From Actinomycetota bacterium (GTDB taxonomy: Bacteria > Actinomycetota > Geothermincolia > Geothermincolales > RBG-13-55-18): a stretch of DNA of 64,000 nt. Where the stretch lies: assembly GCA_013178005.1 (NCBI GenBank), contig JABLXL010000017.1, positions 1-64,000 of the forward strand, written 5' to 3'. Shown one piece after another: positions 1 to 64,000 of this stretch. The notes beneath the pieces are model-generated. The model did not search any database. It saw only the letters and a program-made list of their open reading frames with translations, and had not been told where the DNA came from. The position numbers and the translations under genes were made by a program. Numbering within the stretch: the stretch's first letter is position 1; each line of letters opens with the position of its first letter.

Positions 1-9
1 GGGAACCGC

Positions 10-1200
10 TTAACTCTCGCGCCCCGAGGCGAGGCAGCGCAGGGGCCTGCGGTGAACGACCTCCGCGAAGCACTTGTTGCACGACGTGCAGGAGGCCGCC
101 GACGCCTTTCCTTCCCTGAACTTCCTCACCAGCGACGGCTCCCTGACCAGGGGACGGCTGAGGGCCACGAAATCCGCCCTGCCACTCTCCACCACTTCCT
201 CCATATGCTCCAGGCGGCGCAGCCCGCCCACCAGGATGAAGGGCACCTCCCCGATGGCCGGCTTGATGGTCTCCGCGTCCCGGAGGTTGTAGCCTTCCTC
301 GAAATCGAATTTCCCCACCATGCGTCGGAATACCACCCAAGCCGCCGGTTTCTGCCAGGCCGGCAAGTCGCGCACCAGCTCCTTCACCGGCACGTCGCCT
401 CGCCAGATATGCCAGCCCGAATAGGTGGTGCATCCCGAGGCGATCTCGAGGGCGTCGATGCCAGCCTCCGCCATCCAGGCCGCGTACCGGGCCGCGAGGG
501 GCGTGGTCATGCCGTAGCCGGGAGCGTAATCGTTGGCCGTTAGCTTGACGGTCAGGGCCATCCCCGGCGAGAGGTTCTCCTTCACCTCCCGGATCACCTC
601 CCGCACGATGCGAAATCGCTTTTCGTCGCTCCCGCCCCAGTCATCGTCCCTGCGGTTGAAGAAAGGGGAGAGGAACTCGTTGAGCAGGTACCCTCCGGAG
701 GCGGCGAGGTGCACTCCGTCCGCGCCGGCCTCCGCGGCCCGCCTCGCGGCGTCGCCGAAGGCGCGTACGGCCTCCCATATCTCCTCCTCGCTCATGGCCC
801 TGGCGCGGTTGAGGTACATGGGGTTGAAGCCCGTGCGCGACGGGGCGAGGGGAGGGCGCCCTATGGTCTGGCGGTTGGTCTGGGCTCCCGCGTGAAGGAG
901 CTGGAAGAAGATCTTTGCCCCCTGTTCATGTACCGCGTCGACCAGCTTCCTCAGCCCGGGAACCATCGCGTCGTCGTGGATCCCGATGGCGCGTCCGGGC
1001 ACGTTTCCCAGGGGATGCACGATCATGATGCCGGGGATGATCAGCCCCACCTCCTCTCGCGCCAGGCGAGCGTAACGGCGCAGCAGCAGGTCCGATACCC
1101 TGCCGTCCTCCTCCGCCATGGCCTCGTAGGTGGCGGCGTGAACGAAGCGGTTTTTAATCTCCACCTCGCCTATATTGCAGGGTGTAAAAAGCACAGACAT
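10..1200 (-). CDS. NADH:flavin oxidoreductase, Old Yellow Enzyme family
   Basis: FMN-dependent TIM-barrel reductase of the OYE/2,4-dienoyl-CoA reductase group, about 396 aa. The N-terminus (LFTPCNIGEVEIKNRFVHA) and the HAGAQTN stretch are typical of the family. Near the C-terminus four cysteines spaced C-x2-C-x3-C-x11-C match the 4Fe-4S motif of dienoyl-CoA reductase-type members, but the C-terminal FAD/NAD domain of full-length FadH is absent. I start at ATG 1200 because GGAGGTTTGAG lies directly upstream; an in-frame extension to 1284 has no ribosome site. It is followed on the same strand by an acyl-CoA dehydrogenase after a 260-bp gap. A role in reducing enoyl-type intermediates is inferred; the substrate cannot be read from sequence. 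Confidence 0.9.
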   Translation of the reverse strand: MSVLFTPCNIGEVEIKNRFVHAATYEAMAEEDGRVSDLLLRRYARLAREEVGLIIPGIMIVHPLGNVPGRAIGIHDDAMVPGLRKLVDAVHEQGAKIFFQLLHAGAQTNRQTIGRPPLAPSRTGFNPMYLNRARAMSEEEIWEAVRAFGDAARRAAEAGADGVHLAASGGYLLNEFLSPFFNRRDDDWGGSDEKRFRIVREVIREVKENLSPGMALTVKLTANDYAPGYGMTTPLAARYAAWMAEAGIDALEIASGCTTYSGWHIWRGDVPVKELVRDLPAWQKPAAWVVFRRMVGKFDFEEGYNLRDAETIKPAIGEVPFILVGGLRRLEHMEEVVESGRADFVALSRPLVREPSLVRKFREGKASAASCTSCNKCFAEVVHRRPLRCLASGRES

Positions 1201-1460
1201 CTCAAACCTCCTTGTCCTGGTGCCTTTACCTGGGTATGCCGTGGCCACTCGCCGAGCATGCTGGCGGGAGACGACTGATGCCAAGAAGACGTCGGCATAC
1301 TCTCGAGGTGATAGTCCGGAAACCTCGTGGTATCGCTAATGGCGGTGCACACAGGCCGCCACCAGCGTGTTTTTCCGCCAGCGCCGGCGCTTCCCATTCC
1401 CTTATGGAAAGCCTGCCGCCTTGCGGCTGGTGGTATGCACGACATCTCGCTCTCCTTATC

Positions 1461-2921
1461 TCAACGCGGCGAGGGCAGCTCGACCCTGAGGCCGCCCCCC
1501 ACCTCGATTTCGTAATAGGTGAGGCGGTTCAACTGGTTGGTGCCCTCGTAGATCTGGGTGACCTTGGCGTCCCGGTAGCACTTCTCGACCCAGCGCCTCT
1601 CCTCTCCGCCGTCGGTTCCCATGAGCTCCAGGGCCCGCGAGGCCACCGCCACCGCGTTGTCGGTGCAGGCGAATTTCGCCAGCGAGGCCAGGGCGAGGAG
1701 CCTGGTCATGTCGTCCTCGCTCACCAGCATCCGCAGCAGGCGCGCGGACATGGCCTTACCATGTCGCGAGTGGAGGAAAGACTGGTAGGGCCTGGAAATG
1801 CGCACTTCCCTGGGCAGGGCGAAAATGGCCTTCATCAACGGGTTGACCAGGAGTTTTCCGAAAACGGCGTCGCCTGCCAGGCTGTGGTTCAGGACCAGTC
1901 CCCGCGATTCCTGGATCGAGGCCGCCATGTCCGCCACCGCCATCTGGATGCGCGGCTCGTCGATGGGCCTGGAGCCGTTGCGGCGCGTCCTCGCCCAGGC
2001 CAGGAAATGGCGGCAGACGCCGCGCGCGATACCCGTTCCCACCGCGCCCACCGGGCCGCGCGAGGCGGCCATGATCATGAGAATGCCGGTGGACATCCCG
2101 TCCCCCTCGTAGCCCATGACGTTGGTGTCGGGGACGAAGACGTTCTCGAAGAGGACCTCGGCGGCGTGGCAGGCCCGTTGCCCCATCTTGCGTTCCACCC
2201 TGGGAACCGAAAAGCCCTCCATGTCCCGGTGCACCAGGAAGACGGTCCATGTCTCCAGGGGACGGTTGCGGTCCGTGGCGGCGCAGACGGTGAGGTATCT
2301 CGCCTCCTTACCACCCGATATGAAGCACTTGCGGCCGTTGAGGAGGTAGCCGCCCTTGACCTTTCTTGCCTCCATGCCGAGGCGGGCATGGGCGAGGAAA
2401 TGTGGCTCCTCCACGTCGGTTCCGGCGGAGGGCTCGGTTATGGCATAGGCCATTAGCACCGGCTCGCCTTTTTTCTCCCCCTCGAGCATCTCGTGCAGCA
2501 CGGTGTCCCAGTGGGGCATGCCGCCGGGAGTCAGCATGGGGGAGGCCCCCAGGCTGGTGGCGGCGATCATGTTCCCTATCCCCGCGCACGCCGAGCACAG
2601 CTCCTCGAAGGCCAGGGCTCCCGCGGTGAGCATGTATTTCCCCGCCAGCCCCCCAAGCACGGTGGGGATGACCAGGCTGAAGAGGCGGTACCTGCACGCC
2701 GAGCGGGCCAGGTCCCAGTCGAAGTAGTCGGGCTCCATCTCCACGCGTTCGTCGATCTCCAGGGCCTTGGGCTCCGCGTGCAGGCGGTTGAACTCCGCGC
2801 AGTTCTCGACGATACGCAGGATCTCGGCCACGCCGCCGGGATCGTGCTTGCGCATGCTCTCCAGGACCGGCACTTCCCGCAACAGCCGGAGGCTTACCTC
2901 GCCCAACGGTTCTTCCCGCAT
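1461..2921 (-). CDS. acyl-CoA dehydrogenase
   Basis: FAD-dependent acyl-CoA dehydrogenase of 486 aa, longer than the usual 380-400. It shows the FAD/substrate loop AYAITEPSAGTDVEEP, the middle beta-domain, and the C-terminal IYEGTNQ signature whose Glu is the expected catalytic base. The extra length is in an N-terminal helical extension of about 60 residues. ATG 2921 is preceded by GGGGGAAGGAAG. It would introduce the alpha-beta double bond in beta-oxidation, passing electrons to ETF, but no etfAB genes are in the window. The neighbouring OYE-type reductase on the same strand and the mutase/decarboxylase locus further right suggest a fatty or branched acyl-CoA substrate; this is inference. 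Confidence 0.92.
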   Translation of the reverse strand: MREEPLGEVSLRLLREVPVLESMRKHDPGGVAEILRIVENCAEFNRLHAEPKALEIDERVEMEPDYFDWDLARSACRYRLFSLVIPTVLGGLAGKYMLTAGALAFEELCSACAGIGNMIAATSLGASPMLTPGGMPHWDTVLHEMLEGEKKGEPVLMAYAITEPSAGTDVEEPHFLAHARLGMEARKVKGGYLLNGRKCFISGGKEARYLTVCAATDRNRPLETWTVFLVHRDMEGFSVPRVERKMGQRACHAAEVLFENVFVPDTNVMGYEGDGMSTGILMIMAASRGPVGAVGTGIARGVCRHFLAWARTRRNGSRPIDEPRIQMAVADMAASIQESRGLVLNHSLAGDAVFGKLLVNPLMKAIFALPREVRISRPYQSFLHSRHGKAMSARLLRMLVSEDDMTRLLALASLAKFACTDNAVAVASRALELMGTDGGEERRWVEKCYRDAKVTQIYEGTNQLNRLTYYEIEVGGGLRVELPSPR

Positions 2922-3572
2922 CTTCCTTCCCCCTGTCTAGGCGAATTGCTTGACCGTTATAAAACCTGTAGCCGGCCCTCGCCTCACCTTCGTTTCGTGG
3001 CGGAGATGTGAAACCGTTCCCCTGGGGCGGTCGACGGATAAGGCGAGGAGAGGGCCTGTTATTGCGCGTGGACCCGTTAAGGCAACATCCGGGTACGACG
3101 GGGTGGAATCCGTGATCCACAGGGCGCCGATCGATGTTGCCGCTCGGGGCATGCCATGTCTCCAAGACGCGCCGTGCGTGGAGAAACAGGAAAGCGGGAA
3201 GGGCGACGAGGCGCCTCCGTGTTCGCCTGCGGGAAACATCGCCGAAGAACCATCCCCCCTGTCGAACCCCTCCTGGGAGCTATTCTACCACAGGGAAATC
3301 GCGAAAAACCTTCCCCGATGGAAAGCGCCCGACAAGAGGTCGGGGTTTTCGGAATCCGCGGAGCTTTCTTGCCGCGACCTGTAAGGAGGTGTCTCATAGA
3401 GAGGAGATGAGGACCGGGCACGAGAGACGTTGGCTTCACGGCGGGCGGGGGTCGGGAATCGGGAAGCGGTGAAGGATGTAGCCGGTTTTACCGAGAATAG
3501 AATTAATGAGCGAATAAGGGCAAAAGGCCCATCTCCCCTTGTGGGGGGACCGTTACGGGGGAGGGGTTGCGT
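2922..3572. other. intergenic region, no gene seen
   Basis: About 650 bp between divergently oriented genes. Frames here have poor codon use and no ribosome site. The last bases before 3573 carry a G-rich ribosome site (GGGGGAGGGG) for the next gene. No tRNA, riboswitch or clear promoter was recognised. Confidence 0.5.
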
Positions 3573-4697
3573 ATGGTCGAGACCTGCACGGCGTGTGGCG
3601 TCCCCCTCATGGTTAGCAGGGAACTCAACTGGGAAGCCAACGGGGTCATCTCCCTGACCGCGTCTCCGCGCAACCGCATGGTGTTCTTCGAGTCCGAGAC
3701 CATCGACCACGTTTTCCGGGGCATCGAGGAACTTATCGGCGTGCCCATCGAGCGCATCGTCATAGAGAGCAGGAGCCGAGAGACCAGGCGATACATCGAG
3801 AGGGCCTTTCCGCCGGAGGTGCGCAGGATAATCGACGGCTCGGAGTCAGGCCTGGAAGGGCGCATGGCGAAGATGTCACCAGAGGAGCGCGAGACGCTGC
3901 TGGCCACCATGAGGGCCATCACCGGCAGCATTATCGACATCGCCAAAAATTACGGTTACGGCGAGCAGATATTGAGCGAGCTGTGGGAGCAGGGAGCTGA
4001 TTTCCCCTGGCGGGTGCAGCGAGTGCGCAATCCCTATTCGGTCCTTTTCTTCGTCGCGGACAACCTGGGCTCGGTGGAGGCTTTCGAGGGCATAGAGATG
4101 CAGGCGAGGTACGAGAAAACGGGCGAGGACACCTACCGTTCCGAGGTGTTTCCAGGGGAGCATGCGCTGGAGCTAAGGGAGCGACTCAAGCGCAGGCGAT
4201 ATGACTTCAAGCCCGGCGACGTTCACTACGAGCGCTGCCCGCAGTGCGGCATACCCATGGCGGTGGCCGGCCGCAAATGGGACGTCGAGGCGGGCACCAT
4301 CGTCGATCCGGGGACGGGGAGGAGGATGGCCATCTTCGGCCCCTTCTCGGCCGACGCCGTCTTCGACGACCTGGAATCGGAGTTGGGTGAGGCCATACCG
4401 GAGACGGTGATCGAGGCCACCCGGCGGTACATCAGGTCGGCCTGGAACACCGAGAACTGGAACCGCGACGGCTTGACTTTCCAGCAGATGATCGCCGTGC
4501 GTGGCCTGGGCTACCTGGCCCGCTTTGAAGGCGACCGGCATGGCCTGGAGATGCTGGTCCAGAACGCATGCCTGCACCTGCCCATGGTGGGGACGGTGCA
4601 GGCCCTGGTGGAGATGGCCTACCGGGTCGAAGCCTCGACCTGCGAGTGGGAACTCGCGGACGACGGGGACCTTTCCATCGCCGTGAAGGTGAAATAG
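3573..4697 (+). CDS. unknown protein with duplicated CxxC domain, tandem paralog 1
   Basis: Not a family I can name; about 374 aa. The protein contains two related units of roughly 75 residues. Each opens with CxxCG-x-P (CTACGVP near residue 5, CPQCGIP near 225) and continues with a W...G.I...RM stretch and an (I/L)EELIG..IE or LESELGEAIPE helix ending in an Arg/Tyr-rich segment. The final 45 residues (NACLHLPMVGTVQALVE then DDGDLSI) loosely recall the end of V4R/4VR sensor domains but lack their cysteines. ATG 3573 follows GGGGGAGGGG by six bases; TTG 3567 is possible. It is the first of two full paralogs and one fragment in tandem. The function is unknown; small-ligand or metal binding is only a guess from the CxxC pairs. 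Confidence 0.75.
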   Translation: MVETCTACGVPLMVSRELNWEANGVISLTASPRNRMVFFESETIDHVFRGIEELIGVPIERIVIESRSRETRRYIERAFPPEVRRIIDGSESGLEGRMAKMSPEERETLLATMRAITGSIIDIAKNYGYGEQILSELWEQGADFPWRVQRVRNPYSVLFFVADNLGSVEAFEGIEMQARYEKTGEDTYRSEVFPGEHALELRERLKRRRYDFKPGDVHYERCPQCGIPMAVAGRKWDVEAGTIVDPGTGRRMAIFGPFSADAVFDDLESELGEAIPETVIEATRRYIRSAWNTENWNRDGLTFQQMIAVRGLGYLARFEGDRHGLEMLVQNACLHLPMVGTVQALVEMAYRVEASTCEWELADDGDLSIAVKVK

Positions 4698-4858
4698 GAA
4701 AGACCGACCTTCACCCCAGCCTCAAGTGCATGGCCCGTAAAGGCGAAAATGGTAAGGAAGCTCGCGGACGACGGGGACCTTTCCATCGCCGTGAAGGTGA
4801 AATAGGAAAGACCGACCTTCACCCCAGCCTCAAGTGCATGGCCCGTAAAGGCGAAAAT
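4653..4858 (+). repeat. 98-bp tandem duplication of a gene 3' end
   Basis: Bases 4653-4750 and 4761-4858 are near-identical direct copies offset by 108 bp. The unit contains the last codons of the upstream gene (through its TAG) plus about 53 bp of downstream DNA. The second copy therefore carries an orphan gene tail with stop codon, lying between the two paralogs. Confidence 0.9.
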
Positions 4859-4907
4859 AATAATTGTATGATTGGTGTGTCCATGCCAGAGGTTGAAGGA
4901 GGCGGCG

Positions 4908-6038
4908 TTGCCGGGAGTTGAGGTGTGCGAGCGGTGCGGAGTGCCGCTCATGATCTCCCGTGAGCTCGAGTGGGGAAACAACGGGGTCATAACCCTCAAG
5001 CGGTCTCCGCAAAACCGCATGATCCTGTACGAGTCGCGGGTCATCGACAACCTTTTTCGGGGCATCGAGGAGCTCATTGGAATCCCCATTGAGCATATCG
5101 TCATCGAGAGCCGCAGGCGGGAGGTTAGGAAGTATATAGAGCGGTCCTTGACGCCGGAGGTCCGGGAGTTGTTCGCGCGCTCGCGAGGCGGCCTGGGGCA
5201 GAGCCGGGACGGCGCCGGCGACGGAGAGGCGGAGAATCTCAGGGAAACCGTGAAGGCGGTGACGCGGAACATCATCGAGATCGGCAGGATCTACGGCTAC
5301 GGGGATTCGAGGCCGAGCGACCTCTGGGAGAAAGGAGACCCGTTCCCCTGGCGCGCCAACATCGTGCGCGACCCATACTCGATCCCCTTTTGGGCGGCTG
5401 ACGCCCTGGGATCCAACGAGGCCACCGAGGGGATAGAGCAGTGGGTGCGCTACGAGCACCTGGGAGACGACACCTACCTTTTCGTCACTTATCCATCGGA
5501 GCATCCCGTGGAGTTGAAGGAAAGGTTGAAAAGGAAAAAATATCCATTCAAGCCGGGAAATATCGTTTTCGAGAGATGCGATGGCTGCAGCCTGCCGGTG
5601 GAGGTCGGCCGGTACGAATGGAGGCCGGACCAGGGCGTCATCATGGACCCCGATTACGGCTGGAGAATGGCCGTCTACGGGCCTTCCGCCCTGGAGGCGG
5701 TGCTTGACGACCTCGAAGCCGAGCTGGGGAACGAGATCCCGGCCGCGGTGATCGAGGCCGAGAGGAGGTTCGTCAAGGACCGGGCGAGGAAACGCGACTG
5801 GAGGAGGGGAGGGCTCACCTTCAACCGTCTTTCGGCGTTGCGGGGGATGGGAAATATAACCAGTTTCGAGGCCGACGAGCGCCGCCTCTCCCTGACCATC
5901 GAGAACCCCTGCCTGAACCTGCTATTGGTGGGCATGGCGCAGGCCATCTACGAGCTGGCCTTGGGCATGGAGCGCTCCAGGTACGAATTCCACGTCGCGG
6001 ACGACGGAGACCTCACCATAGAGGTGCGGGCCGATTAA
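4908..6038 (+). CDS. unknown protein with duplicated CxxC domain, tandem paralog 2
   Basis: Paralog of the upstream gene along its whole length, about 376 aa, with the same two-unit plan (CERCGVPLM near the start, CDGCSLPVEV near the middle) and the same C-terminal NPCLNLLLVGMAQAIYEL / DDGDLTIEV tail. TTG 4908 is chosen because AAGGAGG lies five bases upstream and the protein then aligns with paralog 1; an earlier TTG at 4872 lacks a ribosome site. The middle linker differs most between the paralogs (Ala/Arg/Gly-rich here). The function is unknown. Conservation of both CxxC pairs argues for metal binding or a structural zinc in each half. Confidence 0.75.
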   Translation: MPGVEVCERCGVPLMISRELEWGNNGVITLKRSPQNRMILYESRVIDNLFRGIEELIGIPIEHIVIESRRREVRKYIERSLTPEVRELFARSRGGLGQSRDGAGDGEAENLRETVKAVTRNIIEIGRIYGYGDSRPSDLWEKGDPFPWRANIVRDPYSIPFWAADALGSNEATEGIEQWVRYEHLGDDTYLFVTYPSEHPVELKERLKRKKYPFKPGNIVFERCDGCSLPVEVGRYEWRPDQGVIMDPDYGWRMAVYGPSALEAVLDDLEAELGNEIPAAVIEAERRFVKDRARKRDWRRGGLTFNRLSALRGMGNITSFEADERRLSLTIENPCLNLLLVGMAQAIYELALGMERSRYEFHVADDGDLTIEVRAD

Positions 6039-6059
6039 CAGCCCCTCGCCCCAAGGCCG

Positions 6060-6305
6060 TTGCCGCCCCGGCGATATACACACATCGCGATTTGGCTCAT
6101 GGTTGAAGGGAGAGGCGGTGGAGGAGGTTTCCCTCTACGAGGAATTGAGGGGAGGCTCGAGATACACATCGAGAACGCGTGCCTTCCCTTCATGCTCGTG
6201 GGCATGGCCAAGGGGCTGTACGAGCTGCTCCTGGACAAGGAGAGCTCGCGGCACAAGTGGGAATTCCTGCCGGACGGAGACCTCCACATCTCCCTCTATG
6301 AATGA
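6060..6305 (+). pseudogene. truncated third paralog (C-terminal remnant)
   Basis: The last 50 codons (IENACLPFMLVGMAKGLYEL ... LPDGDLHISLY) match the C-terminal module of the two upstream paralogs. Everything N-terminal of it, including both CxxC units, is missing and replaced by a Gly-rich stretch. Translation could start near 6060 or at a later codon, but no convincing ribosome site decides. Most likely a decayed copy; expression as a short stand-alone module cannot be excluded. Confidence 0.6.
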
Positions 6306-7198
6306 GTCTCGCCGGGCTCCCCGGCACCTCCCGCCCAGGCGCGGCGTATGACCATGGCGCCGGCGGCGATGATGAGGACGCCCCCGGCAAGGTCCTGCCA
6401 GCCGGGATGTTCGCCCAGGAAGATAAGGCCGAAGACTACGGAGCTCAAGGGCTCGAGGTAGGCGATTATCCCCACGTGTTGGGCCTTCACCTTCTTCACG
6501 GCATGGACGTACACCAGCCCCGCGAACGCCGTGTGCACCGTGCCCAGGACGATGAGCGAAACCCACCCGCCCGTGGACACCTGGAAGTCCCGGAAGGCGC
6601 AGAAGGGGAGAAGCAGCAAAGCGTTCACCCCAGTCTGGTACAGGGTGATGGTGAGCGTAGGGGTATCCCGGCGCAGCTTCTTGAGGATGACGAGCAGCAA
6701 GGCGTAGCTGACCGCGGCCGTCAGGGCGTACAGGATGCCGGGCCCGTTGAGCGCAGTGCCCCCATCCTGGCCCGTAAGGGCGATGAGGAACATCCCGGCG
6801 ACGGCGAGCGCCAGGGCTACGATAGTGGTCCCCTCCAGCCTTTCCCCCAGCAGCATGGGGGCCAGAAGGGCCACGAAGACCGGGGCGAGGTAGGTGATGA
6901 ATTCCGCGTCCCCGATGGAGAGGTTGTTCAGCGCCTTCATGAAGATGACCCAGTGGAAGGCGAGGAGGGCGCCGCTGGCGACCAGGAGGAAGGGATGCTT
7001 CCCGGGCCGGAACTGTTCCCGTTTCCCGCTCGCGTAAACGACCAGGGTGAGGAAGCAGAGGCTGATGATGGAGCGGATGAAGACCACGAAGTGTTCCCTG
7101 CCCGGTAGATCGATCCAGCGCAGGAAAACCCCCACCGATCCCCAAAGGACGGCCGCGCCCGCGATGAGCAGGTAGTCGATCTTGCCGCTGGAGTCCAC
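6296..7198 (-). CDS. DMT superfamily permease (EamA domains)
   Basis: About 300 aa with ten hydrophobic segments in two EamA halves; the AAVLWGSVGVFLRW opening and the PLSSVVFGLIFLGEHPG motif near the end are typical of the drug/metabolite transporter family. GTG 7198 is preferred because AGAGGAG is eight bases upstream and the membrane domain begins shortly after; an in-frame TTG at 7246 adds 16 residues. It sits in the inner membrane. The substrate is unknown, as is normal for this family. It overlaps the 3' end of the convergent fragment gene by 10 bp. Confidence 0.88.
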   Translation of the reverse strand: MDSSGKIDYLLIAGAAVLWGSVGVFLRWIDLPGREHFVVFIRSIISLCFLTLVVYASGKREQFRPGKHPFLLVASGALLAFHWVIFMKALNNLSIGDAEFITYLAPVFVALLAPMLLGERLEGTTIVALALAVAGMFLIALTGQDGGTALNGPGILYALTAAVSYALLLVILKKLRRDTPTLTITLYQTGVNALLLLPFCAFRDFQVSTGGWVSLIVLGTVHTAFAGLVYVHAVKKVKAQHVGIIAYLEPLSSVVFGLIFLGEHPGWQDLAGGVLIIAAGAMVIRRAWAGGAGEPGETHS

Positions 7199-7360
7199 CT
7201 GGGCCGCTCCTCTCTGGACGTGAACATGCCTCGTTTCCGCGATCAAGGCTATACCAAGCGGGCGAGGGAGGCAATTTCACCCTTTCCCGCCGTTGAATTT
7301 GCTTGTTTTGCCAGGATGGCGGGATGACCTTCCCGGTCGTAACGTGCGGAGCGGAAAACC

Positions 7361-7376
7361 CGCGCGCCGGCGCGCG
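7361..7376. terminator. perfect 16-bp GC palindrome, terminator-like
   Basis: CGCGCGCCGGCGCGCG is self-complementary and lies 34 bp downstream of the biotin carboxylase stop codon. There is only a short T stretch beside it, so factor-independent termination is plausible but not certain. Confidence 0.4.
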
Positions 7377-7409
7377 CGAAATCATTTAGGCATCGCCGTT
7401 GACGGCGGC

Positions 7410-8750
<1,341 letters not shown>

Positions 8751-8753
8751 CGC

Positions 8754-10592
8754 CTATCCTCCCAGGGGCTCGATCTCCATGATCACTTCGTCGTATTCCA
8801 CCCCCGCCCCGTGCTCGGCCAGGATGCGCTTCACGCGCCCCGCGGTGGGGGAGGGGATCTCGTTGAAGAGCTTCATCACCTCGATGAGGCAGAGCGTCTG
8901 GCCCTCCTCAACCTCGTCGCCTTCCTTGACGTAAGGCGGCGCCCCCGGGGAGGGCGTGGAATAGAAAGTGCCCACCATGGGAGAGCGCACCAGCACCAGC
9001 CCCAGCTCCTCGCGGGGCGCGGCGGCGCTCGCGCGGTGCGCAGCCGGGGAGGGCACGGCGGCCGTTTCCGCGTGGGCCGCGCCGCCTCCCAGGCTTACGG
9101 TTACGGAGAGGCCCTGCAGCGCCTGGCTCACCCCCTCGCTCACTACTGCGGCCAACCGGTCGGCGAGTTCCTCCAGGGAGGCTCCGTCCAGCAACATGCG
9201 CTCGCGCCGCTCCATGGCCTTCTGCGGCGCTTCTTCCTCGATCACCGGGTTCTTCCTCCACTGGAAGAACTTCAGGGCCACGTCGGGGAAGATGGCGTAG
9301 GAGATGTAGTCCTCCTCTTTCTCCACCAGCTCCGGGTCCAGTTCCCGCTTGGCCTTGGGCAGCTCTGGCTCCAGAAGGTCGGCGGGGCGGCAGGTGATGG
9401 GCTCCTCGCCCTTTAAGGCCTTGCGCTTGAGTTCCTCGCCTATGGGGCCGGCGGGACGCCCGTAGTATCCCTTGACATAATTCTCGATCTCGCGCGGGAT
9501 GATCTTGTAGCGTTCCCCCAGCAGGACGTTGAAGACCGCCTGGGTGCCCACCAGTTGGCTGGTGGGGGTCACCAGGGGCGGGTAGCCCATGTCCTTTCTC
9601 ACTATGGGGATCTCTTCCAGCACCTCCTCCATGCGGTCGAGGGCGTTCTGCTGCTCCAGCTGGGCGATGAGGTTAGTGGCCATTCCCCCGGGGATCTGGT
9701 GGGAGATGACGGTGACGTCGATGAGGGGTTGCTCCACCCCCATGAGCTTGCGGTTCTTGGACACCACCTCGAAATATTCCGACACGTCGCGGATGGCCTC
9801 GAAGTCGAGATCCGGCTCGTAGGGAGTGTCCTTGAGAGAGGCCAGCATGGATTCCACCGCCGGCTGGCTGGTGTAGAGGGACAGGGGCGCCGCCGCGCAG
9901 TCCACCACGTCCGCCCCCGCCTCGATGGCCTTGATATAGGAGTTGGAGGCCATTCCCGTGGAGGCGTGGCAGTGCAGCTGTATGGGCACCTCCACCGTCT
10001 CCTTGAGGCGGCGCACCAGGTCGTAGGCCACGTAGGGCGCCAGGATGCCCGACATGTCCTTGATGCAGATGGAGTCGGAGCCCATCTCCACCAGCTCCCT
10101 GGCCGTCTGCACGAAGTGCTCGATGTCGTGCACGGGGCTGATGGTGTAGCAGATGGTACCCTGGGCGTGGGCGCCCTCGCGCTTGGTGAACTCGATGGCC
10201 TTCTGCATGTTGCGGGTGTCGTTTAAGGCGTCGAAGATGCGGATGATGTCCATGCCCCCAGCTACGGTGCGCTTGATGAACTCCTCCAGCACGTCGTCGG
10301 CGAAGTTGCGGTAGGCCACGATGTTCTGCCCCCGCAGCAGCATCTGGATCTTGGTGCGCTTGAACTTCTCCCTTATGCGGTAGAGGCGGTCCCAGGGATC
10401 CTCGTTGAGATAGCGCATGCACACGTCGAAGGTGGCCCCTCCCCACACCTCCACCGAGTGGTATCCCACCTCGTCGATGCGTTCGGCGATGGGCAGGATA
10501 TCGGTGAGGCGCATGCGAGTGGCCCAAAGGGACTGGTGCGCGTCCCTCAAGGTGGTGTCGGTGATCCCGACCCGGCGTTTTTTATTTTCCAT
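8754..10592 (-). CDS. pycB: pyruvate carboxylase subunit B / oxaloacetate decarboxylase alpha-type, fused to biotin carrier
   Basis: About 612 aa. The N-terminal TIM-barrel carboxyltransferase (TDTTLRDAHQSLWATRMR; metal ligands in the LHCHAS region; IKDMSG) is of the PycB/OadA type and acts on pyruvate/oxaloacetate. After an Ala/Glu-rich linker the C-terminal 75 residues form a biotin carrier reading RSPMVGTFYSTPSPGAPPY and EVMKLFNE, closer to AccB of acetyl-CoA carboxylase than to the usual OadA carrier. The biotinyl Lys is the K of EVMKL. ATG 10592 is favoured (GAGGGG five bases upstream); GTG 10598 is possible. No oadB/oadG membrane partners are present, so a soluble anaplerotic carboxylase is the best call. 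Confidence 0.88.
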   Translation of the reverse strand: MENKKRRVGITDTTLRDAHQSLWATRMRLTDILPIAERIDEVGYHSVEVWGGATFDVCMRYLNEDPWDRLYRIREKFKRTKIQMLLRGQNIVAYRNFADDVLEEFIKRTVAGGMDIIRIFDALNDTRNMQKAIEFTKREGAHAQGTICYTISPVHDIEHFVQTARELVEMGSDSICIKDMSGILAPYVAYDLVRRLKETVEVPIQLHCHASTGMASNSYIKAIEAGADVVDCAAAPLSLYTSQPAVESMLASLKDTPYEPDLDFEAIRDVSEYFEVVSKNRKLMGVEQPLIDVTVISHQIPGGMATNLIAQLEQQNALDRMEEVLEEIPIVRKDMGYPPLVTPTSQLVGTQAVFNVLLGERYKIIPREIENYVKGYYGRPAGPIGEELKRKALKGEEPITCRPADLLEPELPKAKRELDPELVEKEEDYISYAIFPDVALKFFQWRKNPVIEEEAPQKAMERRERMLLDGASLEELADRLAAVVSEGVSQALQGLSVTVSLGGGAAHAETAAVPSPAAHRASAAAPREELGLVLVRSPMVGTFYSTPSPGAPPYVKEGDEVEEGQTLCLIEVMKLFNEIPSPTAGRVKRILAEHGAGVEYDEVIMEIEPLGG

Positions 10593-10689
10593 CTTCACCC
10601 CTCTGTCGCTTGTTCCGGGGTCCTTGGCGTCCTAGGCTGGTATGGCCATGATTTCGGCGATGGATGAACGGCTGATCTCGCGTGTCCGG

Positions 10690-11292
10690 TTACCCCAGGC
10701 CGAACCAGCGGCGCGGGACCGTCCACGCCAGGGCGGCCGCCATCACCGCTTTCATCATATCGATGAGGATGAAGGGCTTGATTCCCAATCGGTAAGCCAT
10801 GAAGGGGCTCTTGCCGTTTATCCCCAGCCACGTCCCCAACCATGAGGCTCCCGCAAGGTATATCGCCGCGATCCCGGCGGCGCAGGCGAGGGCCAGGTTG
10901 AGCGCCTTTCTCGCGCTCCGATCCTTCTTGAACCCGTTCCGGCCGGTTATCAACCCCGCGGCGGCGGAGGCCAGGATGAATCCCCACAGGTAACCTCCGG
11001 TGGGGCCGAAGAGCACGGCCGGTCCTGCGTGCGGAGGCGCGGCGAAGAACGGGGCGCCGCAGGTTCCCATTGCCAGGTACAAGGCCTGGGATACAGGCCC
11101 CCAGACGGGGCCGAGTACCAGGCCGGAGAGGAGCACGAAGAGCACTTGCATGGTCGCCGGCACCGGGGAGAGTGGGATCCTGATGATCGCCCCTATGCCG
11201 GTCAGGGCCGCGAAGAGCAGCGCCGCCACCGCCATCATCCCAGTTTCAGGGATGGCTTTACCCGCTGTCCTGATGCTTTCTGCTTTAAACAT
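10690..11292 (-). CDS. bioY: biotin transporter S component BioY
   Basis: About 200 aa, six hydrophobic segments, with the BioY landmarks SPVPATMQ, LFGPTGGYLWGF and the C-terminal IKPFILIDMMKAVMAA. It binds biotin as the substrate-capture subunit of an ECF transporter; no EcfA/EcfT genes are nearby, so it would use shared modules or act alone. ATG 11292 follows GGGAGAAG; an in-frame upstream extension lacks a ribosome site. Its place between the biotin-dependent carboxylase and the biotin ligase fits a biotin supply role. Confidence 0.93.
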   Translation of the reverse strand: MFKAESIRTAGKAIPETGMMAVAALLFAALTGIGAIIRIPLSPVPATMQVLFVLLSGLVLGPVWGPVSQALYLAMGTCGAPFFAAPPHAGPAVLFGPTGGYLWGFILASAAAGLITGRNGFKKDRSARKALNLALACAAGIAAIYLAGASWLGTWLGINGKSPFMAYRLGIKPFILIDMMKAVMAAALAWTVPRRWFGLG

Positions 11293-11699
11293 CGGCTTCT
11301 CCCATATCCGGAGTTTGCTATATTTGTAATGGAAAAGAGGGTTGATGTCAAGGAGCAAATGGCGATTTTAGTTTAGTAAAAGTGAACTTATACACCAGCC
11401 GTGGACGGAGGGGAAAAGTTCGAGGCTCTTGGGGCGGGCACACGAGAGACGGCCGTCCCTGCGAACATGGGAACAAGGGTTTGCTTGTCACGTTTTAAGG
11501 AGCGGTTGGAGCCATCCCGGTGAACATGGGAGTAAGGTTTAAGGAATTCACTTCCCATCCATTTCCATCGAGCCAACACGCTATCTTGGAAACAAGGCCA
11601 TGACGCCATTAGGTGAAAGGGGCGGCGCTCCGGCATCATGAGCATAGTGAAAGGCATAATGTATCTTTAACCAGTGGGTGTAGGAACGGGAAGGAAGGT
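11293..11699. other. intergenic region between divergent bioY and birA
   Basis: About 400 bp of somewhat lower GC DNA. It should contain promoters for both genes. I looked for the TTGTAAAC-type biotin operator half-sites and found only a weak TTGTAAT near 11322, not a convincing palindrome. Confidence 0.4.
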
Positions 11700-12476
11700 A
11701 TGCAGCACGTAAAACGTGGAGAGAGCGGTAGACGCTTCCCTCCCTGGGAAATAAAGGAATACGCGACCCTGGACTCCACCAACCTGGAGGCGAGGCGGCT
11801 GCTTGACGCCGGGGCCCGCGAGGGGTTGGTGGTGACGGCGCGGCACCAGACGGGGGGGCGGGGAAGGATGGGCCGCGGATGGTTCGACCTGCCCGGCAAG
11901 AGCCTCATGTTCAGCGCGGTGCTCTCGGGAGTGGGCGGCTTCGCCGCCGCCGCCATGGCCGCCCTGTCCGTGCGTTCTGCCGTGGTGGAGCTCGGGGGGA
12001 GGGGCCCCGACCTCAAGTGGCCCAACGACCTGGTTTATGGAAACAGGAAAGTGGGGGGAGTGCTATCCGAGTCGTGCACCGTTGGGGGAAAAGAGACGGT
12101 GATCGTGGGTTTGGGCTTGAACGTGGGGTACCTCCCGGGCGAGCTCGACATGGAGGCCAGGTTGACCCCCACCTCACTGCTGGTGGAGGAGGGGAGAACG
12201 TGGGACCTCGCGGAGCTCCTGAACGCATCGCTGCGCGGGTTGCGGGAGCGATTGGAAGCGGGAGGGGAGGCGTGGATGCAGGAGTACCGCGCCCACCTTG
12301 CCTACCTGGGAGAGAGGGTGACGGTGAACCCGCCCTTTGCGGTGGAGGGGCGACCGGGGAAGAGCGAGGAAGCGCTCTCGGGCATCATGCGCGGGGTGGA
12401 TGGAGACGGAAATCTTCTCCTGGAGGTGGGGGGGGAGCTGCTGCGCGTGGTGTCCGGAGACATGGCGGGGGGGTAA
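11700..12476 (+). CDS. birA: biotin--[carboxyl-carrier-protein] ligase, monofunctional type
   Basis: About 258 aa. The biotinyl-5'-AMP binding loop GGRGRMGRGW, the LKWPNDLVYGNRKVGG motif and the IVGLGLNV segment are intact, followed by the small C-terminal SH3-like domain. There is no N-terminal helix-turn-helix, so this is a ligase without repressor function. ATG 11700 is preceded by GGAAGGAAGGT; a longer in-frame reading from 11613 is not supported. It would biotinylate the carrier domain of the carboxylase B subunit encoded across the intergenic region. Confidence 0.92.
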   Translation: MQHVKRGESGRRFPPWEIKEYATLDSTNLEARRLLDAGAREGLVVTARHQTGGRGRMGRGWFDLPGKSLMFSAVLSGVGGFAAAAMAALSVRSAVVELGGRGPDLKWPNDLVYGNRKVGGVLSESCTVGGKETVIVGLGLNVGYLPGELDMEARLTPTSLLVEEGRTWDLAELLNASLRGLRERLEAGGEAWMQEYRAHLAYLGERVTVNPPFAVEGRPGKSEEALSGIMRGVDGDGNLLLEVGGELLRVVSGDMAGG

Positions 12477-12515
12477 ACCTGCGCTTCTCGACCCGGTTGC
12501 ATACCCGAACGAGGG

Positions 12516-12881
12516 GTCGTGTCTTGACTTTTTCATTCCGCCGCAGCGCAAGACAAACACCCAATGTCTCCCCGGAACAAAAAAGTCAAGACACGACCCC
12601 GGTTCATACCCGAACCTGTCTTGACTTTTTCATTCCGCCGCAGCGCAAGACAAACACCCAACGTCTCCCCGGAACAAAAAAGTCAAGACACGACCCCGGT
12701 TCATACCCGAACCTGTCTTGACTTTTTCATTCCGCCGCAGCGCAAGACAAACACCCAATGTCTCCCCGGAACAAAAAAGTCAAGACACGACCCGGGTCAA
12801 GACCCGGTTGCATACCCAAAAAGTCAAGACACGACCCGGGTCAAGACACGACCCGGGTCAAGACACGACCCGGGTCAAGAT
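12516..12881 (+). repeat. three 97-bp hairpin-forming repeats followed by 17-bp repeats
   Basis: Copies begin at 12521, 12618 and 12715 (period 97). Each unit has inverted arms, GTCGTGTCTTGACTTTTT on the left and AAAAAGTCAAGACACGAC on the right, around a loop of about 45 bp that differs by single bases between copies. After the third unit a 17-bp element (GTCAAGACACGACCCGG) is repeated about four times up to 12881. The arms resemble REP-type palindromes handled by IS200-like transposases in other genomes (from memory), but no transposase gene is adjacent. Confidence 0.85.
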
Positions 12882-12936
12882 ACAACCATGGTTTCACGCA
12901 GCTCCTCCGCATCCGTCGGTTGGACTACGGCTTCCA

Positions 12937-13284
12937 TCAGGACGAGGCGGAGGCCCTCTCCAGGCGGTTTATCTCGCGTTTCTTCTCCCGCACGTAGTCG
13001 CTTATGGCGTCCAGGTTGAGGCACTGGTTGAGAAAGGAAAGGTCCTTGAGGAGCTCACGAGCCTGGGACGCGTCCCCGCACTGTATGGCCGCCTCAATCC
13101 GGCGCGAGATGTCCCGCGCGGTGTTCTCAACCTCCTCCCTCATCTCCTGGCGGTCGCAGATGACGGGGTTACCGCAGCTCGGGCACGCGCGGAAAACGAG
13201 GGGACCGCAGCACATCACGTTCCCTATCACGCGGAATTCCTCGCCGTCGCCCTCGTGGCCGCAGCGATCGCATTTAATCATCAT
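12937..13284 (-). CDS. small zinc-ribbon protein with helical tail
   Basis: About 115 aa. The N-terminal half holds CDRCGHEG and CPSCGNPV CxxC pairs plus a CC in between, consistent with a zinc ribbon. The C-terminal half is charged and helical, possibly coiled (REEVENTARDISRRIEAAI onward). ATG 13284 has AAAGGAGGTGG seven bases upstream. It is the third zinc-ribbon gene in this cluster and the last gene downstream of the glycyl-radical operon on the same strand, separated by about 360 bp. An assembly or accessory role for the Fe-S/radical enzyme is a guess from position only. Confidence 0.75.
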   Translation of the reverse strand: MMIKCDRCGHEGDGEEFRVIGNVMCCGPLVFRACPSCGNPVICDRQEMREEVENTARDISRRIEAAIQCGDASQARELLKDLSFLNQCLNLDAISDYVREKKREINRLERASASS

Positions 13285-13648
13285 CCGTTCCACCTCCTTT
13301 CGCGCACGCCGGTGTCGCATCGACCCCACATGCAGGCAAGGAGTGCCCCGCCCGTGGCGGCTTCCCCGCGGCACCATCCAACGAGGCGCTGAAGGCTCAA
13401 AGCCACCGCGGTGGCGTGCTCTTGACGCGTGGCCGTTTTAACGTTCAAGCCTTTCCGGCCCTCAGGCGACACCTTGATACAGCCTCCATCCCGGTCGACG
13501 GGGACTGGGTTTTAGCGCTCAAGCCGTTCAAGCTATCAGGCGACCGTCTCCGTTCCCGCCCCGTGATTTTTCGCACGCGGCGGGAACGGATCCCTGCGCC
13601 GCGGCGCGCGCCTTCGGGCCGTGGAAGGCGCCACCGGCGCCCGACCCG

Positions 13649-13804
13649 CTACTTCGCCTCGTACTTCTCGCAGTCCGCGTCGCTCGCGTTATGCGGCTTG
13701 GCGGTGTAATACTCGCTTTTACCGTCGGATTCGCGCTGCACGCAATCCCCGCGGCTGGGATCTTCCTCCAGGGGGAAGAACCACTTGCAGTCTCCACAGC
13801 TCAT
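13649..13804 (-). CDS. X-succinate synthase small subunit (BssC/gamma-like), 51 aa
   Basis: A 51-residue protein beginning MSCGDCKWFFPLEEDPSRGD. Its four cysteines (C3, C6, C21, C45; CxxC-x14-C-x23-C) and the CKWFFP motif match the tiny 4Fe-4S subunits of benzylsuccinate/alkylsuccinate synthases. ATG 13804 has AAGGAGGT eight to nine bases upstream, and the stop is the TAG at 13649. It lies 36 bp downstream of the activase stop on the same strand. Such subunits bind one HiPIP-like cluster and cover the catalytic subunit. The reading frame is short and easily missed, but composition, ribosome site and motif agree. Confidence 0.85.
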   Translation of the reverse strand: MSCGDCKWFFPLEEDPSRGDCVQRESDGKSEYYTAKPHNASDADCEKYEAK

Positions 13805-13839
13805 GCTCTCTTACCTCCTTGCATGACCATACGCGGCTT

Positions 13840-14778
13840 TCAGCCTCCTATGGTGGCGATGATGCCTTTATCTTCCAGAACATCCAGCAGGTCGTCGACC
13901 TCGCTCACCGACAGGCTCGCGACGTCCCTGTACGGCCATTCCCGGCCCAGCCAGCGGTACTTGTCCTGGCACCAGTTGTGGAAGGGCAGCAGGTCCACCT
14001 GCAGAAGGGAGGGCCCCAAGCCGGCCAGGAACTCGGCCACCTTCTCCATGTGTTCCACCGAGTCGTTGAAGCCCGGGATCACTGGTATGCGCACGATGAC
14101 GCTCTCTCCCGCCTCCGCCAGCCTGCTCAGGTTGGCGAGGATGGGGGAGTTGCTGACCCCCGTGCGCAGGAGGTGCTGCTTGCCGCTCAAGCACTTGATG
14201 TCGTAGAGGAAGATGTCCACGAAAGGCCGCAGCGTCTCCAGCACCTCCCACTCGCAGAACCCGCTGGTGTCGAGGCAGGTGTGGATGCCTCTTTCCTTGG
14301 CGCCCTTCAGGAGCTCCAGAGTGAATTCGGGAAAGGCCGTGGGCTCGCCGCCGGTCACCGTCATGCCGCCCCCGGAGTTGAGGTAGAAGGGCATGTCCCT
14401 TTCCACCTCCGCCAGGACCTCATCGACGGTTCTCGGCTCTCCGACCTTCGCGAGGGCGCCGTACACGCATGCCTCGACGCAGGCCATGCAGAGGTCGCAG
14501 CGCGAGAGGTCTATTTTGTAATAATGGTCGTTTTCGTCCTCGGCGCCCAGGGCGATGGGGGGTTGGACGGCGCCCTTCTCGCACGCGGAAAAACACCTTC
14601 CGCACTGCCTGCACAACGACTGCTTCCAGTAGATCTCGGGGCCGAAGTCGATGCACTCCGGGTTGTGGCACCAGGCGCAGTTGAGCCGGCACCCCTTGAG
14701 GAAAACCGTGGTGCGAATGCCCGGCCCGTCGTTGATGGAATATCGCTGGATGTTGGTGACCAAAGCCACAGGTCCCAT
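13840..14778 (-). CDS. glycyl-radical enzyme activating enzyme (radical SAM)
   Basis: About 312 aa. The radical-SAM site is C-x3-C-x2-C in GCRLNCAWCHNPEC near residue 30. An inserted ferredoxin-like segment (CRQCGRCFSAC and CDLCMACVEAC) provides two further 4Fe-4S clusters, typical of BssD-type activases and unlike short PflA. TGGEP binds SAM. It abstracts hydrogen from the conserved glycine of its partner. ATG 14778 is chosen because the protein then starts MGPVALVTNIQRYSINDGPG as in the family; an upstream extension to 15030 is low-complexity and overlaps another gene. It sits between the two small-subunit genes on the same strand. Confidence 0.93.
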   Translation of the reverse strand: MGPVALVTNIQRYSINDGPGIRTTVFLKGCRLNCAWCHNPECIDFGPEIYWKQSLCRQCGRCFSACEKGAVQPPIALGAEDENDHYYKIDLSRCDLCMACVEACVYGALAKVGEPRTVDEVLAEVERDMPFYLNSGGGMTVTGGEPTAFPEFTLELLKGAKERGIHTCLDTSGFCEWEVLETLRPFVDIFLYDIKCLSGKQHLLRTGVSNSPILANLSRLAEAGESVIVRIPVIPGFNDSVEHMEKVAEFLAGLGPSLLQVDLLPFHNWCQDKYRWLGREWPYRDVASLSVSEVDDLLDVLEDKGIIATIGG

Positions 14779-14864
14779 TTCCGCACCCCCGCTCTCCGCT
14801 TCCCGGCGGGACGGCGATAGCCGCCCCGCCGCACGCGGCGTTCCGCGTTCCGCGTCCATGTCGC

Positions 14865-15038
14865 CTAGGTCTTCTGCAGGGATTTCTCCGCCCGCTCCTC
14901 GGCGAGCTCGTTGACCACCACCCACCCGTAGCATTTCGGACATTCCCGGTAGGCGGTCTCGGCGTCGAGGGTGGTGTTGTAAAGGTAGCGGAATTCGGAC
15001 TTCACGCCCTCGTATCCGCAATTTTCGCATTTGACCAT
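14865..15038 (-). CDS. small zinc-ribbon protein, 57 aa
   Basis: Reads MVKCENCGYEGVKSEFRY, then CPKCYGWVVV, then a charged helix ending at TAG 14865. Two CxxC pairs suggest a single zinc ribbon. AGGAGGT lies eight bases before ATG 15038, overlapping the stop codon of the preceding gene, so the two are probably cotranslated. It is related in layout to the zinc ribbons at 15043-15270 and 12937-13284. Its role is unknown; all three flank the activase and small subunits of the radical enzyme. Confidence 0.75.
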   Translation of the reverse strand: MVKCENCGYEGVKSEFRYLYNTTLDAETAYRECPKCYGWVVVNELAEERAEKSLQKT

Positions 15039-15042
15039 ATCC

Positions 15043-15270
15043 TCATACCTCCTCTTTTTCCCCTTTGCCCCGTGCGTCCCATCTCGTCTCCGCGCTCCTC
15101 AGCCGGGAGGAAGCGGGGAGCGGGTTGCGCGCCTCCACGCCTTCCACGATGACCAGCTCGCCGCAGGAGGGGCACCGCCGCAAGGTGGCGGGCCCCGTCC
15201 CGCCGGCTTGGGCCACGTAAGCGAATTCCGCGAGGCATCCCCGGCATCCGCAGTAGCCGCAGGTGATCAT
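15043..15270 (-). CDS. small zinc-ribbon protein, 75 aa
   Basis: Starts MITCGYCGCRGCLAEFAYV, with a second pair CPSCGELVIVEG around residue 33, then a basic/charged tail. GGGGAGAG precedes ATG 15270. It lies 26 bp downstream of the BssB-like subunit gene and four bases before the next zinc-ribbon gene, consistent with one transcript. No known family name. Metal binding is inferred from two CxxC pairs with an extra Cys. Confidence 0.72.
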   Translation of the reverse strand: MITCGYCGCRGCLAEFAYVAQAGGTGPATLRRCPSCGELVIVEGVEARNPLPASSRLRSAETRWDARGKGEKEEV

Positions 15271-15296
15271 CTCTCCCCTCGCTCCTCTTCCAAGGC

Positions 15297-15596
15297 TTAT
15301 TTCTCGCGCAGCTGACGCTGGGGGCGGAACTCGGGATCCCACATGAACTCGCTGGTGTCCGTGCGCATGCGCTCTATTTCCAGGAAATGGGGACAGCCCG
15401 CGGCGTCGGTGTTGTCGAAGACCACCTTGTTCTTCTCCCCGTCCTTTATCGCCGTGCAGAAGCCGTCCCCCGCCGCCGAGGCCGAGTTCTGCCGGAAGTT
15501 CCTGCACATGGCGCAGGCCTTCTCGGGCATCTCCCGGCGTCCCTTGGTGATGGCGCCCTGGATCCACTGCTGGCGCAACTGCTCCCAATCGGTCAT
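15297..15596 (-). CDS. X-succinate synthase small subunit (BssB/beta-like), 99 aa
   Basis: Four cysteines at residues 28, 31, 47 and 68 (CxxC-x15-C-x20-C) repeat the spacing of the 51-aa subunit, within CAMCRNFRQN and GFCTAIKDGE. An N-terminal WEQLRQQWIQGAI helix and a C-terminal extension make it longer. This matches the second Fe-S subunit of benzylsuccinate/alkylsuccinate synthase, which sits on the catalytic subunit and limits access to the active site. ATG 15596 has AAGGGGGT upstream. It is the gene immediately downstream of the catalytic subunit, with a 54-bp gap. Confidence 0.83.
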   Translation of the reverse strand: MTDWEQLRQQWIQGAITKGRREMPEKACAMCRNFRQNSASAAGDGFCTAIKDGEKNKVVFDNTDAAGCPHFLEIERMRTDTSEFMWDPEFRPQRQLREK

Positions 15597-15650
15597 CGCT
15601 CTACCCCCTTCTCGAGCATCTCCTGCCGGAACGGAAGCGCTCCCGCGCCT

Positions 15651-18140
15651 TCATGCGCCCAGTTCCTGCACGTTGCGGGCGATGATGGTGTCCTGGGTCT
15701 TCTTGTTGAGGTCCACGAAATGGGCGCTGTAACCGGCGATGCGCACGATGAGCTCGGGATACTTCTCGGGCTCCTTCTGGGCCGCCTTCAGGGTCTCGTT
15801 GTCCACCATGTTGAACTGCACGTGGTCGATGCCCAGGTCCGCCCAGGTCTTGATGTAGGAGTACCAGACATGGAAACCCTTCTCGCCCGCCAGCTGCTGG
15901 GGCGAGAGCCTCTGGTTGAGCAGGGTGGCGCGCACGTCGCCGATGTGGTCGATCTTGGCCACCGAGCGAAGCACCGCCGTGGGCCCCTTCTTGTCCATCC
16001 CCGCTCCCGGTGAGCAGCCGCCGTCGTAGAGGGTGTCGCCCAGCCGGCGCCCGTTGGGCAACGCCCACACCTTGGTGGCGTTGGTCACGTAGGCGGCGAT
16101 GTTCTCCGGCAGGGGAGGCCATGGGTTGCCCGTGGGGTCCTTGATCTCCCAGGAGTGCCTGGCCACGTCCCGGTGACAGCGCACGTGGATCTGGTCCACG
16201 TAGTCGTCGTCGTTGCCCCACTTGGGCGCGCGCACGAAGTCCATGCGCATCTCCTCGTAGCCTTCCCAGTTGGCCTTCAGGGCCTCGATGAGCTGGGGCA
16301 TGGTGTACTTCTTCTCGTCGAAGACCAGCTTCTTCACCGCGGCCAGGCTGTCTCCCGTCTCCATCCAGGCAAAGAAGGTTATCCAGGAGTTGCCGCGTTC
16401 GCTGGGGTGGGAGGAATCGACGCCCAGCTCCACGCAGCGCTCGTAGAGCCCGGAGAGCAGGGGACGGGGGTCCAGGTACTGCGCCATGTATCGCCCGCCG
16501 TTGGTCAGCTTGACCAGGGTGTCCATCATCCACTTGATCTGGGTATACCAGGCCTGGTAGAGCTCCTCGAAGGACTCGAACCTGGAGGCGTCCCCGGTAT
16601 GGGGGCCGAACTGCATCTGGAGGGTGTTGTCGTAGCCGTCGAAGAGCGCGTACTCGATGGCCTTGGCGGCGATGATGGTGGCGTTGGCCATGCGGAAGGG
16701 CTGGCAGCCCAGCTTGGTGTCCGGGCAGGGGGACATGCAGGCCTGGTGCACCCAGCGGCGCGCCTCCCTCAAGGGGTGCTTGTGCCAGTGCATGGCGTTG
16801 GTTATGAGCACGGGGTCGTTGCGCATGGAAGGGTATCCCAGCCCCTGGCGGATGCACTCGAAGACCTGCCGCAGGGTGGACATCCTCGCGCCCGGGTGGT
16901 AGCGGAAGGCGAAGGTGGGGTTGGCCACCCTCACCAGCCTCGCCGCCTCCAGCAGGCAGTCGGTCATGTCGTTGCAGGCGTCCGTCCCGTCCTCGTTCAC
17001 CCCTCCGATGGTCCATACCCAGGTGCCGGTGATCCCCTGCAGGGTGTCGCGCGCCAGCATGAGCCAGAACCACCCCACTTCGTAGCAGCGGATGAGGAAC
17101 TCCCCGGTCAGGTCCAATGCCTCCTCGCGGGTGAGGACCTTGTCCTGGTTGACGTCCTTCTCGTAGAAAGGTCCGTGCCAGTAATCGGGGCGGGCCGGCC
17201 ATGCGCCCTCGCAGGCCTCGTACCGGCAGGCGATCTGGATGAAGTGGTCGAACTGCAGCGACTCGTGCAGGTGCTCGGGGGGACGCGCCGGGACCTTCTC
17301 GCACACCTCGGCGATGCGCAGGAGCTCCTCCTTGCGCTTGGGGTCGGTCTCGAAGTTCTCGGCGATTATCTTGGCCAGCCGGCTGTAGCGCCGCGCCCAG
17401 CGGATCACCGCCTCCAGCACCACCTTCATGGACTTCCATACGTCCAGCTTCTCGTAATAGGGAAGCTCGTCGGGGTCGGGCACCTTGTCGTAGATGTGCC
17501 TCTCGGCCTCGGCGATCCTTTCGTCGATCTCGGCCAGGATGCCCTCCAACCCGAGGCGGAACATGTAGTCCCACTGCTTGGTGGCGTAGCCTATGCGCGA
17601 GATGGGAAGGCCCCATCCGATGACCCCGGTGAGGAGCTTAACGATCTCCTCGGGTGGCACCAGGTTGAAGACCTTGGCCCCGGCGCAGATGGGGTTCCAG
17701 TAGTCGCACAGCTCCCTGATGAGGGCCAGGCTCTCCGCCTCCGGCTCCGGGATCACCGTGCGGTCGTTGTAGAGGTCCTCGTTCAGGAGGAAGAGGATCT
17801 CCGGGTGCCACACGATGGTGTGAGGCCGCGACCCCAAATACCCCATGATCTGGGCGTTGTCCTGGATGAAGATGGTAATGTTGTCGAACACGTTCGCCAG
17901 CGCCTTGGCGTAGCGCATCCTCAGGCTGTCCGCCTCGTTGGCCTTGAAGGCCTCGGTGAAGAGGACGGCCCTCTCCAGGTCCACCTTCACTCCCGGGTTG
18001 TAGCCCGAACCCTTGGCCCCCTTCTTCCATACCGCCTTGCGCAGGTAATCGAGGCGCTTGGAGCGTTTATGTTCCGCCCACCACCACCATTGACCGCTCT
18101 TTTCGATCTCCTCGATGGTCCTTGTCTCTACCGCTGACAT
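15651..18140 (-). CDS. glycyl-radical enzyme, X-succinate synthase type (benzyl-/alkylsuccinate synthase-like catalytic subunit)
   Basis: Catalytic subunit of 829 aa, the normal size. The C-terminal radical loop reads VRIAGYSAHFVDL with the radical glycine at about residue 803. The thiyl cysteine is C468 in HQACMSPCPDTKLG; the MSPCP-x-TK context and the following QPFRMANAT are features I associate with BssA/AssA fumarate-adding enzymes, not with pyruvate formate-lyase or glycerol dehydratase. The Glu two residues after Cys found in arylacetate decarboxylases is absent. Two Fe-S small subunits and a ferredoxin-type activase follow on the same strand, as in bss/ass operons. ATG 18140 (AGGGGGTAGG upstream) is preferred to GTG 18143. 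The reaction is probably radical addition of a hydrocarbon to fumarate; toluene, alkane or another substrate cannot be distinguished here. Confidence 0.9.
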   Translation of the reverse strand: MSAVETRTIEEIEKSGQWWWWAEHKRSKRLDYLRKAVWKKGAKGSGYNPGVKVDLERAVLFTEAFKANEADSLRMRYAKALANVFDNITIFIQDNAQIMGYLGSRPHTIVWHPEILFLLNEDLYNDRTVIPEPEAESLALIRELCDYWNPICAGAKVFNLVPPEEIVKLLTGVIGWGLPISRIGYATKQWDYMFRLGLEGILAEIDERIAEAERHIYDKVPDPDELPYYEKLDVWKSMKVVLEAVIRWARRYSRLAKIIAENFETDPKRKEELLRIAEVCEKVPARPPEHLHESLQFDHFIQIACRYEACEGAWPARPDYWHGPFYEKDVNQDKVLTREEALDLTGEFLIRCYEVGWFWLMLARDTLQGITGTWVWTIGGVNEDGTDACNDMTDCLLEAARLVRVANPTFAFRYHPGARMSTLRQVFECIRQGLGYPSMRNDPVLITNAMHWHKHPLREARRWVHQACMSPCPDTKLGCQPFRMANATIIAAKAIEYALFDGYDNTLQMQFGPHTGDASRFESFEELYQAWYTQIKWMMDTLVKLTNGGRYMAQYLDPRPLLSGLYERCVELGVDSSHPSERGNSWITFFAWMETGDSLAAVKKLVFDEKKYTMPQLIEALKANWEGYEEMRMDFVRAPKWGNDDDYVDQIHVRCHRDVARHSWEIKDPTGNPWPPLPENIAAYVTNATKVWALPNGRRLGDTLYDGGCSPGAGMDKKGPTAVLRSVAKIDHIGDVRATLLNQRLSPQQLAGEKGFHVWYSYIKTWADLGIDHVQFNMVDNETLKAAQKEPEKYPELIVRIAGYSAHFVDLNKKTQDTIIARNVQELGA

Positions 18141-18872
18141 CACCTACCCCCTTTGCGAAATACTCCTGAAGTCCCCGGATTTTGCTCTCATGAACCGAAA
18201 ACCATGGGAATCCGAACGCCTTATGACCATCCCCCTCTCGACCAACCCCCTTAGCTTTTTCCCTCCGGTCAGCATACGTGCCGCGTGGCCGGGGAGTTAC
18301 CGAAGCCACCTTTTCAAGCCCTCGTTCCCTTCCGCCGGCACGTCCGCCGTCGCCCTGGAACGGCGAGCTGCGTGTTTCCCGCGGCCAACTTGGCCACCCG
18401 CAGCGGCGGAGCTGCGCTTTCCCGGTCGTCTACCTTTAACGCGCGACGGGAAAGAGGCCTTCCGCCACGCTGCGTATGGTGAAAGTCTGGGCTTTCCGTG
18501 GTTGTGGCATATGGGTTGCGGTGTTCCCTGGAGCGAACCTGGCTATGAGGAGGGCGCGATGTTTGCGAATGATATTTCTTGCGTTATTCAGTTCTGCGAA
18601 TGTGCCTTCCAGACTTAACTTTTTTCACTATACTTTTAGTAACCAGTTAATAATATGGCTACGTATTGCCTGCTAGATTGCCGGATATGATATTGCTAAT
18701 TTTAGAAAAGGTGAACCTATTTTGCAAGGGGAATTTTCGGCGATTCCATATGCCGACAAAGAGCTTTCTTCCCGGCGCCGGATGGCGGGCCGCCGCACCA
18801 TCCCCCGATCTTTGACAGCCCCGACCGCTTTCCATAATATCTTTGCTGTGTGCGTATGAAATGGGGCTCCTT
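18141..18872. other. divergent intergenic region upstream of the glycyl-radical operon
   Basis: About 730 bp, with an AT-rich segment around 18600-18700. It must contain the operon promoter (minus strand) and that of the HEPN-MNT pair (plus strand). I cannot point to a specific promoter or operator with confidence, and no gene is supported. Confidence 0.4.
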
Positions 18873-19259
18873 ATGAAGGAAGAGACATCAAACTGGCTTG
18901 AATCCGCCTCTTATGACCTTGAGACGGCCCGGCATATGCTCGACGCAGGTCGCTATATCTACACCGTGTTCATGTGTCACTTGAGTATCGAGAAATCGCT
19001 GAAGGCGGCGGTGGTCGAAAACACCGGGACAACGCCGCCGAGAACACACAACCTGGGGACTCTTCTTGGCCTCAGCGGGCTTTCCATCGGTGCCGATGAG
19101 GAGGAGTTCCTGCTCGAGTTGAGCAACCTGAGCGTGGCGACCAGGTACCCAGAGGATTTCCACCGGGCGATGGAGGATTTCTCTAAAGAGAGGGCGGAGG
19201 CGGTGTATTTGCGGAGCGAGAGGATCGTGGGATGGATCGGGAGTTGCTTGCGGAAATAA
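18873..19259 (+). CDS. HEPN domain protein (toxin of HEPN-MNT pair)
   Basis: About 128 aa, all-helical HEPN of the PF05168 type. The conserved stretch CHLSIEKSLKA, then TPPRTHNLGTLL, and the TRYPEDF motif near residue 100 are family hallmarks. Partners of this type are RNases or targets of AMP transfer by the adjacent nucleotidyltransferase. Start choice is uncertain (ATG 18873 or 18861; neither has a strong ribosome site). It overlaps the next gene by 28 bp, the usual arrangement for this two-gene toxin-antitoxin family. Confidence 0.85.
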   Translation: MKEETSNWLESASYDLETARHMLDAGRYIYTVFMCHLSIEKSLKAAVVENTGTTPPRTHNLGTLLGLSGLSIGADEEEFLLELSNLSVATRYPEDFHRAMEDFSKERAEAVYLRSERIVGWIGSCLRK

Positions 19260-19564
19260 ACCGTTATAGAAAAAACCTCGCCTCACTGGGCGTCAAGGCT
19301 GAAAAGATCGTTCTCTTCGGATCTCGCGCGAGGGGTGGGGGTGGAGAATACAGCGATATCGATCTGCTGGTGGTCTCGGACGATTTCGAGCGCATGGATC
19401 TCTTCGAGAGGCTCTCCTTGCTGGGGAGGGCGTGCAAAGGTATTAATGTGGCCATGGATGTCATTGGGTATACGGAGAGCGAGTTGAAAGCCAAGGGAAA
19501 AAGCTCCTTCGTCGTGAGCGAGGTGCTCGAAAAAGGCACGGAAGTGCCCGTCGTTGGCGTTTGA
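19232..19564 (+). CDS. MNT-type minimal nucleotidyltransferase (antitoxin)
   Basis: 110 aa. The nucleotidyltransferase signature GSRARG...YSDIDLLVV (GS-x-DxD) is present, with a further acidic residue in the DVIGYT segment. In characterised HEPN-MNT pairs this protein AMPylates the HEPN partner to silence it. ATG 19232 lies inside the end of the HEPN gene, indicating translational coupling. The GGGG insertion in the GSRARGGGGEYSD loop is slightly long but acceptable. Confidence 0.87.
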   Translation: MDRELLAEINRYRKNLASLGVKAEKIVLFGSRARGGGGEYSDIDLLVVSDDFERMDLFERLSLLGRACKGINVAMDVIGYTESELKAKGKSSFVVSEVLEKGTEVPVVGV

Positions 19565-19841
19565 ACCTATCCCCGGGGAACCCCCACTTTTTTACCGACC
19601 CGCAATTAGCCTTTGGCATCAGTGACGGGTTTTCCCTTGGGTATGGATAGTTGCAAGGAAACCATCAATGCCAAGCCGCCAAGGTGTTGATGAAAATACG
19701 GGCAAACCGTCAACGATCGCGTTTCGAACGGTTCGCCCGTGCCCCATGGCGAGGACATGATTACCAGCTGCGGCGTCGGTTCGGGTACGAAGCCCTTGAT
19801 CCGGCCTGGCCGATCATGTCACTAACGGGGCGAGATGGGGG

Positions 19842-20642
19842 CTACCTGCCCTTGAAGACGGGATCGCGTTTCTCGCGGAAGGCGGCGAGCCCCTCGCGCG
19901 CGTCCTCGCTCGCCAGCGCCTGGCCCATGATCGCGCCGATCTCCTCGCGTTCCTCTTCGGTGAGGGCCACGCGCTTGTCCAAGATGCGTAAAACCTTCTT
20001 GTGGCCGGACACGGAAAGGGGGGCGTTGGCCGCGATCTCCCGCGCCAACGCTTCCGTGAACGATTCCAGCTCCTCGTCGGGGACCAGGTAATCAAGCATC
20101 CCCAGGCGCAGGGCCTCCGTGCCCTCGAAAAGCCTCGCGGTGAAGAAAACCAGCTTTGTGGTGGGCATCCCGAGGTTGCGGATGAAGCGGTGCAGCCCCT
20201 CCGGCGGATAAACGATACCCAGCCTGGCCGGCGGCATGCCCATGCGGCAGCCCTCAGCCCCCACGCGCAGGTCGCAGGCCATGCTCGTCTCGCACCCCGC
20301 GCCCACGCAGTATCCCCGTATCATGGCGATGACCGGGAAGGGGCAATCCTCTATGGCTTCGAGGCCGAACTGCAGCGGCCCCTTGCTCTCGATCCGGCGC
20401 TGCACTTCCTCCGGAATGCCCTCCGGCAACGCCGACAGGTCCATGCCCGCCGAGAAGGCCTTTTCCCCGGCTCCCCTGAGTATGGCGCAACGCACCTCGC
20501 CCTCCGACGCCAGCTCCTCCAGGACGCCCGCCAGGGACACCAGAAGGGTGGAGGAGAGCGCGTTGCGGCGGTGGGGGCGGTTGATGGTGAGCACCGCCAG
20601 CTCTCCCCTTCTCTCGACCAGCAGCTCCGCCTCCTCGTTCAT
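19842..20642 (-). CDS. crotonase-fold decarboxylase, methylmalonyl-CoA decarboxylase (ScpB)-like
   Basis: 266 aa crotonase. Oxyanion-hole segments are FSAGMDLSALP and YCVGAGCE. The two catalytic glutamates of enoyl-CoA hydratase are not conserved: the first position falls in PPARLG and the second in PTTKLVFFTA, so hydration is unlikely. From memory, the sequence aligns end to end with E. coli methylmalonyl-CoA decarboxylase (VRCAILR, LGIVYP, LVFFTA, REGLAAFREKRDP). The active-site Tyr is kept (LGIVYP) but the His of SAGHD is Met here. ATG 20642 has AAGGAGG upstream. It sits between the radical synthase and the CoA ligase, so an alkyl- or methylmalonyl-CoA substrate is a reasonable inference. 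Confidence 0.8.
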   Translation of the reverse strand: MNEEAELLVERRGELAVLTINRPHRRNALSSTLLVSLAGVLEELASEGEVRCAILRGAGEKAFSAGMDLSALPEGIPEEVQRRIESKGPLQFGLEAIEDCPFPVIAMIRGYCVGAGCETSMACDLRVGAEGCRMGMPPARLGIVYPPEGLHRFIRNLGMPTTKLVFFTARLFEGTEALRLGMLDYLVPDEELESFTEALAREIAANAPLSVSGHKKVLRILDKRVALTEEEREEIGAIMGQALASEDAREGLAAFREKRDPVFKGR

Positions 20643-20664
20643 GTTTTCCTCCTTGCCGGGCGCG

Positions 20665-20686
20665 CCCGCGCCCTACGGGGCGCGGG
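20665..20686. terminator. strong 9-bp stem hairpin between ligase and decarboxylase genes
   Basis: CCCGCGCCC and GGGCGCGGG flank a four-base loop. On the minus strand it lies after the ligase stop and just before the ribosome site of the decarboxylase gene. No T run follows, so it may be an attenuator, an mRNA-end stabiliser or a terminator. Confidence 0.4.
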
Positions 20687-20878
20687 TCATACCGCTCCCG
20701 AGGACGGGCGTTGCCCTCTAGCCCTAGAAAACCTCGTGTTCTCAAAATAGCATGGCCCTCGCCCTTCGGACCAACCGCCGGCTGCATTATCCGCCGCCAC
20801 GCATGTCGCTTGCCGGGTATAGCGGCGTTGAGGCCGCGCCCGGGAGCAAGACCGCGTTCCCGCGAGGCCCACGGCCCC

Positions 20879-22408
20879 TCAAGCGTACTGTTTGCGCAGC
20901 TCTTTCTTGAGGATCTTCCCGGTGAGCGTCCTGGGTATGGTCTCCACGTGGGTTATCTTCTTGGGGATCTTGTAGCGCGCAAGCTTGCCATCGCAAAAGG
21001 CCTCAAGTTCCTCAAGGGTGACGGGGTCGCCCGGGTTTTCCGGCAGGATGAGGGCGTGGCCCACCTCGCCCCACTTCTCGTCCGTCATTCCTATTACCGC
21101 GACGTCCCTTATCTTGGGGTGCTCCATGAGCACCTTCTCCACCTCGGCGGGATAGATGTTCTCGCCGCCGCTGATGATCATGTCCTTCTTGCGGTCAACC
21201 ACGTAGATATATCCGTCCTCGTCCACGGTGGCCAGGTCGCCGTAATGGAACCAGCCGTCCTTCATGGCCTCCGCCGTCTCCTCGGGCATGTTCCAGTACT
21301 CCAGCATCACGTAGGGGCCGCGGGAGCAGATCTCCCCTACCTCACCCGAGCCTGGCTTTACCTCGGTGCCGTCCTCCTTCAGGACCTTGACCTCGGCGTG
21401 GAACATGGGAATGCCCGCGCTGCCAACCTTTTCCATGTTGGAGCAGGAGAGCACGATGGAGGTCTCGGTGCACCCGAAGACCTGGATGAGCAGGGGGACC
21501 TTCATCTTCTCCACGATGCGGTCCAGCAGCTCCCTGGAGGCGGGCGCGCCGCCGATGCCCACGCCTTTCAGGGACCCGAGGTCGTACTTGTCGAAGTCCG
21601 GCACGTCCAGCATCATCTGGAGCATGGTGGGCACGGCGCCGAAATGGGTGACCTTGTGCTCGGAGATGATGCGCAGCGCCTCCTCGGGATTCCAGAACTT
21701 CTGCAGGATTATGGTGCCGCCGGCGTAGAAGGTGGGCATGGTGATGATGTTGAGCCCCCCGGAGTGGAAGAGGGGTATGGCCACCAGGGACACGGCGTCC
21801 AGGTCGAAGAGCAGCTCCAGGGCGTCGTTGAAGGTGTTCCAGAAGGTCTTGCGGTGGGGAAGGACGGCGCCCTTGGCCCTCCCCGTGGTCCCGGAGGTGT
21901 ACATGATGAGCTGCGGATCCTCCATGTCGGGCGGCTCCGGGACGTGCGGCTCGTCCTCGCTGCGCCCCTGCAGCCATTCCTCGTATGGCTGGGCGAAATC
22001 CGGGACCATGTCGCCAACCGCCGCCACCACGGGCATAGGGGCCTTGTAGAGGTTGAGCAGCTCGCCCATGGTGCCGGCGAACTCCGAGTGGAAGAAGAGC
22101 GCGCGCGTCTCGGTGTCCTCGAAGATGTCCTTGAGCTCGGCCGGGGTGAGGCGGAAGTTCAAGGGTATGAAGATCAGCCCCAGCTTGGCGCACGCGAAGT
22201 ATATCTCCATGAACTCGGGACAGTTGAAGAACATCCCCGCCACCCGGTCTTGTTTGCGCAGGCCCGCCGCGAGCAGCCCGTCGGCCGCTTGGTTGACCCT
22301 GCGGTTGAACTCCCTGTAGGTGAGGGTCCTATCCCCGTAGATGAAGGCCGTCTTGTCCCCGGTGAGGGGGAACAGGGCCCGCTTCGTCGCCCAGTCGCCA
22401 ACGTTCAT
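20879..22408 (-). CDS. AMP-dependent acyl-CoA ligase
   Basis: 509 aa ANL-family ligase. The phosphate loop MYTSGTTGRAKGA, the YGDLATVDEDGYIYVVDRKKD hinge and the C-terminal Lys in LTGKILKKEL are all present. It activates a carboxylic acid to its CoA thioester with ATP. ATG 22408 begins the conserved N-terminus; its upstream region contains a duplicated copy of the same 5' end (see repeat). Given neighbours, it is the candidate to activate an alkyl- or benzylsuccinate-type product (an AssK-like role), but family membership alone would also fit medium- or long-chain fatty acids. Confidence 0.9.
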   Translation of the reverse strand: MNVGDWATKRALFPLTGDKTAFIYGDRTLTYREFNRRVNQAADGLLAAGLRKQDRVAGMFFNCPEFMEIYFACAKLGLIFIPLNFRLTPAELKDIFEDTETRALFFHSEFAGTMGELLNLYKAPMPVVAAVGDMVPDFAQPYEEWLQGRSEDEPHVPEPPDMEDPQLIMYTSGTTGRAKGAVLPHRKTFWNTFNDALELLFDLDAVSLVAIPLFHSGGLNIITMPTFYAGGTIILQKFWNPEEALRIISEHKVTHFGAVPTMLQMMLDVPDFDKYDLGSLKGVGIGGAPASRELLDRIVEKMKVPLLIQVFGCTETSIVLSCSNMEKVGSAGIPMFHAEVKVLKEDGTEVKPGSGEVGEICSRGPYVMLEYWNMPEETAEAMKDGWFHYGDLATVDEDGYIYVVDRKKDMIISGGENIYPAEVEKVLMEHPKIRDVAVIGMTDEKWGEVGHALILPENPGDPVTLEELEAFCDGKLARYKIPKKITHVETIPRTLTGKILKKELRKQYA

Positions 22409-22632
22409 GCAAACACACCCCCTACTTTAACCGGCAAACCAGGATCTGGAATTCCTTGGTTCTTGGTTGACCCTGCGGTTGAACTCCCTGTAGGTGAGGG
22501 TCCTGCCCCGTAGATGAAGGCCGTCTTGTCCCCGGTGAGGGGGAACAGGGCCCGCTTCGTCGCCCAGTCGCCAACGTTCATGCAAACACACCCCCTACTT
22601 TTTAGCCGGCAAACCAGGACCTGGAATTCCTC
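22289..22632 (-). repeat. ~170-bp tandem duplication of the ligase gene 5' end
   Basis: Bases 22289-22457 and 22463-22632 are imperfect direct copies offset by 174 bp, covering the ribosome site, ATG and about 40 codons of the ligase. The outer copy has a one-base deletion (CCTATCCCCG versus CCTGCCCCG) and several substitutions, so it is not an assembly echo. Confidence 0.88.
22405..22581 (-). CDS. short leader ORF made from the duplicated ligase start
   Basis: Starts at ATG 22581 with the same ribosome-site context as the ligase, repeats its first residues (MNVGDWATKRALFPLTGDKT), then shifts frame at the one-base deletion. It ends at a TGA that overlaps the ligase ATG as ATGA. About 58 codons. 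Probably a non-functional by-product, but its perfect overlap would couple ligase translation to the leader. Confidence 0.45.
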   Translation of the reverse strand: MNVGDWATKRALFPLTGDKTAFIYGAGPSPTGSSTAGSTKNQGIPDPGLPVKVGGVFA

Positions 22633-23121
22633 GGTTTCCCCAGCGATACCGCGCCGCGCGGACGTTGAAGAGGTGTCTCGAATCTTGCTGCGAACTTGCG
22701 GCATCGGCGAGATCGCGCAGCCCACGTGATGCATTATGCAATATCGTTCACCATATGTAAAGTAAAGAAGTGCCCGTGAGCTAAATATAGCATGTGGCAG
22801 GCGAAGTGGTATGATTCCGAAAAAGCGCATGAATAAAGGAAAAGCGCGCATACCGTGCCGCCTTTACACCCGTATTGAATGCTGTTAGTATCTTTGGTAT
22901 CCGTGAACGGCTGTCACGGCCGCCGTGAGCGGGGGCGAGGATGCGTGCTTCAGGGCGGAAACCCACGCTTGGTGCGGGACATGAGGTCTCGTCTGAATCG
23001 ACGCCTCTCCCGGGTTCGCCCGGGGACGGAGAGGCAACCGCCAGGGGCGCCCTGGAAGCGCAACTCCAGTAAGAGCGGGGATAGAGGCTGTCTTCCATGA
23101 CGGTAGAGCGAGGAGGGGGAG

Positions 23122-24483
23122 ATGAACGAGCTCGCGGAAGTGGCGAAATTCGTGTGCGGCCTTAAGTACGAGGACCTTGCAGCTGAGGTGGTGGAGGCGG
23201 CAAAGACGCCCATCATAGACTGCCTGGGCGTTACCGTGGCGGGGCTCGAGGACGACTGCTCCCGTATCGCCGCCGAGTGGGTGGAGTCCCTGGGCGGCAA
23301 GGAGCAGGCCACCGTCTTCTACGGGTTCGGTCGCACGGCCGCGCCGTGGGCGGCGCTGGCCAACGGCACCGCTGCTCACGCCCTGGACTACGACGACGTC
23401 AGCTTCCGCATGATGGGGCATCCCTCCGTGGCCCTGGTGCCGGCCATCGTCGCTCTGGGCGAGCTGCTTTCGTCCAGCGGAAGGGATTGTATAACCTCAT
23501 ACGTGGCCGGCCTGGAGGTGGCGGCGAAGGTGGGGGCGGCGCTGGGAGGAAATTCCTACATGCTGGGCTGGCATCGCACCAGCACCATGGGGGCGCTGGG
23601 CGCGGCGGCCTCCTGTGCCCGCCTGATGGGGCTGGGCGAGGAACAGACCACTCACGCCCTGGGCATCTCCTGCTCGCTCTCCAACGGCATCCGCGCCAAT
23701 TTCGGCACCATGACCAAGCCCCTCCACGCGGGCATGGCGGCCATGAACGGCATCATCGCGGCGCAGCTCGCGAGCCGTGGCTTCACCGCCAACCCCGACG
23801 CGCTGTACGGGGAGAACGGCTTCGCGCGCGCCTTCTCGGACGACACCGACAAGGCCGAAGAGCTGCTCGCGACCCTGGGCGAGCCCTATGAGCTCATGGA
23901 GCCGGGGCTTTCCTACAAGCCCTATCCCTGTTGCCGTGGCCCGCAGGGAGCCATCGACGCTGCCCTGGCGGCGCGCGAGGAAGCGCTGAAGGGGGGCGGC
24001 ATCGACGCAGCGGAGATCGAGAAGGTGGAATGCAGGGTTCCGGGGTGGCTGCGCTCGGTGCTCACCTACCACGAGCCAAAGTCCGGGCTGGAGGGAAAGT
24101 TCAGCCTGGAGTTCTGCGTCACCGCCGCGCTCCTGGAGGGAAAGGTGGGGGTGGGCCAGTTCAGGGACGAGGTGGTCACCTCCGCTCCCGTGGTGGAGAC
24201 CATGGCGAGGTTCGACTGGCAGGACCTGGAAGGAGAGATCACCAGCCCCTTTGCCTCCGAGGTGGTGGCCCACTTCAAAGGAGGCCGCACGGCGGTGGGC
24301 AAGGCGGAAAAGCCCCTGGGGGAGCCGGGCAACCCCATGAGCGAGGAGCAGATTCACGATAAGTACCTCGAGTGCGTGGGGAGCATCATCAATCCAGACG
24401 TGGCGCGGCGCACCCTGGAGATGCTCAAGGGGCTGGACGCCCTCGAGGACGTCAACGAGCTGGTGCGCGCGTACAGGGCTTGA
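23122..24483 (+). CDS. MmgE/PrpD family protein
   Basis: 453 aa, full length for the family. The N-terminal helical domain carries IDCLGVTVAG and HALDYDDV, and GHPS, GLGEEQTTHALG and KPLHAGMAAMNG follow. The family includes 2-methylcitrate dehydratase, cis-aconitate decarboxylase and uncharacterised dehydratases. ATG 23122 has GAGGAGGGG upstream. It is the only plus-strand gene within the radical-synthase/mutase locus. A role in propionate or branched dicarboxylate handling is suggested by neighbours; no prpB/prpC is present, so methylcitrate-cycle assignment is not supported. Confidence 0.88.
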   Translation: MNELAEVAKFVCGLKYEDLAAEVVEAAKTPIIDCLGVTVAGLEDDCSRIAAEWVESLGGKEQATVFYGFGRTAAPWAALANGTAAHALDYDDVSFRMMGHPSVALVPAIVALGELLSSSGRDCITSYVAGLEVAAKVGAALGGNSYMLGWHRTSTMGALGAAASCARLMGLGEEQTTHALGISCSLSNGIRANFGTMTKPLHAGMAAMNGIIAAQLASRGFTANPDALYGENGFARAFSDDTDKAEELLATLGEPYELMEPGLSYKPYPCCRGPQGAIDAALAAREEALKGGGIDAAEIEKVECRVPGWLRSVLTYHEPKSGLEGKFSLEFCVTAALLEGKVGVGQFRDEVVTSAPVVETMARFDWQDLEGEITSPFASEVVAHFKGGRTAVGKAEKPLGEPGNPMSEEQIHDKYLECVGSIINPDVARRTLEMLKGLDALEDVNELVRAYRA

Positions 24484-24735
24484 GATGCGCACCGGCGGCC
24501 GGGGGACCTGGGATCCAGGATGCTCGTGCATGCATTGTAGGCGGGGAGATCCACCCGTTGACTGAGCCAGGCCATTGGCGGTTGGTGTTGTCACCACTGC
24601 GGAGAAACCACGGCGCTCATTCGCGATATGGCCACAACGGTTCACGTTTGTTTAATTCTGCGGGAAACCAAAGGCCAGGCAGCGAGGACGATTCCGCATG
24701 AAATCCCCTCTGCCGGCCGCCCGTGAAGGCAGCGG

Positions 24736-25158
24736 TCAGCTATCTCCGCCGGAGATTCCCAGCTTCTCCCTTATGAAGTCAGCCACCTGGCTGATGTAGG
24801 TGCCGGAGACGAAGACCTCCGCCACCCCCATCTCCTTGAGCTTGGGGATGTCCTCCTCGGGGATGATCCCCCCTACCAGCACCAGCTTGTCCCCGATGCC
24901 CTTTTCCCGGAGCAAGCCCATGAGGCGTTTCACGATGCTCAGGTGCGCCCCGGAGAGGATGGAAAGGCCGATGACGTCCACGTCTTCGTCCAGGGCGGCG
25001 TTGGCGATGTCCTCGGGGGTGCGGCGCAACCCGGTGTAGATGACCTCGAAGCCGGCGTCCTTGAGCCCGTAGGCTATGACCTTGGCCCCCTGGTCGTGTC
25101 CGTCCAGGCCCGGCTTGGCGATTAGCACCCTCGCCCTGGCCTTTTCCCTCGTATCCAT
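24736..25158 (-). CDS. B12-binding small subunit of acyl-CoA mutase (McmS-like)
   Basis: 140 aa, a stand-alone cobalamin-binding domain as in archaeal-type and sulfate-reducer split methylmalonyl-CoA mutases. The DGHDQGAK stretch gives the D-x-H-x-x-G motif whose His coordinates cobalt; LSILSGAH and VGGIIP complete the B12 site. ATG 25158 is preceded by AAAGGAGGT. The catalytic subunit lies about 2.9 kb upstream on the same strand, beyond a radical-SAM gene. The two together would form an adenosylcobalamin-dependent carbon-skeleton mutase. Confidence 0.92.
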
Positions 25159-25223
25159 CGTTCACCAACCTCCTTTGCCCGTCGTCCCGTCCCGGCGACG
25201 CGAGGGACGCGTTCTTCAAGCCT

Positions 25224-25602
25224 TCATTCCCGTATCGTCTCGCAACGCAGCAGCTCCAACGGTATCCCCGTCTTCCGCTCTATGTCGAGGTACGGCCTGC
25301 CCAGCAGGTCCCCGGCCCATTTCCTCGGTCGATACATCTAGGTTCGAAAGTTCGATTCCCTTTTATTCCCATATCGTCTCGCAACGCAGCAGCTCCACCG
25401 GTATCCCCGTCTTCCGCTCTATGTCGAGGTACGGCCTGCCCAGCAGGTCCCTGGCCCAGCCCCCCAGGTGACGACTCCGGGTAGGGTTTCCCGCTCATTC
25501 CCAAATCGTCTCGCAATGCAACAGCTCCACCGGTATCCCCGCCTTCCGCTCTATGTCGAGGTACGGCCTGCCAAGCAGGTCCCTTGCCCAGCCCCCCAGG
25601 TG
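25224..25602 (-). repeat. three direct copies of a gene 3' end, each with stop codon
   Basis: Copies lie at 25495-25602 (the true end of the radical-SAM gene), 25363-25470 and 25224-25320, about 108 bp each. All three can be read in frame as WAxDLLGRPYLDIERK..GIP.ELL.CETI.E followed by a stop (TGA, TAA and TGA). They differ by scattered mostly conservative substitutions, indicating age or selection rather than assembly error. Confidence 0.88.
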
Positions 25603-27870
25603 AAACGGGGAGGACGGGACGAGGACGAGGTCCGGCCTCTCCCTGCCAGATGCGGCCTTTTCCAGTATATAGGAGACGAAATCCTCCACCACCAGAAGGT
25701 CTCCCAGTATGATGTTGCCCCCGAAATAGCGGTTCTCCGGCACCCCCAGGGCAAGCGTGCAGCCATCCGGCAGCGAAAGGGGCCGCTCTCGCAGGAGCTG
25801 TTCCAGGGTGGGCCTCACCAGCGCCGAGGTGAGCAGGAGCGGGCGCCGCGCGCCCCGTGCGTGGATCACGGCCTGGACCTCGTCCAGGTAACGCGGCCTG
25901 AAGCCCGAGCCCATGAAAACCGCTCCCAGGTGCGCGGCAACCCGCGGGTCGTAGGGGTAGGCATACTCGCGGGCGTCGCCGGCCAGCTCGAGTTCCTCGT
26001 CCCTGCGTCGCACCCTTATCGAGAACTCGCCCGCGCTCTGAGCAAGGGACAAGAGGTCCCTTGCCTGGGGGCGGCAGCTCACCGGCGTGCCGTTGACCGC
26101 CGTGACCAGGTCCCCCACCGAAAGCCCGGCGCGAGCCGCGGGGGATCCGGGCACTGTCCCAATGACCTCGGCCCGGTTCTTGTCCCGCCTGGTAAGGTTT
26201 TCCTCGTACATGGCCGGGCTCACGAAGACGGGGCAGGAGACCTCGCGGCGCATATCCTGGGCCTCCCTGACCACCTCCGGCCAGACGGACGCGGTGTCGA
26301 AGGGCTCGGCAGGGGAGTGAAAGCGAGAGAAGCCCGGCAGGTTGACCTGCACCATGCTCGCCCCCGACGCCTCCGCGTGCCGCACCGTGGAGCGCAGGTC
26401 GTAAAGCATCTCCTCCAGCGAAGGCAAAGGCCAGGCGACGATGGTCACCGCGAAGGGTATTCCCGCCTCGGCCAGTCGGGGCAGCGCCCTTATCGCCCTC
26501 ACCGGTTCCGGGTCTCCCATGAGCATGGCGCGCCGGAGCGGCGAGGAGCTGTTGAGGGAGACGTCGAGGAACACCGGGGAGAGATCGGCAAGGGCGGCGA
26601 TCGTCTCCCCGTCGATGGCGCCTCCGTTGGTGGAGAAGCGCAGGGGCGCGTCGGTGCGCGCGCGTATCTCGCGCAGCACACATAGGGCGCGGGGGTGGGC
26701 GAGCGGCTCGCGGGGGCTGCCGAAGCTGGGGAAGAGGCCGGTTCCACCCCCGGCGTTGTAGAGCTTGAGCCGGGCGGAAAGCTCCCTCGATTCGTCGTCC
26801 AGGCTTCGCGGCGCTTGGCGCAGGGTGCGGGGCGCTCCCCGGTTGTAGCAGAACACGCAGTCGAACTGGCAGCGGCTCGCGGCATGCTGGATCACGTCCG
26901 ACGGCGTGGCGGCGTGCGGACCCACCCAGTCGTCGAGGTCGCGCAGGCGGAAGCCGTCCGGCCTGACCGGCTTTCCCCCGCGCTCCAGCTCCACCACGGA
27001 GAGGAGGCTCGCGAGTTGCCTTGCTATGAACTCCACGCGAGGCTCGTACAGGGAGGCGTTTGCCAGATCGCGGTACCCGCACGACCCCCTGCCCTCGTCT
27101 TCCGCCGCGGGCGACGGGACATCCAGGGCAGGGCTGGTTCCCTCGCCCTTCCCGCCGAGCTCACCCCGCTCGCCGTGGGTTCCGTCTCCACCCGGCTCGT
27201 ACCCGCGCTCGTTCCGCAAGGATTCATCCCGGTGCGCGTCGGCAGTCCCCGATTGAACTGCCGCCACGTCCTTTCCATTCCGGGCGGCGTCGTTCCCGGT
27301 TGGGCTGCTTGCGATTGCCAGGCGGGCGGCGTCGAGTCCCGGATCCGTAAGGCCGAATGCCGTGAAGGGCGTTTTTGGAAACAGCTCGTGTGATTTGCTC
27401 TCCGCCAGGAAGCGGAAGGAGTCCACGGCCACGTCCTCGCCCTCCTTTTGTGGAACCGCGACGTCGAGGATGTTGCGGATCTGCCAGCGCATCATCTCCG
27501 CCAGGCGGCCGGGGCCGGGCGGAGCGTTCCCGGGGAGGGCGGGGAGAGGGTAGCGGAAAACGCAGTCCGCCTCGCCCTTTTCATCGTGACCACCCGCGCC
27601 GTTGGCGTGGCCGCTTTCCCGGCCCCGCTCCGCGAGGAGCTCGCCTGTCTCGTCGGCCGGAAGCGAACCCTCATGGAGGAGAAAACCCGGCCCGACCACG
27701 CCGTAGGGATAGCCGATGGCGGGGCACGGTTCCCTGTTTACCTGACCGAGCCCGGTGTCCTCTCCCCCGCCGCGCGCGCGCCCGGGGGTTTTCGACCCCT
27801 CTCGGGATGAAGCGCGCTCCCCGGTGGGGAACGGGGTTGCGCCGAGATCAATATCCCTGGTTTTCTCCAT
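25495..27870 (-). CDS. radical SAM protein with C-terminal PDZ and DUF512-like domain
   Basis: About 791 aa. Residues 1-270 are a low-complexity, Gly/Glu-rich N-terminal region with islands of conserved-looking sequence. The radical-SAM site is SRCQFDCVFCYNRG (C-x3-C-x2-C near residue 336), with the TIM barrel extending to about 560. A PDZ domain follows (VIGTVPGSPAARAGLSVGD, about 568-625), then a C-terminal domain resembling the end of DUF512 proteins (GDLLVVEDFV, LVLVPSSPF). ATG 27870 or GTG 27876 both fit GGGAGG upstream. DUF512 proteins usually place PDZ first, so the order here is reversed. Position between the two mutase subunits hints at maturation or repair of the mutase, but this is speculative. 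Confidence 0.8.
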   Translation of the reverse strand: MEKTRDIDLGATPFPTGERASSREGSKTPGRARGGGEDTGLGQVNREPCPAIGYPYGVVGPGFLLHEGSLPADETGELLAERGRESGHANGAGGHDEKGEADCVFRYPLPALPGNAPPGPGRLAEMMRWQIRNILDVAVPQKEGEDVAVDSFRFLAESKSHELFPKTPFTAFGLTDPGLDAARLAIASSPTGNDAARNGKDVAAVQSGTADAHRDESLRNERGYEPGGDGTHGERGELGGKGEGTSPALDVPSPAAEDEGRGSCGYRDLANASLYEPRVEFIARQLASLLSVVELERGGKPVRPDGFRLRDLDDWVGPHAATPSDVIQHAASRCQFDCVFCYNRGAPRTLRQAPRSLDDESRELSARLKLYNAGGGTGLFPSFGSPREPLAHPRALCVLREIRARTDAPLRFSTNGGAIDGETIAALADLSPVFLDVSLNSSSPLRRAMLMGDPEPVRAIRALPRLAEAGIPFAVTIVAWPLPSLEEMLYDLRSTVRHAEASGASMVQVNLPGFSRFHSPAEPFDTASVWPEVVREAQDMRREVSCPVFVSPAMYEENLTRRDKNRAEVIGTVPGSPAARAGLSVGDLVTAVNGTPVSCRPQARDLLSLAQSAGEFSIRVRRRDEELELAGDAREYAYPYDPRVAAHLGAVFMGSGFRPRYLDEVQAVIHARGARRPLLLTSALVRPTLEQLLRERPLSLPDGCTLALGVPENRYFGGNIILGDLLVVEDFVSYILEKAASGRERPDLVLVPSSPFHLGGWARDLLGRPYLDIERKAGIPVELLHCETIWE

Positions 27871-28072
27871 GCTCACAGGTCCTCCCGAGTTATAGGCGCG
27901 GGCTCAGGTTCCATGCCCGCGGCAGGCTGGCCCGGTGTCTTCTTGAGCCAACCCCGGCCTTCGAACGGCCTTGTACGCATGGCGGGAAGCGCCGGACCGG
28001 GCGCCTTGAAGCGACAACAAGACAGGCCTGCTCCATGCGCTAGGCGGGCCGCCAGGGCTTCGACCCCTGCCC

Positions 28073-29833
28073 TCAGAAGGGGGAAACCGCCTTGTATTCG
28101 CCGAACACCTGGCGGAGCACCCCGCAGATCTCCCCCTCGGTTACGTAGGCCTTCACGCATTGCACGAGGTGCGGGAGGAGGTTTTCCTCTTCCTTGCGCG
28201 CCAGGGACTCAAGCTCCTTGAGCAGGCGGGAAACCTCCCGGCCGTCGCGCTGCCGCTTGATCTCCTGGAGGCGCGCCTTCTGCTTCTCCTCGGCGCGCTC
28301 CCTCTTCTCAGGGTCGTAGGGGTTGGCGACCAGGCGGTTGGTGGTCACCTCCAGCTCGTTCTCTCCCGTGAAGCAGTTGACGCCCACCACCAGCCGCTCG
28401 CCTCTCTCCATGGCGCGTTGACGCTCGTAGGCGCTGCGCGAGACCTCGCGCTGCATGTAGCCGTTCTCGATGGCCGCCACCGCGCCGCCCATTTTCTCGA
28501 TCTTTTCCAGCTCCTCCCAGGCGGCGTTTTCGATCTCGTCGGTGAGGGATTCCATGCAGTAGGAGCCGGCGAAGGGGTCGGTGTACTCCAGCAGGCGGGC
28601 CTCGCAGGCGATGATCCTGCCCGCGTCCTGGGCCAGCTGCAGGGCTTCCATGCTCCACCCCAGCCCCAGGGGCTCGTCGTAGGGCGGGAAGGGAAGGGGC
28701 CGCCCCCCAGAGAGCACGCTGGCCACCGCGCCGATGACCGCCCGGGTGAGGTTGTTGAGGGGGCGCTGCAGGGTGGTGGACGAGGGCCCGATGTGCGCCC
28801 CGATAGCCTGGCGTATGCGCATGCTGCGCGGATCCTCGGCCCCGAACCTCTCCTTGAGGATGCGGGCGTACATGCGGCGGGCCGCGCGCTGGAAGGCCAC
28901 CTCCTTGAGCAGTTCCATGCTCCCGCCGAAGGCGTTGAAGGTGAATCGGGGGGCGAACTCGTCCACGTGCAGTCCCGCGTCCACGCCCACCTGCAGGTAG
29001 GCGATGGCGTTGGCCATGCTGAAGGCGAGGTCCTGCTCGCGCGTGGCTCCCGCCTCGCGGATATGGTAGCCGCCTATGGAGGTGATGTTGACGTTGGGCA
29101 TGTTGCGGGTGAGGAAGACCAGGCTGTCGCGGAACATGCGCAGCGCGTGTTTGGGGGGGAATATGTAGGTGCCACGGGCGATGTACTCCTTGAGGATGTC
29201 GTTCTGCGGGGTGGCGCGCAGCTTTTCCAGCGGCACGCCGCGCTTTTCCGCCAGGGCGGCGTACATGGCGATGATCACGTTGGCGGGGGCGTTGATGGTG
29301 AAGTTGGAGGCGATGTTGTCGAGGTCGAGGTCCCCGCGGTAGGGCTCGTAGATGATTTCGAAATCCGCGAGGGTGTCCACGCACACCCCCACCTTGCCCA
29401 CCTCGCCCTCCGCCAGAGGGTCGTCCGAGTCGTACCCGCACTGCGTGGGCAGGTCGAAGGCGAGGTTCGGCCCGCCCCTGCCGCCCTGCTCCAGCAGCCC
29501 CTTGTAGTAATCGCGGGTGTCCTCGGGCGTGCCGTATCCGGAGTAGATGGCGGCGCGGGTCTGGCCTCCGGCCCCCGGTATCTCCCCCTTCCCGGCCATG
29601 GACGCCAGCCTTGCCAGGCCAGTCATGGGCTCGATGGGGAAGGTGCCCGCGGTGTAGGGGTAGGTGCCGGGAAAGCCCACCTTCTCCAGAAAATCGAAGC
29701 CCTCGAGGGCGTCGGGCGAATAGAAACGCGCGCTCTCCGCGTTCAGGTAAGGAAACTTCTTCAGGGCCTTGGCCAGCGGCCCCTCCTCCCAGGCCTTGCG
29801 CGCCTCCTTTATCCTCTCCAGGTCCTCGCTCAT
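28073..29833 (-). CDS. acyl-CoA mutase large subunit, methylmalonyl-CoA mutase family (McmL-like)
   Basis: 586 aa catalytic TIM-barrel subunit without its own B12 domain. Conserved core segments include AFDLPTQCGYDSDDPLAEGE, ATPQNDILKEYIARGTY, GGYHIREAGAT and ARNTQ-region equivalents. The N-terminal lid is unusual: canonical methylmalonyl-CoA mutases have a YPTMY...RQYAGF stretch contributing Tyr and Arg to substrate carboxylate binding, whereas here AGTFPIEPMTG is followed by a Gly-rich insertion of about 20 residues before YSGYGTPEDT. This suggests a different acyl substrate. ATG 29833 has GGGGGGAAG upstream. In hydrocarbon degradation such mutases rearrange alkylsuccinyl-CoA to alkylmalonyl-CoA; that role is inferred from the neighbours. 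Confidence 0.88.
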   Translation of the reverse strand: MSEDLERIKEARKAWEEGPLAKALKKFPYLNAESARFYSPDALEGFDFLEKVGFPGTYPYTAGTFPIEPMTGLARLASMAGKGEIPGAGGQTRAAIYSGYGTPEDTRDYYKGLLEQGGRGGPNLAFDLPTQCGYDSDDPLAEGEVGKVGVCVDTLADFEIIYEPYRGDLDLDNIASNFTINAPANVIIAMYAALAEKRGVPLEKLRATPQNDILKEYIARGTYIFPPKHALRMFRDSLVFLTRNMPNVNITSIGGYHIREAGATREQDLAFSMANAIAYLQVGVDAGLHVDEFAPRFTFNAFGGSMELLKEVAFQRAARRMYARILKERFGAEDPRSMRIRQAIGAHIGPSSTTLQRPLNNLTRAVIGAVASVLSGGRPLPFPPYDEPLGLGWSMEALQLAQDAGRIIACEARLLEYTDPFAGSYCMESLTDEIENAAWEELEKIEKMGGAVAAIENGYMQREVSRSAYERQRAMERGERLVVGVNCFTGENELEVTTNRLVANPYDPEKRERAEEKQKARLQEIKRQRDGREVSRLLKELESLARKEEENLLPHLVQCVKAYVTEGEICGVLRQVFGEYKAVSPF

Positions 29834-30361
29834 CTTCCCCCCTTTGCTCTCGGGCGTAACGAGCCGGTGACAAGGCGTGTGTCGCGGAGCGCCCGCGGTG
29901 CGGGGGCGGGCGCATGCCTCGCGTGGAATCGCAAGAATCCCGACATGCCGAAACCGAAAGACTATATTCGGTACGCCGATACAGCCGAAAAGAACGCCTC
30001 TTCCGGACGTTCACTCTCACTAAAGTTAACTCATCAGGCGCGGATAGGCAAGTGCGGTGGCAACGCGAGCCTCGGCCTCGCCGGTCCGAGACGCGATGAA
30101 AAGCCGGGAAAAGGTTCCGCCTTACGGGAATCGTACAGCACCTGTTTAGCGCGAGGCGAATACCGGCCCTGACGATAAACGGTTTCCCATACCCGGACCA
30201 TCCGTGGCCGGGGCGCGGCGGAAGGGAGGTCAGAGAAGCGGATTGGAAACGCCACATGCCGCACGGCTCGCGCGACGCGAGACGGATCGCGTTTTCGAGT
30301 TATGTGAAAACCCTGACCATAACCGGGCGCCGTGCGAGCAGTGGCCAGGCCGGGAAACGCT
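29834..30361. other. intergenic region, no gene seen
   Basis: About 530 bp upstream of the mutase large subunit. An inverted pair TTCGG...CCGAA near 29967-29989 could be an operator half-site pair, but this is weak. No cobalamin riboswitch signature was recognised despite the B12 enzyme downstream. Confidence 0.4.
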
Positions 30362-30670
30362 TCATCCCTGCTCTTTTCGGATCTTCTCCATTTCTTTCCT
30401 GAGCATGCGTTCCTTCATGGCCTCGCCCCTGCGCCCCGTGAAGTAGGCGAAGGCGTGCATGGCCAGGCCAACCCCCCATCCCACCATGACCCAGATAAAC
30501 CACGGGTAGCCCCTCCCGGTAAGCGCCCATATCAACACCAGGAAGGCGTTTATGATGACAAAGCTTCCGAGGTGAGAGAGAAGCGCTATCCTCTCGCTCA
30601 CCCGTTTCTCGGCCTTCTCCCTGACATCGTTGCCCATGGTGGCCTGGTCCGGCCTTTGATCCTGCTCCAT
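30362..30670 (-). CDS. 2TM domain membrane protein
   Basis: About 102 aa. A charged N-terminal helix (REKAEKRVSERIALLSHLGS) is followed by two hydrophobic segments (VIINAFLVLIWAL and WFIWVMVGWGVGLAMHAF) and a basic C-terminal helix (KERMLRKEMEKIRKEQ). This is the 2TM domain pattern (PF13239), often fused to kinases or found alone. ATG 30670 and GTG 30679 are both possible starts. The function is unknown, and no neighbour gives a clue. Confidence 0.75.
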   Translation of the reverse strand: MEQDQRPDQATMGNDVREKAEKRVSERIALLSHLGSFVIINAFLVLIWALTGRGYPWFIWVMVGWGVGLAMHAFAYFTGRRGEAMKERMLRKEMEKIRKEQG

Positions 30671-30968
30671 CCCCCTCACATCCTTTCTTACGGAGTGTTT
30701 TCATTTCCAGAGTTGCACGGTATTTTCGATTGTCTCCATGATACATCGAAATGATCGCGCGAATGCTTTATGCCGGGCATGCTCGCTCCGACCATTGCCC
30801 CGGGTAGCGCCTGCTTTGTGACAGGCTTGGGGCGTTGGGCGAGGGACGCTATCCGCGCCCGTGTTTCGGGACATCCGGCAAGTTCAATCCGCCGTGCACA
30901 ATGCTTTTCCGTTGCGCGTGCCGGTGCGATAATACTGCGGAAAGCGATCGAGCAGGGAGGTATGCGTC

Positions 30969-31469
30969 ATGGCAAACGAGGAGCACCTGAAGATCCTGAG
31001 GCAGGGAGTCAAGGCCTGGAACGCCTGGAGGCGCGACAACATCTACGAGATGCCGGACCTCTACGGGGCGGACCTGAGCGGCCTGGACCTCACATATATC
31101 CACTTCATGCGCACGAATCTCGGGGAGGCCAACCTCTCCGGCGCCATACTGCGCAAGGCTTTCATGGTGGGAGCCTACCTTCACGGCGCCAATCTCGAGG
31201 GCGCCGTCCTGGAGGGAGCCGACATGCGCGGATGCCACCTTTCGGAGGCCCGGCTTTCCGGCGCCAGGATGGCGGGGGCGGTGCTCAACAAGGCGTTGGC
31301 GGTGGGAGTGGATTTCCGCGGCTGCGACATGGAATCGGTGATGATGCTGGGCACCAACCTCGAGAACAGCGATTTCACCGAGGCGGTGATGACCGACGTG
31401 GACCTCACCGACGCCAACCTCAAGGGGATCAAGACCGACGGCGTAAAGGGCTACCGCTTCCCCAAGTAG
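30969..31469 (+). CDS. pentapeptide-repeat protein
   Basis: 166 aa with about 20 A(D/N)LxG-type pentapeptides from residue 30 on (YGADLSGLDLTY, GANLEGAVLEGADM, DLTDANLKG), forming a right-handed quadrilateral beta helix. The first 28 residues form a helix. AGGGAGGT sits upstream of ATG 30969. Members can mimic DNA and protect gyrase, but most are uncharacterised; nothing here links it to quinolones. Confidence 0.92.
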   Translation: MANEEHLKILRQGVKAWNAWRRDNIYEMPDLYGADLSGLDLTYIHFMRTNLGEANLSGAILRKAFMVGAYLHGANLEGAVLEGADMRGCHLSEARLSGARMAGAVLNKALAVGVDFRGCDMESVMMLGTNLENSDFTEAVMTDVDLTDANLKGIKTDGVKGYRFPK

Positions 31470-32080
31470 GAAGATAATCCCAGGCATCATACGGAATATA
31501 CGGACTGGCCGCGCGGCTTACACGGCTGCCGTCGTAAAAACCGTTACACTTGAGCTCACGAGTTCCCTAGCGTCAAAGTCGCCATGCATTCTTAACGACA
31601 AGAACGCTGCTGCTTGGCGCATACGCTTCGAACAATAAGTTAGCGGTGAAACGGCTTGGCTACCCATGAAACATGCACATGTCCGGTTTAGGGCGTTTGC
31701 GTTAATAGGAGGCGCCGAAAGCGGTTTCTTACTCGAAAGCGCCCTTTCTTCAAGGGCTGGCGTGCGGTCATCAAGGATGGGGTCGAATTTGTAGAGACCA
31801 GGGATATGCATTAGAGCGGGGAGCAGATGAGCAGATGTATTGACAACAAGCCAATGCAGATATGATTACAATATCGCCAAAGTTTACCCAAGATAAATAC
31901 GAATATCATAAAGCTTAACCGCGTTAAAATCTTCCCTTGACACAACCCCCCCATGTATACATTTACCTCGATTTTGTGCCTGACCTAGAGTGGGCAGGCG
32001 TCATGCAGGTGGGGCATCTATTGGTAGAGGCGACACGCGCCTTGTATTAACGTAAATTTGATTGGTTATTGGGGGTGGAG
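31470..32080. other. intergenic transition into a lower-GC island
   Basis: About 600 bp where GC content falls noticeably towards the right. A possible minus-strand frame around 31518-31811 has no ribosome site and is not called. A GGGGGTGGAG ribosome site precedes the next gene. Confidence 0.4.
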
Positions 32081-32974
32081 ATGAAAGCGAAGAAGGTAAG
32101 AGGAATATCTTGGGTCTGCGCTGTGTTCCTTGCCGTTATTCTCACAACGTATTGCCCCCTATCGCTGGTTCCTATACGGGAAGCAAATGCACAGGAAACA
32201 GCAAGCGGGACAGTGCAGGGCAAAGGTGCGAATGGCGGGGTAGTTGCGGGAGGTGTGGATATAGTTGACGCGGGGACCATAGCCAGGGACATGTTCCCGG
32301 GCGTTGAGCCCCGATCACGAGAAGAAATCCTCGCCCCCCACGACCCCTATAGCAGGACTACGGAGAATCCCGATGGAACCTTGAGCAAGGAGATCTTTCT
32401 CGACCCCATTAACTTCAAGGGCGAGGATGGTTTATGGCACGTGATCGACAATACAATGGTCCGGCAGGAAGTGGGCGATTACCGTTTTGTAAATGCTTCA
32501 AACCATTTTAAGCTCAGGCTCGCTGGCAAAGGCAACGATAAGAGCCTGGTTTCGCTTGAACTTGATGGCAAGAAGCTTGGCATGGGGTTCACGGGCTACA
32601 TGAATGGGCCCTACAAGGGCGACGTGCGCAAAGTCATCCTGCTCCTTGAAAAGCGCAAACAACTGTTCGAAAAAGCGGGACAAGCAATGTGCGAGCAGGT
32701 TCGCCAGCTCTCGTCAGCGATAGAGATGCTGCGGGAGATGAGTATTGAAGAGATCATGAGCGGGTCGCCGCTACCATTCATACAGCACCGCGGGTCGATG
32801 CTCCTCCAAAGCTGGATTGCGTGTCAGAAAGCAACCAGGCCTACTACTATCACGCCGAGAAGGGCTACAGCCTTGAGTTCACGGTGTTCAATTCAACCGT
32901 GGAACAGGTCATCAAGCTGGATTCTCCCGTTTCCCCCAATGTCTTCAACTTCAGGCTCAACTTGGAGGGCATAG
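32081..32974 (+). pseudogene. RHS/YD-repeat protein, N-terminal segment (before frameshift)
   Basis: Begins at ATG 32081 with a signal peptide (MKAKKVRGISWVCAVFLAVI, cleavage near NAQ-ET), so the protein is secreted. The next 200 residues contain the SKEIFLDPINFKGEDGLWHVIDNT module common at the start of large secreted RHS proteins. Somewhere between about 32740 and 32820 the reading frame shifts: downstream codons in this frame become nonsense while frame +2 continues as VDAPPKLDCVSESNQAYYYH. The stop at 32974 therefore reflects the shift. It belongs with the next two segments as one gene of about 7.1 kb. Confidence 0.75.
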
Positions 32975-35900
32975 ACATTCGGAAGGATGAAATGGGGAAC
33001 CTTCGTGTTTTGGGAAGGGAGGACGGAAGGGAACTCTTTACCATCACCGCCCCGATCATGACGGATTCGGGGAGCGAACCCGCCGTTTCAAGCGAAGTCT
33101 CTCTGGATATCACGAAGGACACAAAAGGGAAAGCCTATCTCACCATAACTGCCGATCCCGCCTGGCTTTCCGATCCCTCCCGTGTCTATCCCGTGTACAT
33201 CGACCCCGCTTGGATAAATATCCTCCCCTATTACGACACGATGGGCACGAACAAGACCAATCGCGGCGACACCTTCTGCAACAGTGCGAATCCAAATACC
33301 AATTATGGAGCATACTGGACCATATTCGGTGGGTACCTGCTGAGATGCGGTTACAACTATTGTCAGTACACCGACTCCATACAGGGACTTAGTAAGGTTC
33401 TGATCGGTGCCGATGTGCGCTCTTTTTTCCGCAACGTCTACTATAACGACTCCGACGGTAGCAAGTATAACGCCTCGGCCATAATCGACGAAGCATATTT
33501 CGACATCTACTGTTATCAGTCGCGTAATGGACAACCCGCGCCTATTGTCATGGAATATCCTACCACTAACTGGAACGAGGATACCACGACATGGAACACC
33601 TATCCCACCGTTTCGTCGGGAACCACGTTTGACGCCCTGACCGGACAATGGAACAGCATAAATGTGACGTCAAAAGCGCAGAGCTGGATAAAGGGGCCGG
33701 AGAATGGGGGCACCACGGGTCGTGGCTTTTCCTTGAGGATAAACCCCTCAAATCAGGATAAAGGCGCAAAATTCAAGGCGCGGGAGGATGGTACGTACGC
33801 CCCAAGGTTGCGCGTTAAGTACACCATGATCGGCTGTCCTTACAACACAGATGAGGTGCCGATAAAATGGACGGCCGGCGAGACTAAATATTTCCCCGTC
33901 TACATCATGAACACGGGGGACGAGACCTGGAAGTGCGATGCTACCGATCCCAACTATCCTTTCAGGCTGGGGTTCTATATCACTGACCGGTCTGGCGGCA
34001 ACCGACAGCTCGAAGGAAGAGTGAGACTGCCCCGGGATGTAAAGCCCTTTGAGGCGGTATGCCTGGCGGTCCCGGTCACCGCCCCCGCCGCCGGCGACTG
34101 GCGCATCAACTTCGACATGGTTAAGGAGAGAGCATATTGGTTCTCCTCCAAGGGGGTTAATCCTGCATCTGTTGATATTAAGGTTGAGGCCTCCAATTCC
34201 GTGCCGGCCGATGGAGAGAGAGTCGCCTCCCAACATATAGCGGTCCCTTGGGCGAGCAGCACGAGCATCGGCGAGATGTCCGTGAACCTTACCAATGGGT
34301 ACACGGATTTCACGACCACGGACCTATCCGTTGCCGGACGTGGGGTCCCATTCGTGATTTCGAGAACCTATTCCTCGGTCAACTTGAACCGTTCCCCTGC
34401 GCCGCTCTTCGGCCTCAACTGGTTCTCCAACCTGGATGTGAAGGTAAAGGATTATGGTAACGGCTACCTATGCTATTATGATGCTTCTGGAAGATCTCAT
34501 CTCCTGGTGCAGGCGAAGAAAGCCAATACCTTCGTTTGTCCGGAAGGGTATGCCTTCAAGGTTGAAAGAAACCCGAACTACACAAATCCCCAGGATTCGG
34601 ATGATAACAAAAAATGGAAATATAAGGTCATCAATCCAGATGGCGTTTCCGAGCACTTTGATGCCACGGGAAGGCTGATCTATTTAGCGGAGGCCTCTCG
34701 TGGCGGTTCGGGGGCAGGGAACTACAAGAACAAGACGAAGATCGTGCATAACTTTGACGGTCGGGGAAACATACAGGTAGTGGACGCGTCCGGGCGCACC
34801 TTCACCATAACGATAAGCGGTGGAAAAGTCGCTTCCGTGGCGGAGGATGTGGACTGGTCCAACGCGGATGGGCACACACCCCGTACGGTGTCATATGAAT
34901 ACAACGGCCCGGGAGGGAGGCTCTCGAGAATTACCTTGAACCCCGGTGACCATTGGATGAGCATAACTTACTCTTCCACCGAACCCAACCTCATCGTTAT
35001 GAACGAAGAGAGGGTGAACGATAGCGACACAAAAAAATCCTACTACGAATATCAAGAGGGAAAGCTCGTCTCTTACCGTGATCCCCGCAGTTCCTCCTCA
35101 ACGGACGATACCTATAAGACCACCGTTACCTACAATGCAGGGAACACGGTGGTGTCTTCGCCTCAAATCGGCAACGACATAAACGCTTCCTTCACTCGTA
35201 TATCCACCAAGTTCGTCTATAATGCCCGTGGAGAGACCACCGATATCTACTCGGGAGTCAATCCTGATGGTTCAGGTGGCTTGGGGAGGATATCTTACGA
35301 GTGGAACAACTGGCACCAGGTGGTGAAGGCCACCGACTACCAGAACCTCACCACTCCCCTGGGAAGCACGACATTTACCTATGATGGCAAAGGGAACGCC
35401 ACGCGCGTGGAGGACGACCTTCCAGGTGCCCAGAAAGCAGTGGCAACCGCTGATTACGCCGCCTCACGAAGCGCGAGCGCTAGCCCTACCTCCATCAGCG
35501 CCCCCGATGGCGATAAAGTCAATTTCACCTACAATTCCGGCGACAATTATTTCAAGGGGGCGGACAAGGCGGGCGCGGAAACCGTTGTCCTGCGAGACCC
35601 AGCAACCGAGAACGGCGTCTTGTCCCTGGCTCTGCCCGCAACGCTCCCTAACCTTCTGCAGAACGCCTCCATGGAGAAGGATGAGGATGGCAACGGCATC
35701 GCCGATGGTTGGGCCTCATGGAAGAGCCTCCAACCGGAACCCGCAACAGCATACCTGGTCTACCAGGCCCAAGGGGGAGATGTCGCGGCTGCGGGCTGGA
35801 GGGCGCAAAGGATTGCGGTGCGCGGCAACACTAACACGGGAGACGCAGGTTTCTACCAGAACGTGGCTGTGCAGCCCAATGCCGAGTACACTCTTTCCTA

Positions 35901-37338
35901 TTCCTACCGCAGTAGCTCTAACGCAAATCTGCAAGTCCGGGCACAGATAAAGCAGCTGAGCTCAAGCAACACCGTTATAGCCAATGACTACCCCATCCTC
36001 AAGCCCTCGACCGCCTGGACGCGCGACAGCTTCACCTTCATGACCAGGAGCAACGCCGCCAAGGTGCAGATATTCCTTTACGTCAGGCCGACTCAGGGCA
36101 ACCAGGATCTCTGGGTGGACTTCGATGCCGTGCAACTGGTAAGAGGCGGAAGATGCACTGCCTTCAACCATATCGAGAACGCCGAGTTCACCAGGTCAGT
36201 AACCAACGGTTCGTACATCGACCCCTCTGACTGGACGCTTTATACCTACTACCGCACCCAGGGTACATGGACCACGGAGAGATATTTTTCGTCGCCGGCC
36301 AGCCTCCTAGGTGGCATGGGGATCACGTACCAGACCATCAACGTGAAGAAGAATACACGTTACCTCCTTTCCGCTTATGTTTACGTGATGGGTGGGGATG
36401 ATCAGCAAGGTGCGGCAATCTACTGGGGGTATGGCAACGGCGAGAGGCTCTATCACGAGAGCGCCAAGGGATACGCGAACCGTGGAAGCGGGTATATTCA
36501 CAATACTGGGGGCTGGGTCAGGGTCTTCGGCATCCTGGAGAGCGGGAACTCGGATATTGTAACGCTAAGCCTAAACGCATCGGGCACAGGCGTCACCGCC
36601 TACTTCGATGATATCTCCCTGACCGAGCTTACCGAGCTTTCTGAAACCGCATATGATTCACGTTGGAATTATGTTGCGCAGGTAAAATCGCCGGCGGAAC
36701 CGAGTGGTTATTTGACAGGATATGTCAAGACCGACCCTGTAGGCAATATCATCGAGGCCAGGGACGCCCGTTCCTCGGGGCCAGGGGACAACACCTACCT
36801 CTTCCGTTATTCTTTCAACGAGCTCTCCCAGCTCACGGGCGTGGTCTCCCCCTTGGTGCGCGACGCGGTGGGACAGGAGATACAGTCATACTCCGCTGCT
36901 TACGGCTACGACACGGCAGGAAGGTTGCTCTGGTACAACGACAACAACGCCGAGGAGACGGGCTTTCAATACGACAAGGCTGACCAAGTGACCGCAAAGA
37001 CCGACCCCAACGCGTTGACCGTGCGGATAGAGTACAACGAGGCGGGTGGGGTAAGAAAGGTCGTCTATCCCAGTGGCTGGGAAACCTACTATGCCTATCG
37101 TCAGGACGGCAGGCTGGAGAAGGTGGCCTTCAAGAACCCCCAGGGCCAGGTTACGAGCCCTTATACCTTCATATATGATGGGACGGGCAGGATCACCCAG
37201 GTAAGTGACTCGGAAACAGGGGACATCCTGAGTTTCAGCTATGACTTGGCCACACGCCTCACTTCCACCAACTCCAACTACGGCGGCGGTTTTTCCAGTT
37301 CCTATGCCTACTCCAAGGGGGGAGGATCACTTCCCTAA
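32821..37338 (+). CDS. RHS/YD-repeat protein, central segment (1505 aa)
   Basis: Continues the secreted RHS protein after the first frameshift. Domains in order: end of the N-terminal beta module, a DNRLRE-type domain (about residues 130-300, NWNEDTTTWNTYP), an Ig-like NBR1/CARDB-type domain (350-460), DUF6531 (about 475-550, LTNGYTDFTTTDLSVAGRG), YD repeats (to about 930), two carbohydrate-binding-like beta-sandwich modules (about 946-1110 and 1116-1275, each opening with a NA(S/E)... motif), then more YD repeats. It ends prematurely at a TAA just after a run of six Gs (37317-37322); one additional G would restore the frame into the next segment. Expected on the cell surface or released. Confidence 0.85.
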   Translation: MSESNQAYYYHAEKGYSLEFTVFNSTVEQVIKLDSPVSPNVFNFRLNLEGIDIRKDEMGNLRVLGREDGRELFTITAPIMTDSGSEPAVSSEVSLDITKDTKGKAYLTITADPAWLSDPSRVYPVYIDPAWINILPYYDTMGTNKTNRGDTFCNSANPNTNYGAYWTIFGGYLLRCGYNYCQYTDSIQGLSKVLIGADVRSFFRNVYYNDSDGSKYNASAIIDEAYFDIYCYQSRNGQPAPIVMEYPTTNWNEDTTTWNTYPTVSSGTTFDALTGQWNSINVTSKAQSWIKGPENGGTTGRGFSLRINPSNQDKGAKFKAREDGTYAPRLRVKYTMIGCPYNTDEVPIKWTAGETKYFPVYIMNTGDETWKCDATDPNYPFRLGFYITDRSGGNRQLEGRVRLPRDVKPFEAVCLAVPVTAPAAGDWRINFDMVKERAYWFSSKGVNPASVDIKVEASNSVPADGERVASQHIAVPWASSTSIGEMSVNLTNGYTDFTTTDLSVAGRGVPFVISRTYSSVNLNRSPAPLFGLNWFSNLDVKVKDYGNGYLCYYDASGRSHLLVQAKKANTFVCPEGYAFKVERNPNYTNPQDSDDNKKWKYKVINPDGVSEHFDATGRLIYLAEASRGGSGAGNYKNKTKIVHNFDGRGNIQVVDASGRTFTITISGGKVASVAEDVDWSNADGHTPRTVSYEYNGPGGRLSRITLNPGDHWMSITYSSTEPNLIVMNEERVNDSDTKKSYYEYQEGKLVSYRDPRSSSSTDDTYKTTVTYNAGNTVVSSPQIGNDINASFTRISTKFVYNARGETTDIYSGVNPDGSGGLGRISYEWNNWHQVVKATDYQNLTTPLGSTTFTYDGKGNATRVEDDLPGAQKAVATADYAASRSASASPTSISAPDGDKVNFTYNSGDNYFKGADKAGAETVVLRDPATENGVLSLALPATLPNLLQNASMEKDEDGNGIADGWASWKSLQPEPATAYLVYQAQGGDVAAAGWRAQRIAVRGNTNTGDAGFYQNVAVQPNAEYTLSYSYRSSSNANLQVRAQIKQLSSSNTVIANDYPILKPSTAWTRDSFTFMTRSNAAKVQIFLYVRPTQGNQDLWVDFDAVQLVRGGRCTAFNHIENAEFTRSVTNGSYIDPSDWTLYTYYRTQGTWTTERYFSSPASLLGGMGITYQTINVKKNTRYLLSAYVYVMGGDDQQGAAIYWGYGNGERLYHESAKGYANRGSGYIHNTGGWVRVFGILESGNSDIVTLSLNASGTGVTAYFDDISLTELTELSETAYDSRWNYVAQVKSPAEPSGYLTGYVKTDPVGNIIEARDARSSGPGDNTYLFRYSFNELSQLTGVVSPLVRDAVGQEIQSYSAAYGYDTAGRLLWYNDNNAEETGFQYDKADQVTAKTDPNALTVRIEYNEAGGVRKVVYPSGWETYYAYRQDGRLEKVAFKNPQGQVTSPYTFIYDGTGRITQVSDSETGDILSFSYDLATRLTSTNSNYGGGFSSSYAYSKGGGSLP

Positions 37339-37436
37339 CCTATTCCAAGAGCGCGTGGGGAAACAACGTTTCCGTCGCCTATGCTTATCGGGACACCGGG
37401 GAGCATTCCGCCCTGACCCTGCCCAACGGGGATACC

Positions 37437-39176
37437 GTGAGCTACGTTTACGAGGACACGGGCAGGCCTTCGTCTTTGCGCTACCTGACCGACCCCGGGA
37501 ACAGCAATTACTCGAACTCCACCTCCTTCGGCTATGACGGGGCAGGCAGGCTCTCCGCCATAACCCATAATTTCACGGATTCCGGTATCAAGATGGGATA
37601 CGAATACAACGCCATAGGGAACATCACCAAAGCGGTACAGGACGATACCGAGAACCTCTACACCTATGACGAGCTTTCCCGTCTTGTCTCCTGGACCGAG
37701 AAGCGCGGCGGGCAAGTTGTACGCTCGGAGAGGTACTTCTACGACGGCAACGGCAACCTGCTTAGGGTAGAAAAGACGGGCTCCGCTGAGAACCACTCCT
37801 ACGACGCCGCCAACCAGCTCACAGACGAAGGTTTCGCCTACGACGAGTGTGGCAACCTCACCTCGGACGGCACTTGGGCTTATGCTTACGATCGTGGTTC
37901 CCGGCTGGTGTCTGCCACCAACGCCACAGCCAACCTCAAGCTCGTCTTCACCTATGACCCTCAGGGCAGGCGTCGTTCCAAGGTTGCTTACGAGCGGGAC
38001 CCTCAAGGAAACTACACGGCACAGAAATATGCCGTCTTCTACCACTACGACGCTGGCGGGAACGTATTATGTGAGACAGACGCCTCGGGCAACATCCTCC
38101 GATCCTACGCCTATGATCTATCCGGTCACCCCGTGGCTTTCACCCAGGACCTTGGCCAGGGCGTGCGGACTTTCTACCTCCACGCCAACGCAAGGGGTGA
38201 TGTGGTCTGCATCACCGACGACGTCATGAACTGGGTCAAGAAGTTCTCCTACGATCCCTGGGGGAACATCACCTCCGAGGTATCCAGGTCGCCGGAGTAC
38301 GACAACCTGGACTGTCCCTACGCTTACGCCGGTTATTTCGGGGACAAAGAAACCGGCCTCTACTACATGCCCGCCAGGTATTACCCTCCAGCCCTGAGAA
38401 GGTTCCTGACCAGGGACCCCCATCCGGGCGTAAAATCCAACCCCCTCACCTTGAATCCCTACCGGTACTGCGAGAACGACCCTGTGAACAGGGTGGACCC
38501 CGCGGGCCAGTCCTCCGTGAAGATAAGCGGCATGCCCGCCATCAACGTGCGCACCATAAGCGGACCCATAAATATTAATATCCCCCGTCCCAATATCGGC
38601 AACCTGGATCTGGCGGGGTTCTCCTCCATGGTCTCCCTGGTGGCCTCCGCCGGGCCCGGCCTTCATCGCTTCGCCTCGGGCATGGCCTCCTTCAACTCCC
38701 AGGTACACGCGAGCATGGCCAGGTCCGGCGGCTTCGGCAGGGGGATGATAGGGGGTGGCGCGAAATCGATAAGCGCCGCCATGAACGCTTACTCCACGGC
38801 ACGTGCGGTACGCAACGCCTTAGGGATGGTGAAAGATGCGCTGGGGAAGGTGAGGCTGGGCGCGCCTCACCCCGCGGTTTCATCCGCTACGGATTTCATG
38901 GGCATGATAGACGCTGTATGGAGTGGTGTGAACCGCGGCGCAAGGTGGATTGGAAACGCGCTTATCAGCACGAAGATATTCGCCCCTGCGGGTTACTGCG
39001 TCAAGCTGGCAACATCTGTATCACAGGGAACACAGGACCTCACCTGGGTGCTTAGGGATAAGTTGAATTGGAAACATTTTTGGGTGCTGAGAGCATTTGA
39101 CGTTGCCGAATACATTCCGTGTATCAATATACCGATAGGTGTGGCCGAGGAAGCTTACAGGATAGGAATTCAATAG
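37437..39176 (+). CDS. RHS core C-terminus plus variable C-terminal module
   Basis: Third segment of the RHS protein; its frame is open back to about 37323, and 37437 is only the first start-like codon. YD repeats lead to the RHS core end (GYFGDKETGLYYMPARYYPP, LTRDP, NPYRYCENDPVNRVDPAG) at about 38330-38508. The last 222 residues form the variable tail: ININIPRPNIG linker, then VASAGPGLHRFASGMASFNS and an amphipathic Ala/Gly-rich stretch, then a unique 70-residue end (YCVKLATSVSQGTQDLTWVL). By analogy to polymorphic toxins this tail is the effector, but I recognise no nuclease or other catalytic motif. Confidence 0.85.
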   Translation: MSYVYEDTGRPSSLRYLTDPGNSNYSNSTSFGYDGAGRLSAITHNFTDSGIKMGYEYNAIGNITKAVQDDTENLYTYDELSRLVSWTEKRGGQVVRSERYFYDGNGNLLRVEKTGSAENHSYDAANQLTDEGFAYDECGNLTSDGTWAYAYDRGSRLVSATNATANLKLVFTYDPQGRRRSKVAYERDPQGNYTAQKYAVFYHYDAGGNVLCETDASGNILRSYAYDLSGHPVAFTQDLGQGVRTFYLHANARGDVVCITDDVMNWVKKFSYDPWGNITSEVSRSPEYDNLDCPYAYAGYFGDKETGLYYMPARYYPPALRRFLTRDPHPGVKSNPLTLNPYRYCENDPVNRVDPAGQSSVKISGMPAINVRTISGPININIPRPNIGNLDLAGFSSMVSLVASAGPGLHRFASGMASFNSQVHASMARSGGFGRGMIGGGAKSISAAMNAYSTARAVRNALGMVKDALGKVRLGAPHPAVSSATDFMGMIDAVWSGVNRGARWIGNALISTKIFAPAGYCVKLATSVSQGTQDLTWVLRDKLNWKHFWVLRAFDVAEYIPCINIPIGVAEEAYRIGIQ

Positions 39177-39193
39177 GATTAGAGGAGCGCTAA

Positions 39194-39571
39194 ATGCGTG
39201 AGGTAGTAAGAATCTTACAGATCGTCATCGCTGCCGTGTTTATCGCCTGCATCTGGAAATTCGAGCTGGTGGAAAAATACTATCGCATCAGCGATAGGGC
39301 GGTCGCCTACTTCATCGCGCATCTTTCTGTGGCGGGAAGGGGGTTGCGCCGACATGGCGATAAGGGTGATGGGGAATTCCCCAGGAAGCGCTTCGCCTCC
39401 CTTAGCCCCTTCGCCAGCAAGGTCATATGGACCGTTGCCGCGGCCGTTCTCGCCGTCATTTCTGCAACGGCGCTTTTATGGCGATGGGAATACTCGCCGT
39501 TGGAATTGGTCATTCCCATAAGCATGGCCCTTTGGATTCTTTTCTTATTTTGCCTGGGGAGACAAAGTTGA
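39194..39571 (+). CDS. small membrane protein, candidate immunity protein
   Basis: 125 aa with about three hydrophobic segments (residues 5-20, 76-95, 102-122) and a basic cytoplasmic loop containing RRHGDKGDGEFPRKRF. It begins 18 bp after the RHS stop, with AGAGGAGCG upstream of ATG 39194. No family recognised. Direct position after the variable tail makes it a candidate immunity factor; a membrane immunity protein would fit a membrane-active toxin. This rests on position alone. Confidence 0.6.
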   Translation: MREVVRILQIVIAAVFIACIWKFELVEKYYRISDRAVAYFIAHLSVAGRGLRRHGDKGDGEFPRKRFASLSPFASKVIWTVAAAVLAVISATALLWRWEYSPLELVIPISMALWILFLFCLGRQS

Positions 39572-39630
39572 GCATGGAGTGCGGGAAAGCATCCCTTGCT
39601 CGGCTTTTATCGCCGCCCATCTAATCCGGC

Positions 39631-40038
39631 ATGGGAAGGCTCTCCGGCCTCAACTGGGGAAGGTTTGCCCCGGTGGGGCTCAGGGGCGGCGTGGTAACGG
39701 GATCTCCTGCTCATAAAATCACCAGAATTATGTCTGCCGTTCAAGGGGCTGTCTTTAAAGCGAGACGCGCGGCCTTTTCGGAATATGCCAAGAGCATATT
39801 CTCCAGTCAGCCGGGGTTGTGGGATACAATCTTATATAATCCCGTATCAAATATCGTGGTTGGAGCTGCAGAGATGGTGGCTGGAGGTATCGCGATAGCT
39901 GGAACCGGAGGGATGGCAATAGAGATTGCGGGACCAGTGGCGATAGATGGTGCGAACAGGTTTATCAAAGGTATATATAAATTATCCACAGGTGACTGGA
40001 CAGGCAAAGAGACGGAGTCGTGGTGGCCTATCCCATGA
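39631..40038 (+). CDS. orphan RHS C-terminal cassette fragment (putative)
   Basis: 135 aa. It opens with GRLSGLNWGRFAPVG and has a central Gly/Ala-rich hydrophobic stretch (NIVVGAAEMVAGGIAIAGTG) before a tail ending TGDWTGKETESWWPIP. No signal peptide and no strong ribosome site. Composition and position between two small membrane-protein genes resemble displaced toxin tails that follow a full RHS gene. It could be silent DNA used for tail exchange. Confidence 0.45.
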   Translation: MGRLSGLNWGRFAPVGLRGGVVTGSPAHKITRIMSAVQGAVFKARRAAFSEYAKSIFSSQPGLWDTILYNPVSNIVVGAAEMVAGGIAIAGTGGMAIEIAGPVAIDGANRFIKGIYKLSTGDWTGKETESWWPIP

Positions 40039-40076
40039 AAAGTTTGAACAAACCTTGAACACCAAGAATAAGAGGG

Positions 40077-40529
40077 GTGACGAAAAACATGAAGAGGAGG
40101 CAAATGGCCGATAAACAATACAATACTATCTTCTATTTGGTTCAATTCATAGGGGTAACTGCTCTAATAGTTGCCTGGGCGGTTGGTCTACCATACCTAT
40201 TTGTTGTCCCAGTTTGTTGTCTGATCGCCGTGATGTTTATGGTGGTATATTATGGTATGCCAAGCACTCCTGATAATCTGCGGCCAGTCCTGAGGAAATA
40301 CATAGACATTAAGAGATTTTTAGGCAGGCATTTAGTTGCTTCCCTGATAATTATCACCCAACCGGCAGTAGCCCTAATCTGGACAATAGTGTTGCTAGCA
40401 GGGAAACCGCCCAATCCGCCGGCCAAGAGTACAATTATTATCATGATAGTCATAAGTGACATTGTTGTTACAGGCGCTGTCGCGGTTGGGATGATGATTG
40501 GAAAACGCTTGAGGGGCGGCATTGGATGA
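40077..40529 (+). CDS. small membrane protein, candidate immunity protein
   Basis: 146-150 aa with four hydrophobic segments (LVQFIGVTALIVAWAVGL, VVPVCCLIAVMFMVVYYG, ASLIIITQPAVALIWTIVLL, IIMIVISDIVVTGAVAVGMM). Starts GTG 40077 and ATG 40089 are both close to AGAGGGG. No homology with the membrane protein at 39194 is obvious. It follows an orphan cassette just as 39194 follows the RHS gene, so it may be the cognate immunity factor of that cassette. No family recognised. Confidence 0.6.
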   Translation: MTKNMKRRQMADKQYNTIFYLVQFIGVTALIVAWAVGLPYLFVVPVCCLIAVMFMVVYYGMPSTPDNLRPVLRKYIDIKRFLGRHLVASLIIITQPAVALIWTIVLLAGKPPNPPAKSTIIIMIVISDIVVTGAVAVGMMIGKRLRGGIG

Positions 40530-40554
40530 GGAGACTGGCGGGAATTCTGATTGT

Positions 40555-41073
40555 CGCCGATCAGCGCCGGGCCAGTGAACATCAACTGTTCGGGCATCGG
40601 CTGGAAGCTCCATAACAGAGGCGTCTGCCTCCAAGATCTCCCTGGTGGCCTCCGCCGGGCCCGGCCTTCACCGCTTCGCCTCGGGCATGGCCTCCTTCAA
40701 CTCACAGGTCCGTGCGAGCATGGCCAGGGCTGGAAGCTTCGGCATGGGGATGATAGGGGGTGGCTCGAAATCAATAAGCGCCGCCATGAACGCGTACTCC
40801 ACGGCGCGTGCGGTAAGCAACGCCTTAGGGATGGTGAAGGATGCGCTGGGGAAGGTGAGGCTGGGCGCGCCCCGCCCTTGTGCTTCTGTTGGGAATTTAT
40901 GGGGCGATATTAATGCGGTCTGGAGCGGGCTGAACGCGGGTGCCCATTGGATCAGCAATACACTAATAAGCACAGGGGTAGGGGTGTTGCCTGGGTATCT
41001 TATAAATCTCCTCACAAGAACCTGTGGGACGTTTTCGGTGTCGGAAGGTTCCAAGCACATGATACATGGCTAG
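40555..41073 (+). pseudogene. orphan RHS C-terminal cassette, duplicate of the main tail
   Basis: From about 40640 it encodes ASAGPGLHRFASGMASFNSQ and the following 70 residues, nearly identical to the linker of the RHS tail at 38640-38870, then diverges into its own end (GVGVLPGYLINLLTRTC). Upstream, ISAGPVNIN in another frame matches ISGPININ of the main tail, so the homology begins near 40555 but is frameshifted. Near 41000-41170 alternative frames give further protein-like sequence (LWDVFGVGRFQAHDTW; LTGEISVDPLTGGLREL). It is a decayed or stored alternative tail. Confidence 0.7.
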
Positions 41074-41302
41074 TTTGAAATGGGAAAAGAGCGCAGATTA
41101 AACACGACTGCCTTGCGGACGTTGAGCTAACTGGAGAGATTTCTGTCGATCCGTTGACGGGGGGGCTTCGTGAGCTACAATCCCCGTAGGGTGGGGTCGC
41201 TTTGGTAAAGGCAAAGTAGACCAAAGGGGATGGAGACCACTACGAAGATCGGGATAGCACCCATCATTTACCAATTGCGTCACAGGACAAGGAGGTTATG
41301 CT

Positions 41303-42121
41303 ATGGTGCGAACTTTCAAGCTGGTTACTGGAATACTTGTATCACTTACCTTGTTTATAGGGATCTTTTTACCTCTATTTATTGTGAAGCCAGCTTACGC
41401 AAACTCCCACCCTTGGGCGGATGTATATGGATTCTGGTATTCAGATGGCTACGACTCAGAGCACGCGCAGTGGGGTTACAGTTCTTGGCATGGCGACCAT
41501 CGTTGGTTTTCAGGAATTGAAACCCTGTTCAAATTTGACAATCCCAGCGTCCATTATGGTCTATGCTATAGGGGTTGGTCATCGACTTATTACTATAATG
41601 CCCCTGCAAGTACTCCTTATGGCTATCTGCCGGGAGATGCTTATTTCTACTTTAGTGGCCATGCAAATAGTCATTTGCTTGGTTATATTGGAAACTGGTT
41701 GTCCGACGTACCTCGAAGTGGCGATAGTAATTGTTATTATGTCTCTAACCTAAGAAATATGGACGATATGAAATTCGCTATGCTTGGGGGGTGTCGAACG
41801 GCAGCCAATGATTATGGTGACGGCAGGCACTTAGCTTGGGAGTTCCGTTGCGATAGAGGTGTTGATACGGTGGTTGGTTTTACAAGGAACATAACCTGGC
41901 AGGCTGGAAGCTATTATCCAGCTCATTGTTGGGACCAGGAATTTTCACGCGCTTCGCAGATATATCAATACCATGTAGCAGACTCGTGTGCTTGGGCCAA
42001 ACTATGGGTATATCGGCATTGTGGAAACAACCACCGAGGATTCGATACCGTTACTATTTGGGGCAATGGTTATAACTATATTTATACACCTGGAGATGGC
42101 ATCGGCGAAGGTCGGCCATGA
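41303..42121 (+). CDS. secreted caspase-fold-like protein (putative clan CD)
   Basis: 272 aa with a clear signal peptide (LVTGILVSLTLFIGIF..., cleavage after AYA). The mature part contains FYFSGHANSHLLGY and, about 50 residues later, MKFAMLGGCRTAAND, followed by GVDTVVGFTRNI and WDQEFSRA. A His after a short hydrophobic strand and a Cys at the end of the next strand, with the GA/GV-VVGF strand after it, is the layout of CHAT/gingipain/caspase-type peptidases. AAGGAGG precedes ATG 41303. Lower GC than the genome. A protease role is plausible; no family match is certain. Confidence 0.6.
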   Translation: MVRTFKLVTGILVSLTLFIGIFLPLFIVKPAYANSHPWADVYGFWYSDGYDSEHAQWGYSSWHGDHRWFSGIETLFKFDNPSVHYGLCYRGWSSTYYYNAPASTPYGYLPGDAYFYFSGHANSHLLGYIGNWLSDVPRSGDSNCYYVSNLRNMDDMKFAMLGGCRTAANDYGDGRHLAWEFRCDRGVDTVVGFTRNITWQAGSYYPAHCWDQEFSRASQIYQYHVADSCAWAKLWVYRHCGNNHRGFDTVTIWGNGYNYIYTPGDGIGEGRP

Positions 42122-42170
42122 TGACTAGCATTCTAAGGATAAATGATAGATGGATAATAGGAGGTTTAAC

Positions 42171-43124
42171 ATGCATTTGAAGAAACTATGGGGCATGAGG
42201 GCCTTGATTGCCATAGTAATGGCAGCATTTATCGTATCGGCGGCATCAGTATGTTTGGTGCTGGTATTTTCTTCTACTGGAGAGGCTACTGGAAATATGG
42301 AAAAAGATAGAGCAAAAGAAGTAGCCCTCTCAAGAGCCAAGGAGCTCTCTCCTGAGACTGTTACTCTTGAGGAAACCAAGGAATACAGCACGGAATTCGA
42401 GACGTCATATTTTCTAAAGAATAACAAAGGGAAAAATATTGGCATAATTTGCGCAGATCGCTCTACCGGAAACATAAACGTTTTCTTCGATGCAAGTGAG
42501 AACTCAGGGAAAAGAGAATCAAGCAATGTAAGAATAAGCAAAGAAGAAGCGGAGAACAAAGTTAGAAGCTTCTTAAGGACCCGGGGACTTGAAATAGATA
42601 CATATGCTCTCGAAAGCGACCCCCTGGTTTGCGTGGGTATGGAGGGGCCGCCCGATAACCCCACGCCCGTATATAGCTACGAGTTCAACTACCGAATGCA
42701 GATAGACGGGGTATTTGTTGACGACAACGAGAGTAGAAATGGAGCCCTTACCATTACATTGTCTCCCGAAGATGGCAGTATCAAATCATTTGCGCTGCCG
42801 AAGAAAGCTCTCAAGTTAGCGGATTTCACAATTGATAAATCCAAGATCGAGAAAAGAGAGGCTATCAATATAGCCACGGAAGCGGTTGCTGGAAGGGAGG
42901 TTCTTGAGGGGACGACGCCTGTTGTTCAAACTGATGGCATCGAATTAAGGTACATGCTTGTGGGGAATAGCAGATTGGTTCCCTACTGGAAAGTGATCGT
43001 CAGGTACAGTATGGATAATCTCGCAAACGTTAAAGATATCCCAGAGGAGGCAAAGTACATGGGTGGATGTGTCTACTCGGTTTCAGCGGTAGACGGTCAG
43101 ATAATATTCGAAGAGTCTTACTAG
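42171..43124 (+). CDS. membrane-anchored PepSY-like protein, paralog 1
   Basis: 317 aa. A short cytoplasmic start is followed by one membrane segment (residues 9-35, LIAIVMAAFIVSAASVCLVL), and the rest is predicted outside. Two beta/alpha units with EEAENKVRSFL and KREAINIATEAV helices resemble PepSY-type repeats. AGGAGGTTTAAC precedes ATG 42171. It shares near-identical DNA with the gene at 43934-45043 in the DPLVCVGMEGPPDNPTPVYS stretch and the last 75 codons, so the duplication is recent or maintained by gene conversion. The function is unknown; it may be a surface or protease-inhibitory protein. Confidence 0.7.
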   Translation: MHLKKLWGMRALIAIVMAAFIVSAASVCLVLVFSSTGEATGNMEKDRAKEVALSRAKELSPETVTLEETKEYSTEFETSYFLKNNKGKNIGIICADRSTGNINVFFDASENSGKRESSNVRISKEEAENKVRSFLRTRGLEIDTYALESDPLVCVGMEGPPDNPTPVYSYEFNYRMQIDGVFVDDNESRNGALTITLSPEDGSIKSFALPKKALKLADFTIDKSKIEKREAINIATEAVAGREVLEGTTPVVQTDGIELRYMLVGNSRLVPYWKVIVRYSMDNLANVKDIPEEAKYMGGCVYSVSAVDGQIIFEESY

Positions 43125-43148
43125 ACACATATACCTATGTTCTGATGA

Positions 43149-43182
43149 AGCCCTCCTGCTCTAACCGGCGGGGGGGCTTCCT
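43149..43182 (+). terminator. hairpin after PepSY-like gene
   Basis: GAAGCCCTCC pairs with GGGGGGCTTC (one G-U pair) across a 14-base loop, 25 bp downstream of the stop codon. There is no strong T tract after it. Confidence 0.5.
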
Positions 43183-43317
43183 CCTGTAAGTCTTCCATTG
43201 GTCATTGAGAAATAATAACAATTTTTACTGCAACTAATCGTCAAGCATCGGCATTTATATTGGTAAGTAGTGAACGATTGTAAATACTTATGGTATGAAG
43301 CACGAATTAGGAGCGTT

Positions 43318-43971
43318 ATGAGTAAAACTTATCCTGACAGTGAATATGGATCGGAAAACAACCATAAAGCAATGATCGATCTTTACGAGCAAAATTATAG
43401 AAGGATTTTTAACTACGTACTTTATAATACTGGCGATATAGAGGTGGCCTTGGACCTGACCTCTGAAACATTCCTCAGGGCTTTAAAAGCCCTTCCGAGA
43501 TTTGAATATCGTGGGGAGAAATCTTATACGGCATGGCTGTACAAGATTGCTTCAAGAGAAATCGCGATGCATTTTCGGAGATTAACCAAAGATAACAAGC
43601 ACATCGCAACTTATTCTCAAGAAACAGAGGCAATCAAGCAAGTCATATCTCAAGAGGATATCGAAGCCGCAAGAAGAGAGCTCGAAAAGTGCGAAGATTT
43701 CATTATCCTGGCCTCGCTTCTCAAGGAGCTTCCAGCGAGGTACTGTGAAGTACTTTTCCTCAAATATATTGAAGATAAAACGCTAGAGGAAATTGCAGCA
43801 ATGCTCGAAAGGCCTATCGGAACAGTTAAAGCACAATGCTACCGTGGTTTGAAATCTTTGAGAGAAAAGATGCAACTCCTGCAGACATATGAGCATTTGA
43901 AAGAGAGGGAGAGAAAAAAGGAGCCAGAAGCAAATGGGCTTGAAGAGGAGGTTAAAGGAATTGGGACATGA
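43318..43971 (+). CDS. ECF-type RNA polymerase sigma factor
   Basis: About 217 aa. Region 2 reads LYEQNYRRIFNYVLYNTGD...DLTSETFLRALKALPRF with the YTAWLYKIASREIAMHFRR DNA-melting part. Region 4 is LKELPARYCEVLFLKYIEDKTLEEIAAML. ATG 43318 follows TAGGAGCG; an upstream in-frame start has none. Its 3' end overlaps the next gene by 38 bp. It directs transcription of a dedicated regulon, possibly including the flanking PepSY-like genes. Lower-GC codon use matches the accessory island. Confidence 0.9.
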   Translation: MSKTYPDSEYGSENNHKAMIDLYEQNYRRIFNYVLYNTGDIEVALDLTSETFLRALKALPRFEYRGEKSYTAWLYKIASREIAMHFRRLTKDNKHIATYSQETEAIKQVISQEDIEAARRELEKCEDFIILASLLKELPARYCEVLFLKYIEDKTLEEIAAMLERPIGTVKAQCYRGLKSLREKMQLLQTYEHLKERERKKEPEANGLEEEVKGIGT

Positions 43972-45043
43972 TATCGAAAAGATGAACTTGATCGAGGTCG
44001 AGGTACCATCTCACCGGCAGGCGCTAAGCAATGTTTGGCGAGAAGGCTGTAATAGAATGTTTGCTGAGCAAAATAAAAAAGGTAAGTTAATAACATTGAG
44101 GGGGATTTCCATGAAAAAGACGACCGTTTCGCTCGCTGCGGTTTCAATAGCAGCGGTAGTAGGAGCGGTTATAGTAATCGCTTGCCTCATGTTGTTTTCT
44201 TCAAGTACAGGAGGAGCCACAGACAATCTTGAGAGAAACAAACTCACAGAAAGGGCTCTGGCTAACGCGCGGGAATTCATACCGGAGGCAGAAACGGTAG
44301 AAGAGGATCCGGATTACGGCAACGATCTGACCGCTGCCTTTTGGGTGAGAGATGACGGTGGAGAGAATCTAGGAATGTTAGTTATCGACAGAGCTACGGG
44401 AAGCGTAGACTTCTTCTTCGATGCAAGGAGTAGTTCAGCTGCAAGAATGTCCTCGGAGGTACGAATAGGCCTTGAAGATGCGACAGCTATTGCCAAAGGC
44501 TTCCTCGAAGCCCTAGGTGTTGACCTGGAGCATTTTGCCCTCGAAAGCGATCCCCTGGTTTGCGTGGGCATGGAGGGGCCGCCCGATAACCCCACGCCCG
44601 TATATAGCTACGAGTTCTACTACCGAATGCAGAAAGATGGGATGTTCGTTGATGGTGAAGGATCGTGTTTCGTCATAATTTCTCCGTTAGACGGTAGCAT
44701 CAAGTCCTTCGGTGTACCCAGACGCCTTATCTCAATTTCAAATCTAAAGGATGAAGAAATAGAGATAAGCAAGGAAGAAGCTATCAATATAGCCACGGAA
44801 GCGGTTGCTGGAAGGGAGGTTCTTGAGGGGACGACGCCTGTTGTTCAAACTGATGGCATCGAATTAAGGTACATGCTTGTGGGGAGTAGCAGATTGGTCC
44901 CCTACTGGAAAGTGACCGTCAGGTACAGTATGGATAATCTCGCAAACGTTAAAGATATCCCAGAGGAGGCAAAGTACATGGGTGGATGTGTCTACTCGGT
45001 TTCAGCGGTAGACGGTCAGATTCTAGGCGAGGAATCCTTCTAG
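43934..45043 (+). CDS. membrane-anchored PepSY-like protein, paralog 2; possible anti-sigma factor
   Basis: 369 aa if started at ATG 43934 inside the sigma gene's end. The first 60 residues are cytoplasmic and contain a VPSHRQALSN-type helix seen near some sigma-linked membrane proteins. Then comes a membrane segment (about 66-90) and an external PepSY-like domain paralogous to 42171-43124. A later start at ATG 44111 (GAGGGGG upstream) would remove the cytoplasmic part and is well supported by its ribosome site. Overlap with the sigma gene and a cytoplasmic/TM/external layout suggest it senses an external signal and controls the sigma factor; this is inference. Confidence 0.65.
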   Translation: MGLKRRLKELGHDIEKMNLIEVEVPSHRQALSNVWREGCNRMFAEQNKKGKLITLRGISMKKTTVSLAAVSIAAVVGAVIVIACLMLFSSSTGGATDNLERNKLTERALANAREFIPEAETVEEDPDYGNDLTAAFWVRDDGGENLGMLVIDRATGSVDFFFDARSSSAARMSSEVRIGLEDATAIAKGFLEALGVDLEHFALESDPLVCVGMEGPPDNPTPVYSYEFYYRMQKDGMFVDGEGSCFVIISPLDGSIKSFGVPRRLISISNLKDEEIEISKEEAINIATEAVAGREVLEGTTPVVQTDGIELRYMLVGSSRLVPYWKVTVRYSMDNLANVKDIPEEAKYMGGCVYSVSAVDGQILGEESF

Positions 45044-45455
45044 GCCTTTTAATAACTCCAAGAAAGCCCCATGCCCTAATGGGCGGAGGGCGGTCCAGGC
45101 TACGTCCTGTCAAGTGGCGTATAAAGCGCAATCGCGACATTCCTCTCCTCCACACCGCCCCGAAGAAGGCAGTCGGTTTCGCCAACGGACATATCGATTT
45201 TCAGCCGAGGCCTGGAGCGGTAAGAATTCATCAAGGATTGGGGAGACGAAATTGTCGGATGGGGAGCAACCGTAGCAGGTTGCGCAATGGTAATCGGCGG
45301 TTCCTTAACGGGAAATGCAGGTATGGTGCCGGCGGGTATGTGGAACAAGTACTTATAACAGGGCGGCCTTTGTCAATAACCAGAGCAAGCAAATAGCATT
45401 CTTGCAATGACGGAATCGACCCACAAGCTCTTGTGAACCGTAAAGGCGAGGGTCT
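45044..45455. other. intergenic region with a toxin-tail-like remnant
   Basis: In one plus-strand frame near 45230-45356 the sequence reads IKDWGDEIVGWGATVAG... and ends NAGMVPAGMWNKYL-stop, resembling the Gly/Ala-rich orphan cassettes at 39.6-41 kb. No start codon or ribosome site. It marks the right edge of the lower-GC island. Confidence 0.35.
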
Positions 45456-46307
45456 TCAGTACACCCAGCCGGGGAAGGTGCATACGTTGGCGGGGTTTTT
45501 GGTGCGGTACATCTCGATGCCCCGCCAGGGCTCGCCCAGGATGCCGTCGTGTATGGCCCAGGCGCGACCGCGCACCGTCTTTTCCATGCCCCGGCGGCGG
45601 AAGGGAGTGCTCCCGTCGAGCCTCTCGTAGAGCTCGCCCCCGGGCTGGAACCCGGCGTGGATCTCCTCCATCTTGCGGCGTCCCCGTATGTAATTGAAAC
45701 CGTAGCTCTCGAAGATGATGGCGTTGTTGTAAGCCAGGGGCTCGGCGATCACCATGTCCTGCCCCATGGCCTCGACGAATCCCAGGGCCAGGGGGGCGAA
45801 GCGGCGGAATAGGCGCAGCCCCCGCCGCACCTGGCCCGGCGCCAGCCCCGCCTCCATGGCCTTGATCTCCTCGGGGATGTTGCGCCTCACGGTGGCGAAC
45901 TTGGTGCGCCGTCCCGCGGTGTCCACGTCGGTATTGAAGCGGGGGGAACGGGGGTCGTTGATGATCAGGAAGTTGATGTCGATCTTGAAGAAGGCGGTGT
46001 CCTCTAACTCCAGGAAGAAGACGCAGTCCTGGTCGTCAGGGTTTTCCCTCACCTCTATGACCGCGAAGGTCGCGCCCTCGGGCGCCCTCACCTCCACCAC
46101 CCTTTCTCCCCGAGGGTTGGCGAAGGTCTCGCGGTCGATGGAGAACATCTCGAAGATACGGTCGGGCACGAGGAGAGAATACACGCGTTCCTTTACGTGG
46201 GCTTCCAGGCGGTTGAGGTCGTGGATATTGCGGCGGGGGGCGTCGCCCACCAGGCGGTCGAAGGCCTCGCGCACCTCGCGCGCCGCCTCATCGGGAGTTT
46301 CGTTCAT
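45456..46307 (-). CDS. uncharacterised protein cotranscribed with GMC oxidoreductase
   Basis: 283 aa, soluble, no family recognised. Features include an N-terminal helical part, EVRENPDDQDCVFFLELEDTAFFKIDINFLIINDPRSPRFNTD in the middle (a beta-rich region; quoted only to locate it by its motif DPRSPRFNTD), and a C-terminal Arg/Tyr-rich segment. ATG 46307 has GGGAAGGGG upstream. It starts 30 bp after the oxidoreductase stop, so it is the third gene of a three-gene operon. A lipid or sterol-like substrate context is possible from the partner enzyme but not shown by this sequence. Confidence 0.65.
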   Translation of the reverse strand: MNETPDEAAREVREAFDRLVGDAPRRNIHDLNRLEAHVKERVYSLLVPDRIFEMFSIDRETFANPRGERVVEVRAPEGATFAVIEVRENPDDQDCVFFLELEDTAFFKIDINFLIINDPRSPRFNTDVDTAGRRTKFATVRRNIPEEIKAMEAGLAPGQVRRGLRLFRRFAPLALGFVEAMGQDMVIAEPLAYNNAIIFESYGFNYIRGRRKMEEIHAGFQPGGELYERLDGSTPFRRRGMEKTVRGRAWAIHDGILGEPWRGIEMYRTKNPANVCTFPGWVY

Positions 46308-46337
46308 ATAAAGGCCCCTTCCCTTCGACGCGCTGCC

Positions 46338-47864
46338 TCAAGCGGAGAGCCGTTCGTCTATGAAGCCCGCGCAGCGCATGGCCATGGCCATGATGGTGAG
46401 CTGGGGGTTCACCCCCGGCGAGGAGGGCAGTACGCTCCCGTCGCATATGTAAAGGTCTTCCAGGTCCCAGCTCTCACAGGTATGTTTCACCACCGACCAC
46501 TTCGGGTCGCTCCCCATGCGGCAGGTGCCCAGGGGGTGGTAGGCGCTCATGCCCAAGATGTCGCCGGCGCGCACGCGCGAGCGTTCCAGCCTCCTCAGGT
46601 CACGCGGGCCGGTGATCTCGTAATGCCCGGCGAAGGGCGTGAACACCCTTTTTGCGCCCGCCGCGAACCATATCTCCGCCATGAGCACCGTGGCCGCCCT
46701 GGCCTTCTCCACGTCCCGCCCCCGCAGGTTGTAGAGCATGGCGGGCCTGTTTCCCGGGCGCCGCAGGTCCAAAACACGACCATGGGAATCGCTCTCCGAG
46801 ACCATGCCCCCGAAAATGCCCATGTTGGGGTAGGAGGCCATGAGGCGCGCGTTGCGCCTCCCGGCGAAGGGCAATGCCAGGGCGTGGATCTCCGGCGGCA
46901 CCGTCCCTCCCTCGAGCATGATGCCCTCGCCCTTGAACTCGTCCACGTAACAGCACTGGGGTATGCCCTTGGGCGGCCCCAGTGGCTCGTCGAAGAGGGC
47001 TACGGTCTGGGTGGCGGGGTGTATCTGGAGGTTATTACCAACCTGCCCGCTGGAGTTGGCCAGCCCCTGCCGCAGCAGTAAGTAGGGGGTGAACACCGCG
47101 CCCGCCGCGAGCACCGTGACCCGCGCCTCGATCTCGATGCGCTTGCCGTTGGGGCGCCCGGTTGCGGGGTCGAGGAAGCGGCCGCGCACCCCGGCCGCCC
47201 GCCCCGAGCTCACCCTCAGTTCTTCCGCCCGGCAGCGGGTGTAGATGTCCGCCCCCGCCTTCACGGCGTCGGGGATAAAGGAGACGTCCACGCTTTGTTT
47301 GGATCCCGATGGGCAGCCGAAGGCGCAGGCGCCGAACCCCTCGCACTCCTTGGCGTTGCGGGGCAGCCAGCCGCAGGAAAGCCCGAGCTTTTCCGCTCCC
47401 GAGAGGAAGGTGGTGGCGACCTTGCCCGCCACCTCCGGGTCGGCGCGCTTGACGAAGAGGTACTCCTCGAGGTGGCCGTAGATGAGGTTGAGTTCGTCCT
47501 CGCCGATTTCCGTCAATCCATGGGTCAGTTGCCATTTCTTGAGCACCGGGCGCTGCATGCGCAGGGCGGTTCCGGAGTTGACGGTGGTGGTGCCGCCCAC
47601 CGTCTTGCCCATGGGGAGCAGGATGAAAGGCACCCCCAGGGTTATGGTCTGGCCCGCGTCACGGTACATCTTCATGTACGAGTCGGCGGGGTCGAGGTTG
47701 AAGTCCTCGCGGGTGAAGTGCCCGCCTTCCTCCAGGACCACCACGCTGTGCCCCTCGCCCGCCAGCTCCTTGGCGATGGGGCCGCCGCCCGCGCCGGAGC
47801 CTATCACCACCACGTCCACGGAACGGGAGACGTCCCCCTTGACGTCGGTTGGGCCGAGGATCAC
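46338..47864 (-). CDS. GMC-type FAD-dependent oxidoreductase
   Basis: 508 aa. The N-terminal dinucleotide motif VVVIGSGAGGGPIAKELA, the KTVGGTTTVNSG substrate loop, the CEGFGACAFGCPSGSK cysteine cluster found in long-chain alcohol/sterol oxidase relatives, and the C-terminal HPLGTCRMGSDPK with the active-site His are all visible. GTG 47864 overlaps the stop of the upstream gene as GTGA. It would oxidise an alcohol group using FAD. The small upstream protein is its probable accessory subunit. Not a glucose oxidase; substrate unknown. Confidence 0.88.
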   Translation of the reverse strand: MILGPTDVKGDVSRSVDVVVIGSGAGGGPIAKELAGEGHSVVVLEEGGHFTREDFNLDPADSYMKMYRDAGQTITLGVPFILLPMGKTVGGTTTVNSGTALRMQRPVLKKWQLTHGLTEIGEDELNLIYGHLEEYLFVKRADPEVAGKVATTFLSGAEKLGLSCGWLPRNAKECEGFGACAFGCPSGSKQSVDVSFIPDAVKAGADIYTRCRAEELRVSSGRAAGVRGRFLDPATGRPNGKRIEIEARVTVLAAGAVFTPYLLLRQGLANSSGQVGNNLQIHPATQTVALFDEPLGPPKGIPQCCYVDEFKGEGIMLEGGTVPPEIHALALPFAGRRNARLMASYPNMGIFGGMVSESDSHGRVLDLRRPGNRPAMLYNLRGRDVEKARAATVLMAEIWFAAGAKRVFTPFAGHYEITGPRDLRRLERSRVRAGDILGMSAYHPLGTCRMGSDPKWSVVKHTCESWDLEDLYICDGSVLPSSPGVNPQLTIMAMAMRCAGFIDERLSA

Positions 47865-48316
47865 TTCCCCACCTCCCCGCCCTGCCCCGCTTTCGGGGGG
47901 AGGCTACGGTCCCGCGTCACCACCCGCAGGTTGGACTCCTCCTTCAGCGCCTTGGCGTCGAAGCCCAGGGGCACCGCCACCTCGGGGCGCCGGTAGTAGG
48001 ACATGAGCAAGGGCAGGCCGGGGAGCACCGCCACCCCGCGCAGCAACGGGTTGCGCGACGACATGACGCGGTTCAGGAGCTCGTCTTTCTCGTGGGACGT
48101 AAGGCGCGAGAACGGCTTTCCCTTGAGGAAAATAGAAAGGGCCCGCAGGGCGATGCCGCAGACCGCAAACAACATTTTCAGCTCGGGCGCTCCCGCCGCG
48201 AAGTATTCCTCGATGAAGGCCGACTGCCCCTCCAGGTCGATGGGGGGAAGGCCCTCCGGTTCCCCCACGTACGCTTCCATCAACTCGCGCAGGTGTCGGC
48301 CTGAAAGCAGCCTCAT
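47861..48316 (-). CDS. GMC oxidoreductase-associated small subunit-like protein
   Basis: 151 aa, mostly helical: SGRHLRELMEAYV..., a hydrophobic helix (LKMLFAVCGIALRALSIFL), and the RLTSHEKDELLNRVM and LLMSYYRRPEVAVPLGF segments. Similar small proteins (gluconate dehydrogenase subunit 3-like) precede GMC oxidoreductases and assist export or maturation; the assignment rests on size, context and these motifs. GGAGGG precedes ATG 48316. It overlaps the oxidoreductase start by 4 bp. Confidence 0.65.
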   Translation of the reverse strand: MRLLSGRHLRELMEAYVGEPEGLPPIDLEGQSAFIEEYFAAGAPELKMLFAVCGIALRALSIFLKGKPFSRLTSHEKDELLNRVMSSRNPLLRGVAVLPGLPLLMSYYRRPEVAVPLGFDAKALKEESNLRVVTRDRSLPPKAGQGGEVGK

Positions 48317-48326
48317 CTCTTCCCTC

Positions 48327-48545
48327 CTGGCCCCGCTCCGTCTTAATGGGAGAACCTGCCGGGGGTGCCGGTTTCCCCCGCCATTTTACCACCGCGATGG
48401 GGATTCGGTGGGATGCTGTGTCTTTTATTGGGAGAGGCGGGGGTGAAGCCGACTTCTTTTCTGGCCCGCTCGGCTATAATGGGATATCCTGCCATGGGTA
48501 CCGGCTTCCCCCGCCATTTTGCCACCGCGATGGGGATTCGGTGGG
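48327..48545. repeat. ~85-bp imperfect direct duplication upstream of the GMC operon
   Basis: Bases 48327-48412 and 48461-48545 match along TGGCCCGCTC...AATGGGA...CCTGCC...CCGCCATTTT.CCACCGCGATGG, offset about 133 bp, with around ten differences. TATAAT hexamers occur in the second unit (about 48473) and again at 48578-48583, the latter a possible promoter element for the plus-strand hydrolase. Confidence 0.8.
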
Positions 48546-48639
48546 CGAGGCGGAGCTTGGGGCCGATCGAATAAGGCTATAATTGATGAGTGGATGGATG
48601 GACGATCGTCAGTTAGCTTGATGCCGAGGGGGTAAGCAG

Positions 48640-49551
48640 ATGGCCGGGATGAACGCGAAAGGAGAGGGGTTCACGCGCGAGGACCACGTGTTCCGCAGCC
48701 GCAGGAAGAAATGCGCGGCATGGTTGTACCGACCGGAGGGGGTGACCAAGCCGCCGGTGGTGGTCATGGCCCACGGCTTCGGGGCGCAGCGGGACTTCGG
48801 GCTGGAGCCCTACGCGGGGGCCTTCGCGCGCCGGGGCCTGTCCGTCTTCCTCTTCGATTATCGCAACTTCGGCGCCAGCGAGGGCGAGCCCCGCAACCTG
48901 GTCAATCCGTGGCGGCACCTGCGCGACTGGAAGGCGGCCATCGCCTACGTGAGGTCCTTAAAGGAGGTGGACGGATCTCGCCTGGGCTTGTGGGGTTCTT
49001 CCTATAGCGGAGGCCACGTCATCGTAACCGCGTCCCGTGACGAGGGCGTTGCGGCGATATCGGCGCAGGTCCCCTTCGTGGACGGGTTTTCCTCCGCCGC
49101 GTACACGGGGACGAGGCACGCTCTGCAGGCTACGGCGGCGGGGCTTAAGGACCTCGCGAGGGCATTCACCTTCCGGGAGCCCTACCGCGTGCCCATTGTC
49201 TCCGATCCAAAGACCTTCGGGATCATGAACACCCCCGAATCCGAGCCCGGCTACATGGCCATAGTGCCGGAGGGCACGGATTGGAGGAACGAGTGCCCGG
49301 CGCGGGCGGTGCTGGAGCTTTTGCTGTACCGCCCCATAAAGCGTGCGCGCAAGGTGAGGTGCCCAGCCCTGGTTATCCTGGGGGAAAAGGACAGCCTCAT
49401 CAAGCCCACGGCGGTGGAAAAGGCGGCTTCGCGCATGAGGGAGGTCACCCTGGTGCACCTGCCGGTGGGGCATTTCGACGTCTATACGGGCGATTGGTTC
49501 CGCAAGGTTTCGGAGACGCAGGCCGACTTCTTCGTCCACCACCTGTCATGA
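48640..49551 (+). CDS. alpha/beta hydrolase
   Basis: 303 aa. The nucleophile elbow is GLWGSSYSGG (G-x-S-x-G, Ser near residue 120). The oxyanion segment is MAHGFGAQRD, the acid lies in ILGEKDSL, and the His in LPVGHFDVY completes the triad. This is the layout of the X-Pro dipeptidyl/esterase-like clade of the superfamily. ATG 48640 follows GGGGGTAAGCAG. Cytoplasmic, single gene. The substrate is unknown; esterase or thioesterase activity is likely. Confidence 0.85.
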   Translation: MAGMNAKGEGFTREDHVFRSRRKKCAAWLYRPEGVTKPPVVVMAHGFGAQRDFGLEPYAGAFARRGLSVFLFDYRNFGASEGEPRNLVNPWRHLRDWKAAIAYVRSLKEVDGSRLGLWGSSYSGGHVIVTASRDEGVAAISAQVPFVDGFSSAAYTGTRHALQATAAGLKDLARAFTFREPYRVPIVSDPKTFGIMNTPESEPGYMAIVPEGTDWRNECPARAVLELLLYRPIKRARKVRCPALVILGEKDSLIKPTAVEKAASRMREVTLVHLPVGHFDVYTGDWFRKVSETQADFFVHHLS

Positions 49552-49777
49552 CTTTCAATATAGAAGAGCCTGGCCCGCGCGGGTTGAAGGCCTACTCGTG
49601 GGGGAAACGTCCCGTGGTAGCCGGTGACTTTAAATATGGAAGGACCTGCGTGGTTTCAAGGGCAGCCGCATATCCGGCTTTTTCGTGCGTTACCTATCAC
49701 GAACCTCCGCGCAAGGAGGCGGTCGCCCAGGGATCAGCCATATATCTGGATTTTTCATGCGCCACCTATGGAGACCT

Positions 49778-50863
49778 TCAATCTCCGAACGAGGTGCCCA
49801 CGGAGCGCGCGTACTGCACCAGCTCTCCTTCCGGCGGGACCTTGCGCTGCTCGGCGACCGCCTCCTCAAGAGGCACCGCCTTGATTTCCGGGGTGCGCAG
49901 GCAGGCCATCTTCCCGAATTCTCCCTCCACCGCCATCTCCACCGCCTTGACCCCGAAGCGGGTGGCGAGGATGCGGTCGAAGGGGGAAGGGGCGCCGCCC
50001 CTCTGCAGGTGGCCGAGCACCGTGACGCGCGTCTCTATGCCGGTATAGCTCTCTATCTCCGCGCCCACCAGGTCCCCTATCCCGCCCAACACCTTCCTTC
50101 CATTGCCGAAGTTCTTCTCGATCACGCCAAGCTGCGGGTGGGGCGCCCCCTCCGCCACCACGATGATGCTGAAGCTCTTGCCCGCGTCGTGCCGCTGCAG
50201 GAGCTTGGCGCAGATGCCGTCGATGGTGAAGGGGATCTCAGGGATGAGGATGACGTCACCGCCGCCGGCGATACCCGCCTCCAGGGCTATCCAGCCGGAA
50301 TTGCGCCCCATCACCTCAACGATCATGGCGCGGTGGTGGGATTCCGCCGTGGTGTGCAGCTTGTCGATGGCCTCGGTGGCGGTGTGCAGGGCGGTGTCGA
50401 AACCGAAGGTTATGTCCGTGGCCATGAGGTCGTTGTCGATGGTCTTGGGGATGCCCACGATGGGGGCTCCGCGCTTGAAGAGCTCCAGGGCGATGCGCAT
50501 GCTGCCGTCGCCGCCGATGACCACCAGGGCGTCCAGGCCTAGCATGTCGATGTTCTCGAGGACCACGTAGGAGAGGTCCACGTAGCGCTCATCCCCGTTG
50601 TCCCTAAGCAGGTAATGGAAGGGGTTGTCGCGGTTGGTGGTGCCCAGGATGGTGCCCCCCCGGTGCAGGATGCCCGAGACCCCGCCTTCGTCCAGGCGGC
50701 AGGCGTTGCCGTTGATGAGCCCGCCGAACCCGTCCCTGATCCCCACCACCTCGAGGCCGTAACGGTGGATGGCTGCCTTGGTGACCGCGCGTATCACCGC
50801 GTTAAGGCCCGGGCAATCGCCACCTCCCGTGAGCACTCCTATGCGCTTTATCCTCGCTCTCAA
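49778..50863 (-). CDS. pfkA: 6-phosphofructokinase
   Basis: About 361 aa. The N-terminal GVLTGGGDCPGLN, the GGDGS loop, GIPKTIDNDLMATD with the catalytic Asp, and MGRNSGWIA identify the PFK family. It phosphorylates fructose 6-phosphate. Gly in GGDGS with Lys in PKTIDND is a combination found in actinobacterial-type enzymes and does not by itself settle ATP versus pyrophosphate as donor. TTG 50863 is chosen because GGAGGG lies seven bases upstream and the domain starts at once; a longer frame to 50974 would add an atypical extension. Confidence 0.92.
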   Translation of the reverse strand: MRARIKRIGVLTGGGDCPGLNAVIRAVTKAAIHRYGLEVVGIRDGFGGLINGNACRLDEGGVSGILHRGGTILGTTNRDNPFHYLLRDNGDERYVDLSYVVLENIDMLGLDALVVIGGDGSMRIALELFKRGAPIVGIPKTIDNDLMATDITFGFDTALHTATEAIDKLHTTAESHHRAMIVEVMGRNSGWIALEAGIAGGGDVILIPEIPFTIDGICAKLLQRHDAGKSFSIIVVAEGAPHPQLGVIEKNFGNGRKVLGGIGDLVGAEIESYTGIETRVTVLGHLQRGGAPSPFDRILATRFGVKAVEMAVEGEFGKMACLRTPEIKAVPLEEAVAEQRKVPPEGELVQYARSVGTSFGD

Positions 50864-51614
50864 ATCAGCACCCTCCTCCTTGATCGCAAGGGCCTTTACC
50901 GCCTCGCGCCGAACCTTGGCAAGGATCGCGAACGACGCGTTTTCCGGCACGACGCGGAGTCGCGTCCCGTGCATGAACCGTGCCGATCAACCGTGACACC
51001 CTTTCGCCACGGACGGCGTATCCGCGTCGTGGACCGAGTCGTAGTGTCGTTGACTCGAGCGCATGTATGGCTCTGATCCCGCGGACCTTACAGCGACGGC
51101 TCAGTCCTCGCTCCTCCGAACATGTCCGGGCTTCGTGCCAGTTCAGAGATCCATACGTGGCGGATGCCCGCCATACGGACCTCGATATTCTTTTGTAGGG
51201 GGAATTGTCGAGCAATGGATTTGGATCGCCATCCACCGCCTGGTTGGTTTGTCTTTTTCCAACGGTTGTTATATGCGCGCTCATGGTGCGGCGCATGTAA
51301 GCCGCTGTCTCGTGGTTGGTTTTTCTTTTTTCCAACGGTTCTTATATGCGCTGCCGCGCCCCGAGCCGAAAGCGTTCTCAGCGGACAAGGGCTTTTATTC
51401 GGGTTGAGTGAGAGGATGGCCTTCGACCTCTTTACTCAATGCTGCAAGAAAGGAAAGCGATCATGGGTGTGTGTTGACCGAAAGGGAAGTCAAGTTGACG
51501 TCAAACGTCATACGGTCATTTGGACATGCGTTAAGGCTGAGGCCGATGGCCAGGCCTGACCCCAGGCCTATTGACAGGTGGGGCGGGCGAGATTACCATA
51601 GGGTAAATTAAACG
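50864..51614. other. intergenic region with a short direct repeat
   Basis: About 750 bp. A 38-bp sequence (TGGTTGGTTTGTCTTTTTCC, then AACGGTT.TTATATGCGC) at about 51242-51279 recurs at 51313-51351 with small changes. No gene, tRNA or terminator is supported. Confidence 0.5.
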
Positions 51615-51630
51615 GAATGACATGTCATTC
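51615..51630. promoter_or_regulatory. perfect 16-bp palindrome, probable TetR operator
   Basis: GAATGACATGTCATTC is fully self-complementary and lies just upstream of the TetR-family start codon, the normal place for an autoregulatory operator. Binding by the adjacent regulator is inferred. Confidence 0.65.
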
Positions 51631-51647
51631 AGCTCATGGGGGAGCGG

Positions 51648-52268
51648 ATGGAGCAGACGCTGGCGGAAAGGCGGCGCAGCGAGATCCTGGGGGCGGCGAT
51701 CAGGGTCTTTTCCGAGAAGGGATACCACGGCGCGAAGATCGAGGACATCGCGGCGGAACTCCAGATCGGCCACGGAACCTTCTACCGTTACTTCAAGAAC
51801 AAGCTCGACATCTTCAACCACGTGGTGGAGGAGATCATCTCGGTGGCGGCCGAGCTGGTTTCGGATATTGACCCCGGGCGCCCGCAATCCCTGGAGGAAT
51901 ACAAGCATCAATTGGAGGAGATAGGAGACCGTCTCTTCGGCCTCTTCAAGGCCAACCCCGAGTACTCCCGCATCCTCTTCTACGAGGCCTTCGGGATAAG
52001 CGACCCCGAGCTGCAGAAAAGGATAATCAACGTCTTCGACGTCTTCGGGAGCTACACGGAGATGTACCTCAGGAACGGCATAGAGAAGGGCTACCTGCGC
52101 GAGGGGATGCACGTGAGGGAAACCGCCCTGGCCATAAACGCCGCCCTCTTCGAGGCCTGCAAGCGGGTGGTCCTCTCGGAGGACCCCGACCTGGCCCTCG
52201 GGATATGGAAGGAGACCGTTATCTCCCTGATGCTGGAGGGATTGGCAAAAAAAGGAGATCGGCCCTGA
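51648..52268 (+). CDS. TetR family transcriptional regulator
   Basis: 206 aa. The N-terminal helix-turn-helix reads ILGAAIRVFSEKGYHGAKIEDIAAEL..GHGTFYRYFKNK, the canonical TetR signature. The C-terminal ligand domain is helical and specific to this protein. ATG 51648 has GGGGAG four bases upstream; ATG 51636 in the same frame lacks one. A perfect palindrome just upstream suggests autorepression, and the membrane protein gene 115 bp downstream in the same direction is the likely regulated partner. Confidence 0.93.
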   Translation: MEQTLAERRRSEILGAAIRVFSEKGYHGAKIEDIAAELQIGHGTFYRYFKNKLDIFNHVVEEIISVAAELVSDIDPGRPQSLEEYKHQLEEIGDRLFGLFKANPEYSRILFYEAFGISDPELQKRIINVFDVFGSYTEMYLRNGIEKGYLREGMHVRETALAINAALFEACKRVVLSEDPDLALGIWKETVISLMLEGLAKKGDRP

Positions 52269-52383
52269 GTCTTCCCGCTCGGTGCCGGTTTTTCGGGTCG
52301 AAGGGGAAAAGCGTATGGCGCGATGCCGGCGATGGTATCACTTTAGTCGGTTAACCGCTTGAGGCATGGGGAGGTGTTAGGAC

Positions 52384-53502
52384 ATGGTACAGGTGGACGT
52401 TTTCTGGTCCTACGGCATCGGGTCCAGTTTCGCCCTGGCCGCCTTCAGGCAGTTGCGCAGGATGAAGGCGGAGAACGATGTCAGGAAGTGGAAACTGGGC
52501 TGGAAGGGCGCGGAAAGCCTGCCCGCCCCCGGGGAGGCCGGGAGCGACATGGAGGCGATCCCAGCGGGGCTGAGCGAGAGCAACGGCCAGGCGTTCCAGG
52601 AGTTGGTAAGACAGCTTAAGGCAAGCGGCTTCAAGCCGGGAAGGATGGGCTTACAGGATCTCAAAGCCCTGCAAAAAGCAGTCAGGAGCTGGTTCGAGGC
52701 CAACGGCGACGCCTTCAACAACGAGTACTTCCTTAAAAACCTGCTCTTCCTCTCCCTGCTTTTCGTCCCCTCAGGGTCGGTGCTCCTGTGGTCCAACCCT
52801 AGCTGGGAGACCATGCAGGTGGGCAAGTACGAGACCATCCCGCAGTGGCTGGTGGGGGTCTTCACCACCACTAACGTGACCCAGGGCATACTCGGTTTCT
52901 ACCTCACCTGGCGGTCCCTGATGAAAGGGAAGTATTACCAGGCGGCTATGCACACCTTCCTGTCCTATCTGGGCTTCTTCTTCATCCTTGTCAACGGTTG
53001 GGACAACAAGGGCTACCAGCGCTTCTTCTCCAAGAACCGCGAGTCCTTCGAGACATGGAGCTGGAAGAACGTGGTCCCCTGGGCGTTCTCCGACGTGGCA
53101 ATGATCCTGCTCGCCTACGGCACCATGTTCCTGCCCCTGATGTATTACTGGATCATCGACTGGGTGCTCAAGGGCGAGGACATGGAGAAGGGCGTCGAGC
53201 AGAAGGAGCTTCTGGACCGCCTGCCGGAGGCCCTCAAGGAGTTCGGCAGCGTCAACGCCGCCATCTTCGGTGGCGCCCTGGGCGGAGCAATCCTGGCCAC
53301 CGTGCTGGTGCGCCGCCTGGGATGGGCGAAGGGCATGGCGGCCTGGGCGGCTCTCATGGGATTGAACCTCAGCAAAATCGGTTTCGGGCCTGTCCTGTGC
53401 AGGAAGGTTATGCGGGTGGACGACCTCGTCGGCGTCCCGGTCGAGGAGATGGTGAGGAAGGAGATCCAGGCCCTCAAGGAGCCGGCGCAGGTTAGCGCCT
53501 GA
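52384..53502 (+). CDS. multi-spanning membrane protein of unknown function
   Basis: 372 aa. After an N-terminal soluble part of about 115 residues come hydrophobic segments at about 119-137 (NLLFLSLLFVPSGSVLLW), 155-175, 190-207, 235-262 and 290-330. The opening VDVFWSYGIGSSFALAAFRQL may be another membrane helix. Loops are Trp/Lys rich. No transport or enzyme motif recognised. The start ATG 52384 is preceded by GGGGAGGTGTTAGGAC. It lies directly downstream of the TetR gene and is followed by a GC hairpin at 53543-53563, so it probably forms an independently regulated pair with it. Confidence 0.7.
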   Translation: MVQVDVFWSYGIGSSFALAAFRQLRRMKAENDVRKWKLGWKGAESLPAPGEAGSDMEAIPAGLSESNGQAFQELVRQLKASGFKPGRMGLQDLKALQKAVRSWFEANGDAFNNEYFLKNLLFLSLLFVPSGSVLLWSNPSWETMQVGKYETIPQWLVGVFTTTNVTQGILGFYLTWRSLMKGKYYQAAMHTFLSYLGFFFILVNGWDNKGYQRFFSKNRESFETWSWKNVVPWAFSDVAMILLAYGTMFLPLMYYWIIDWVLKGEDMEKGVEQKELLDRLPEALKEFGSVNAAIFGGALGGAILATVLVRRLGWAKGMAAWAALMGLNLSKIGFGPVLCRKVMRVDDLVGVPVEEMVRKEIQALKEPAQVSA

Positions 53503-53542
53503 TATTCGGCAGCGCACCCGCTCGCGTGAGCGAGCCTGAACC

Positions 53543-53563
53543 GGGGGCGGCATGGCCGCCCCC
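53543..53563 (+). terminator. 9-bp GC stem hairpin downstream of membrane protein gene
   Basis: GGGGGCGGC and GCCGCCCCC are separated by three bases, about 40 bp after the stop codon. No T run. The remaining bases up to 53997 hold no supported gene. Confidence 0.5.
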
Positions 53564-53997
53564 GCCTTATCTTCCGGGCCGCGCGAAGCTTCCCGGTGGG
53601 AACGGGCCGGTCACGTGGAAAGGGCACATGAGCGGATCATGCGAGGTGCACGACGGCGCAGAAAACCTCGCCAGGCATATCGCCTGGACCGCGGGAGGCA
53701 TGGTATTCCTGCCGAATTCGCCACATGCCTGGTGCCAGGCTTTGGAGCCGGGACAAGGGAACTCGGCTGGGAGCAAAGCGGCCGGATTATGACGACGGCC
53801 CTGGCACCGTTCCTCGCGAGGTTGAGAACACAGGCGAGGCGGGTATATATGTATTGGTAGACGCAAATGTGGGGTTCCGCGAAAAACAATCCATGCGCGC
53901 AGTGGATGCATATATGATGGGCGGAACGCCATCCGACGCCTCTTGTGTGAATTAGCCCAGCGGAGGTAGGGGCGCTTTTGCTGGAGTCGATGGGGAG

Positions 53998-54804
53998 ATG
54001 TCGGGTCGGAAAAGGGCGCTGGTCATTCTCAAGAACTGGCTGTTCGCCGTGATTATGGCGTCGGCGGCCATCTTTCTCGCTGTCGAGGCCTTTGCCCCAC
54101 CGCGATTCGCGGATGTGCCTGACGGGGCAGTTCATTATGGCGTGAACGGTTGTTCGGCATTGGGGCTTTGTTCAGAGGAGACCGACCCTGGCGGTGGAGA
54201 TAACCACATCGCGGAACAGGAGCGCGAGGCCCCGGGGAGCCAAAGCATACTGGAGCCGGGAGATATCCTCCTCGGCAGGTGCAGGTTGAGTCCGGTCCCC
54301 TCGCTCGATCCCTTCCAGAGCTGGACGCACGCGGCGATATATGTCGGCGATGAGACCATCGTGGTGGCTGGGAACCCTGCCACCGGAGTCGTCGAGAGGT
54401 CTCTCGAATCCTGGATGTATCCCGAGATGACATGGGTGTGCTATATGCGCGTGAAAGTGCCCGACGAAAGCGTGAGGGAAAAAGCCGTGGAGTTCGCACG
54501 CGAGAAGCTCGGGCAGCCCTATGACATCAACTGGCTGTCGAAACAGGCAGACGGAGAGAGCTGGTACTGCAGCGAGCTGATATGGGCGGCTTATCGTCAT
54601 GCCAGCGATGGCGGTATCGACCTAGTCACGTGGCCGGACTTTTTCGGCGTGTCGCCCGACGAAATATATTCCCACGAGGCCACTTACGAAATCGGGGGTC
54701 ATTACGAAAAGCGCCCCGATACCATCTTCTCCCTGGGCGCGAAGATATCCCTCATCTGCATCCTCCTATGCGCGGGGGCCTTTTGGCCGCGTTGCGCCAT
54801 GTGA
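53998..54804 (+). CDS. NlpC/P60-like (YiiX-type) membrane-anchored protein
   Basis: 268 aa. The N-terminal membrane anchor is NWLFAVIMASAAIFLAVEAF. The domain carries PGDILLGRC, a WTHAAIYVGD His motif near residue 110 and a WYCSELIWAAY Cys motif near residue 190, the permuted NlpC/P60 pattern (PF05708) in which Cys follows His. A last hydrophobic segment (ISLICILLCAGAF) may re-enter the membrane. GATGGGGAG precedes ATG 53998. Likely a thiol hydrolase of cell-wall peptides or lipids, but substrate unknown. Confidence 0.82.
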   Translation: MSGRKRALVILKNWLFAVIMASAAIFLAVEAFAPPRFADVPDGAVHYGVNGCSALGLCSEETDPGGGDNHIAEQEREAPGSQSILEPGDILLGRCRLSPVPSLDPFQSWTHAAIYVGDETIVVAGNPATGVVERSLESWMYPEMTWVCYMRVKVPDESVREKAVEFAREKLGQPYDINWLSKQADGESWYCSELIWAAYRHASDGGIDLVTWPDFFGVSPDEIYSHEATYEIGGHYEKRPDTIFSLGAKISLICILLCAGAFWPRCAM

Positions 54805-54938
54805 CTGCACCGGCAGGAATACCCTCCTCTCGTCGCTTTCGGAAATGCCGTCATTTGACATGCCGCTTGCCGGTGGCGATGCTTTTGGCAGAGGCTTAAT
54901 CGTAAGAGTGGGGAGGGACCGAGCAGAGGAGGGGAGCC

Positions 54939-55715
54939 ATGCAGGTAGAGGTGGAAAAATCAGGTAAGGTATACACGGTGATAATCAACCGTCCCGAGGT
55001 AAGGAACGCCATCGACTACGAGACCTCGCGCCAGCTCGCCGACGCCTTCCGCGCCTTCGATGCCGACGATGAGGCATGCGTGGCGGTGCTCTGGGGCGCG
55101 CACGGCACTTTCTGCGCCGGCGCGGACTTGAAAGCGCTGGCCTCGAACCCCCTGCAGGAGGCGCTTCGCCTCCACGAGGACATGGCCGAGGACGGTCCCC
55201 TCGGCCCCACCCGCATGCTCCTCTCCAAGCCGGTCATCGCCGCCATTTCCGGTTACTGCGTGGCGGGCGGCCTCGAGCTTGCGGTATGGTGTGACCTGAG
55301 GGTGGCGGAGGAGGACGCGGTGCTGGGGATATTCGAACGCCGCTTCGGTGTGCCCCTCATCGACGGCGGGACCCAGCGCCTGCCTCGCCTCATCGGCATG
55401 AGCCGGGCCCTGGACCTCATCCTCACCGGGCGCCCGGTATCTGCGCGTGAGGCCCTGGAGATGGGGCTGGTCAACCGCGTGGTGGAGAAGGGGAAGGCCA
55501 GGGAGGCCGCGGAGGAGCTGGCGGCCCAGCTCGCGGAATTTCCCCAGGCCTGCATGCGCAATGACCGCGAGGCGCTGTACCGGGGCATGGGGCGCCCCTT
55601 CGAGGAGGGCTTGGAGCTGGAATACCGCCTGGGCATGAAGACCCTGGAGAGCGGGGAGTCCGTGGAGGGCGCGGGCCGCTTTACGGCGGGCGAGGGCAAA
55701 CACGGCACGTTTTAA
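54939..55715 (+). CDS. enoyl-CoA hydratase/isomerase (crotonase) family protein
   Basis: 258 aa. Oxyanion-hole segments are GTFCAGADLKAL and GYCVAGGLELAVW. At the first catalytic position ERRFGVPLIDGGTQRLPR places Arg where hydratases have Glu, and the second is an Asp in ALDLILTG, so hydration is possible but not assured; this pattern is common in the FadB1/EchA-type actinobacterial clade. AGAGGAGGGG precedes ATG 54939. A beta-oxidation role alongside the acyl-CoA dehydrogenase at the left end is possible. Confidence 0.85.
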   Translation: MQVEVEKSGKVYTVIINRPEVRNAIDYETSRQLADAFRAFDADDEACVAVLWGAHGTFCAGADLKALASNPLQEALRLHEDMAEDGPLGPTRMLLSKPVIAAISGYCVAGGLELAVWCDLRVAEEDAVLGIFERRFGVPLIDGGTQRLPRLIGMSRALDLILTGRPVSAREALEMGLVNRVVEKGKAREAAEELAAQLAEFPQACMRNDREALYRGMGRPFEEGLELEYRLGMKTLESGESVEGAGRFTAGEGKHGTF

Positions 55716-55842
55716 AGGTCAGGCCCAGGTTCTGTTACTCCCTGGAGACGTGCACTCTTGGATCATCGAGATAACCGCGTGCGGTGGGTGAAAGCTGCTT
55801 TGAAAGAAAGTTCCGGGGCAACAAAAGAACGGGGCATTACCT

Positions 55843-58137
55843 TTAGGGTATTGTGGCGGTGTCGCCGCGCACGGTGATGGGGGTGCCGAAGGCCGCGGTG
55901 AGGGCGGCGATCTGCTGCAGCCAGGCGGCGGTCGCGCCCCCGGTCAGAACCTGCGGGCGGCCGCTGGAGATGAGCACGGGGTAGATGGTGGCGCCTACGA
56001 AACCGCCGCTGTCCATGGTGATGATGGGGAGCATGGTGTAGTTGCCCTGCGGGCTGCCCGGGTTGAAGACGAAGTTCCCCAGGGAATAGCAGATGAGCTT
56101 CCCTCCGTAGATCTCGAACCCCTGCGCCACGTGGGGGTGGTGCCCCAGCACAAGGTCGGCGCCGCAGTCTACGGCGAAGCGCGCGAGCTGGCGCTGGCGG
56201 GCGTTGGGCACATATTCGCGCTCGATCCCCCAGTGGAAGGATACCGCCACTATGTCGGCCCTGGCCCGGGCTGCGGCGATGTCACTGGCCATCCCGGCCG
56301 TGTCCGCAGCGTCGGCCACCCCCGGGTATCCTGCCCCCGCCGGCCATCCCGGCCAGTTGACGTCGTTGTAGGCGAGGAAGGCCACGCGCAGCCCGCCGGC
56401 GGAAAGAAAAGCCGGCGCATGCGCCGCCGCGTAATCAACTCCCGAGCCGCAGCGGGCGATGCCGTTGCCGTCGAGATAGGACAGCGTGTCCAGGAAGGCC
56501 TCGGTGCCCCAGTCCCGGGCGTGGTTGTTGGCGTGGGATACCACGTCCATCCCCGCCTCGCGCATGGCGGGGAGGGCGTCGGGGCTCCCCCGGAAGGTGA
56601 AGGCCTTTCCTGGCACCGGGCTGCCGCGGTGGGAGATGGCGCACTCCAGGTTGCAGAAAGCAAGGTCGGCGGATCGCAGCAGCCCCGCCACCTCCGTCCA
56701 GGGGTAGGCGTAGCCGTAGCCCATGTCGAACTGGTCGAGGTCGAGGTTGACGTCTCCGACCGCGGCGATGGTCGCCCGCGCGGCGCTGCGGTAGGCGAAG
56801 TACATGGCGCGCTCGGCCACCAGGGGCCGGTTGGATGACAGGCTTACCGAGACGTCCTTATCCGGCCCCGCGAGGTCCCGCGTGCGCAGCGTGAGGCGGC
56901 TGCGCGCGCCCAGGGTGAAATCGCCCGCCGTGGTTTGCCCGGCGGCGTCCATGCAGGTTGCCCGGAGCGTCGCCGGGGCCGGGTTGGGGTTGAGGACGCA
57001 GACGTACTCGTCGAACCCGGCCCGGGTGGTGCCCTCGGCGAGGAGGGCGGTCCGCGAGGGCTCGCTGTGGCCGGCGCAGATGTGTCCGCCGAGACGTGAG
57101 CCCTGGTACGAGAAATACATGGCGCGCTCGGCCACCAGGGGCAAAGGCGAAGACACTTCGCAGGAGACGTCCACCTCCGGTCCGACAACATCGTTGACGT
57201 AGACGGTCTGGCGGCGCTGCGCCGGCACCCATACCTCCACCCGGCGCAGCTCCCCGCCCCCGGACATGAAGGCGAGGGTGGCGGCGGCGTCCTCATCCCC
57301 CGGATTGAGCAGGCAGATCCACTCCTCGAACCCGGCCCGCGTGGTGCCCTCGGCGAAATACCATTTACTGGAAGCTAGCGTCGAGCCCAGGGCGTCGTGC
57401 CCGCCGTCCCACCCGCCGCGGTAGTAGAAGTACACCGGCCGCTCCGCCACCACCGGCTTTCCCGCCCTCACCCGCAGGGAGACGTCGCACTCCGGCGGGA
57501 CGGCATCGTTGACGCGCAGGGTGAAGCGGCTGCGCGGCCCCAGGGTGAAGGAATCGGCCAGGTTTTCGCCCTGCCCCGCCCCCAGGAGGTAATCCACGTC
57601 CACCCTCACGGGCGCGTCCTGGGGGTTGGAGACGCAGAGCCAGGTGTCGAAGCCGGCGCGGGTGGCCCCCTCGGCGAAGAGCCATTCCGTCGAGGGTGAA
57701 ACCGCCCCGTGCTCGCAGTGCCCGCCCGCCCAGCCCCCGGGTCCGTAGCGGAAGTACATGGCGCGCTCCGCCACCACCGGCTCTCCCGCCTCCAGGAGCA
57801 CCGAGACGTCCAGACCCGGTCCCGCCGCCCCCGCGACGTTGAGGGTGAAACGGCTGCGAGGTCCCGTTACGGCGCGGAAGGGTTCCGCTTCCCCCTCGGG
57901 TAGAAGGAAGCGGAAGGTGAGCTCGCAGGGCGCATCGCCGGGATTGAGGACGCAGATCCATTCCTCGAAGCCGGCGCGGGTGGTCCCCTCGGCGAAGAAC
58001 CACTCCCTGGAGGTGTTTTCCATGGCGGCGCCTGCGTGTCCGCCGCTCCAGTCGGCGGTGGCCGTGGGTGAGGCGGGGAGGAAGGCGAGCAGCGCGAGCA
58101 CCAGGACGATGACGAACCAGGAAACTCGCTTCCTCAT
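55843..58137 (-). CDS. CapA-like metallophosphatase with four extracellular repeats
   Basis: 764 aa secreted protein. The signal peptide (residues 1-28, WFVIVLVLALLAFLPASP) is followed by four repeats of about 110 residues at roughly 45-150, 155-265, 268-375 and 380-480. Each opens with FAEG(T/A)TRAGF..W(I/L)C..NP and contains RFTL and VVAERAMYF strands. The C-terminal domain (about 485-740) is of the poly-gamma-glutamate CapA/PF09587 phosphatase type: AVGDVNLD, SHANNHARDWG, SFHWGIE, GHHPHV and YSLGNFVFN supply metal ligands. The repeats resemble adhesion-like beta domains found in Actinobacteria. ATG 58137. Probably surface attached or released, acting on polymer or phosphoester substrates. 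Confidence 0.85.
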   Translation of the reverse strand: MRKRVSWFVIVLVLALLAFLPASPTATADWSGGHAGAAMENTSREWFFAEGTTRAGFEEWICVLNPGDAPCELTFRFLLPEGEAEPFRAVTGPRSRFTLNVAGAAGPGLDVSVLLEAGEPVVAERAMYFRYGPGGWAGGHCEHGAVSPSTEWLFAEGATRAGFDTWLCVSNPQDAPVRVDVDYLLGAGQGENLADSFTLGPRSRFTLRVNDAVPPECDVSLRVRAGKPVVAERPVYFYYRGGWDGGHDALGSTLASSKWYFAEGTTRAGFEEWICLLNPGDEDAAATLAFMSGGGELRRVEVWVPAQRRQTVYVNDVVGPEVDVSCEVSSPLPLVAERAMYFSYQGSRLGGHICAGHSEPSRTALLAEGTTRAGFDEYVCVLNPNPAPATLRATCMDAAGQTTAGDFTLGARSRLTLRTRDLAGPDKDVSVSLSSNRPLVAERAMYFAYRSAARATIAAVGDVNLDLDQFDMGYGYAYPWTEVAGLLRSADLAFCNLECAISHRGSPVPGKAFTFRGSPDALPAMREAGMDVVSHANNHARDWGTEAFLDTLSYLDGNGIARCGSGVDYAAAHAPAFLSAGGLRVAFLAYNDVNWPGWPAGAGYPGVADAADTAGMASDIAAARARADIVAVSFHWGIEREYVPNARQRQLARFAVDCGADLVLGHHPHVAQGFEIYGGKLICYSLGNFVFNPGSPQGNYTMLPIITMDSGGFVGATIYPVLISSGRPQVLTGGATAAWLQQIAALTAAFGTPITVRGDTATIP

Positions 58138-58265
58138 CTGCCGAGCCCTTCGTTCCAGCCGTTTCGGCCCCTGGCGCTCTTTCTTCCCCAGGGATATTTA
58201 ATCCCTCGGGGGCTGAAATAACCGCAGAACCGGTACCCGGAGCGCCCTTTTCCCCTGGTGATATT

Positions 58266-59426
58266 CTAAGCCCGGGGAAAGCGCCGCGCCAGCTCCGCCG
58301 CCCGCGCGCGCAGCTCCCGTCCCGGCCGTCCCTCGCGCACCTCCGCGATGAGCGCGGCCGCCTCCTCCATCTCCCGCGGACCCATGCCGAGGTGGGTGGC
58401 CTCGGCGGTCCCCACCCTGCCCCAGGCGTCGATGAAGACGCCGGCCTCCTCCAGGTCCCGGCACAGCCTCCCCGCCTCTGCCGCATCCAGGTCCAGGAGC
58501 ACCTGGTGCGAGGCGGTGTAGCCGCGCTCGCGGAAGCGCACCGGCACCCCCAGGCGGTCCAGGGCGCCCGCCAGGGCGCGGGCGTTCTCCACCACCCTGG
58601 CCCCGTAGGAAGGGTCTTCCAGCACCTCCTCCAGGGCCAGGCCGAGGGCGGCGATGCGGTTGAGGTGGGGGTTGTCGACCAGCGCGATGCCCGCCTCGAG
58701 GTCCAGTTCCAGCATCTTCCTCAAAGCCTGCGCAAGCTGGTCGGAATCGGTGAGGGCCAGGCCGCCCTGGGGACCGAAGAGGGTCTTGTGGGTGCTCCCG
58801 ACGAGGATGTCCGCGCCCTCGCGCAGGGGGTCCTGGAACCCGCCACAGGCGATGAGGCCGAGGACGTGCGAGCCATCGTATACCAGGATAGCGTCGTGTC
58901 CCGCCTTCTCGAGCCCCCGGCGCATCTCCGCCACGGGGTGGGGGAAGGGGATGAAGGAGGCGCCGAGGAAGACGAGCCGCGCTCCCGCGCGCGTGATGGC
59001 CTTGACCGCCGACTCTGCGTCTATCTCCAAGCCGCGCGCATCGGCGGGGATGGACACGCGCCTGCGGTGGAACTTCTCCAACCCGAAGGGGTACCCGCCC
59101 GCGTCGAAGGGGAGCATGGCCACGGCGTCTCCCGGGGAGGTGAAGGCGGCGAGGCAGGCCAGCACGCAGAGGTTGCCGGAGAGGGGCGAGACCAGGGCGT
59201 GCCCGGCATGGAAGGCCTCGCGCGCGAGCCCCTCGACCGCCGCCACTATCTCGCGCGCGTGACGTGAGCCCCCGTATCCCTCCGCCTGGTACCTCCCGGC
59301 GAGGTCGCTCGCCAGGGCGGCGCGCACCCGCGGCGAGAGGAAGTTCTCCGAGGCCACCAGGTTGATCCCGGTCGCCCGCAGCTCCTCGTGCTCCCGCAGA
59401 ATGCGTTCTATGATCGACTTGCGCAT
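58266..59426 (-). CDS. serine hydroxymethyltransferase-like PLP enzyme (divergent)
   Basis: 386 aa, shorter than typical GlyA (about 415). SHMT landmarks are present: LVASENFLSP, the GYGGSRHAREI region (canonical YYGGCE), and GSTHKTLFGPQGG with the PLP lysine. The aldehyde-binding and folate loops are altered (VYDGSHVLGLIACGGFQDPL replaces MAHIAGL), so folate-dependent glycine/serine interconversion is not assured. ATG 59426 is favoured. It may act on another amino acid; the lysine-fermentation genes on the same strand begin 2 kb to the right, but no link is proven. Confidence 0.7.
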   Translation of the reverse strand: MRKSIIERILREHEELRATGINLVASENFLSPRVRAALASDLAGRYQAEGYGGSRHAREIVAAVEGLAREAFHAGHALVSPLSGNLCVLACLAAFTSPGDAVAMLPFDAGGYPFGLEKFHRRRVSIPADARGLEIDAESAVKAITRAGARLVFLGASFIPFPHPVAEMRRGLEKAGHDAILVYDGSHVLGLIACGGFQDPLREGADILVGSTHKTLFGPQGGLALTDSDQLAQALRKMLELDLEAGIALVDNPHLNRIAALGLALEEVLEDPSYGARVVENARALAGALDRLGVPVRFRERGYTASHQVLLDLDAAEAGRLCRDLEEAGVFIDAWGRVGTAEATHLGMGPREMEEAAALIAEVREGRPGRELRARAAELARRFPRA

Positions 59427-59591
59427 GGCGTCCCCTCCCGCCCCGATTGTACAACATACACGGGGCCGGACACGGATCCTGGATTTTGCCCGGGCCGGGC
59501 CCGGCGGGATCGTATAATGAGAGGGGTCTCATATTCTCGGCTCTCGCCCGATCTTCGATACCGCGGGCGGAGCGGGGAACAAGGAGAGGGG

Positions 59592-60701
59592 ATGATGGCC
59601 AAACGCGTCGAGATCGTGGGGGCCGGCCTGGCCGGCCTGGTGGCGGGGATCAACCTGGCCCGGCGGGGCCACGAGGTGCTTATCCACGAAGGCAGGGAAC
59701 GTATGGGCGGCGACCTCTCCTACGCCGACTCCACCCTCATGGACGTGCGCGCCATGAGGGATGAAGTGGGGGTGGAGGTGGAGGAAGCCCTGGAGGCCTG
59801 GACCCTCACCCGCGCCTGGGCCTACGGGAAGAAGTACGAGTTCGGGCTGCCCCGCGGGGTGGAGGGGTTCACGGTGGAGCGGGGCAAGGGGGAGCGTTCC
59901 CTGGAAAACGTGCTCTACCGCCAGGCCGTCGCGGCGGGCGTGGAGGTCCGGCTGGGAAGCAGGCTCTCCAAGCAGGAGATAAAAGAGCTCCCACCCGGCT
60001 CCATCGTCGCCACCGGATTGGACCGCGAGGCCTTTGAAGCCCTGGACCTCCCCTGCCGCCCCTTTTTCTGCCACATGGCCACGGGAAGGGGGGATCCCTC
60101 CCGCCCCTCGGTGATCATCTACCTAGACTCCTTCACCCGCGAGTTCGGCTATTATTTCCAGCGCGGCGAAGCCGCGGGGGCCCTGGTCTTCAGCGTGCAG
60201 CGTCCCCTGACCGACGGGGAGAAGGAGGAGTTCAAGCGCAAGCTGGCGGATGGGGACGGCATCGAGTTCGAGGGCTGGAACGACAGCGTAGCGGCCTGGG
60301 CCGCCTGGCCCCTGGGGAGCTGGAGCAACCGTTGCCTGTTCAGGGGCAACTTGATCCTGGCCGGGACCCTGGCGGGACTGGTGAGCCCGGTGCTCCTCTT
60401 CGGGGTCAACGGCGCCCTGGTCTCGGGGAAGGTCGCGGCCACGGCGGTCGCCGACCGCGACGCCGCCCTGCGGGAGTTCAGGCGGCTGGCGCCTCTCTAC
60501 CGGCCGCAGTTCGCCTTCCGCAAGTGCAGGGAATACCTGCCGCACGCGGCCCTCAAGCCCTTGACCCGGGCCATCCTCGCGACCTACCACCCCGATTTCT
60601 TCCCCTGGGCCATGCTCTTCGCCCTCTGGCCCCCCGGATACAGGGTTTACCGGCAGGACGAGAAGAGCGAGGCGAAGGATTGTCGGGAGGCCCGTTTGTG
60701 A
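59592..60701 (+). CDS. FAD-dependent oxidoreductase (geranylgeranyl reductase-like)
   Basis: 370 aa. The N-terminal VEIVGAGLAGLVAGINLARRG is the dinucleotide-binding fold, followed by HEGRERMGGD, a substrate domain (residues 90-250) and the C-terminal ILAGTLAGLVSPVLLFGVNGALVSG FAD stretch, then a hydrophobic tail (YHPDFFPWAMLFALWPPGYR). The layout recalls GGR/phytoene-desaturase-like reductases. ATG 59592 follows AAGGAGAGGGG. It is translationally coupled to a small downstream gene. Substrate unknown. Confidence 0.82.
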   Translation: MMAKRVEIVGAGLAGLVAGINLARRGHEVLIHEGRERMGGDLSYADSTLMDVRAMRDEVGVEVEEALEAWTLTRAWAYGKKYEFGLPRGVEGFTVERGKGERSLENVLYRQAVAAGVEVRLGSRLSKQEIKELPPGSIVATGLDREAFEALDLPCRPFFCHMATGRGDPSRPSVIIYLDSFTREFGYYFQRGEAAGALVFSVQRPLTDGEKEEFKRKLADGDGIEFEGWNDSVAAWAAWPLGSWSNRCLFRGNLILAGTLAGLVSPVLLFGVNGALVSGKVAATAVADRDAALREFRRLAPLYRPQFAFRKCREYLPHAALKPLTRAILATYHPDFFPWAMLFALWPPGYRVYRQDEKSEAKDCREARL

Positions 60702-60883
60702 GGCGCATAAGGAACCTTTTCGTCATACAGTCCGTGTGGCAGTTCTTCAGCGAAGGCCACTTCAGGGAATGGCGCAGGCTATCGCAGGCCACAAGGAAGC
60801 AAGAGAAAGCGAACGAACTGGCGCGCCGCCTCCAAGACCTGAAAAAGAGAAGGGGCCCGAGGAATCCCGGCCTCTCCGCGTGA
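60698..60883 (+). CDS. small basic protein coupled to FAD oxidoreductase, 61 aa
   Basis: GTG 60698 overlaps the TGA of the previous gene and has GGGAGG seven bases upstream. The product (VRRIRNLFVIQSVWQFFSEG, then REWRRLSQATRKQEKANELA...) is short, basic and helical with a hydrophobic first helix; no family known. Coupling and ribosome site argue for real translation; it may serve as a partner or membrane-tether of the oxidoreductase. Confidence 0.6.
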   Translation: MRRIRNLFVIQSVWQFFSEGHFREWRRLSQATRKQEKANELARRLQDLKKRRGPRNPGLSA

Positions 60884-61212
60884 TCCGCCTGTATCCAGGC
60901 CATCTTTTTGAACATCTCCTCGAGGAGCGCCGCGGATGGGGCGTTTATTTAACGCCTCGCCCTCACGGTGTTACAGCATACCCGGCAGACGTGATAGACG
61001 GTCTCTGGGCTGTCGCCCGGATTGCCCGGGATATTCGGGATGCCGGCACACGCGGGAACGGTTCGGGGTGCCGGACATTTACCTTGCGTCTATCCCCGGA
61101 ACCCTCGTCTGACGGTGCTTGCCGCGGGAGGACAGATCATTTCGGCGGCAGCGCATGTGGTAGCCTGCCTGTGCTTCCTGGCAAGACGCCGGCAAGAGCT
61201 GCAAGCGGACGC
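60884..61212. other. intergenic region between convergent genes, nothing recognised
   Basis: About 330 bp between the convergent small gene and kamE. Several GC-rich inverted patches (for example GCCCGG.ATTGCCCGGG near 61015) could act as terminators, but none is clear. No coding frame is supported. Confidence 0.4.
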
Positions 61213-61941
61213 CTACTTGCGCGCCGCCAGGCGCCGGGCGATGAAAGTGGCCACGTGCTCGGCGTAGGTCCCCTTGCCGAACCCGGCGTCGTAGCCCAGC
61301 TCCCCGGCAAGCCGGTTATCGATGCGTGGACCCCCCGCGATGAGGATGAAGCGGTCGCGTATTCCCCGCGCCCGCAGCAGCTCCGCCAGGGCCGTCAGGT
61401 TGAGGCGGTGCGCGTCCCTCTGGGTCACCGACTGGGAGACAAGGATGGCGTCGGCCGCGACTTCGAGCGCGTATTCCACCAGCCTCTCGTTGGGTACCTG
61501 GGCGCCGAGGTTGTGGGCTTCCACCATGGGGTAACGCTCCAGCCCGAAATGGTGGTCGTAGCCCTTCATGTTCATGATGGCGTCGATGCCCACCGTATGG
61601 GCGTCGTGGCCCGTGCAGGCGCCGACCACCACCACCCTCCTCCCGATTTCCTCGCGGATGAAGCGATTTATCTCCTCGAAGCTCATGCAGTCGGACACCG
61701 CGCCCTCGTCAACCTCCACCTCGTCGGGGTCGATGCCCACGGAGGTGCGCGCGTAGGCTATGAACATGGTGAACCCCTCCGAAAGGGATGCAGCGTGCAC
61801 GATCTCACAAGCGTCGAAGCCCAGCGCCAGCACCAGCCTTCGCGCGGCCTCGCGCACGCGCGGCGAGTCCTCGGCGGGAAGGGTGAAGGAAAGCTGCACC
61901 GCGCCGTCGTCCATGGCGTCCCCGTATGGCCTTATCAACAT
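61213..61941 (-). CDS. kamE: lysine 5,6-aminomutase beta subunit
   Basis: 242 aa. The N-terminal PYGDAMDDGAVQLSFTLP and the B12/PLP segment TGHDAHTVGIDAIMNMKGYDHH match KamE; the D-x-H-x2-G motif binds cobalamin and the Lys of MNMKG forms the PLP aldimine. With KamD and adenosylcobalamin it moves the terminal amino group of D-lysine or beta-lysine. ATG 61941 has AAGGAAGG about eight bases upstream and begins one base after the kamD stop; GTG 61950 has no spacing to its ribosome site. It is the last gene of a minus-strand operon. Confidence 0.95.
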   Translation of the reverse strand: MLIRPYGDAMDDGAVQLSFTLPAEDSPRVREAARRLVLALGFDACEIVHAASLSEGFTMFIAYARTSVGIDPDEVEVDEGAVSDCMSFEEINRFIREEIGRRVVVVGACTGHDAHTVGIDAIMNMKGYDHHFGLERYPMVEAHNLGAQVPNERLVEYALEVAADAILVSQSVTQRDAHRLNLTALAELLRARGIRDRFILIAGGPRIDNRLAGELGYDAGFGKGTYAEHVATFIARRLAARK

Positions 61942-61942
61942 C

Positions 61943-63511
61943 TCAATCACCTTCCTTCGCCGCCGGCCTGTTCTCCATCCGCTCCAGCACCGGGTTCCAG
62001 TAGGCGGGGGACTTCCGGACCACTCCCTCCAGCCCCTTGCCCCCGAGGCGCGGGCGCTTGATCTCCGCGAAGAGGCCCCTCTCGATGGCCTCGAAAAGTC
62101 CCAGGCGGTCGACTTCTTCCAGGAAGGAGACGGCCTGGTTCAGCACCTCCAGCGCCCGGCGAATGATCATGCCATCTTCACGGAACGCGATCTCGTCGCC
62201 GAGGTCGGCGGCGTTGTTCATCACGTACATGGCGTTTTCCAGCGCCAGGTAGCGATCCTGCAGAAATGGGTTGTGGATGGCCTCGGTGAGCATCCCCAGG
62301 AGGTGGATGGACTGGCCGCTGACCTTGGAGAGCAGATTGAACATCGTGTTCATGGCGTAACCCATGAAGATGTCGCCGCTCATGAACTTGGTGGGCGGCA
62401 TGTACTTCAGCGGGCAGTCGGGGAATATCTCCCGCGCCATGCAGGCCTGGGCGAGCTCGTAGAGAAAGCCGTTCTTCATCCCGGGGTTCATCTCGAAGGC
62501 ATGGCCCAGGCCGATGAGCCGGTGCGGCAGCCCCGCGGCGAGGGCGAAACGCTCGTTGATGAACTGGGACGCCAGCACGGTGCAGGCTTTTTCCCAGGCG
62601 TCCGAGGTGGTCAGGTAGTTGTCCTCCCCGGTGTTGATGGCCATGTCGGCGGCGGCGATGATCATGCGCGAGAAATGCTGGTCGGCGAAGGTGCGGTACA
62701 TGTTAATGTCCCGGAAGAGGATGCCGTACATGGAGTCGTTGAGCAGCATGTCCAACCTCTCCAGGGCGCCCATGACCGCGATCTCCGGCATGCACAAGCC
62801 CGAGGAATAATTTACCAGGTAAATGTATCTCCCTTCCTCCTCCGCCACCTCGTCCAGCGCCTCGCGCATGATGCGGAAATTCTCCTGCGTGGCGTAGGTT
62901 CCGCCGATGCCTTCCGTGGTGGCCCCGTGGGGTACGTAGTCGAGGAGGCTCTGGGCGGTGGCGCGGATGACGGCGATGGCGTCCGCGCCCTGCCGGGCGG
63001 CGGCGCGAGCCTGTTTGACGTCTTCGTAGATGTTGCCGGTAGCCACGATGAGGTAGAGCAGGGGGCTTTTCGCCTTTCCCTCCCACTCCTTCTCGCGACG
63101 GCGGCGCAGGGCGGCATTGGCCTCGATGCGCGCGAAAACGGCTTCCAGCAGCGCGTGCGCCTCGCGCGAGATGCGCTCTAAATCGCCCAGCTCGATGGTG
63201 GAGATATCGAGCCCCGAGGCGATGGCCCGGTTCAATCCGCCGGGGGTGAGGCCCTTGGCGATGAGGGCGTTGACGTAATATAGCGCCGCGCCGTTCTCCA
63301 ACCGGCCTCGCAGCGAGTCCACGGCCAGGTTGGGGACCGGCACTCCCCTGGCGTCCGCGCCATCCGCGCCCAGAAGGCGCAGGGTCGCGCGCTCAATTGA
63401 AACGGTGGTATGCCTGGATACGTATTCCATCACCGGCGCGGCGATGCGGGAGGCGAGCTCCCGGGCGAGAGCGATCTTGTCGGCGGGAAGGCCCAATCTC
63501 GGCGCTCCCAT
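61943..63511 (-). CDS. kamD: lysine 5,6-aminomutase alpha subunit
   Basis: 522 aa, close to the usual 516. Signature stretches include HTTVSIERATLRLLGADG, the YVIVATGNIYEDV-type segment (YLIVATGNIYEDVKQA), ATAQSLLDYVPHGATTEG, LCMPEIAVMGAL and the C-terminal LGGKGLEGVV. It forms the PLP- and B12-dependent complex with KamE in lysine fermentation. ATG 63511 is preceded by GGGAGGTGG and starts two bases after the kamA stop codon; a longer open frame upstream is Pro/Arg-rich antisense-like sequence overlapping the kamA tail and is not used. Confidence 0.96.
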   Translation of the reverse strand: MGAPRLGLPADKIALARELASRIAAPVMEYVSRHTTVSIERATLRLLGADGADARGVPVPNLAVDSLRGRLENGAALYYVNALIAKGLTPGGLNRAIASGLDISTIELGDLERISREAHALLEAVFARIEANAALRRRREKEWEGKAKSPLLYLIVATGNIYEDVKQARAAARQGADAIAVIRATAQSLLDYVPHGATTEGIGGTYATQENFRIMREALDEVAEEEGRYIYLVNYSSGLCMPEIAVMGALERLDMLLNDSMYGILFRDINMYRTFADQHFSRMIIAAADMAINTGEDNYLTTSDAWEKACTVLASQFINERFALAAGLPHRLIGLGHAFEMNPGMKNGFLYELAQACMAREIFPDCPLKYMPPTKFMSGDIFMGYAMNTMFNLLSKVSGQSIHLLGMLTEAIHNPFLQDRYLALENAMYVMNNAADLGDEIAFREDGMIIRRALEVLNQAVSFLEEVDRLGLFEAIERGLFAEIKRPRLGGKGLEGVVRKSPAYWNPVLERMENRPAAKEGD

Positions 63512-63512
63512 C

Positions 63513-64000
63513 TCAGGCCACCTCCCCGCCACGCTTGACCCGCTTTCCGCGTCCGCGGGGAAGCTCCGCGGTCGCCCTCGCGCCATCCGCGCCGCGCTTA
63601 CCCCTTCCGGGCGCGGCGGAGCCGGAGGGGTGTTTTTCCCGCGCCGTGCGGGGCGACCCCGCGTTCGATCCTCCGCTCGCCCTGGCGGGGGAGGCGCCCG
63701 GGTCCTCGCTTTTACCCGAGGGGCCGGTTTCGGCGCCGCCATTATCCATCCAGGAGACGGGGGACTTGCCTCCGCCGCTACCGGCAGGCATGGGAGAGGC
63801 ACGCCCCTTTTCCACCTGCAGGAGCCCGGCGACCCCTTGCGGCTCGGGCTCGTCCCCGCGGCATAGTTCGCACCAGCATTCCGCGTAGACGTTCTCCGGC
63901 TGGCTGTAGGCGGTTATCCTGCCTTGATAATTGCGCAGGATGACCTTCTTGTCGGAATAGGAGATGAGGTAGTTGGGCATCACCGGGATCTTTCCCCCTC
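63513..64000 (-). CDS. kamA: lysine 2,3-aminomutase, C-terminal part (gene continues beyond window)
   Basis: Only the last 160 codons are in view. GKIPVMPNYLISYSDKKVILRN..G.ITAYS and the ECWCELC zinc motif match the C-terminal domain of KamA, followed by GVAGLL. In known enzymes the chain ends about 25 residues later; here it runs another 101 residues of Gly/Ser/Pro/Arg-rich low-complexity sequence. The radical-SAM core lies beyond 64000. It converts L-lysine to beta-lysine, the first step of fermentation, and directly precedes kamD and kamE. Confidence 0.93.
   Translation of the reverse strand, partial: GGKIPVMPNYLISYSDKKVILRNYQGRITAYSQPENVYAECWCELCRGDEPEPQGVAGLLQVEKGRASPMPAGSGGGKSPVSWMDNGGAETGPSGKSEDPGASPARASGGSNAGSPRTAREKHPSGSAAPGRGKRGADGARATAELPRGRGKRVKRGGEVA

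Follow-up and report, generated by a model that had tools for sequence, protein, structure and literature searches.

What is the array of hairpin repeats that lies downstream of birA in this Actinomycetota genome, and what put it there? The window, a stretch of 64,000 nucleotides (positions 1 to 64,000 of contig JABLXL010000017.1), holds the array at 12514-12888, and the original prediction read it as REP/RAYT-type mobile DNA between birA and a glycyl-radical-enzyme operon. The upstream neighbour is indeed birA, encoding a biotin--protein ligase (ligase domain; 11613-12476, plus strand; TIGR00121, 117.6 bits), but on the other side a 146-codon ORF (12937-13377, minus strand), convergent with birA, intervenes and separates the array from the operon. 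This ORF encodes a small protein with CxxC pairs; it has a DNA match at this position in the same-genus genomes and no NCBIfam match. Our analysis makes it highly likely that the array consists of clustered non-autonomous mobile doublets of the TIRYT class, each MITE/REPIN-like with two inverted ends and a short loop, and the family has very probably been spread by a single-strand-cutting transposase.

The operon itself is worth a brief description. Its glycyl radical enzyme (15651-18143, minus strand) has as its best solved relative MasD, a (1-methylalkyl)succinate synthase (9o8u; 1111 bits over 822 residues), and scores far lower against benzylsuccinate synthase (569 bits). Its neighbours are a radical-SAM activase and a small Cys-containing ORF (13840-15030 and 15297-15596, both minus strand). 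Of 14 same-family genomes, 8 match the stretch 13840-15600 strongly at the DNA level. Judged by these relationships, the operon looks like one for fumarate-adding alkane activation.

Architecture of the array

The array consists of three 97-bp hairpin units, a number that could be an assembly effect since near-identical tandem units may be miscounted in this short-read assembly of 98 contigs, followed by 3.4 copies of a 17-bp repeat composed of the right arm plus GG. Tandem Repeats Finder reports the units at 12520-12797 (period 97, 2.9 copies, 98% matches) and the tail at 12823-12880 (period 17, 3.4 copies, 100% matches). A repeat search of the window places the 97-bp copies at 12520-12616, 12617-12713 and 12714-12810, differing from one another at 1, 8 and 9 positions, which confirms the three near-identical units of the original prediction. 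By repeat search and folding, unit 1 (12513-12600) is a complete inverted-repeat doublet and the only one with full 28-nt arms (12513-12540 and 12573-12600; 93% complementary, 32 nt between them). Unit 2 (12617-12697, right arm 12670-12697) and unit 3 (12714-12793, right arm 12767-12793) are cut short at the outer end of the left arm, so that their arms measure 21 nt. All features of the array are given on the plus strand.

Both edges carry partial copies. The array begins with the remnant of an earlier unit (12489-12511), made up of a right-arm end (CGACCC) and the spacer GGTTGCATACCCGAACG, which recurs in other arrays, for example C16/L044. At the other edge the proposed switch from whole units to arm repeats holds in that the tail is real and made from an arm, but the tail does not adjoin unit 3: a bridge (12794-12817), consisting of a shortened 17-mer (GGGTCAAGACCC) and the spacer GGTTGCATACCC and found also in L044, comes between them together with a truncated right arm (AAAAAGTCAAGACACGACCC; 12818-12837) recovered by the repeat and arm-match searches. 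The satellite GTCAAGACACGACCCGG (12823-12880) ends in a degenerate last copy, GTCAAGATACAACCA (12874-12888), which was found by the arm-match search.

The array did not arise by chance, since the window contains 9 matches to the arm when as many as 3 mismatches are allowed (shuffle mean 1.87; 0 of 100 shuffles reach 9) and the secondary-structure prediction gives unit 1 a DNA folding z of -9.35. The other strand of unit 1 folds with z = -8.84 and the tail with z = -5.11, two successive 17-mers forming a 10-bp stem, GACCCGGGTC, with a 7-nt loop; the predicted RNA hairpins are also strong (z -9.00 and -8.64). The window holds other tandem duplications, at 4649-4858 (108 x 2), 22288-22636 (173 x 2) and 25224-25603 (132 x 2.8), which by inspection are unlike the hairpin array.

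The doublets form a dispersed family

The original prediction called for further copies and for an IS200-like REP transposase elsewhere in the genome, and both a dispersed family and a Y1 transposase with near-matching ends are present. A 15-nt arm sequence, allowing one mismatch, matches the 3.6-Mb genome 124 times and its reversed pattern 0 times, and a search with one unit recovers 72 units, whole or partial, spread over 22 contigs (tallied from the match list); these are lower bounds, as the genome is in 98 contigs and several of the arrays are found at the ends of contigs (C22, C30, C42, C65, C72 and C93). Copies occur as singles, dimers and groups. In the stretches retrieved, the units follow a fixed plan, with left arm GGGGTCGTRTCTT(T/G)ACTTTTTCATTCCGCCG, a loop and right arm CCCGGAACAAAAAAGTCAAGAYACGACCC, 68-70 bp from start to start, and a spacer containing CATACCCG precedes the next unit. 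The two arms pair with each other: one position varies between A and G, and there left and right match in 46 of 56 units (Fisher 3.2e-7, a value that overstates independence, related units being counted separately). A constant stem mismatch (A against C in arm reading) is found in 42 of the 56.

A Y1 transposase gene with closely matching ends

Profile searches find two Y1_Tnp genes in the genome, C61 and C45. The C61 protein scores 38.8 bits against Y1_Tnp, contains the HUH motif NHYHL and the sequence YIVLNPVR, and has a C-terminal HTH_23 match (residues 246-279; E 1.1e-4) whose 22.3 bits fall just below the Pfam cut-off of 24.6; in a PDB search it had 0 matches up to E 0.1. Its gene is bracketed by 36-nt inverted repeats, ATGGGG[CT]CGTATCTTCACTTTTTCCTCGCTTTGCTT, which score 33 against 9-11 in 5 shuffles. 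The outer 22 nt of this end agree at 21 of 22 positions with the genome's usual left arm, GGGGTCGTATCTTTACTTTTTC, and at 20 of 22 with unit 1 of the window, and the two differ in their inner part. Because none of the transposases found in the assembly carries the doublet's inner part (CATTCCGCCG..CCCGGAAC) on its ends, C61 is a candidate partner only, and mobilisation of the doublets by the C61 enzyme is what we infer from the shared outer ends.

The C61 end recurs nearly whole in a second dispersed family (AAGCAAAGCGAGGAAAAATTCAAGATACGACCCCAT); this contributes 72 arms in the fetched stretches, which were chosen for repeat content and give no census of the kind that the whole-genome searches do. 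At one locus (L119, C38, about 2460-4190) the second family forms three doublets of about 275 bp with ends of the C61-transposase type. The C45 gene (L032 / G000:C45:30236-30556) has a different bracketing repeat (GGCCTAGGGGTCAAGGCTGGCC...; GGCCTAGGGGTCAAGGCTGGCCATCGGCCTAAGG), three copies of which lie on one side. Of 18 other proteins compared with C61, the closest homologue comes from the same genus (G002, 66% identity), and its flanks contain GGGGTC(A/G)TATCTTC repeats.

Distribution among relatives

Among the 117 other genomes, all species representatives, the arm pattern of the window is absent from 116 and present at a single site in one (G117). A search with the unit through the 30 other genomes of the class returned one copy, a decayed doublet with 72% identity in G006; this copy (L115 / G006:C4:5857-5944) belongs to another genus of the family, in a genome with no Y1_Tnp match. 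Both same-genus genomes, G001 and G002, lack an array between birA and the next gene, and the intergenic DNA there is too diverged to define an exact empty site or target duplication. An exact 19-nt match also occurs once in each of two Clostridia contigs; both matches lie in one similar stretch that looks like coding DNA, the second arm is missing, and they were put down to chance and rejected as copies.

The design of the element recurs across the class. Transposase genes of relatives are bracketed by GGGGTCAGGTCTT ends, and many of these genomes have dispersed doublets with the same ends. A sister motif, AAGACCTGACCCC, occurs in 27 of 59 genomes in up to 104 copies (control, at most 1 match per strand), and Y1_Tnp is present in 16 of the 18 genomes with at least 4 copies versus 11 of the 41 others (Fisher P 1.1e-5, kinship ignored); no Y1_Tnp match was obtained in G004 and G025, which carry 13 and 4 copies of the motif. 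A doublet pattern in which the outer 13 nt were fixed is found in 8 of 31 genomes of the class and 16 of 396 of the phylum, the reversed control giving 0. The inner stem of these doublets varies by genome and remains self-complementary. In the six genomes that allowed the comparison, the transposase end and the genome's own doublets have identical inner 10 nt (10/10) in G012, G007, G029 and G023 (in the last at the right end only, the left differing), and agree at 8/10 in G005 and 6/10 in G001, where the fetched transposase ends mismatch the doublets. The clade presents a clear natural series in which the 13-nt ends are conserved, while the inner stem is particular to each genome and usually matches the ends of the transposase resident there.

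Bases immediately outside the relatives' doublets (L145, L148, L173, L178, L198 and others) pair with one another over at least 3 positions in 10 of 61 cases versus 1.7 expected (P 7.6e-6), a count that omits N-containing doublets (L133, L143; 12 of 63 with them) and repeat copies of one site. Such pairing could reflect either insertion at palindromes or later palindrome extension.

Origin of the one-sided tail

The tail is a property of the right end. Within the fetched stretches the 17-mer, with up to 3 mismatches, follows 14 of 66 right arms versus 0 of 61 left arms (P 6.5e-5); one of the 66 (L039, 11557) is probably a chance match, and 5 of the 71 arms first classed as right had been omitted for a missing inner GGAA (3 tail copies and 2 variant arms). 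One omitted variant arm (L043, 27374) has a tail with 3 mismatches, and a count that keeps it gives 15 of 69. Tails follow 11 of 33 terminal right arms versus 3 of 33 internal ones, although on inspection 7 right arms scored as terminal precede a truncated left arm, so that the true contrast is nearer 11 of 26 versus 3 of 40. Tails are present in 13 fetched loci besides the window's own, in support of the predicted origin of the satellite from one arm, namely the right, and none of the 72 arms of the second family has one. In G027, of another genus in the class, ends of 20 to 51 bp are reiterated outside the doublets.

The simplest reading is that the tail arose by slippage at the base of the hairpin. 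Alternatively, the transposase itself could have made it, re-adding right ends through one-ended or aborted strand transfer in place of replication slippage. The strict restriction to right arms would fit such a process, as would the partial ends reiterated outside the G027 doublets (L135, L137, L138, L140, L142), with flanks that differ after each reiterated copy at L135. Among the 61 doublets of relatives, an extra end lies within 70 nt at 7 right-hand and 4 left-hand ends, the sides being arbitrary there; the relatives thus show left-end reiterations too. Moreover, the majority of tail copies repeat one another exactly and in the same direction, with a few bases shared where they join, a pattern for which slippage suffices, and we regard a transposase-made tail as unlikely. 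Less likely still is a TIRYT-driven element in which the transposase itself reiterates the right end as a satellite and insertions favour, or create, palindromes, as the pairing of bases outside the relatives' doublets might suggest. If true, this would point to single-strand transposition at hairpin centres and one-ended strand transfer, for which the available text of the literature compared has no description.

Rival identities: host function and canonical REP

The array might instead be a functional structure that acts in the gap separating birA from the convergent next operon, as a terminator, an insulator or a stabiliser of mRNA, and was copied for its usefulness; insulation of transcription had also been raised in the original prediction. 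The strength of the RNA hairpins and the convergent genes around this array would suit such a role, as would the finding that 0 of 27 array sites overlap a called gene. A consensus search, by contrast, found 0 terminator-like or promoter-like sites at the array, and array orientations are the usual mix: 5 of the 27 sites are at contig edges, and the 22 with flanking genes divide into 15 codirectional, 4 convergent and 3 divergent pairs, resembling the 57/14/14 of all gene pairs there (both from a crude codon-usage gene caller), with no enrichment between convergent genes (4 of 22). With no consensus sites and no orientation bias, identity as a terminator or insulator was dropped, and so was a known RNA family, Rfam giving no match at gathering score (best, mir-2058, 26.1 bits against a cut-off of 90). 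As the same-genus relatives also do without the array at the birA interval, we consider a copied functional structure extremely unlikely; a host function is not needed to explain the array and is unsupported.

A closer rival is a canonical REP/REPIN family of a group 2/3 RAYT. Here too the inverted doublet forms one hairpin in ordered tandem clusters, and REPINs, in the available text of Bertels and Rainey 2011 (PMC3116915), are likewise marked by doublets that form hairpins, clustering in tandem, a location between genes and a RAYT-like gene. Both of the genome's own Y1 proteins match NCBIfam REP_Tyr_transpos, though under its cut-off (65.0 and 51.2 versus 80 bits). A canonical REP was nevertheless rejected, as the arm GGGGTCGTGTCTTGACTTTTT has no GTAG-like tag beside a palindrome and no palindrome of its own, with at most 3 bp of self-pairing (GTC..GAC). 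In addition, C61 has the C-terminal HTH of a subclass near which, as far as the available text goes, Quentin et al. found no REP-like sequences (PMC6006769). A canonical REPIN is therefore very unlikely, and the REP/RAYT assignment stands only in the wide sense, for DNA that is mobile and RAYT-like.

DISCUSSION

The case for mobile doublets rests on the dispersed copies, their near absence in relatives and the absence of an array from the orthologous interval in G001 and G002, the two same-genus genomes, together with an HTH-tailed Y1 (HUH) transposase that shares 20-21 of the outer 22 nt and the recurrence of gene plus dispersed doublets across the class. We propose that the C61 transposase, or a sister enzyme that was lost or is missing from the assembly, would recognise the terminal 13-22 nt and the hairpin on single-stranded DNA, and that the Y1 enzyme would excise doublets in single-stranded form and insert them into intergenic DNA. 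Tandem arrays may then grow later by slippage or recombination between the spacer repeats and near-identical units, and the 17-bp tail by slipped-strand replication at the right end, possibly helped by the self-complementary CCCGGG junction through which consecutive 17-mers can form 10-bp hairpins. That the array has been caught expanding, as first suggested, is plausible. One doublet type has reached about 72 units in one genome while the same-genus genomes have none, and the one-sided satellite makes the growth of REP-like arrays directly testable.

The family fits the TIRYT/TIRtron class better than the GTAG-tagged REPs, because it has long terminal inverted repeats, no GTAG tag and at most 3 bp of arm self-pairing. 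In the available text of Di Nocera et al. 2013 (PMC3733652), which defines TIRYTs and TIRtrons, a RAYT-like Y1 transposase is flanked by long terminal inverted repeats, and the same TIRs are dispersed as singles, dimers and clusters, as they are here; PMC6006769, in its accessible sections, links TIRYTs and TIRtrons to subclass 2.1 with a C-terminal HTH. The published TIRs share GGGGWSAS in many, not all, cases (PMC3733652, same text), and the relatives' transposase ends, GGGGTCAG / GGGGTCAC, fit it. The ends in our genome (GGGGTCGT / GGGGCCGT) differ from this motif, GGGGTCGT being one base off. The inner part of our doublet also differs from the ends of the genome's own transposase, and regular tandem arrays with a 17-bp satellite at the right end are not described in that text.

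Other systems share parts of this organisation. Literature searches returned nothing joining RAYT, REP and actinobacteria, and no text match to the arm sequences. The REPINs of RAYTs likewise pair two inverted ends about 70 bp apart in one hairpin and form ordered clusters of tandem near-identical units (PMC3116915, available text), but our arms lack the REP mini-palindrome and tag and belong with another transposase subclass. Similarly, the E. coli BIMEs are intergenic, linker-separated inverted pairs, often in consecutive tandem copies (PMC8266576, as far as its available text goes), whereas the present repeats have no REP features (GTAG tag, own palindrome). Closest in combining a miniature element with a minisatellite is the intergenic, species-restricted BrickBuilt MITE of Porphyromonas gingivalis (23-nt minisatellite; PMC4596501, available text); its satellite is internal, set between leader and tail, whereas ours is external and derives from the right terminal arm. 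Set beside these systems, the family is a known but little-studied kind of mobile repeat, and its one-sided tail is unusual.

What the first reader, a model, noticed from the sequence alone, without database searches (positions are those of the whole stretch)
19842..20642. Crotonase that is a decarboxylase by sequence, with an altered catalytic residue
Both hydratase glutamates are missing, and the whole chain resembles E. coli methylmalonyl-CoA decarboxylase. The Tyr in LGIVYP is retained, but the His of the SAGHD motif is Met (SAGMD). The combination suggests a decarboxylase with a remodelled pocket, perhaps for a bulkier malonyl-CoA.
Basis: partly seen in the sequence, partly recalled or inferred. 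Interest (0 to 1): 0.65.

Follow-up and report, generated by a model that had tools for sequence, protein, structure and literature searches.

The report
Candidate missing decarboxylase of anaerobic alkane degradation
This gene sits inside a bacterial cluster for eating oil alkanes without oxygen, and it is very probably the enzyme that removes CO2 from the bulky malonyl-CoA intermediate, a step for which no gene has been firmly assigned.

Summary
A 266-aa crotonase lies at 19842-20642 on the minus strand. Both hydratase glutamates are missing, Tyr145 is present and residue 67 is Met. The gene lies in an alkylsuccinate-synthase (ass/mas) cluster: glycyl-radical enzyme (nearest solved structure MasD), activase, CoA ligase, divergent B12-dependent mutase and MmgE/PrpD. 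This fumarate-addition pathway makes (2-methylalkyl)malonyl-CoA, which must be decarboxylated. Published reconstructions give that step to a biotin-type carboxyltransferase (PccB/'mcd'), but this 97%-complete genome has no PccB/MmdA gene, only AccA and AccD.

Orthologues sit in the same gene set in Actinomycetota and Desulfobacterota; 27 of 35 loci lie within 10 kb of mutase, ligase or AssA genes. They form one clade, well separated from hydratases and isomerases and on the same side as E. coli methylmalonyl-CoA decarboxylase (ScpB/YgfG). Tyr145 is in all 51 family members and both ScpBs, and in none of 37 other crotonases.

It works like ScpB but is not a member of the ScpB equivalog. Met67 is probably a minor change: the position is Tyr in Desulfobacterota and His in ScpB. 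The activity itself is inferred, not shown.

The parts
19842..20642 (-). crotonase, proposed (2-methylalkyl)malonyl-CoA decarboxylase
   Evidence: ORF and Pfam; tree and signature; context
20442..20444 (-). codon of Met67 (SAGMD; His66 of ScpB), oxyanion-hole position
20208..20210 (-). codon of Tyr145 (LGIVYP; Tyr140 of ScpB)
20229..20231 (-). codon of Pro138, which replaces the first hydratase Glu
20879..22408 (-). AMP-forming acyl-CoA ligase (AssK), ends 236 bases upstream of the crotonase
28073..29833 (-). B12-dependent acyl-CoA mutase large subunit, divergent; keeps the Tyr and Arg of methylmalonyl-CoA mutase
24736..25158 (-). B12-binding small subunit of the mutase
25495..27876 (-). radical SAM-PDZ protein between the mutase subunits, conserved in the cluster
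15651..18143 (-). glycyl-radical alkylsuccinate synthase catalytic subunit (AssA/MasD)
   Evidence: best solved relative MasD 9o8u, 1111 bits against 569 for benzylsuccinate synthase
15297..15596 (-). 99-aa protein, candidate small subunit of the synthase, conserved next to AssA
   Evidence: no family match; conserved in relatives
13840..15030 (-). glycyl-radical activase (AssD); domain starts near residue 90
   Evidence: TIGR02494 341 bits
23122..24483 (+). MmgE/PrpD protein, recurrent in ass clusters; possible alkylsuccinate epimerase (inference)
   Evidence: conserved; also reported in D. alkanexedens (PMC7180275)
7410..10598 (-). pyruvate carboxylase subunits A and B (probable fumarate/oxaloacetate supply)

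Best explanation
The protein is the decarboxylase of anaerobic n-alkane degradation by fumarate addition. AssA adds the alkane to fumarate to give (1-methylalkyl)succinate. AssK makes the CoA thioester. The divergent B12 mutase (large and small subunit) rearranges it to (2-methylalkyl)malonyl-CoA. The crotonase then removes the free carboxylate to give 4-methylalkanoyl-CoA, which enters beta-oxidation. Mechanism by analogy with E. coli ScpB/YgfG: backbone NH groups of Met67 and Gly114 hold the thioester oxygen, Tyr145 positions the carboxylate in a pocket with no glutamate base, CO2 leaves, and the resulting enolate is protonated. Shown here: the sequence features, the conserved gene set, the co-occurrence, the clade, and the lack of a detectable PccB-type gene in this genome. 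Inferred: the reaction, the exact substrate and the residue roles.
For: (1) Cluster content in the window: AssA (nearest MasD), AssD, AssK, divergent mutase L and S, MmgE. (2) In its class 10 of 31 genomes have AssA; 9 of these have the crotonase, and in the tenth the contig starts 110 bases before AssA. In G018 the contig likewise ends inside AssK, where the crotonase should follow. (3) Gene order shuffles but the set persists. G015 has an operon mutase S - mutase L (only 44% identical, a different mutase) - AssK - crotonase; in G014 the crotonase lies directly upstream of the mutase. (4) In 395 Desulfobacterota genomes a close orthologue occurs in 11 of 18 AssA-positive genomes and 7 of 377 others (Fisher p 1e-12, not corrected for kinship). 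Several of the 7 still carry it beside the mutase (L190-L193). (5) 27 of 35 orthologue loci have mutase, ligase or AssA within 10 kb; none of the 33 other crotonase loci L005-L037 has AssA or the mutase nearby. (6) Genome G000 has no full-length PF01039 protein; its two hits are AccA and AccD, and the window's biotin enzyme is pyruvate carboxylase. (7) Tree: the ass-linked crotonases of both phyla fall in one clade (99/93); hydratases, isomerases, MenB, CaiD and PaaF split off with 100/95, leaving ScpB on the family's side (in one search ScpB is sister with 100/93). (8) Tyr145 in 51/51 members and 2/2 ScpB, 0/37 others. (9) The AlphaFold model (pLDDT 92.9) has its highest TM-scores with ScpB structures (0.85-0.88 by query length), against 0.71-0.83 for the other listed crotonases. 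(10) The window mutase keeps the Tyr and Arg typical of mutases for dicarboxylic acyl-CoA. (11) E. coli has the same logic: scpA mutase and scpB decarboxylase in one operon.
Against: No activity data. Only one enzyme in the wider clade (ScpB) is characterised, and its branch is long (about 1.8). Curated cut-offs for ScpB and PRK06127 are not met. Orthologues or sister proteins with the same Tyr and Pro occur where no ass genes were found nearby or in the genome (G023, G109, G373, and the 50-56% group in G001-G004, G009, G024), so the signature is not specific for this substrate. Some Desulfobacterota clusters carry a PF01039 carboxyltransferase as well (L177, L179, L188), so the roles could be shared there. 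The genome is a 98-contig, 97%-complete assembly, so the lack of PccB is strong but not absolute.
Confidence: 0.74

Rival explanations
1. The decarboxylation is done by a biotin-dependent carboxyltransferase (PccB/MmdA or transcarboxylase type), as published reconstructions assume, and the crotonase does something else.
For: Literature assignment to pccB/pccA/mcd carboxyltransferase (PMC9576796, PMC10811727, PMC6776118, PMC5606693, PMC8163825). Such a gene stands near the crotonase in L177, L179 and L188.
Against: No full-length PF01039 protein in G000, G030, G021, G025 or G026, although all carry AssA and the crotonase. The two hits in G000 are AccA and AccD.
Confidence: 0.1
2. It is an epimerase or isomerase of the pathway (for example of alkylsuccinyl-CoA or alkylmalonyl-CoA), using the same enolate-stabilising pocket without decarboxylation.
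For: An epimerisation step has been proposed for the pathway (Jarling 2012, cited in PMC3653055). Crotonases stabilise enolates.
Against: The Tyr/Pro signature and tree position match a decarboxylase. MmgE/PrpD, whose fold includes an iminodisuccinate epimerase (from memory), is a more natural epimerase candidate. No other decarboxylase for the step was found in the genome.
Confidence: 0.08
3. It is an enoyl-CoA hydratase or isomerase for beta-oxidation of the methyl-branched acyl-CoA.
For: Automatic annotation would call it enoyl-CoA hydratase (PRK06127 best hit).
Against: Both catalytic Glu are missing. The hydratase/isomerase group is separated with 100/95 support. The genome has 14 other crotonase matches.
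Confidence: 0.05
4. The alkylmalonyl-CoA is oxidatively decarboxylated by an acyl-CoA dehydrogenase as IaaF does with benzylmalonyl-CoA, and the crotonase only has a supporting role.
For: IaaF accepts hexylmalonyl-CoA weakly (PMC8360864). An acyl-CoA dehydrogenase lies at 1461-2921.
Against: That dehydrogenase lies about 11 kb from the ass genes and has no match beside the ass clusters scanned, whereas the crotonase is conserved there.
Confidence: 0.03

Closest known systems
E. coli methylmalonyl-CoA decarboxylase ScpB/YgfG (1EF8, 6N92)
   Same: Crotonase fold, best profile hit in the PDB (162.9 bits, level with 5ZAI at 162.6), highest TM-scores, Tyr in LGxxY, Pro at the first Glu position, no hydratase glutamates, encoded beside a B12 acyl-CoA mutase.
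   Different: 35% identity; Met67 instead of His66; GYCVGAG instead of GSVWGGA; below the equivalog cut-off; clustered with alkylsuccinate synthase, so a larger substrate is expected.
PRK06127 (NF004781) enoyl-CoA hydratase subfamily, uncharacterised
   Same: Best NCBIfam hit; clear members also carry Tyr at the 145 position and lack the first Glu.
   Different: Below cut-off (219 of 291 bits); a separate branch; those examined sit beside CaiB CoA-transferases on proteobacterial plasmids.
ECHDC1 ethylmalonyl-CoA decarboxylase (animals)
   Same: Enoyl-CoA-hydratase-domain enzyme that decarboxylates ethyl- and methylmalonyl-CoA (PMC6717113, PMC8473548); suggests that the fold accepts larger malonyl-CoA.
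   Different: Animal enzyme; not compared by sequence here.
Biotin-type PccB/'mcd' carboxyltransferase of alkane pathways
   Same: Assigned to the same step in the literature.
   Different: Unrelated function class, biotin dependent, no such gene found in this genome.

Membership tests
ScpB/YgfG methylmalonyl-CoA decarboxylase (NF008506 equivalog) | score at or above 257 bits | tested here: not met
   195.5 bits; E. coli ScpB itself 487 bits
ScpB/YgfG methylmalonyl-CoA decarboxylase (NF008506 equivalog) | Tyr140 equivalent and no hydratase Glu pair | tested here: met
   Tyr145, Pro138, Leu164
ScpB/YgfG methylmalonyl-CoA decarboxylase (NF008506 equivalog) | His66 of SAGHD | tested here: not met
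   Met67; Tyr in Desulfobacterota orthologues
ScpB/YgfG methylmalonyl-CoA decarboxylase (NF008506 equivalog) | encoded with a B12 acyl-CoA mutase | tested here: met
   mutase L and S in the cluster; scpA-scpB in E. coli
ScpB/YgfG methylmalonyl-CoA decarboxylase (NF008506 equivalog) | decarboxylase activity | not testable with these tools
   needs enzyme assay
Enoyl-CoA hydratase | two catalytic glutamates | tested here: not met
Enoyl-CoA hydratase | tree position among hydratases | tested here: not met
   split 100/95
PRK06127 (NF004781) | score at or above 291 bits | tested here: not met
   219.2 bits
Fumarate-addition (ass/mas) alkane cluster | AssA/MasD-type glycyl-radical enzyme with activase | tested here: met
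Fumarate-addition (ass/mas) alkane cluster | CoA ligase and B12 mutase for carbon-skeleton rearrangement | tested here: met
Fumarate-addition (ass/mas) alkane cluster | growth on alkanes or alkylsuccinate metabolites | not testable with these tools
   genome known only from sequence
Biotin-dependent PccB/MmdA decarboxylase | full-length PF01039 carboxyltransferase other than ACC in the genome | tested here: not met
   only AccA and AccD

The most novel reading that the evidence does not exclude
A dedicated, biotin-free crotonase family, (2-methylalkyl)malonyl-CoA decarboxylase, is a core part of bacterial alkane degradation by fumarate addition in at least two phyla, and the published assignment of this step to propionyl-CoA carboxylase-type enzymes is wrong for these organisms.
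Probability: 0.62. Interest if true: 0.75.

Novelty: new variant of a known kind. Interest (0 to 1): 0.66.

Why it matters
Alkylsuccinate synthase is the standard marker for anaerobic oil degradation, yet the genes for the steps after it are, in the words of one paper, 'unclear' (PMC8163825). A specific gene for the decarboxylation makes that question testable with one enzyme assay, supplies a second marker for alkane degraders, and changes the energy budget: a simple decarboxylase neither saves the carboxyl group for fumarate regeneration nor pumps sodium. It also extends the pathway cluster to deep-branching Actinomycetota (relatives of the Solincola and Geothermincola MAGs).

Tried and rejected
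Ordinary hydratase or isomerase: rejected by residues and tree. Met67 as a special adaptation: weakened, the position is Met, Tyr or His in the clade and its near relatives. Biotin carboxyltransferase in the same genome: searched (PF01039), only AccA and AccD. Malonyl-CoA decarboxylase MLYCD (PF05292): no hit in 11 genomes, but no control genome rang, so that absence is not shown. First structure model from 11 close sequences was poor (pLDDT 53) and was not used; a 48-sequence alignment gave 92.9. Apparent exceptions G018 and G029 proved to be contig breaks; G023 remains unexplained. A third phylum (400 Chloroflexota genomes) gave one AssA-positive genome on two short contigs without the downstream genes: no information. 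Papers on the ScpB mechanism and on strain AK-01 did not turn up in the library searches, so residue roles rest on general knowledge.

Full report
The gene. The window holds an ORF of 266 codons on the minus strand, 20642 to 19842, with a good ribosome site before its ATG. Pfam and NCBIfam place it in the crotonase superfamily. Its best NCBIfam models are PRK06127 'enoyl-CoA hydratase' (219 bits, cut-off 291) and the ScpB methylmalonyl-CoA decarboxylase equivalog (195.5 bits, cut-off 257), so neither curated name applies. Identity to E. coli ScpB is 35%.

The surroundings. The glycyl-radical enzyme at 15651-18143 matches 1-methylalkylsuccinate synthase MasD (9o8u) with 1111 bits, against 569 for benzylsuccinate synthase. 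Around it stand the activase, an AMP-forming CoA ligase, a B12 mutase small subunit, a mutase large subunit, an MmgE/PrpD protein and a radical SAM-PDZ protein. This is the cluster type described for Desulfoglaeba alkanexedens (assABCDE, mutase subunits, MmgE/PrpD; PMC7180275). The established pathway is: alkane + fumarate to alkylsuccinate, CoA ligation, rearrangement to an alkylmalonyl-CoA, decarboxylation, beta-oxidation (PMC3653055). Papers assign the decarboxylation to PccB, pccA or 'mcd' carboxyltransferases by postulate (PMC9576796, PMC10811727, PMC6776118, PMC5606693), and one states that the genes 'remain unclear' (PMC8163825).

Conservation of context. Named relatives are Candidatus Solincola and Geothermincola MAGs at 67-76% identity; the window genome itself is unnamed. 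In 31 genomes of the class, AssA occurs in 10 and the crotonase (at least 67% identity) in 9 of those; the tenth contig begins 110 bases before AssA. Gene order varies: AssK-crotonase-AssA in most, crotonase-mutase in G014 (L003), mutase S-mutase L-AssK-crotonase in G015, where the mutase is only 44% identical to the window's. A conserved partner despite a replaced mutase speaks for function, not mere inheritance. In 395 Desulfobacterota genomes, 18 have AssA. Close crotonase orthologues (E at most 1e-90) occur in 11 of these 18 and in 7 of 377 others (Fisher p 1e-12, uncorrected for kinship), and several of the seven still place it with the mutase (L190-L193). Of 35 loci examined, 27 have a mutase, ligase or AssA gene within 10 kb. 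As a contrast, the 33 more distant crotonase loci L005-L037 show neither AssA nor the mutase.

The competing enzyme is missing. A PF01039 search of the window genome found only two half-length hits, which NCBIfam matches best to AccA and AccD of acetyl-CoA carboxylase; the biotin enzyme in the window (7410-10598) is pyruvate carboxylase A and B. AssA-positive G021, G025 and G026 have no PF01039 match at all. In some Desulfobacterota a PF01039 gene does lie near the crotonase (L177, L179, L188), so both candidates coexist there.

Tree, signature, model. In a tree of 72 crotonases the ass-linked proteins of both phyla fall in one clade (99/93), which also holds their sister proteins from ass-negative genomes and one long-branch plasmid protein. 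A branch with 100/95 support separates the hydratases, isomerases, MenB, CaiD, PaaF and the window genome's own paralogues from a set that holds this clade, ScpB, a Halorientalis protein and PRK06127-like proteins. An earlier tree made ScpB the sister with 100/93; with more relatives ScpB is near but not exclusively sister, and its branch is long. Tyr145 occurs in 51/51 family members and 2/2 ScpB but 0/37 others; the first Glu position is Pro in 49/51 and in ScpB. Position 67 is Met in Actinomycetota, Tyr in 33 of 34 Desulfobacterota members, His in ScpB. The AlphaFold model (pLDDT 92.9) gives its highest TM-scores with ScpB structures, 0.85-0.88; the other crotonases listed give 0.71-0.83, many with a different C-terminal arrangement.

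How it probably works. By analogy with ScpB, the thioester oxygen is held by two backbone NH groups (residues 67 and 114), Tyr145 orients the carboxylate, and loss of CO2 leaves an enolate that is protonated. ScpB has Trp before the second oxyanion glycine (SVWGG); the window protein has Val (YCVGAG), and the Desulfobacterota orthologues Tyr or Phe. Whether this widens the pocket is inference; no coordinates were available for overlay. The window mutase keeps the Tyr and Arg that mark mutases for dicarboxylic acyl-CoA, consistent with an alkylsuccinyl/alkylmalonyl-CoA pair.

Limits. No enzyme activity was tested. Sister proteins with the same signature exist where ass genes were not found (G001-G004, G009, G024; also G023, G109, G373), so the signature means 'ScpB-like chemistry' at most, and the substrate is inferred from context. 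Genomes are draft assemblies; the AssA search scored only two candidates per Desulfobacterota genome.

Verdict. Works like: ScpB decarboxylase, with confidence 0.74 for an alkylmalonyl-CoA substrate. [quoted passage not shown] New variant of a known kind, and of real interest because it gives a concrete gene for an unassigned pathway step.

Noticed in passing
window 18843-19564 (+): Small ORF plus nucleotidyltransferase pair, probably HEPN/MNT toxin-antitoxin type, inserted between AssA and the crotonase; no match to it was found in the relatives' loci scanned.
   Followed up: partly
window 25495-27876 (-); L181, L190, L192, L193: A radical SAM-PDZ protein lies between mutase large and small subunit in both phyla; clusters that lack it tend to have an ArgK/MeaB GTPase, so it may be a mutase maturation or repair factor.
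   Followed up: partly
window 23122-24483 (+): MmgE/PrpD protein recurs in nearly all complete ass clusters; its fold family includes epimerases and decarboxylases, so it is a candidate for the proposed alkylsuccinate epimerisation.
   Followed up: no
L214-L217 (proteobacterial plasmids): PRK06127-like crotonases, most with LGxGY-type motifs, sit beside CaiB CoA-transferases, some near a malonyl-CoA synthase or tricarboxylate transporter gene; probably also decarboxylases rather than hydratases.
   Followed up: partly
L060-L065 (G001-G004, G009, G024): Sister crotonases (50-56% identity) with the same Met and Tyr in ass-negative members of the class; several stand in tandem with a second crotonase.
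   Followed up: partly
L001 14754-16664, L083, L128, L137: Tandem copies of the glycyl-radical activase in several ass clusters.
   Followed up: no
window 32821-39176 (+): Large RHS/YD-repeat proteins downstream of the alkane cluster.
   Followed up: no
plasmid collection records NZ_OL790696.1, NZ_CP141089.1, NZ_CP134663.1: Whole E. coli chromosome-sized records listed as plasmids, each with an scpB match.
   Followed up: no
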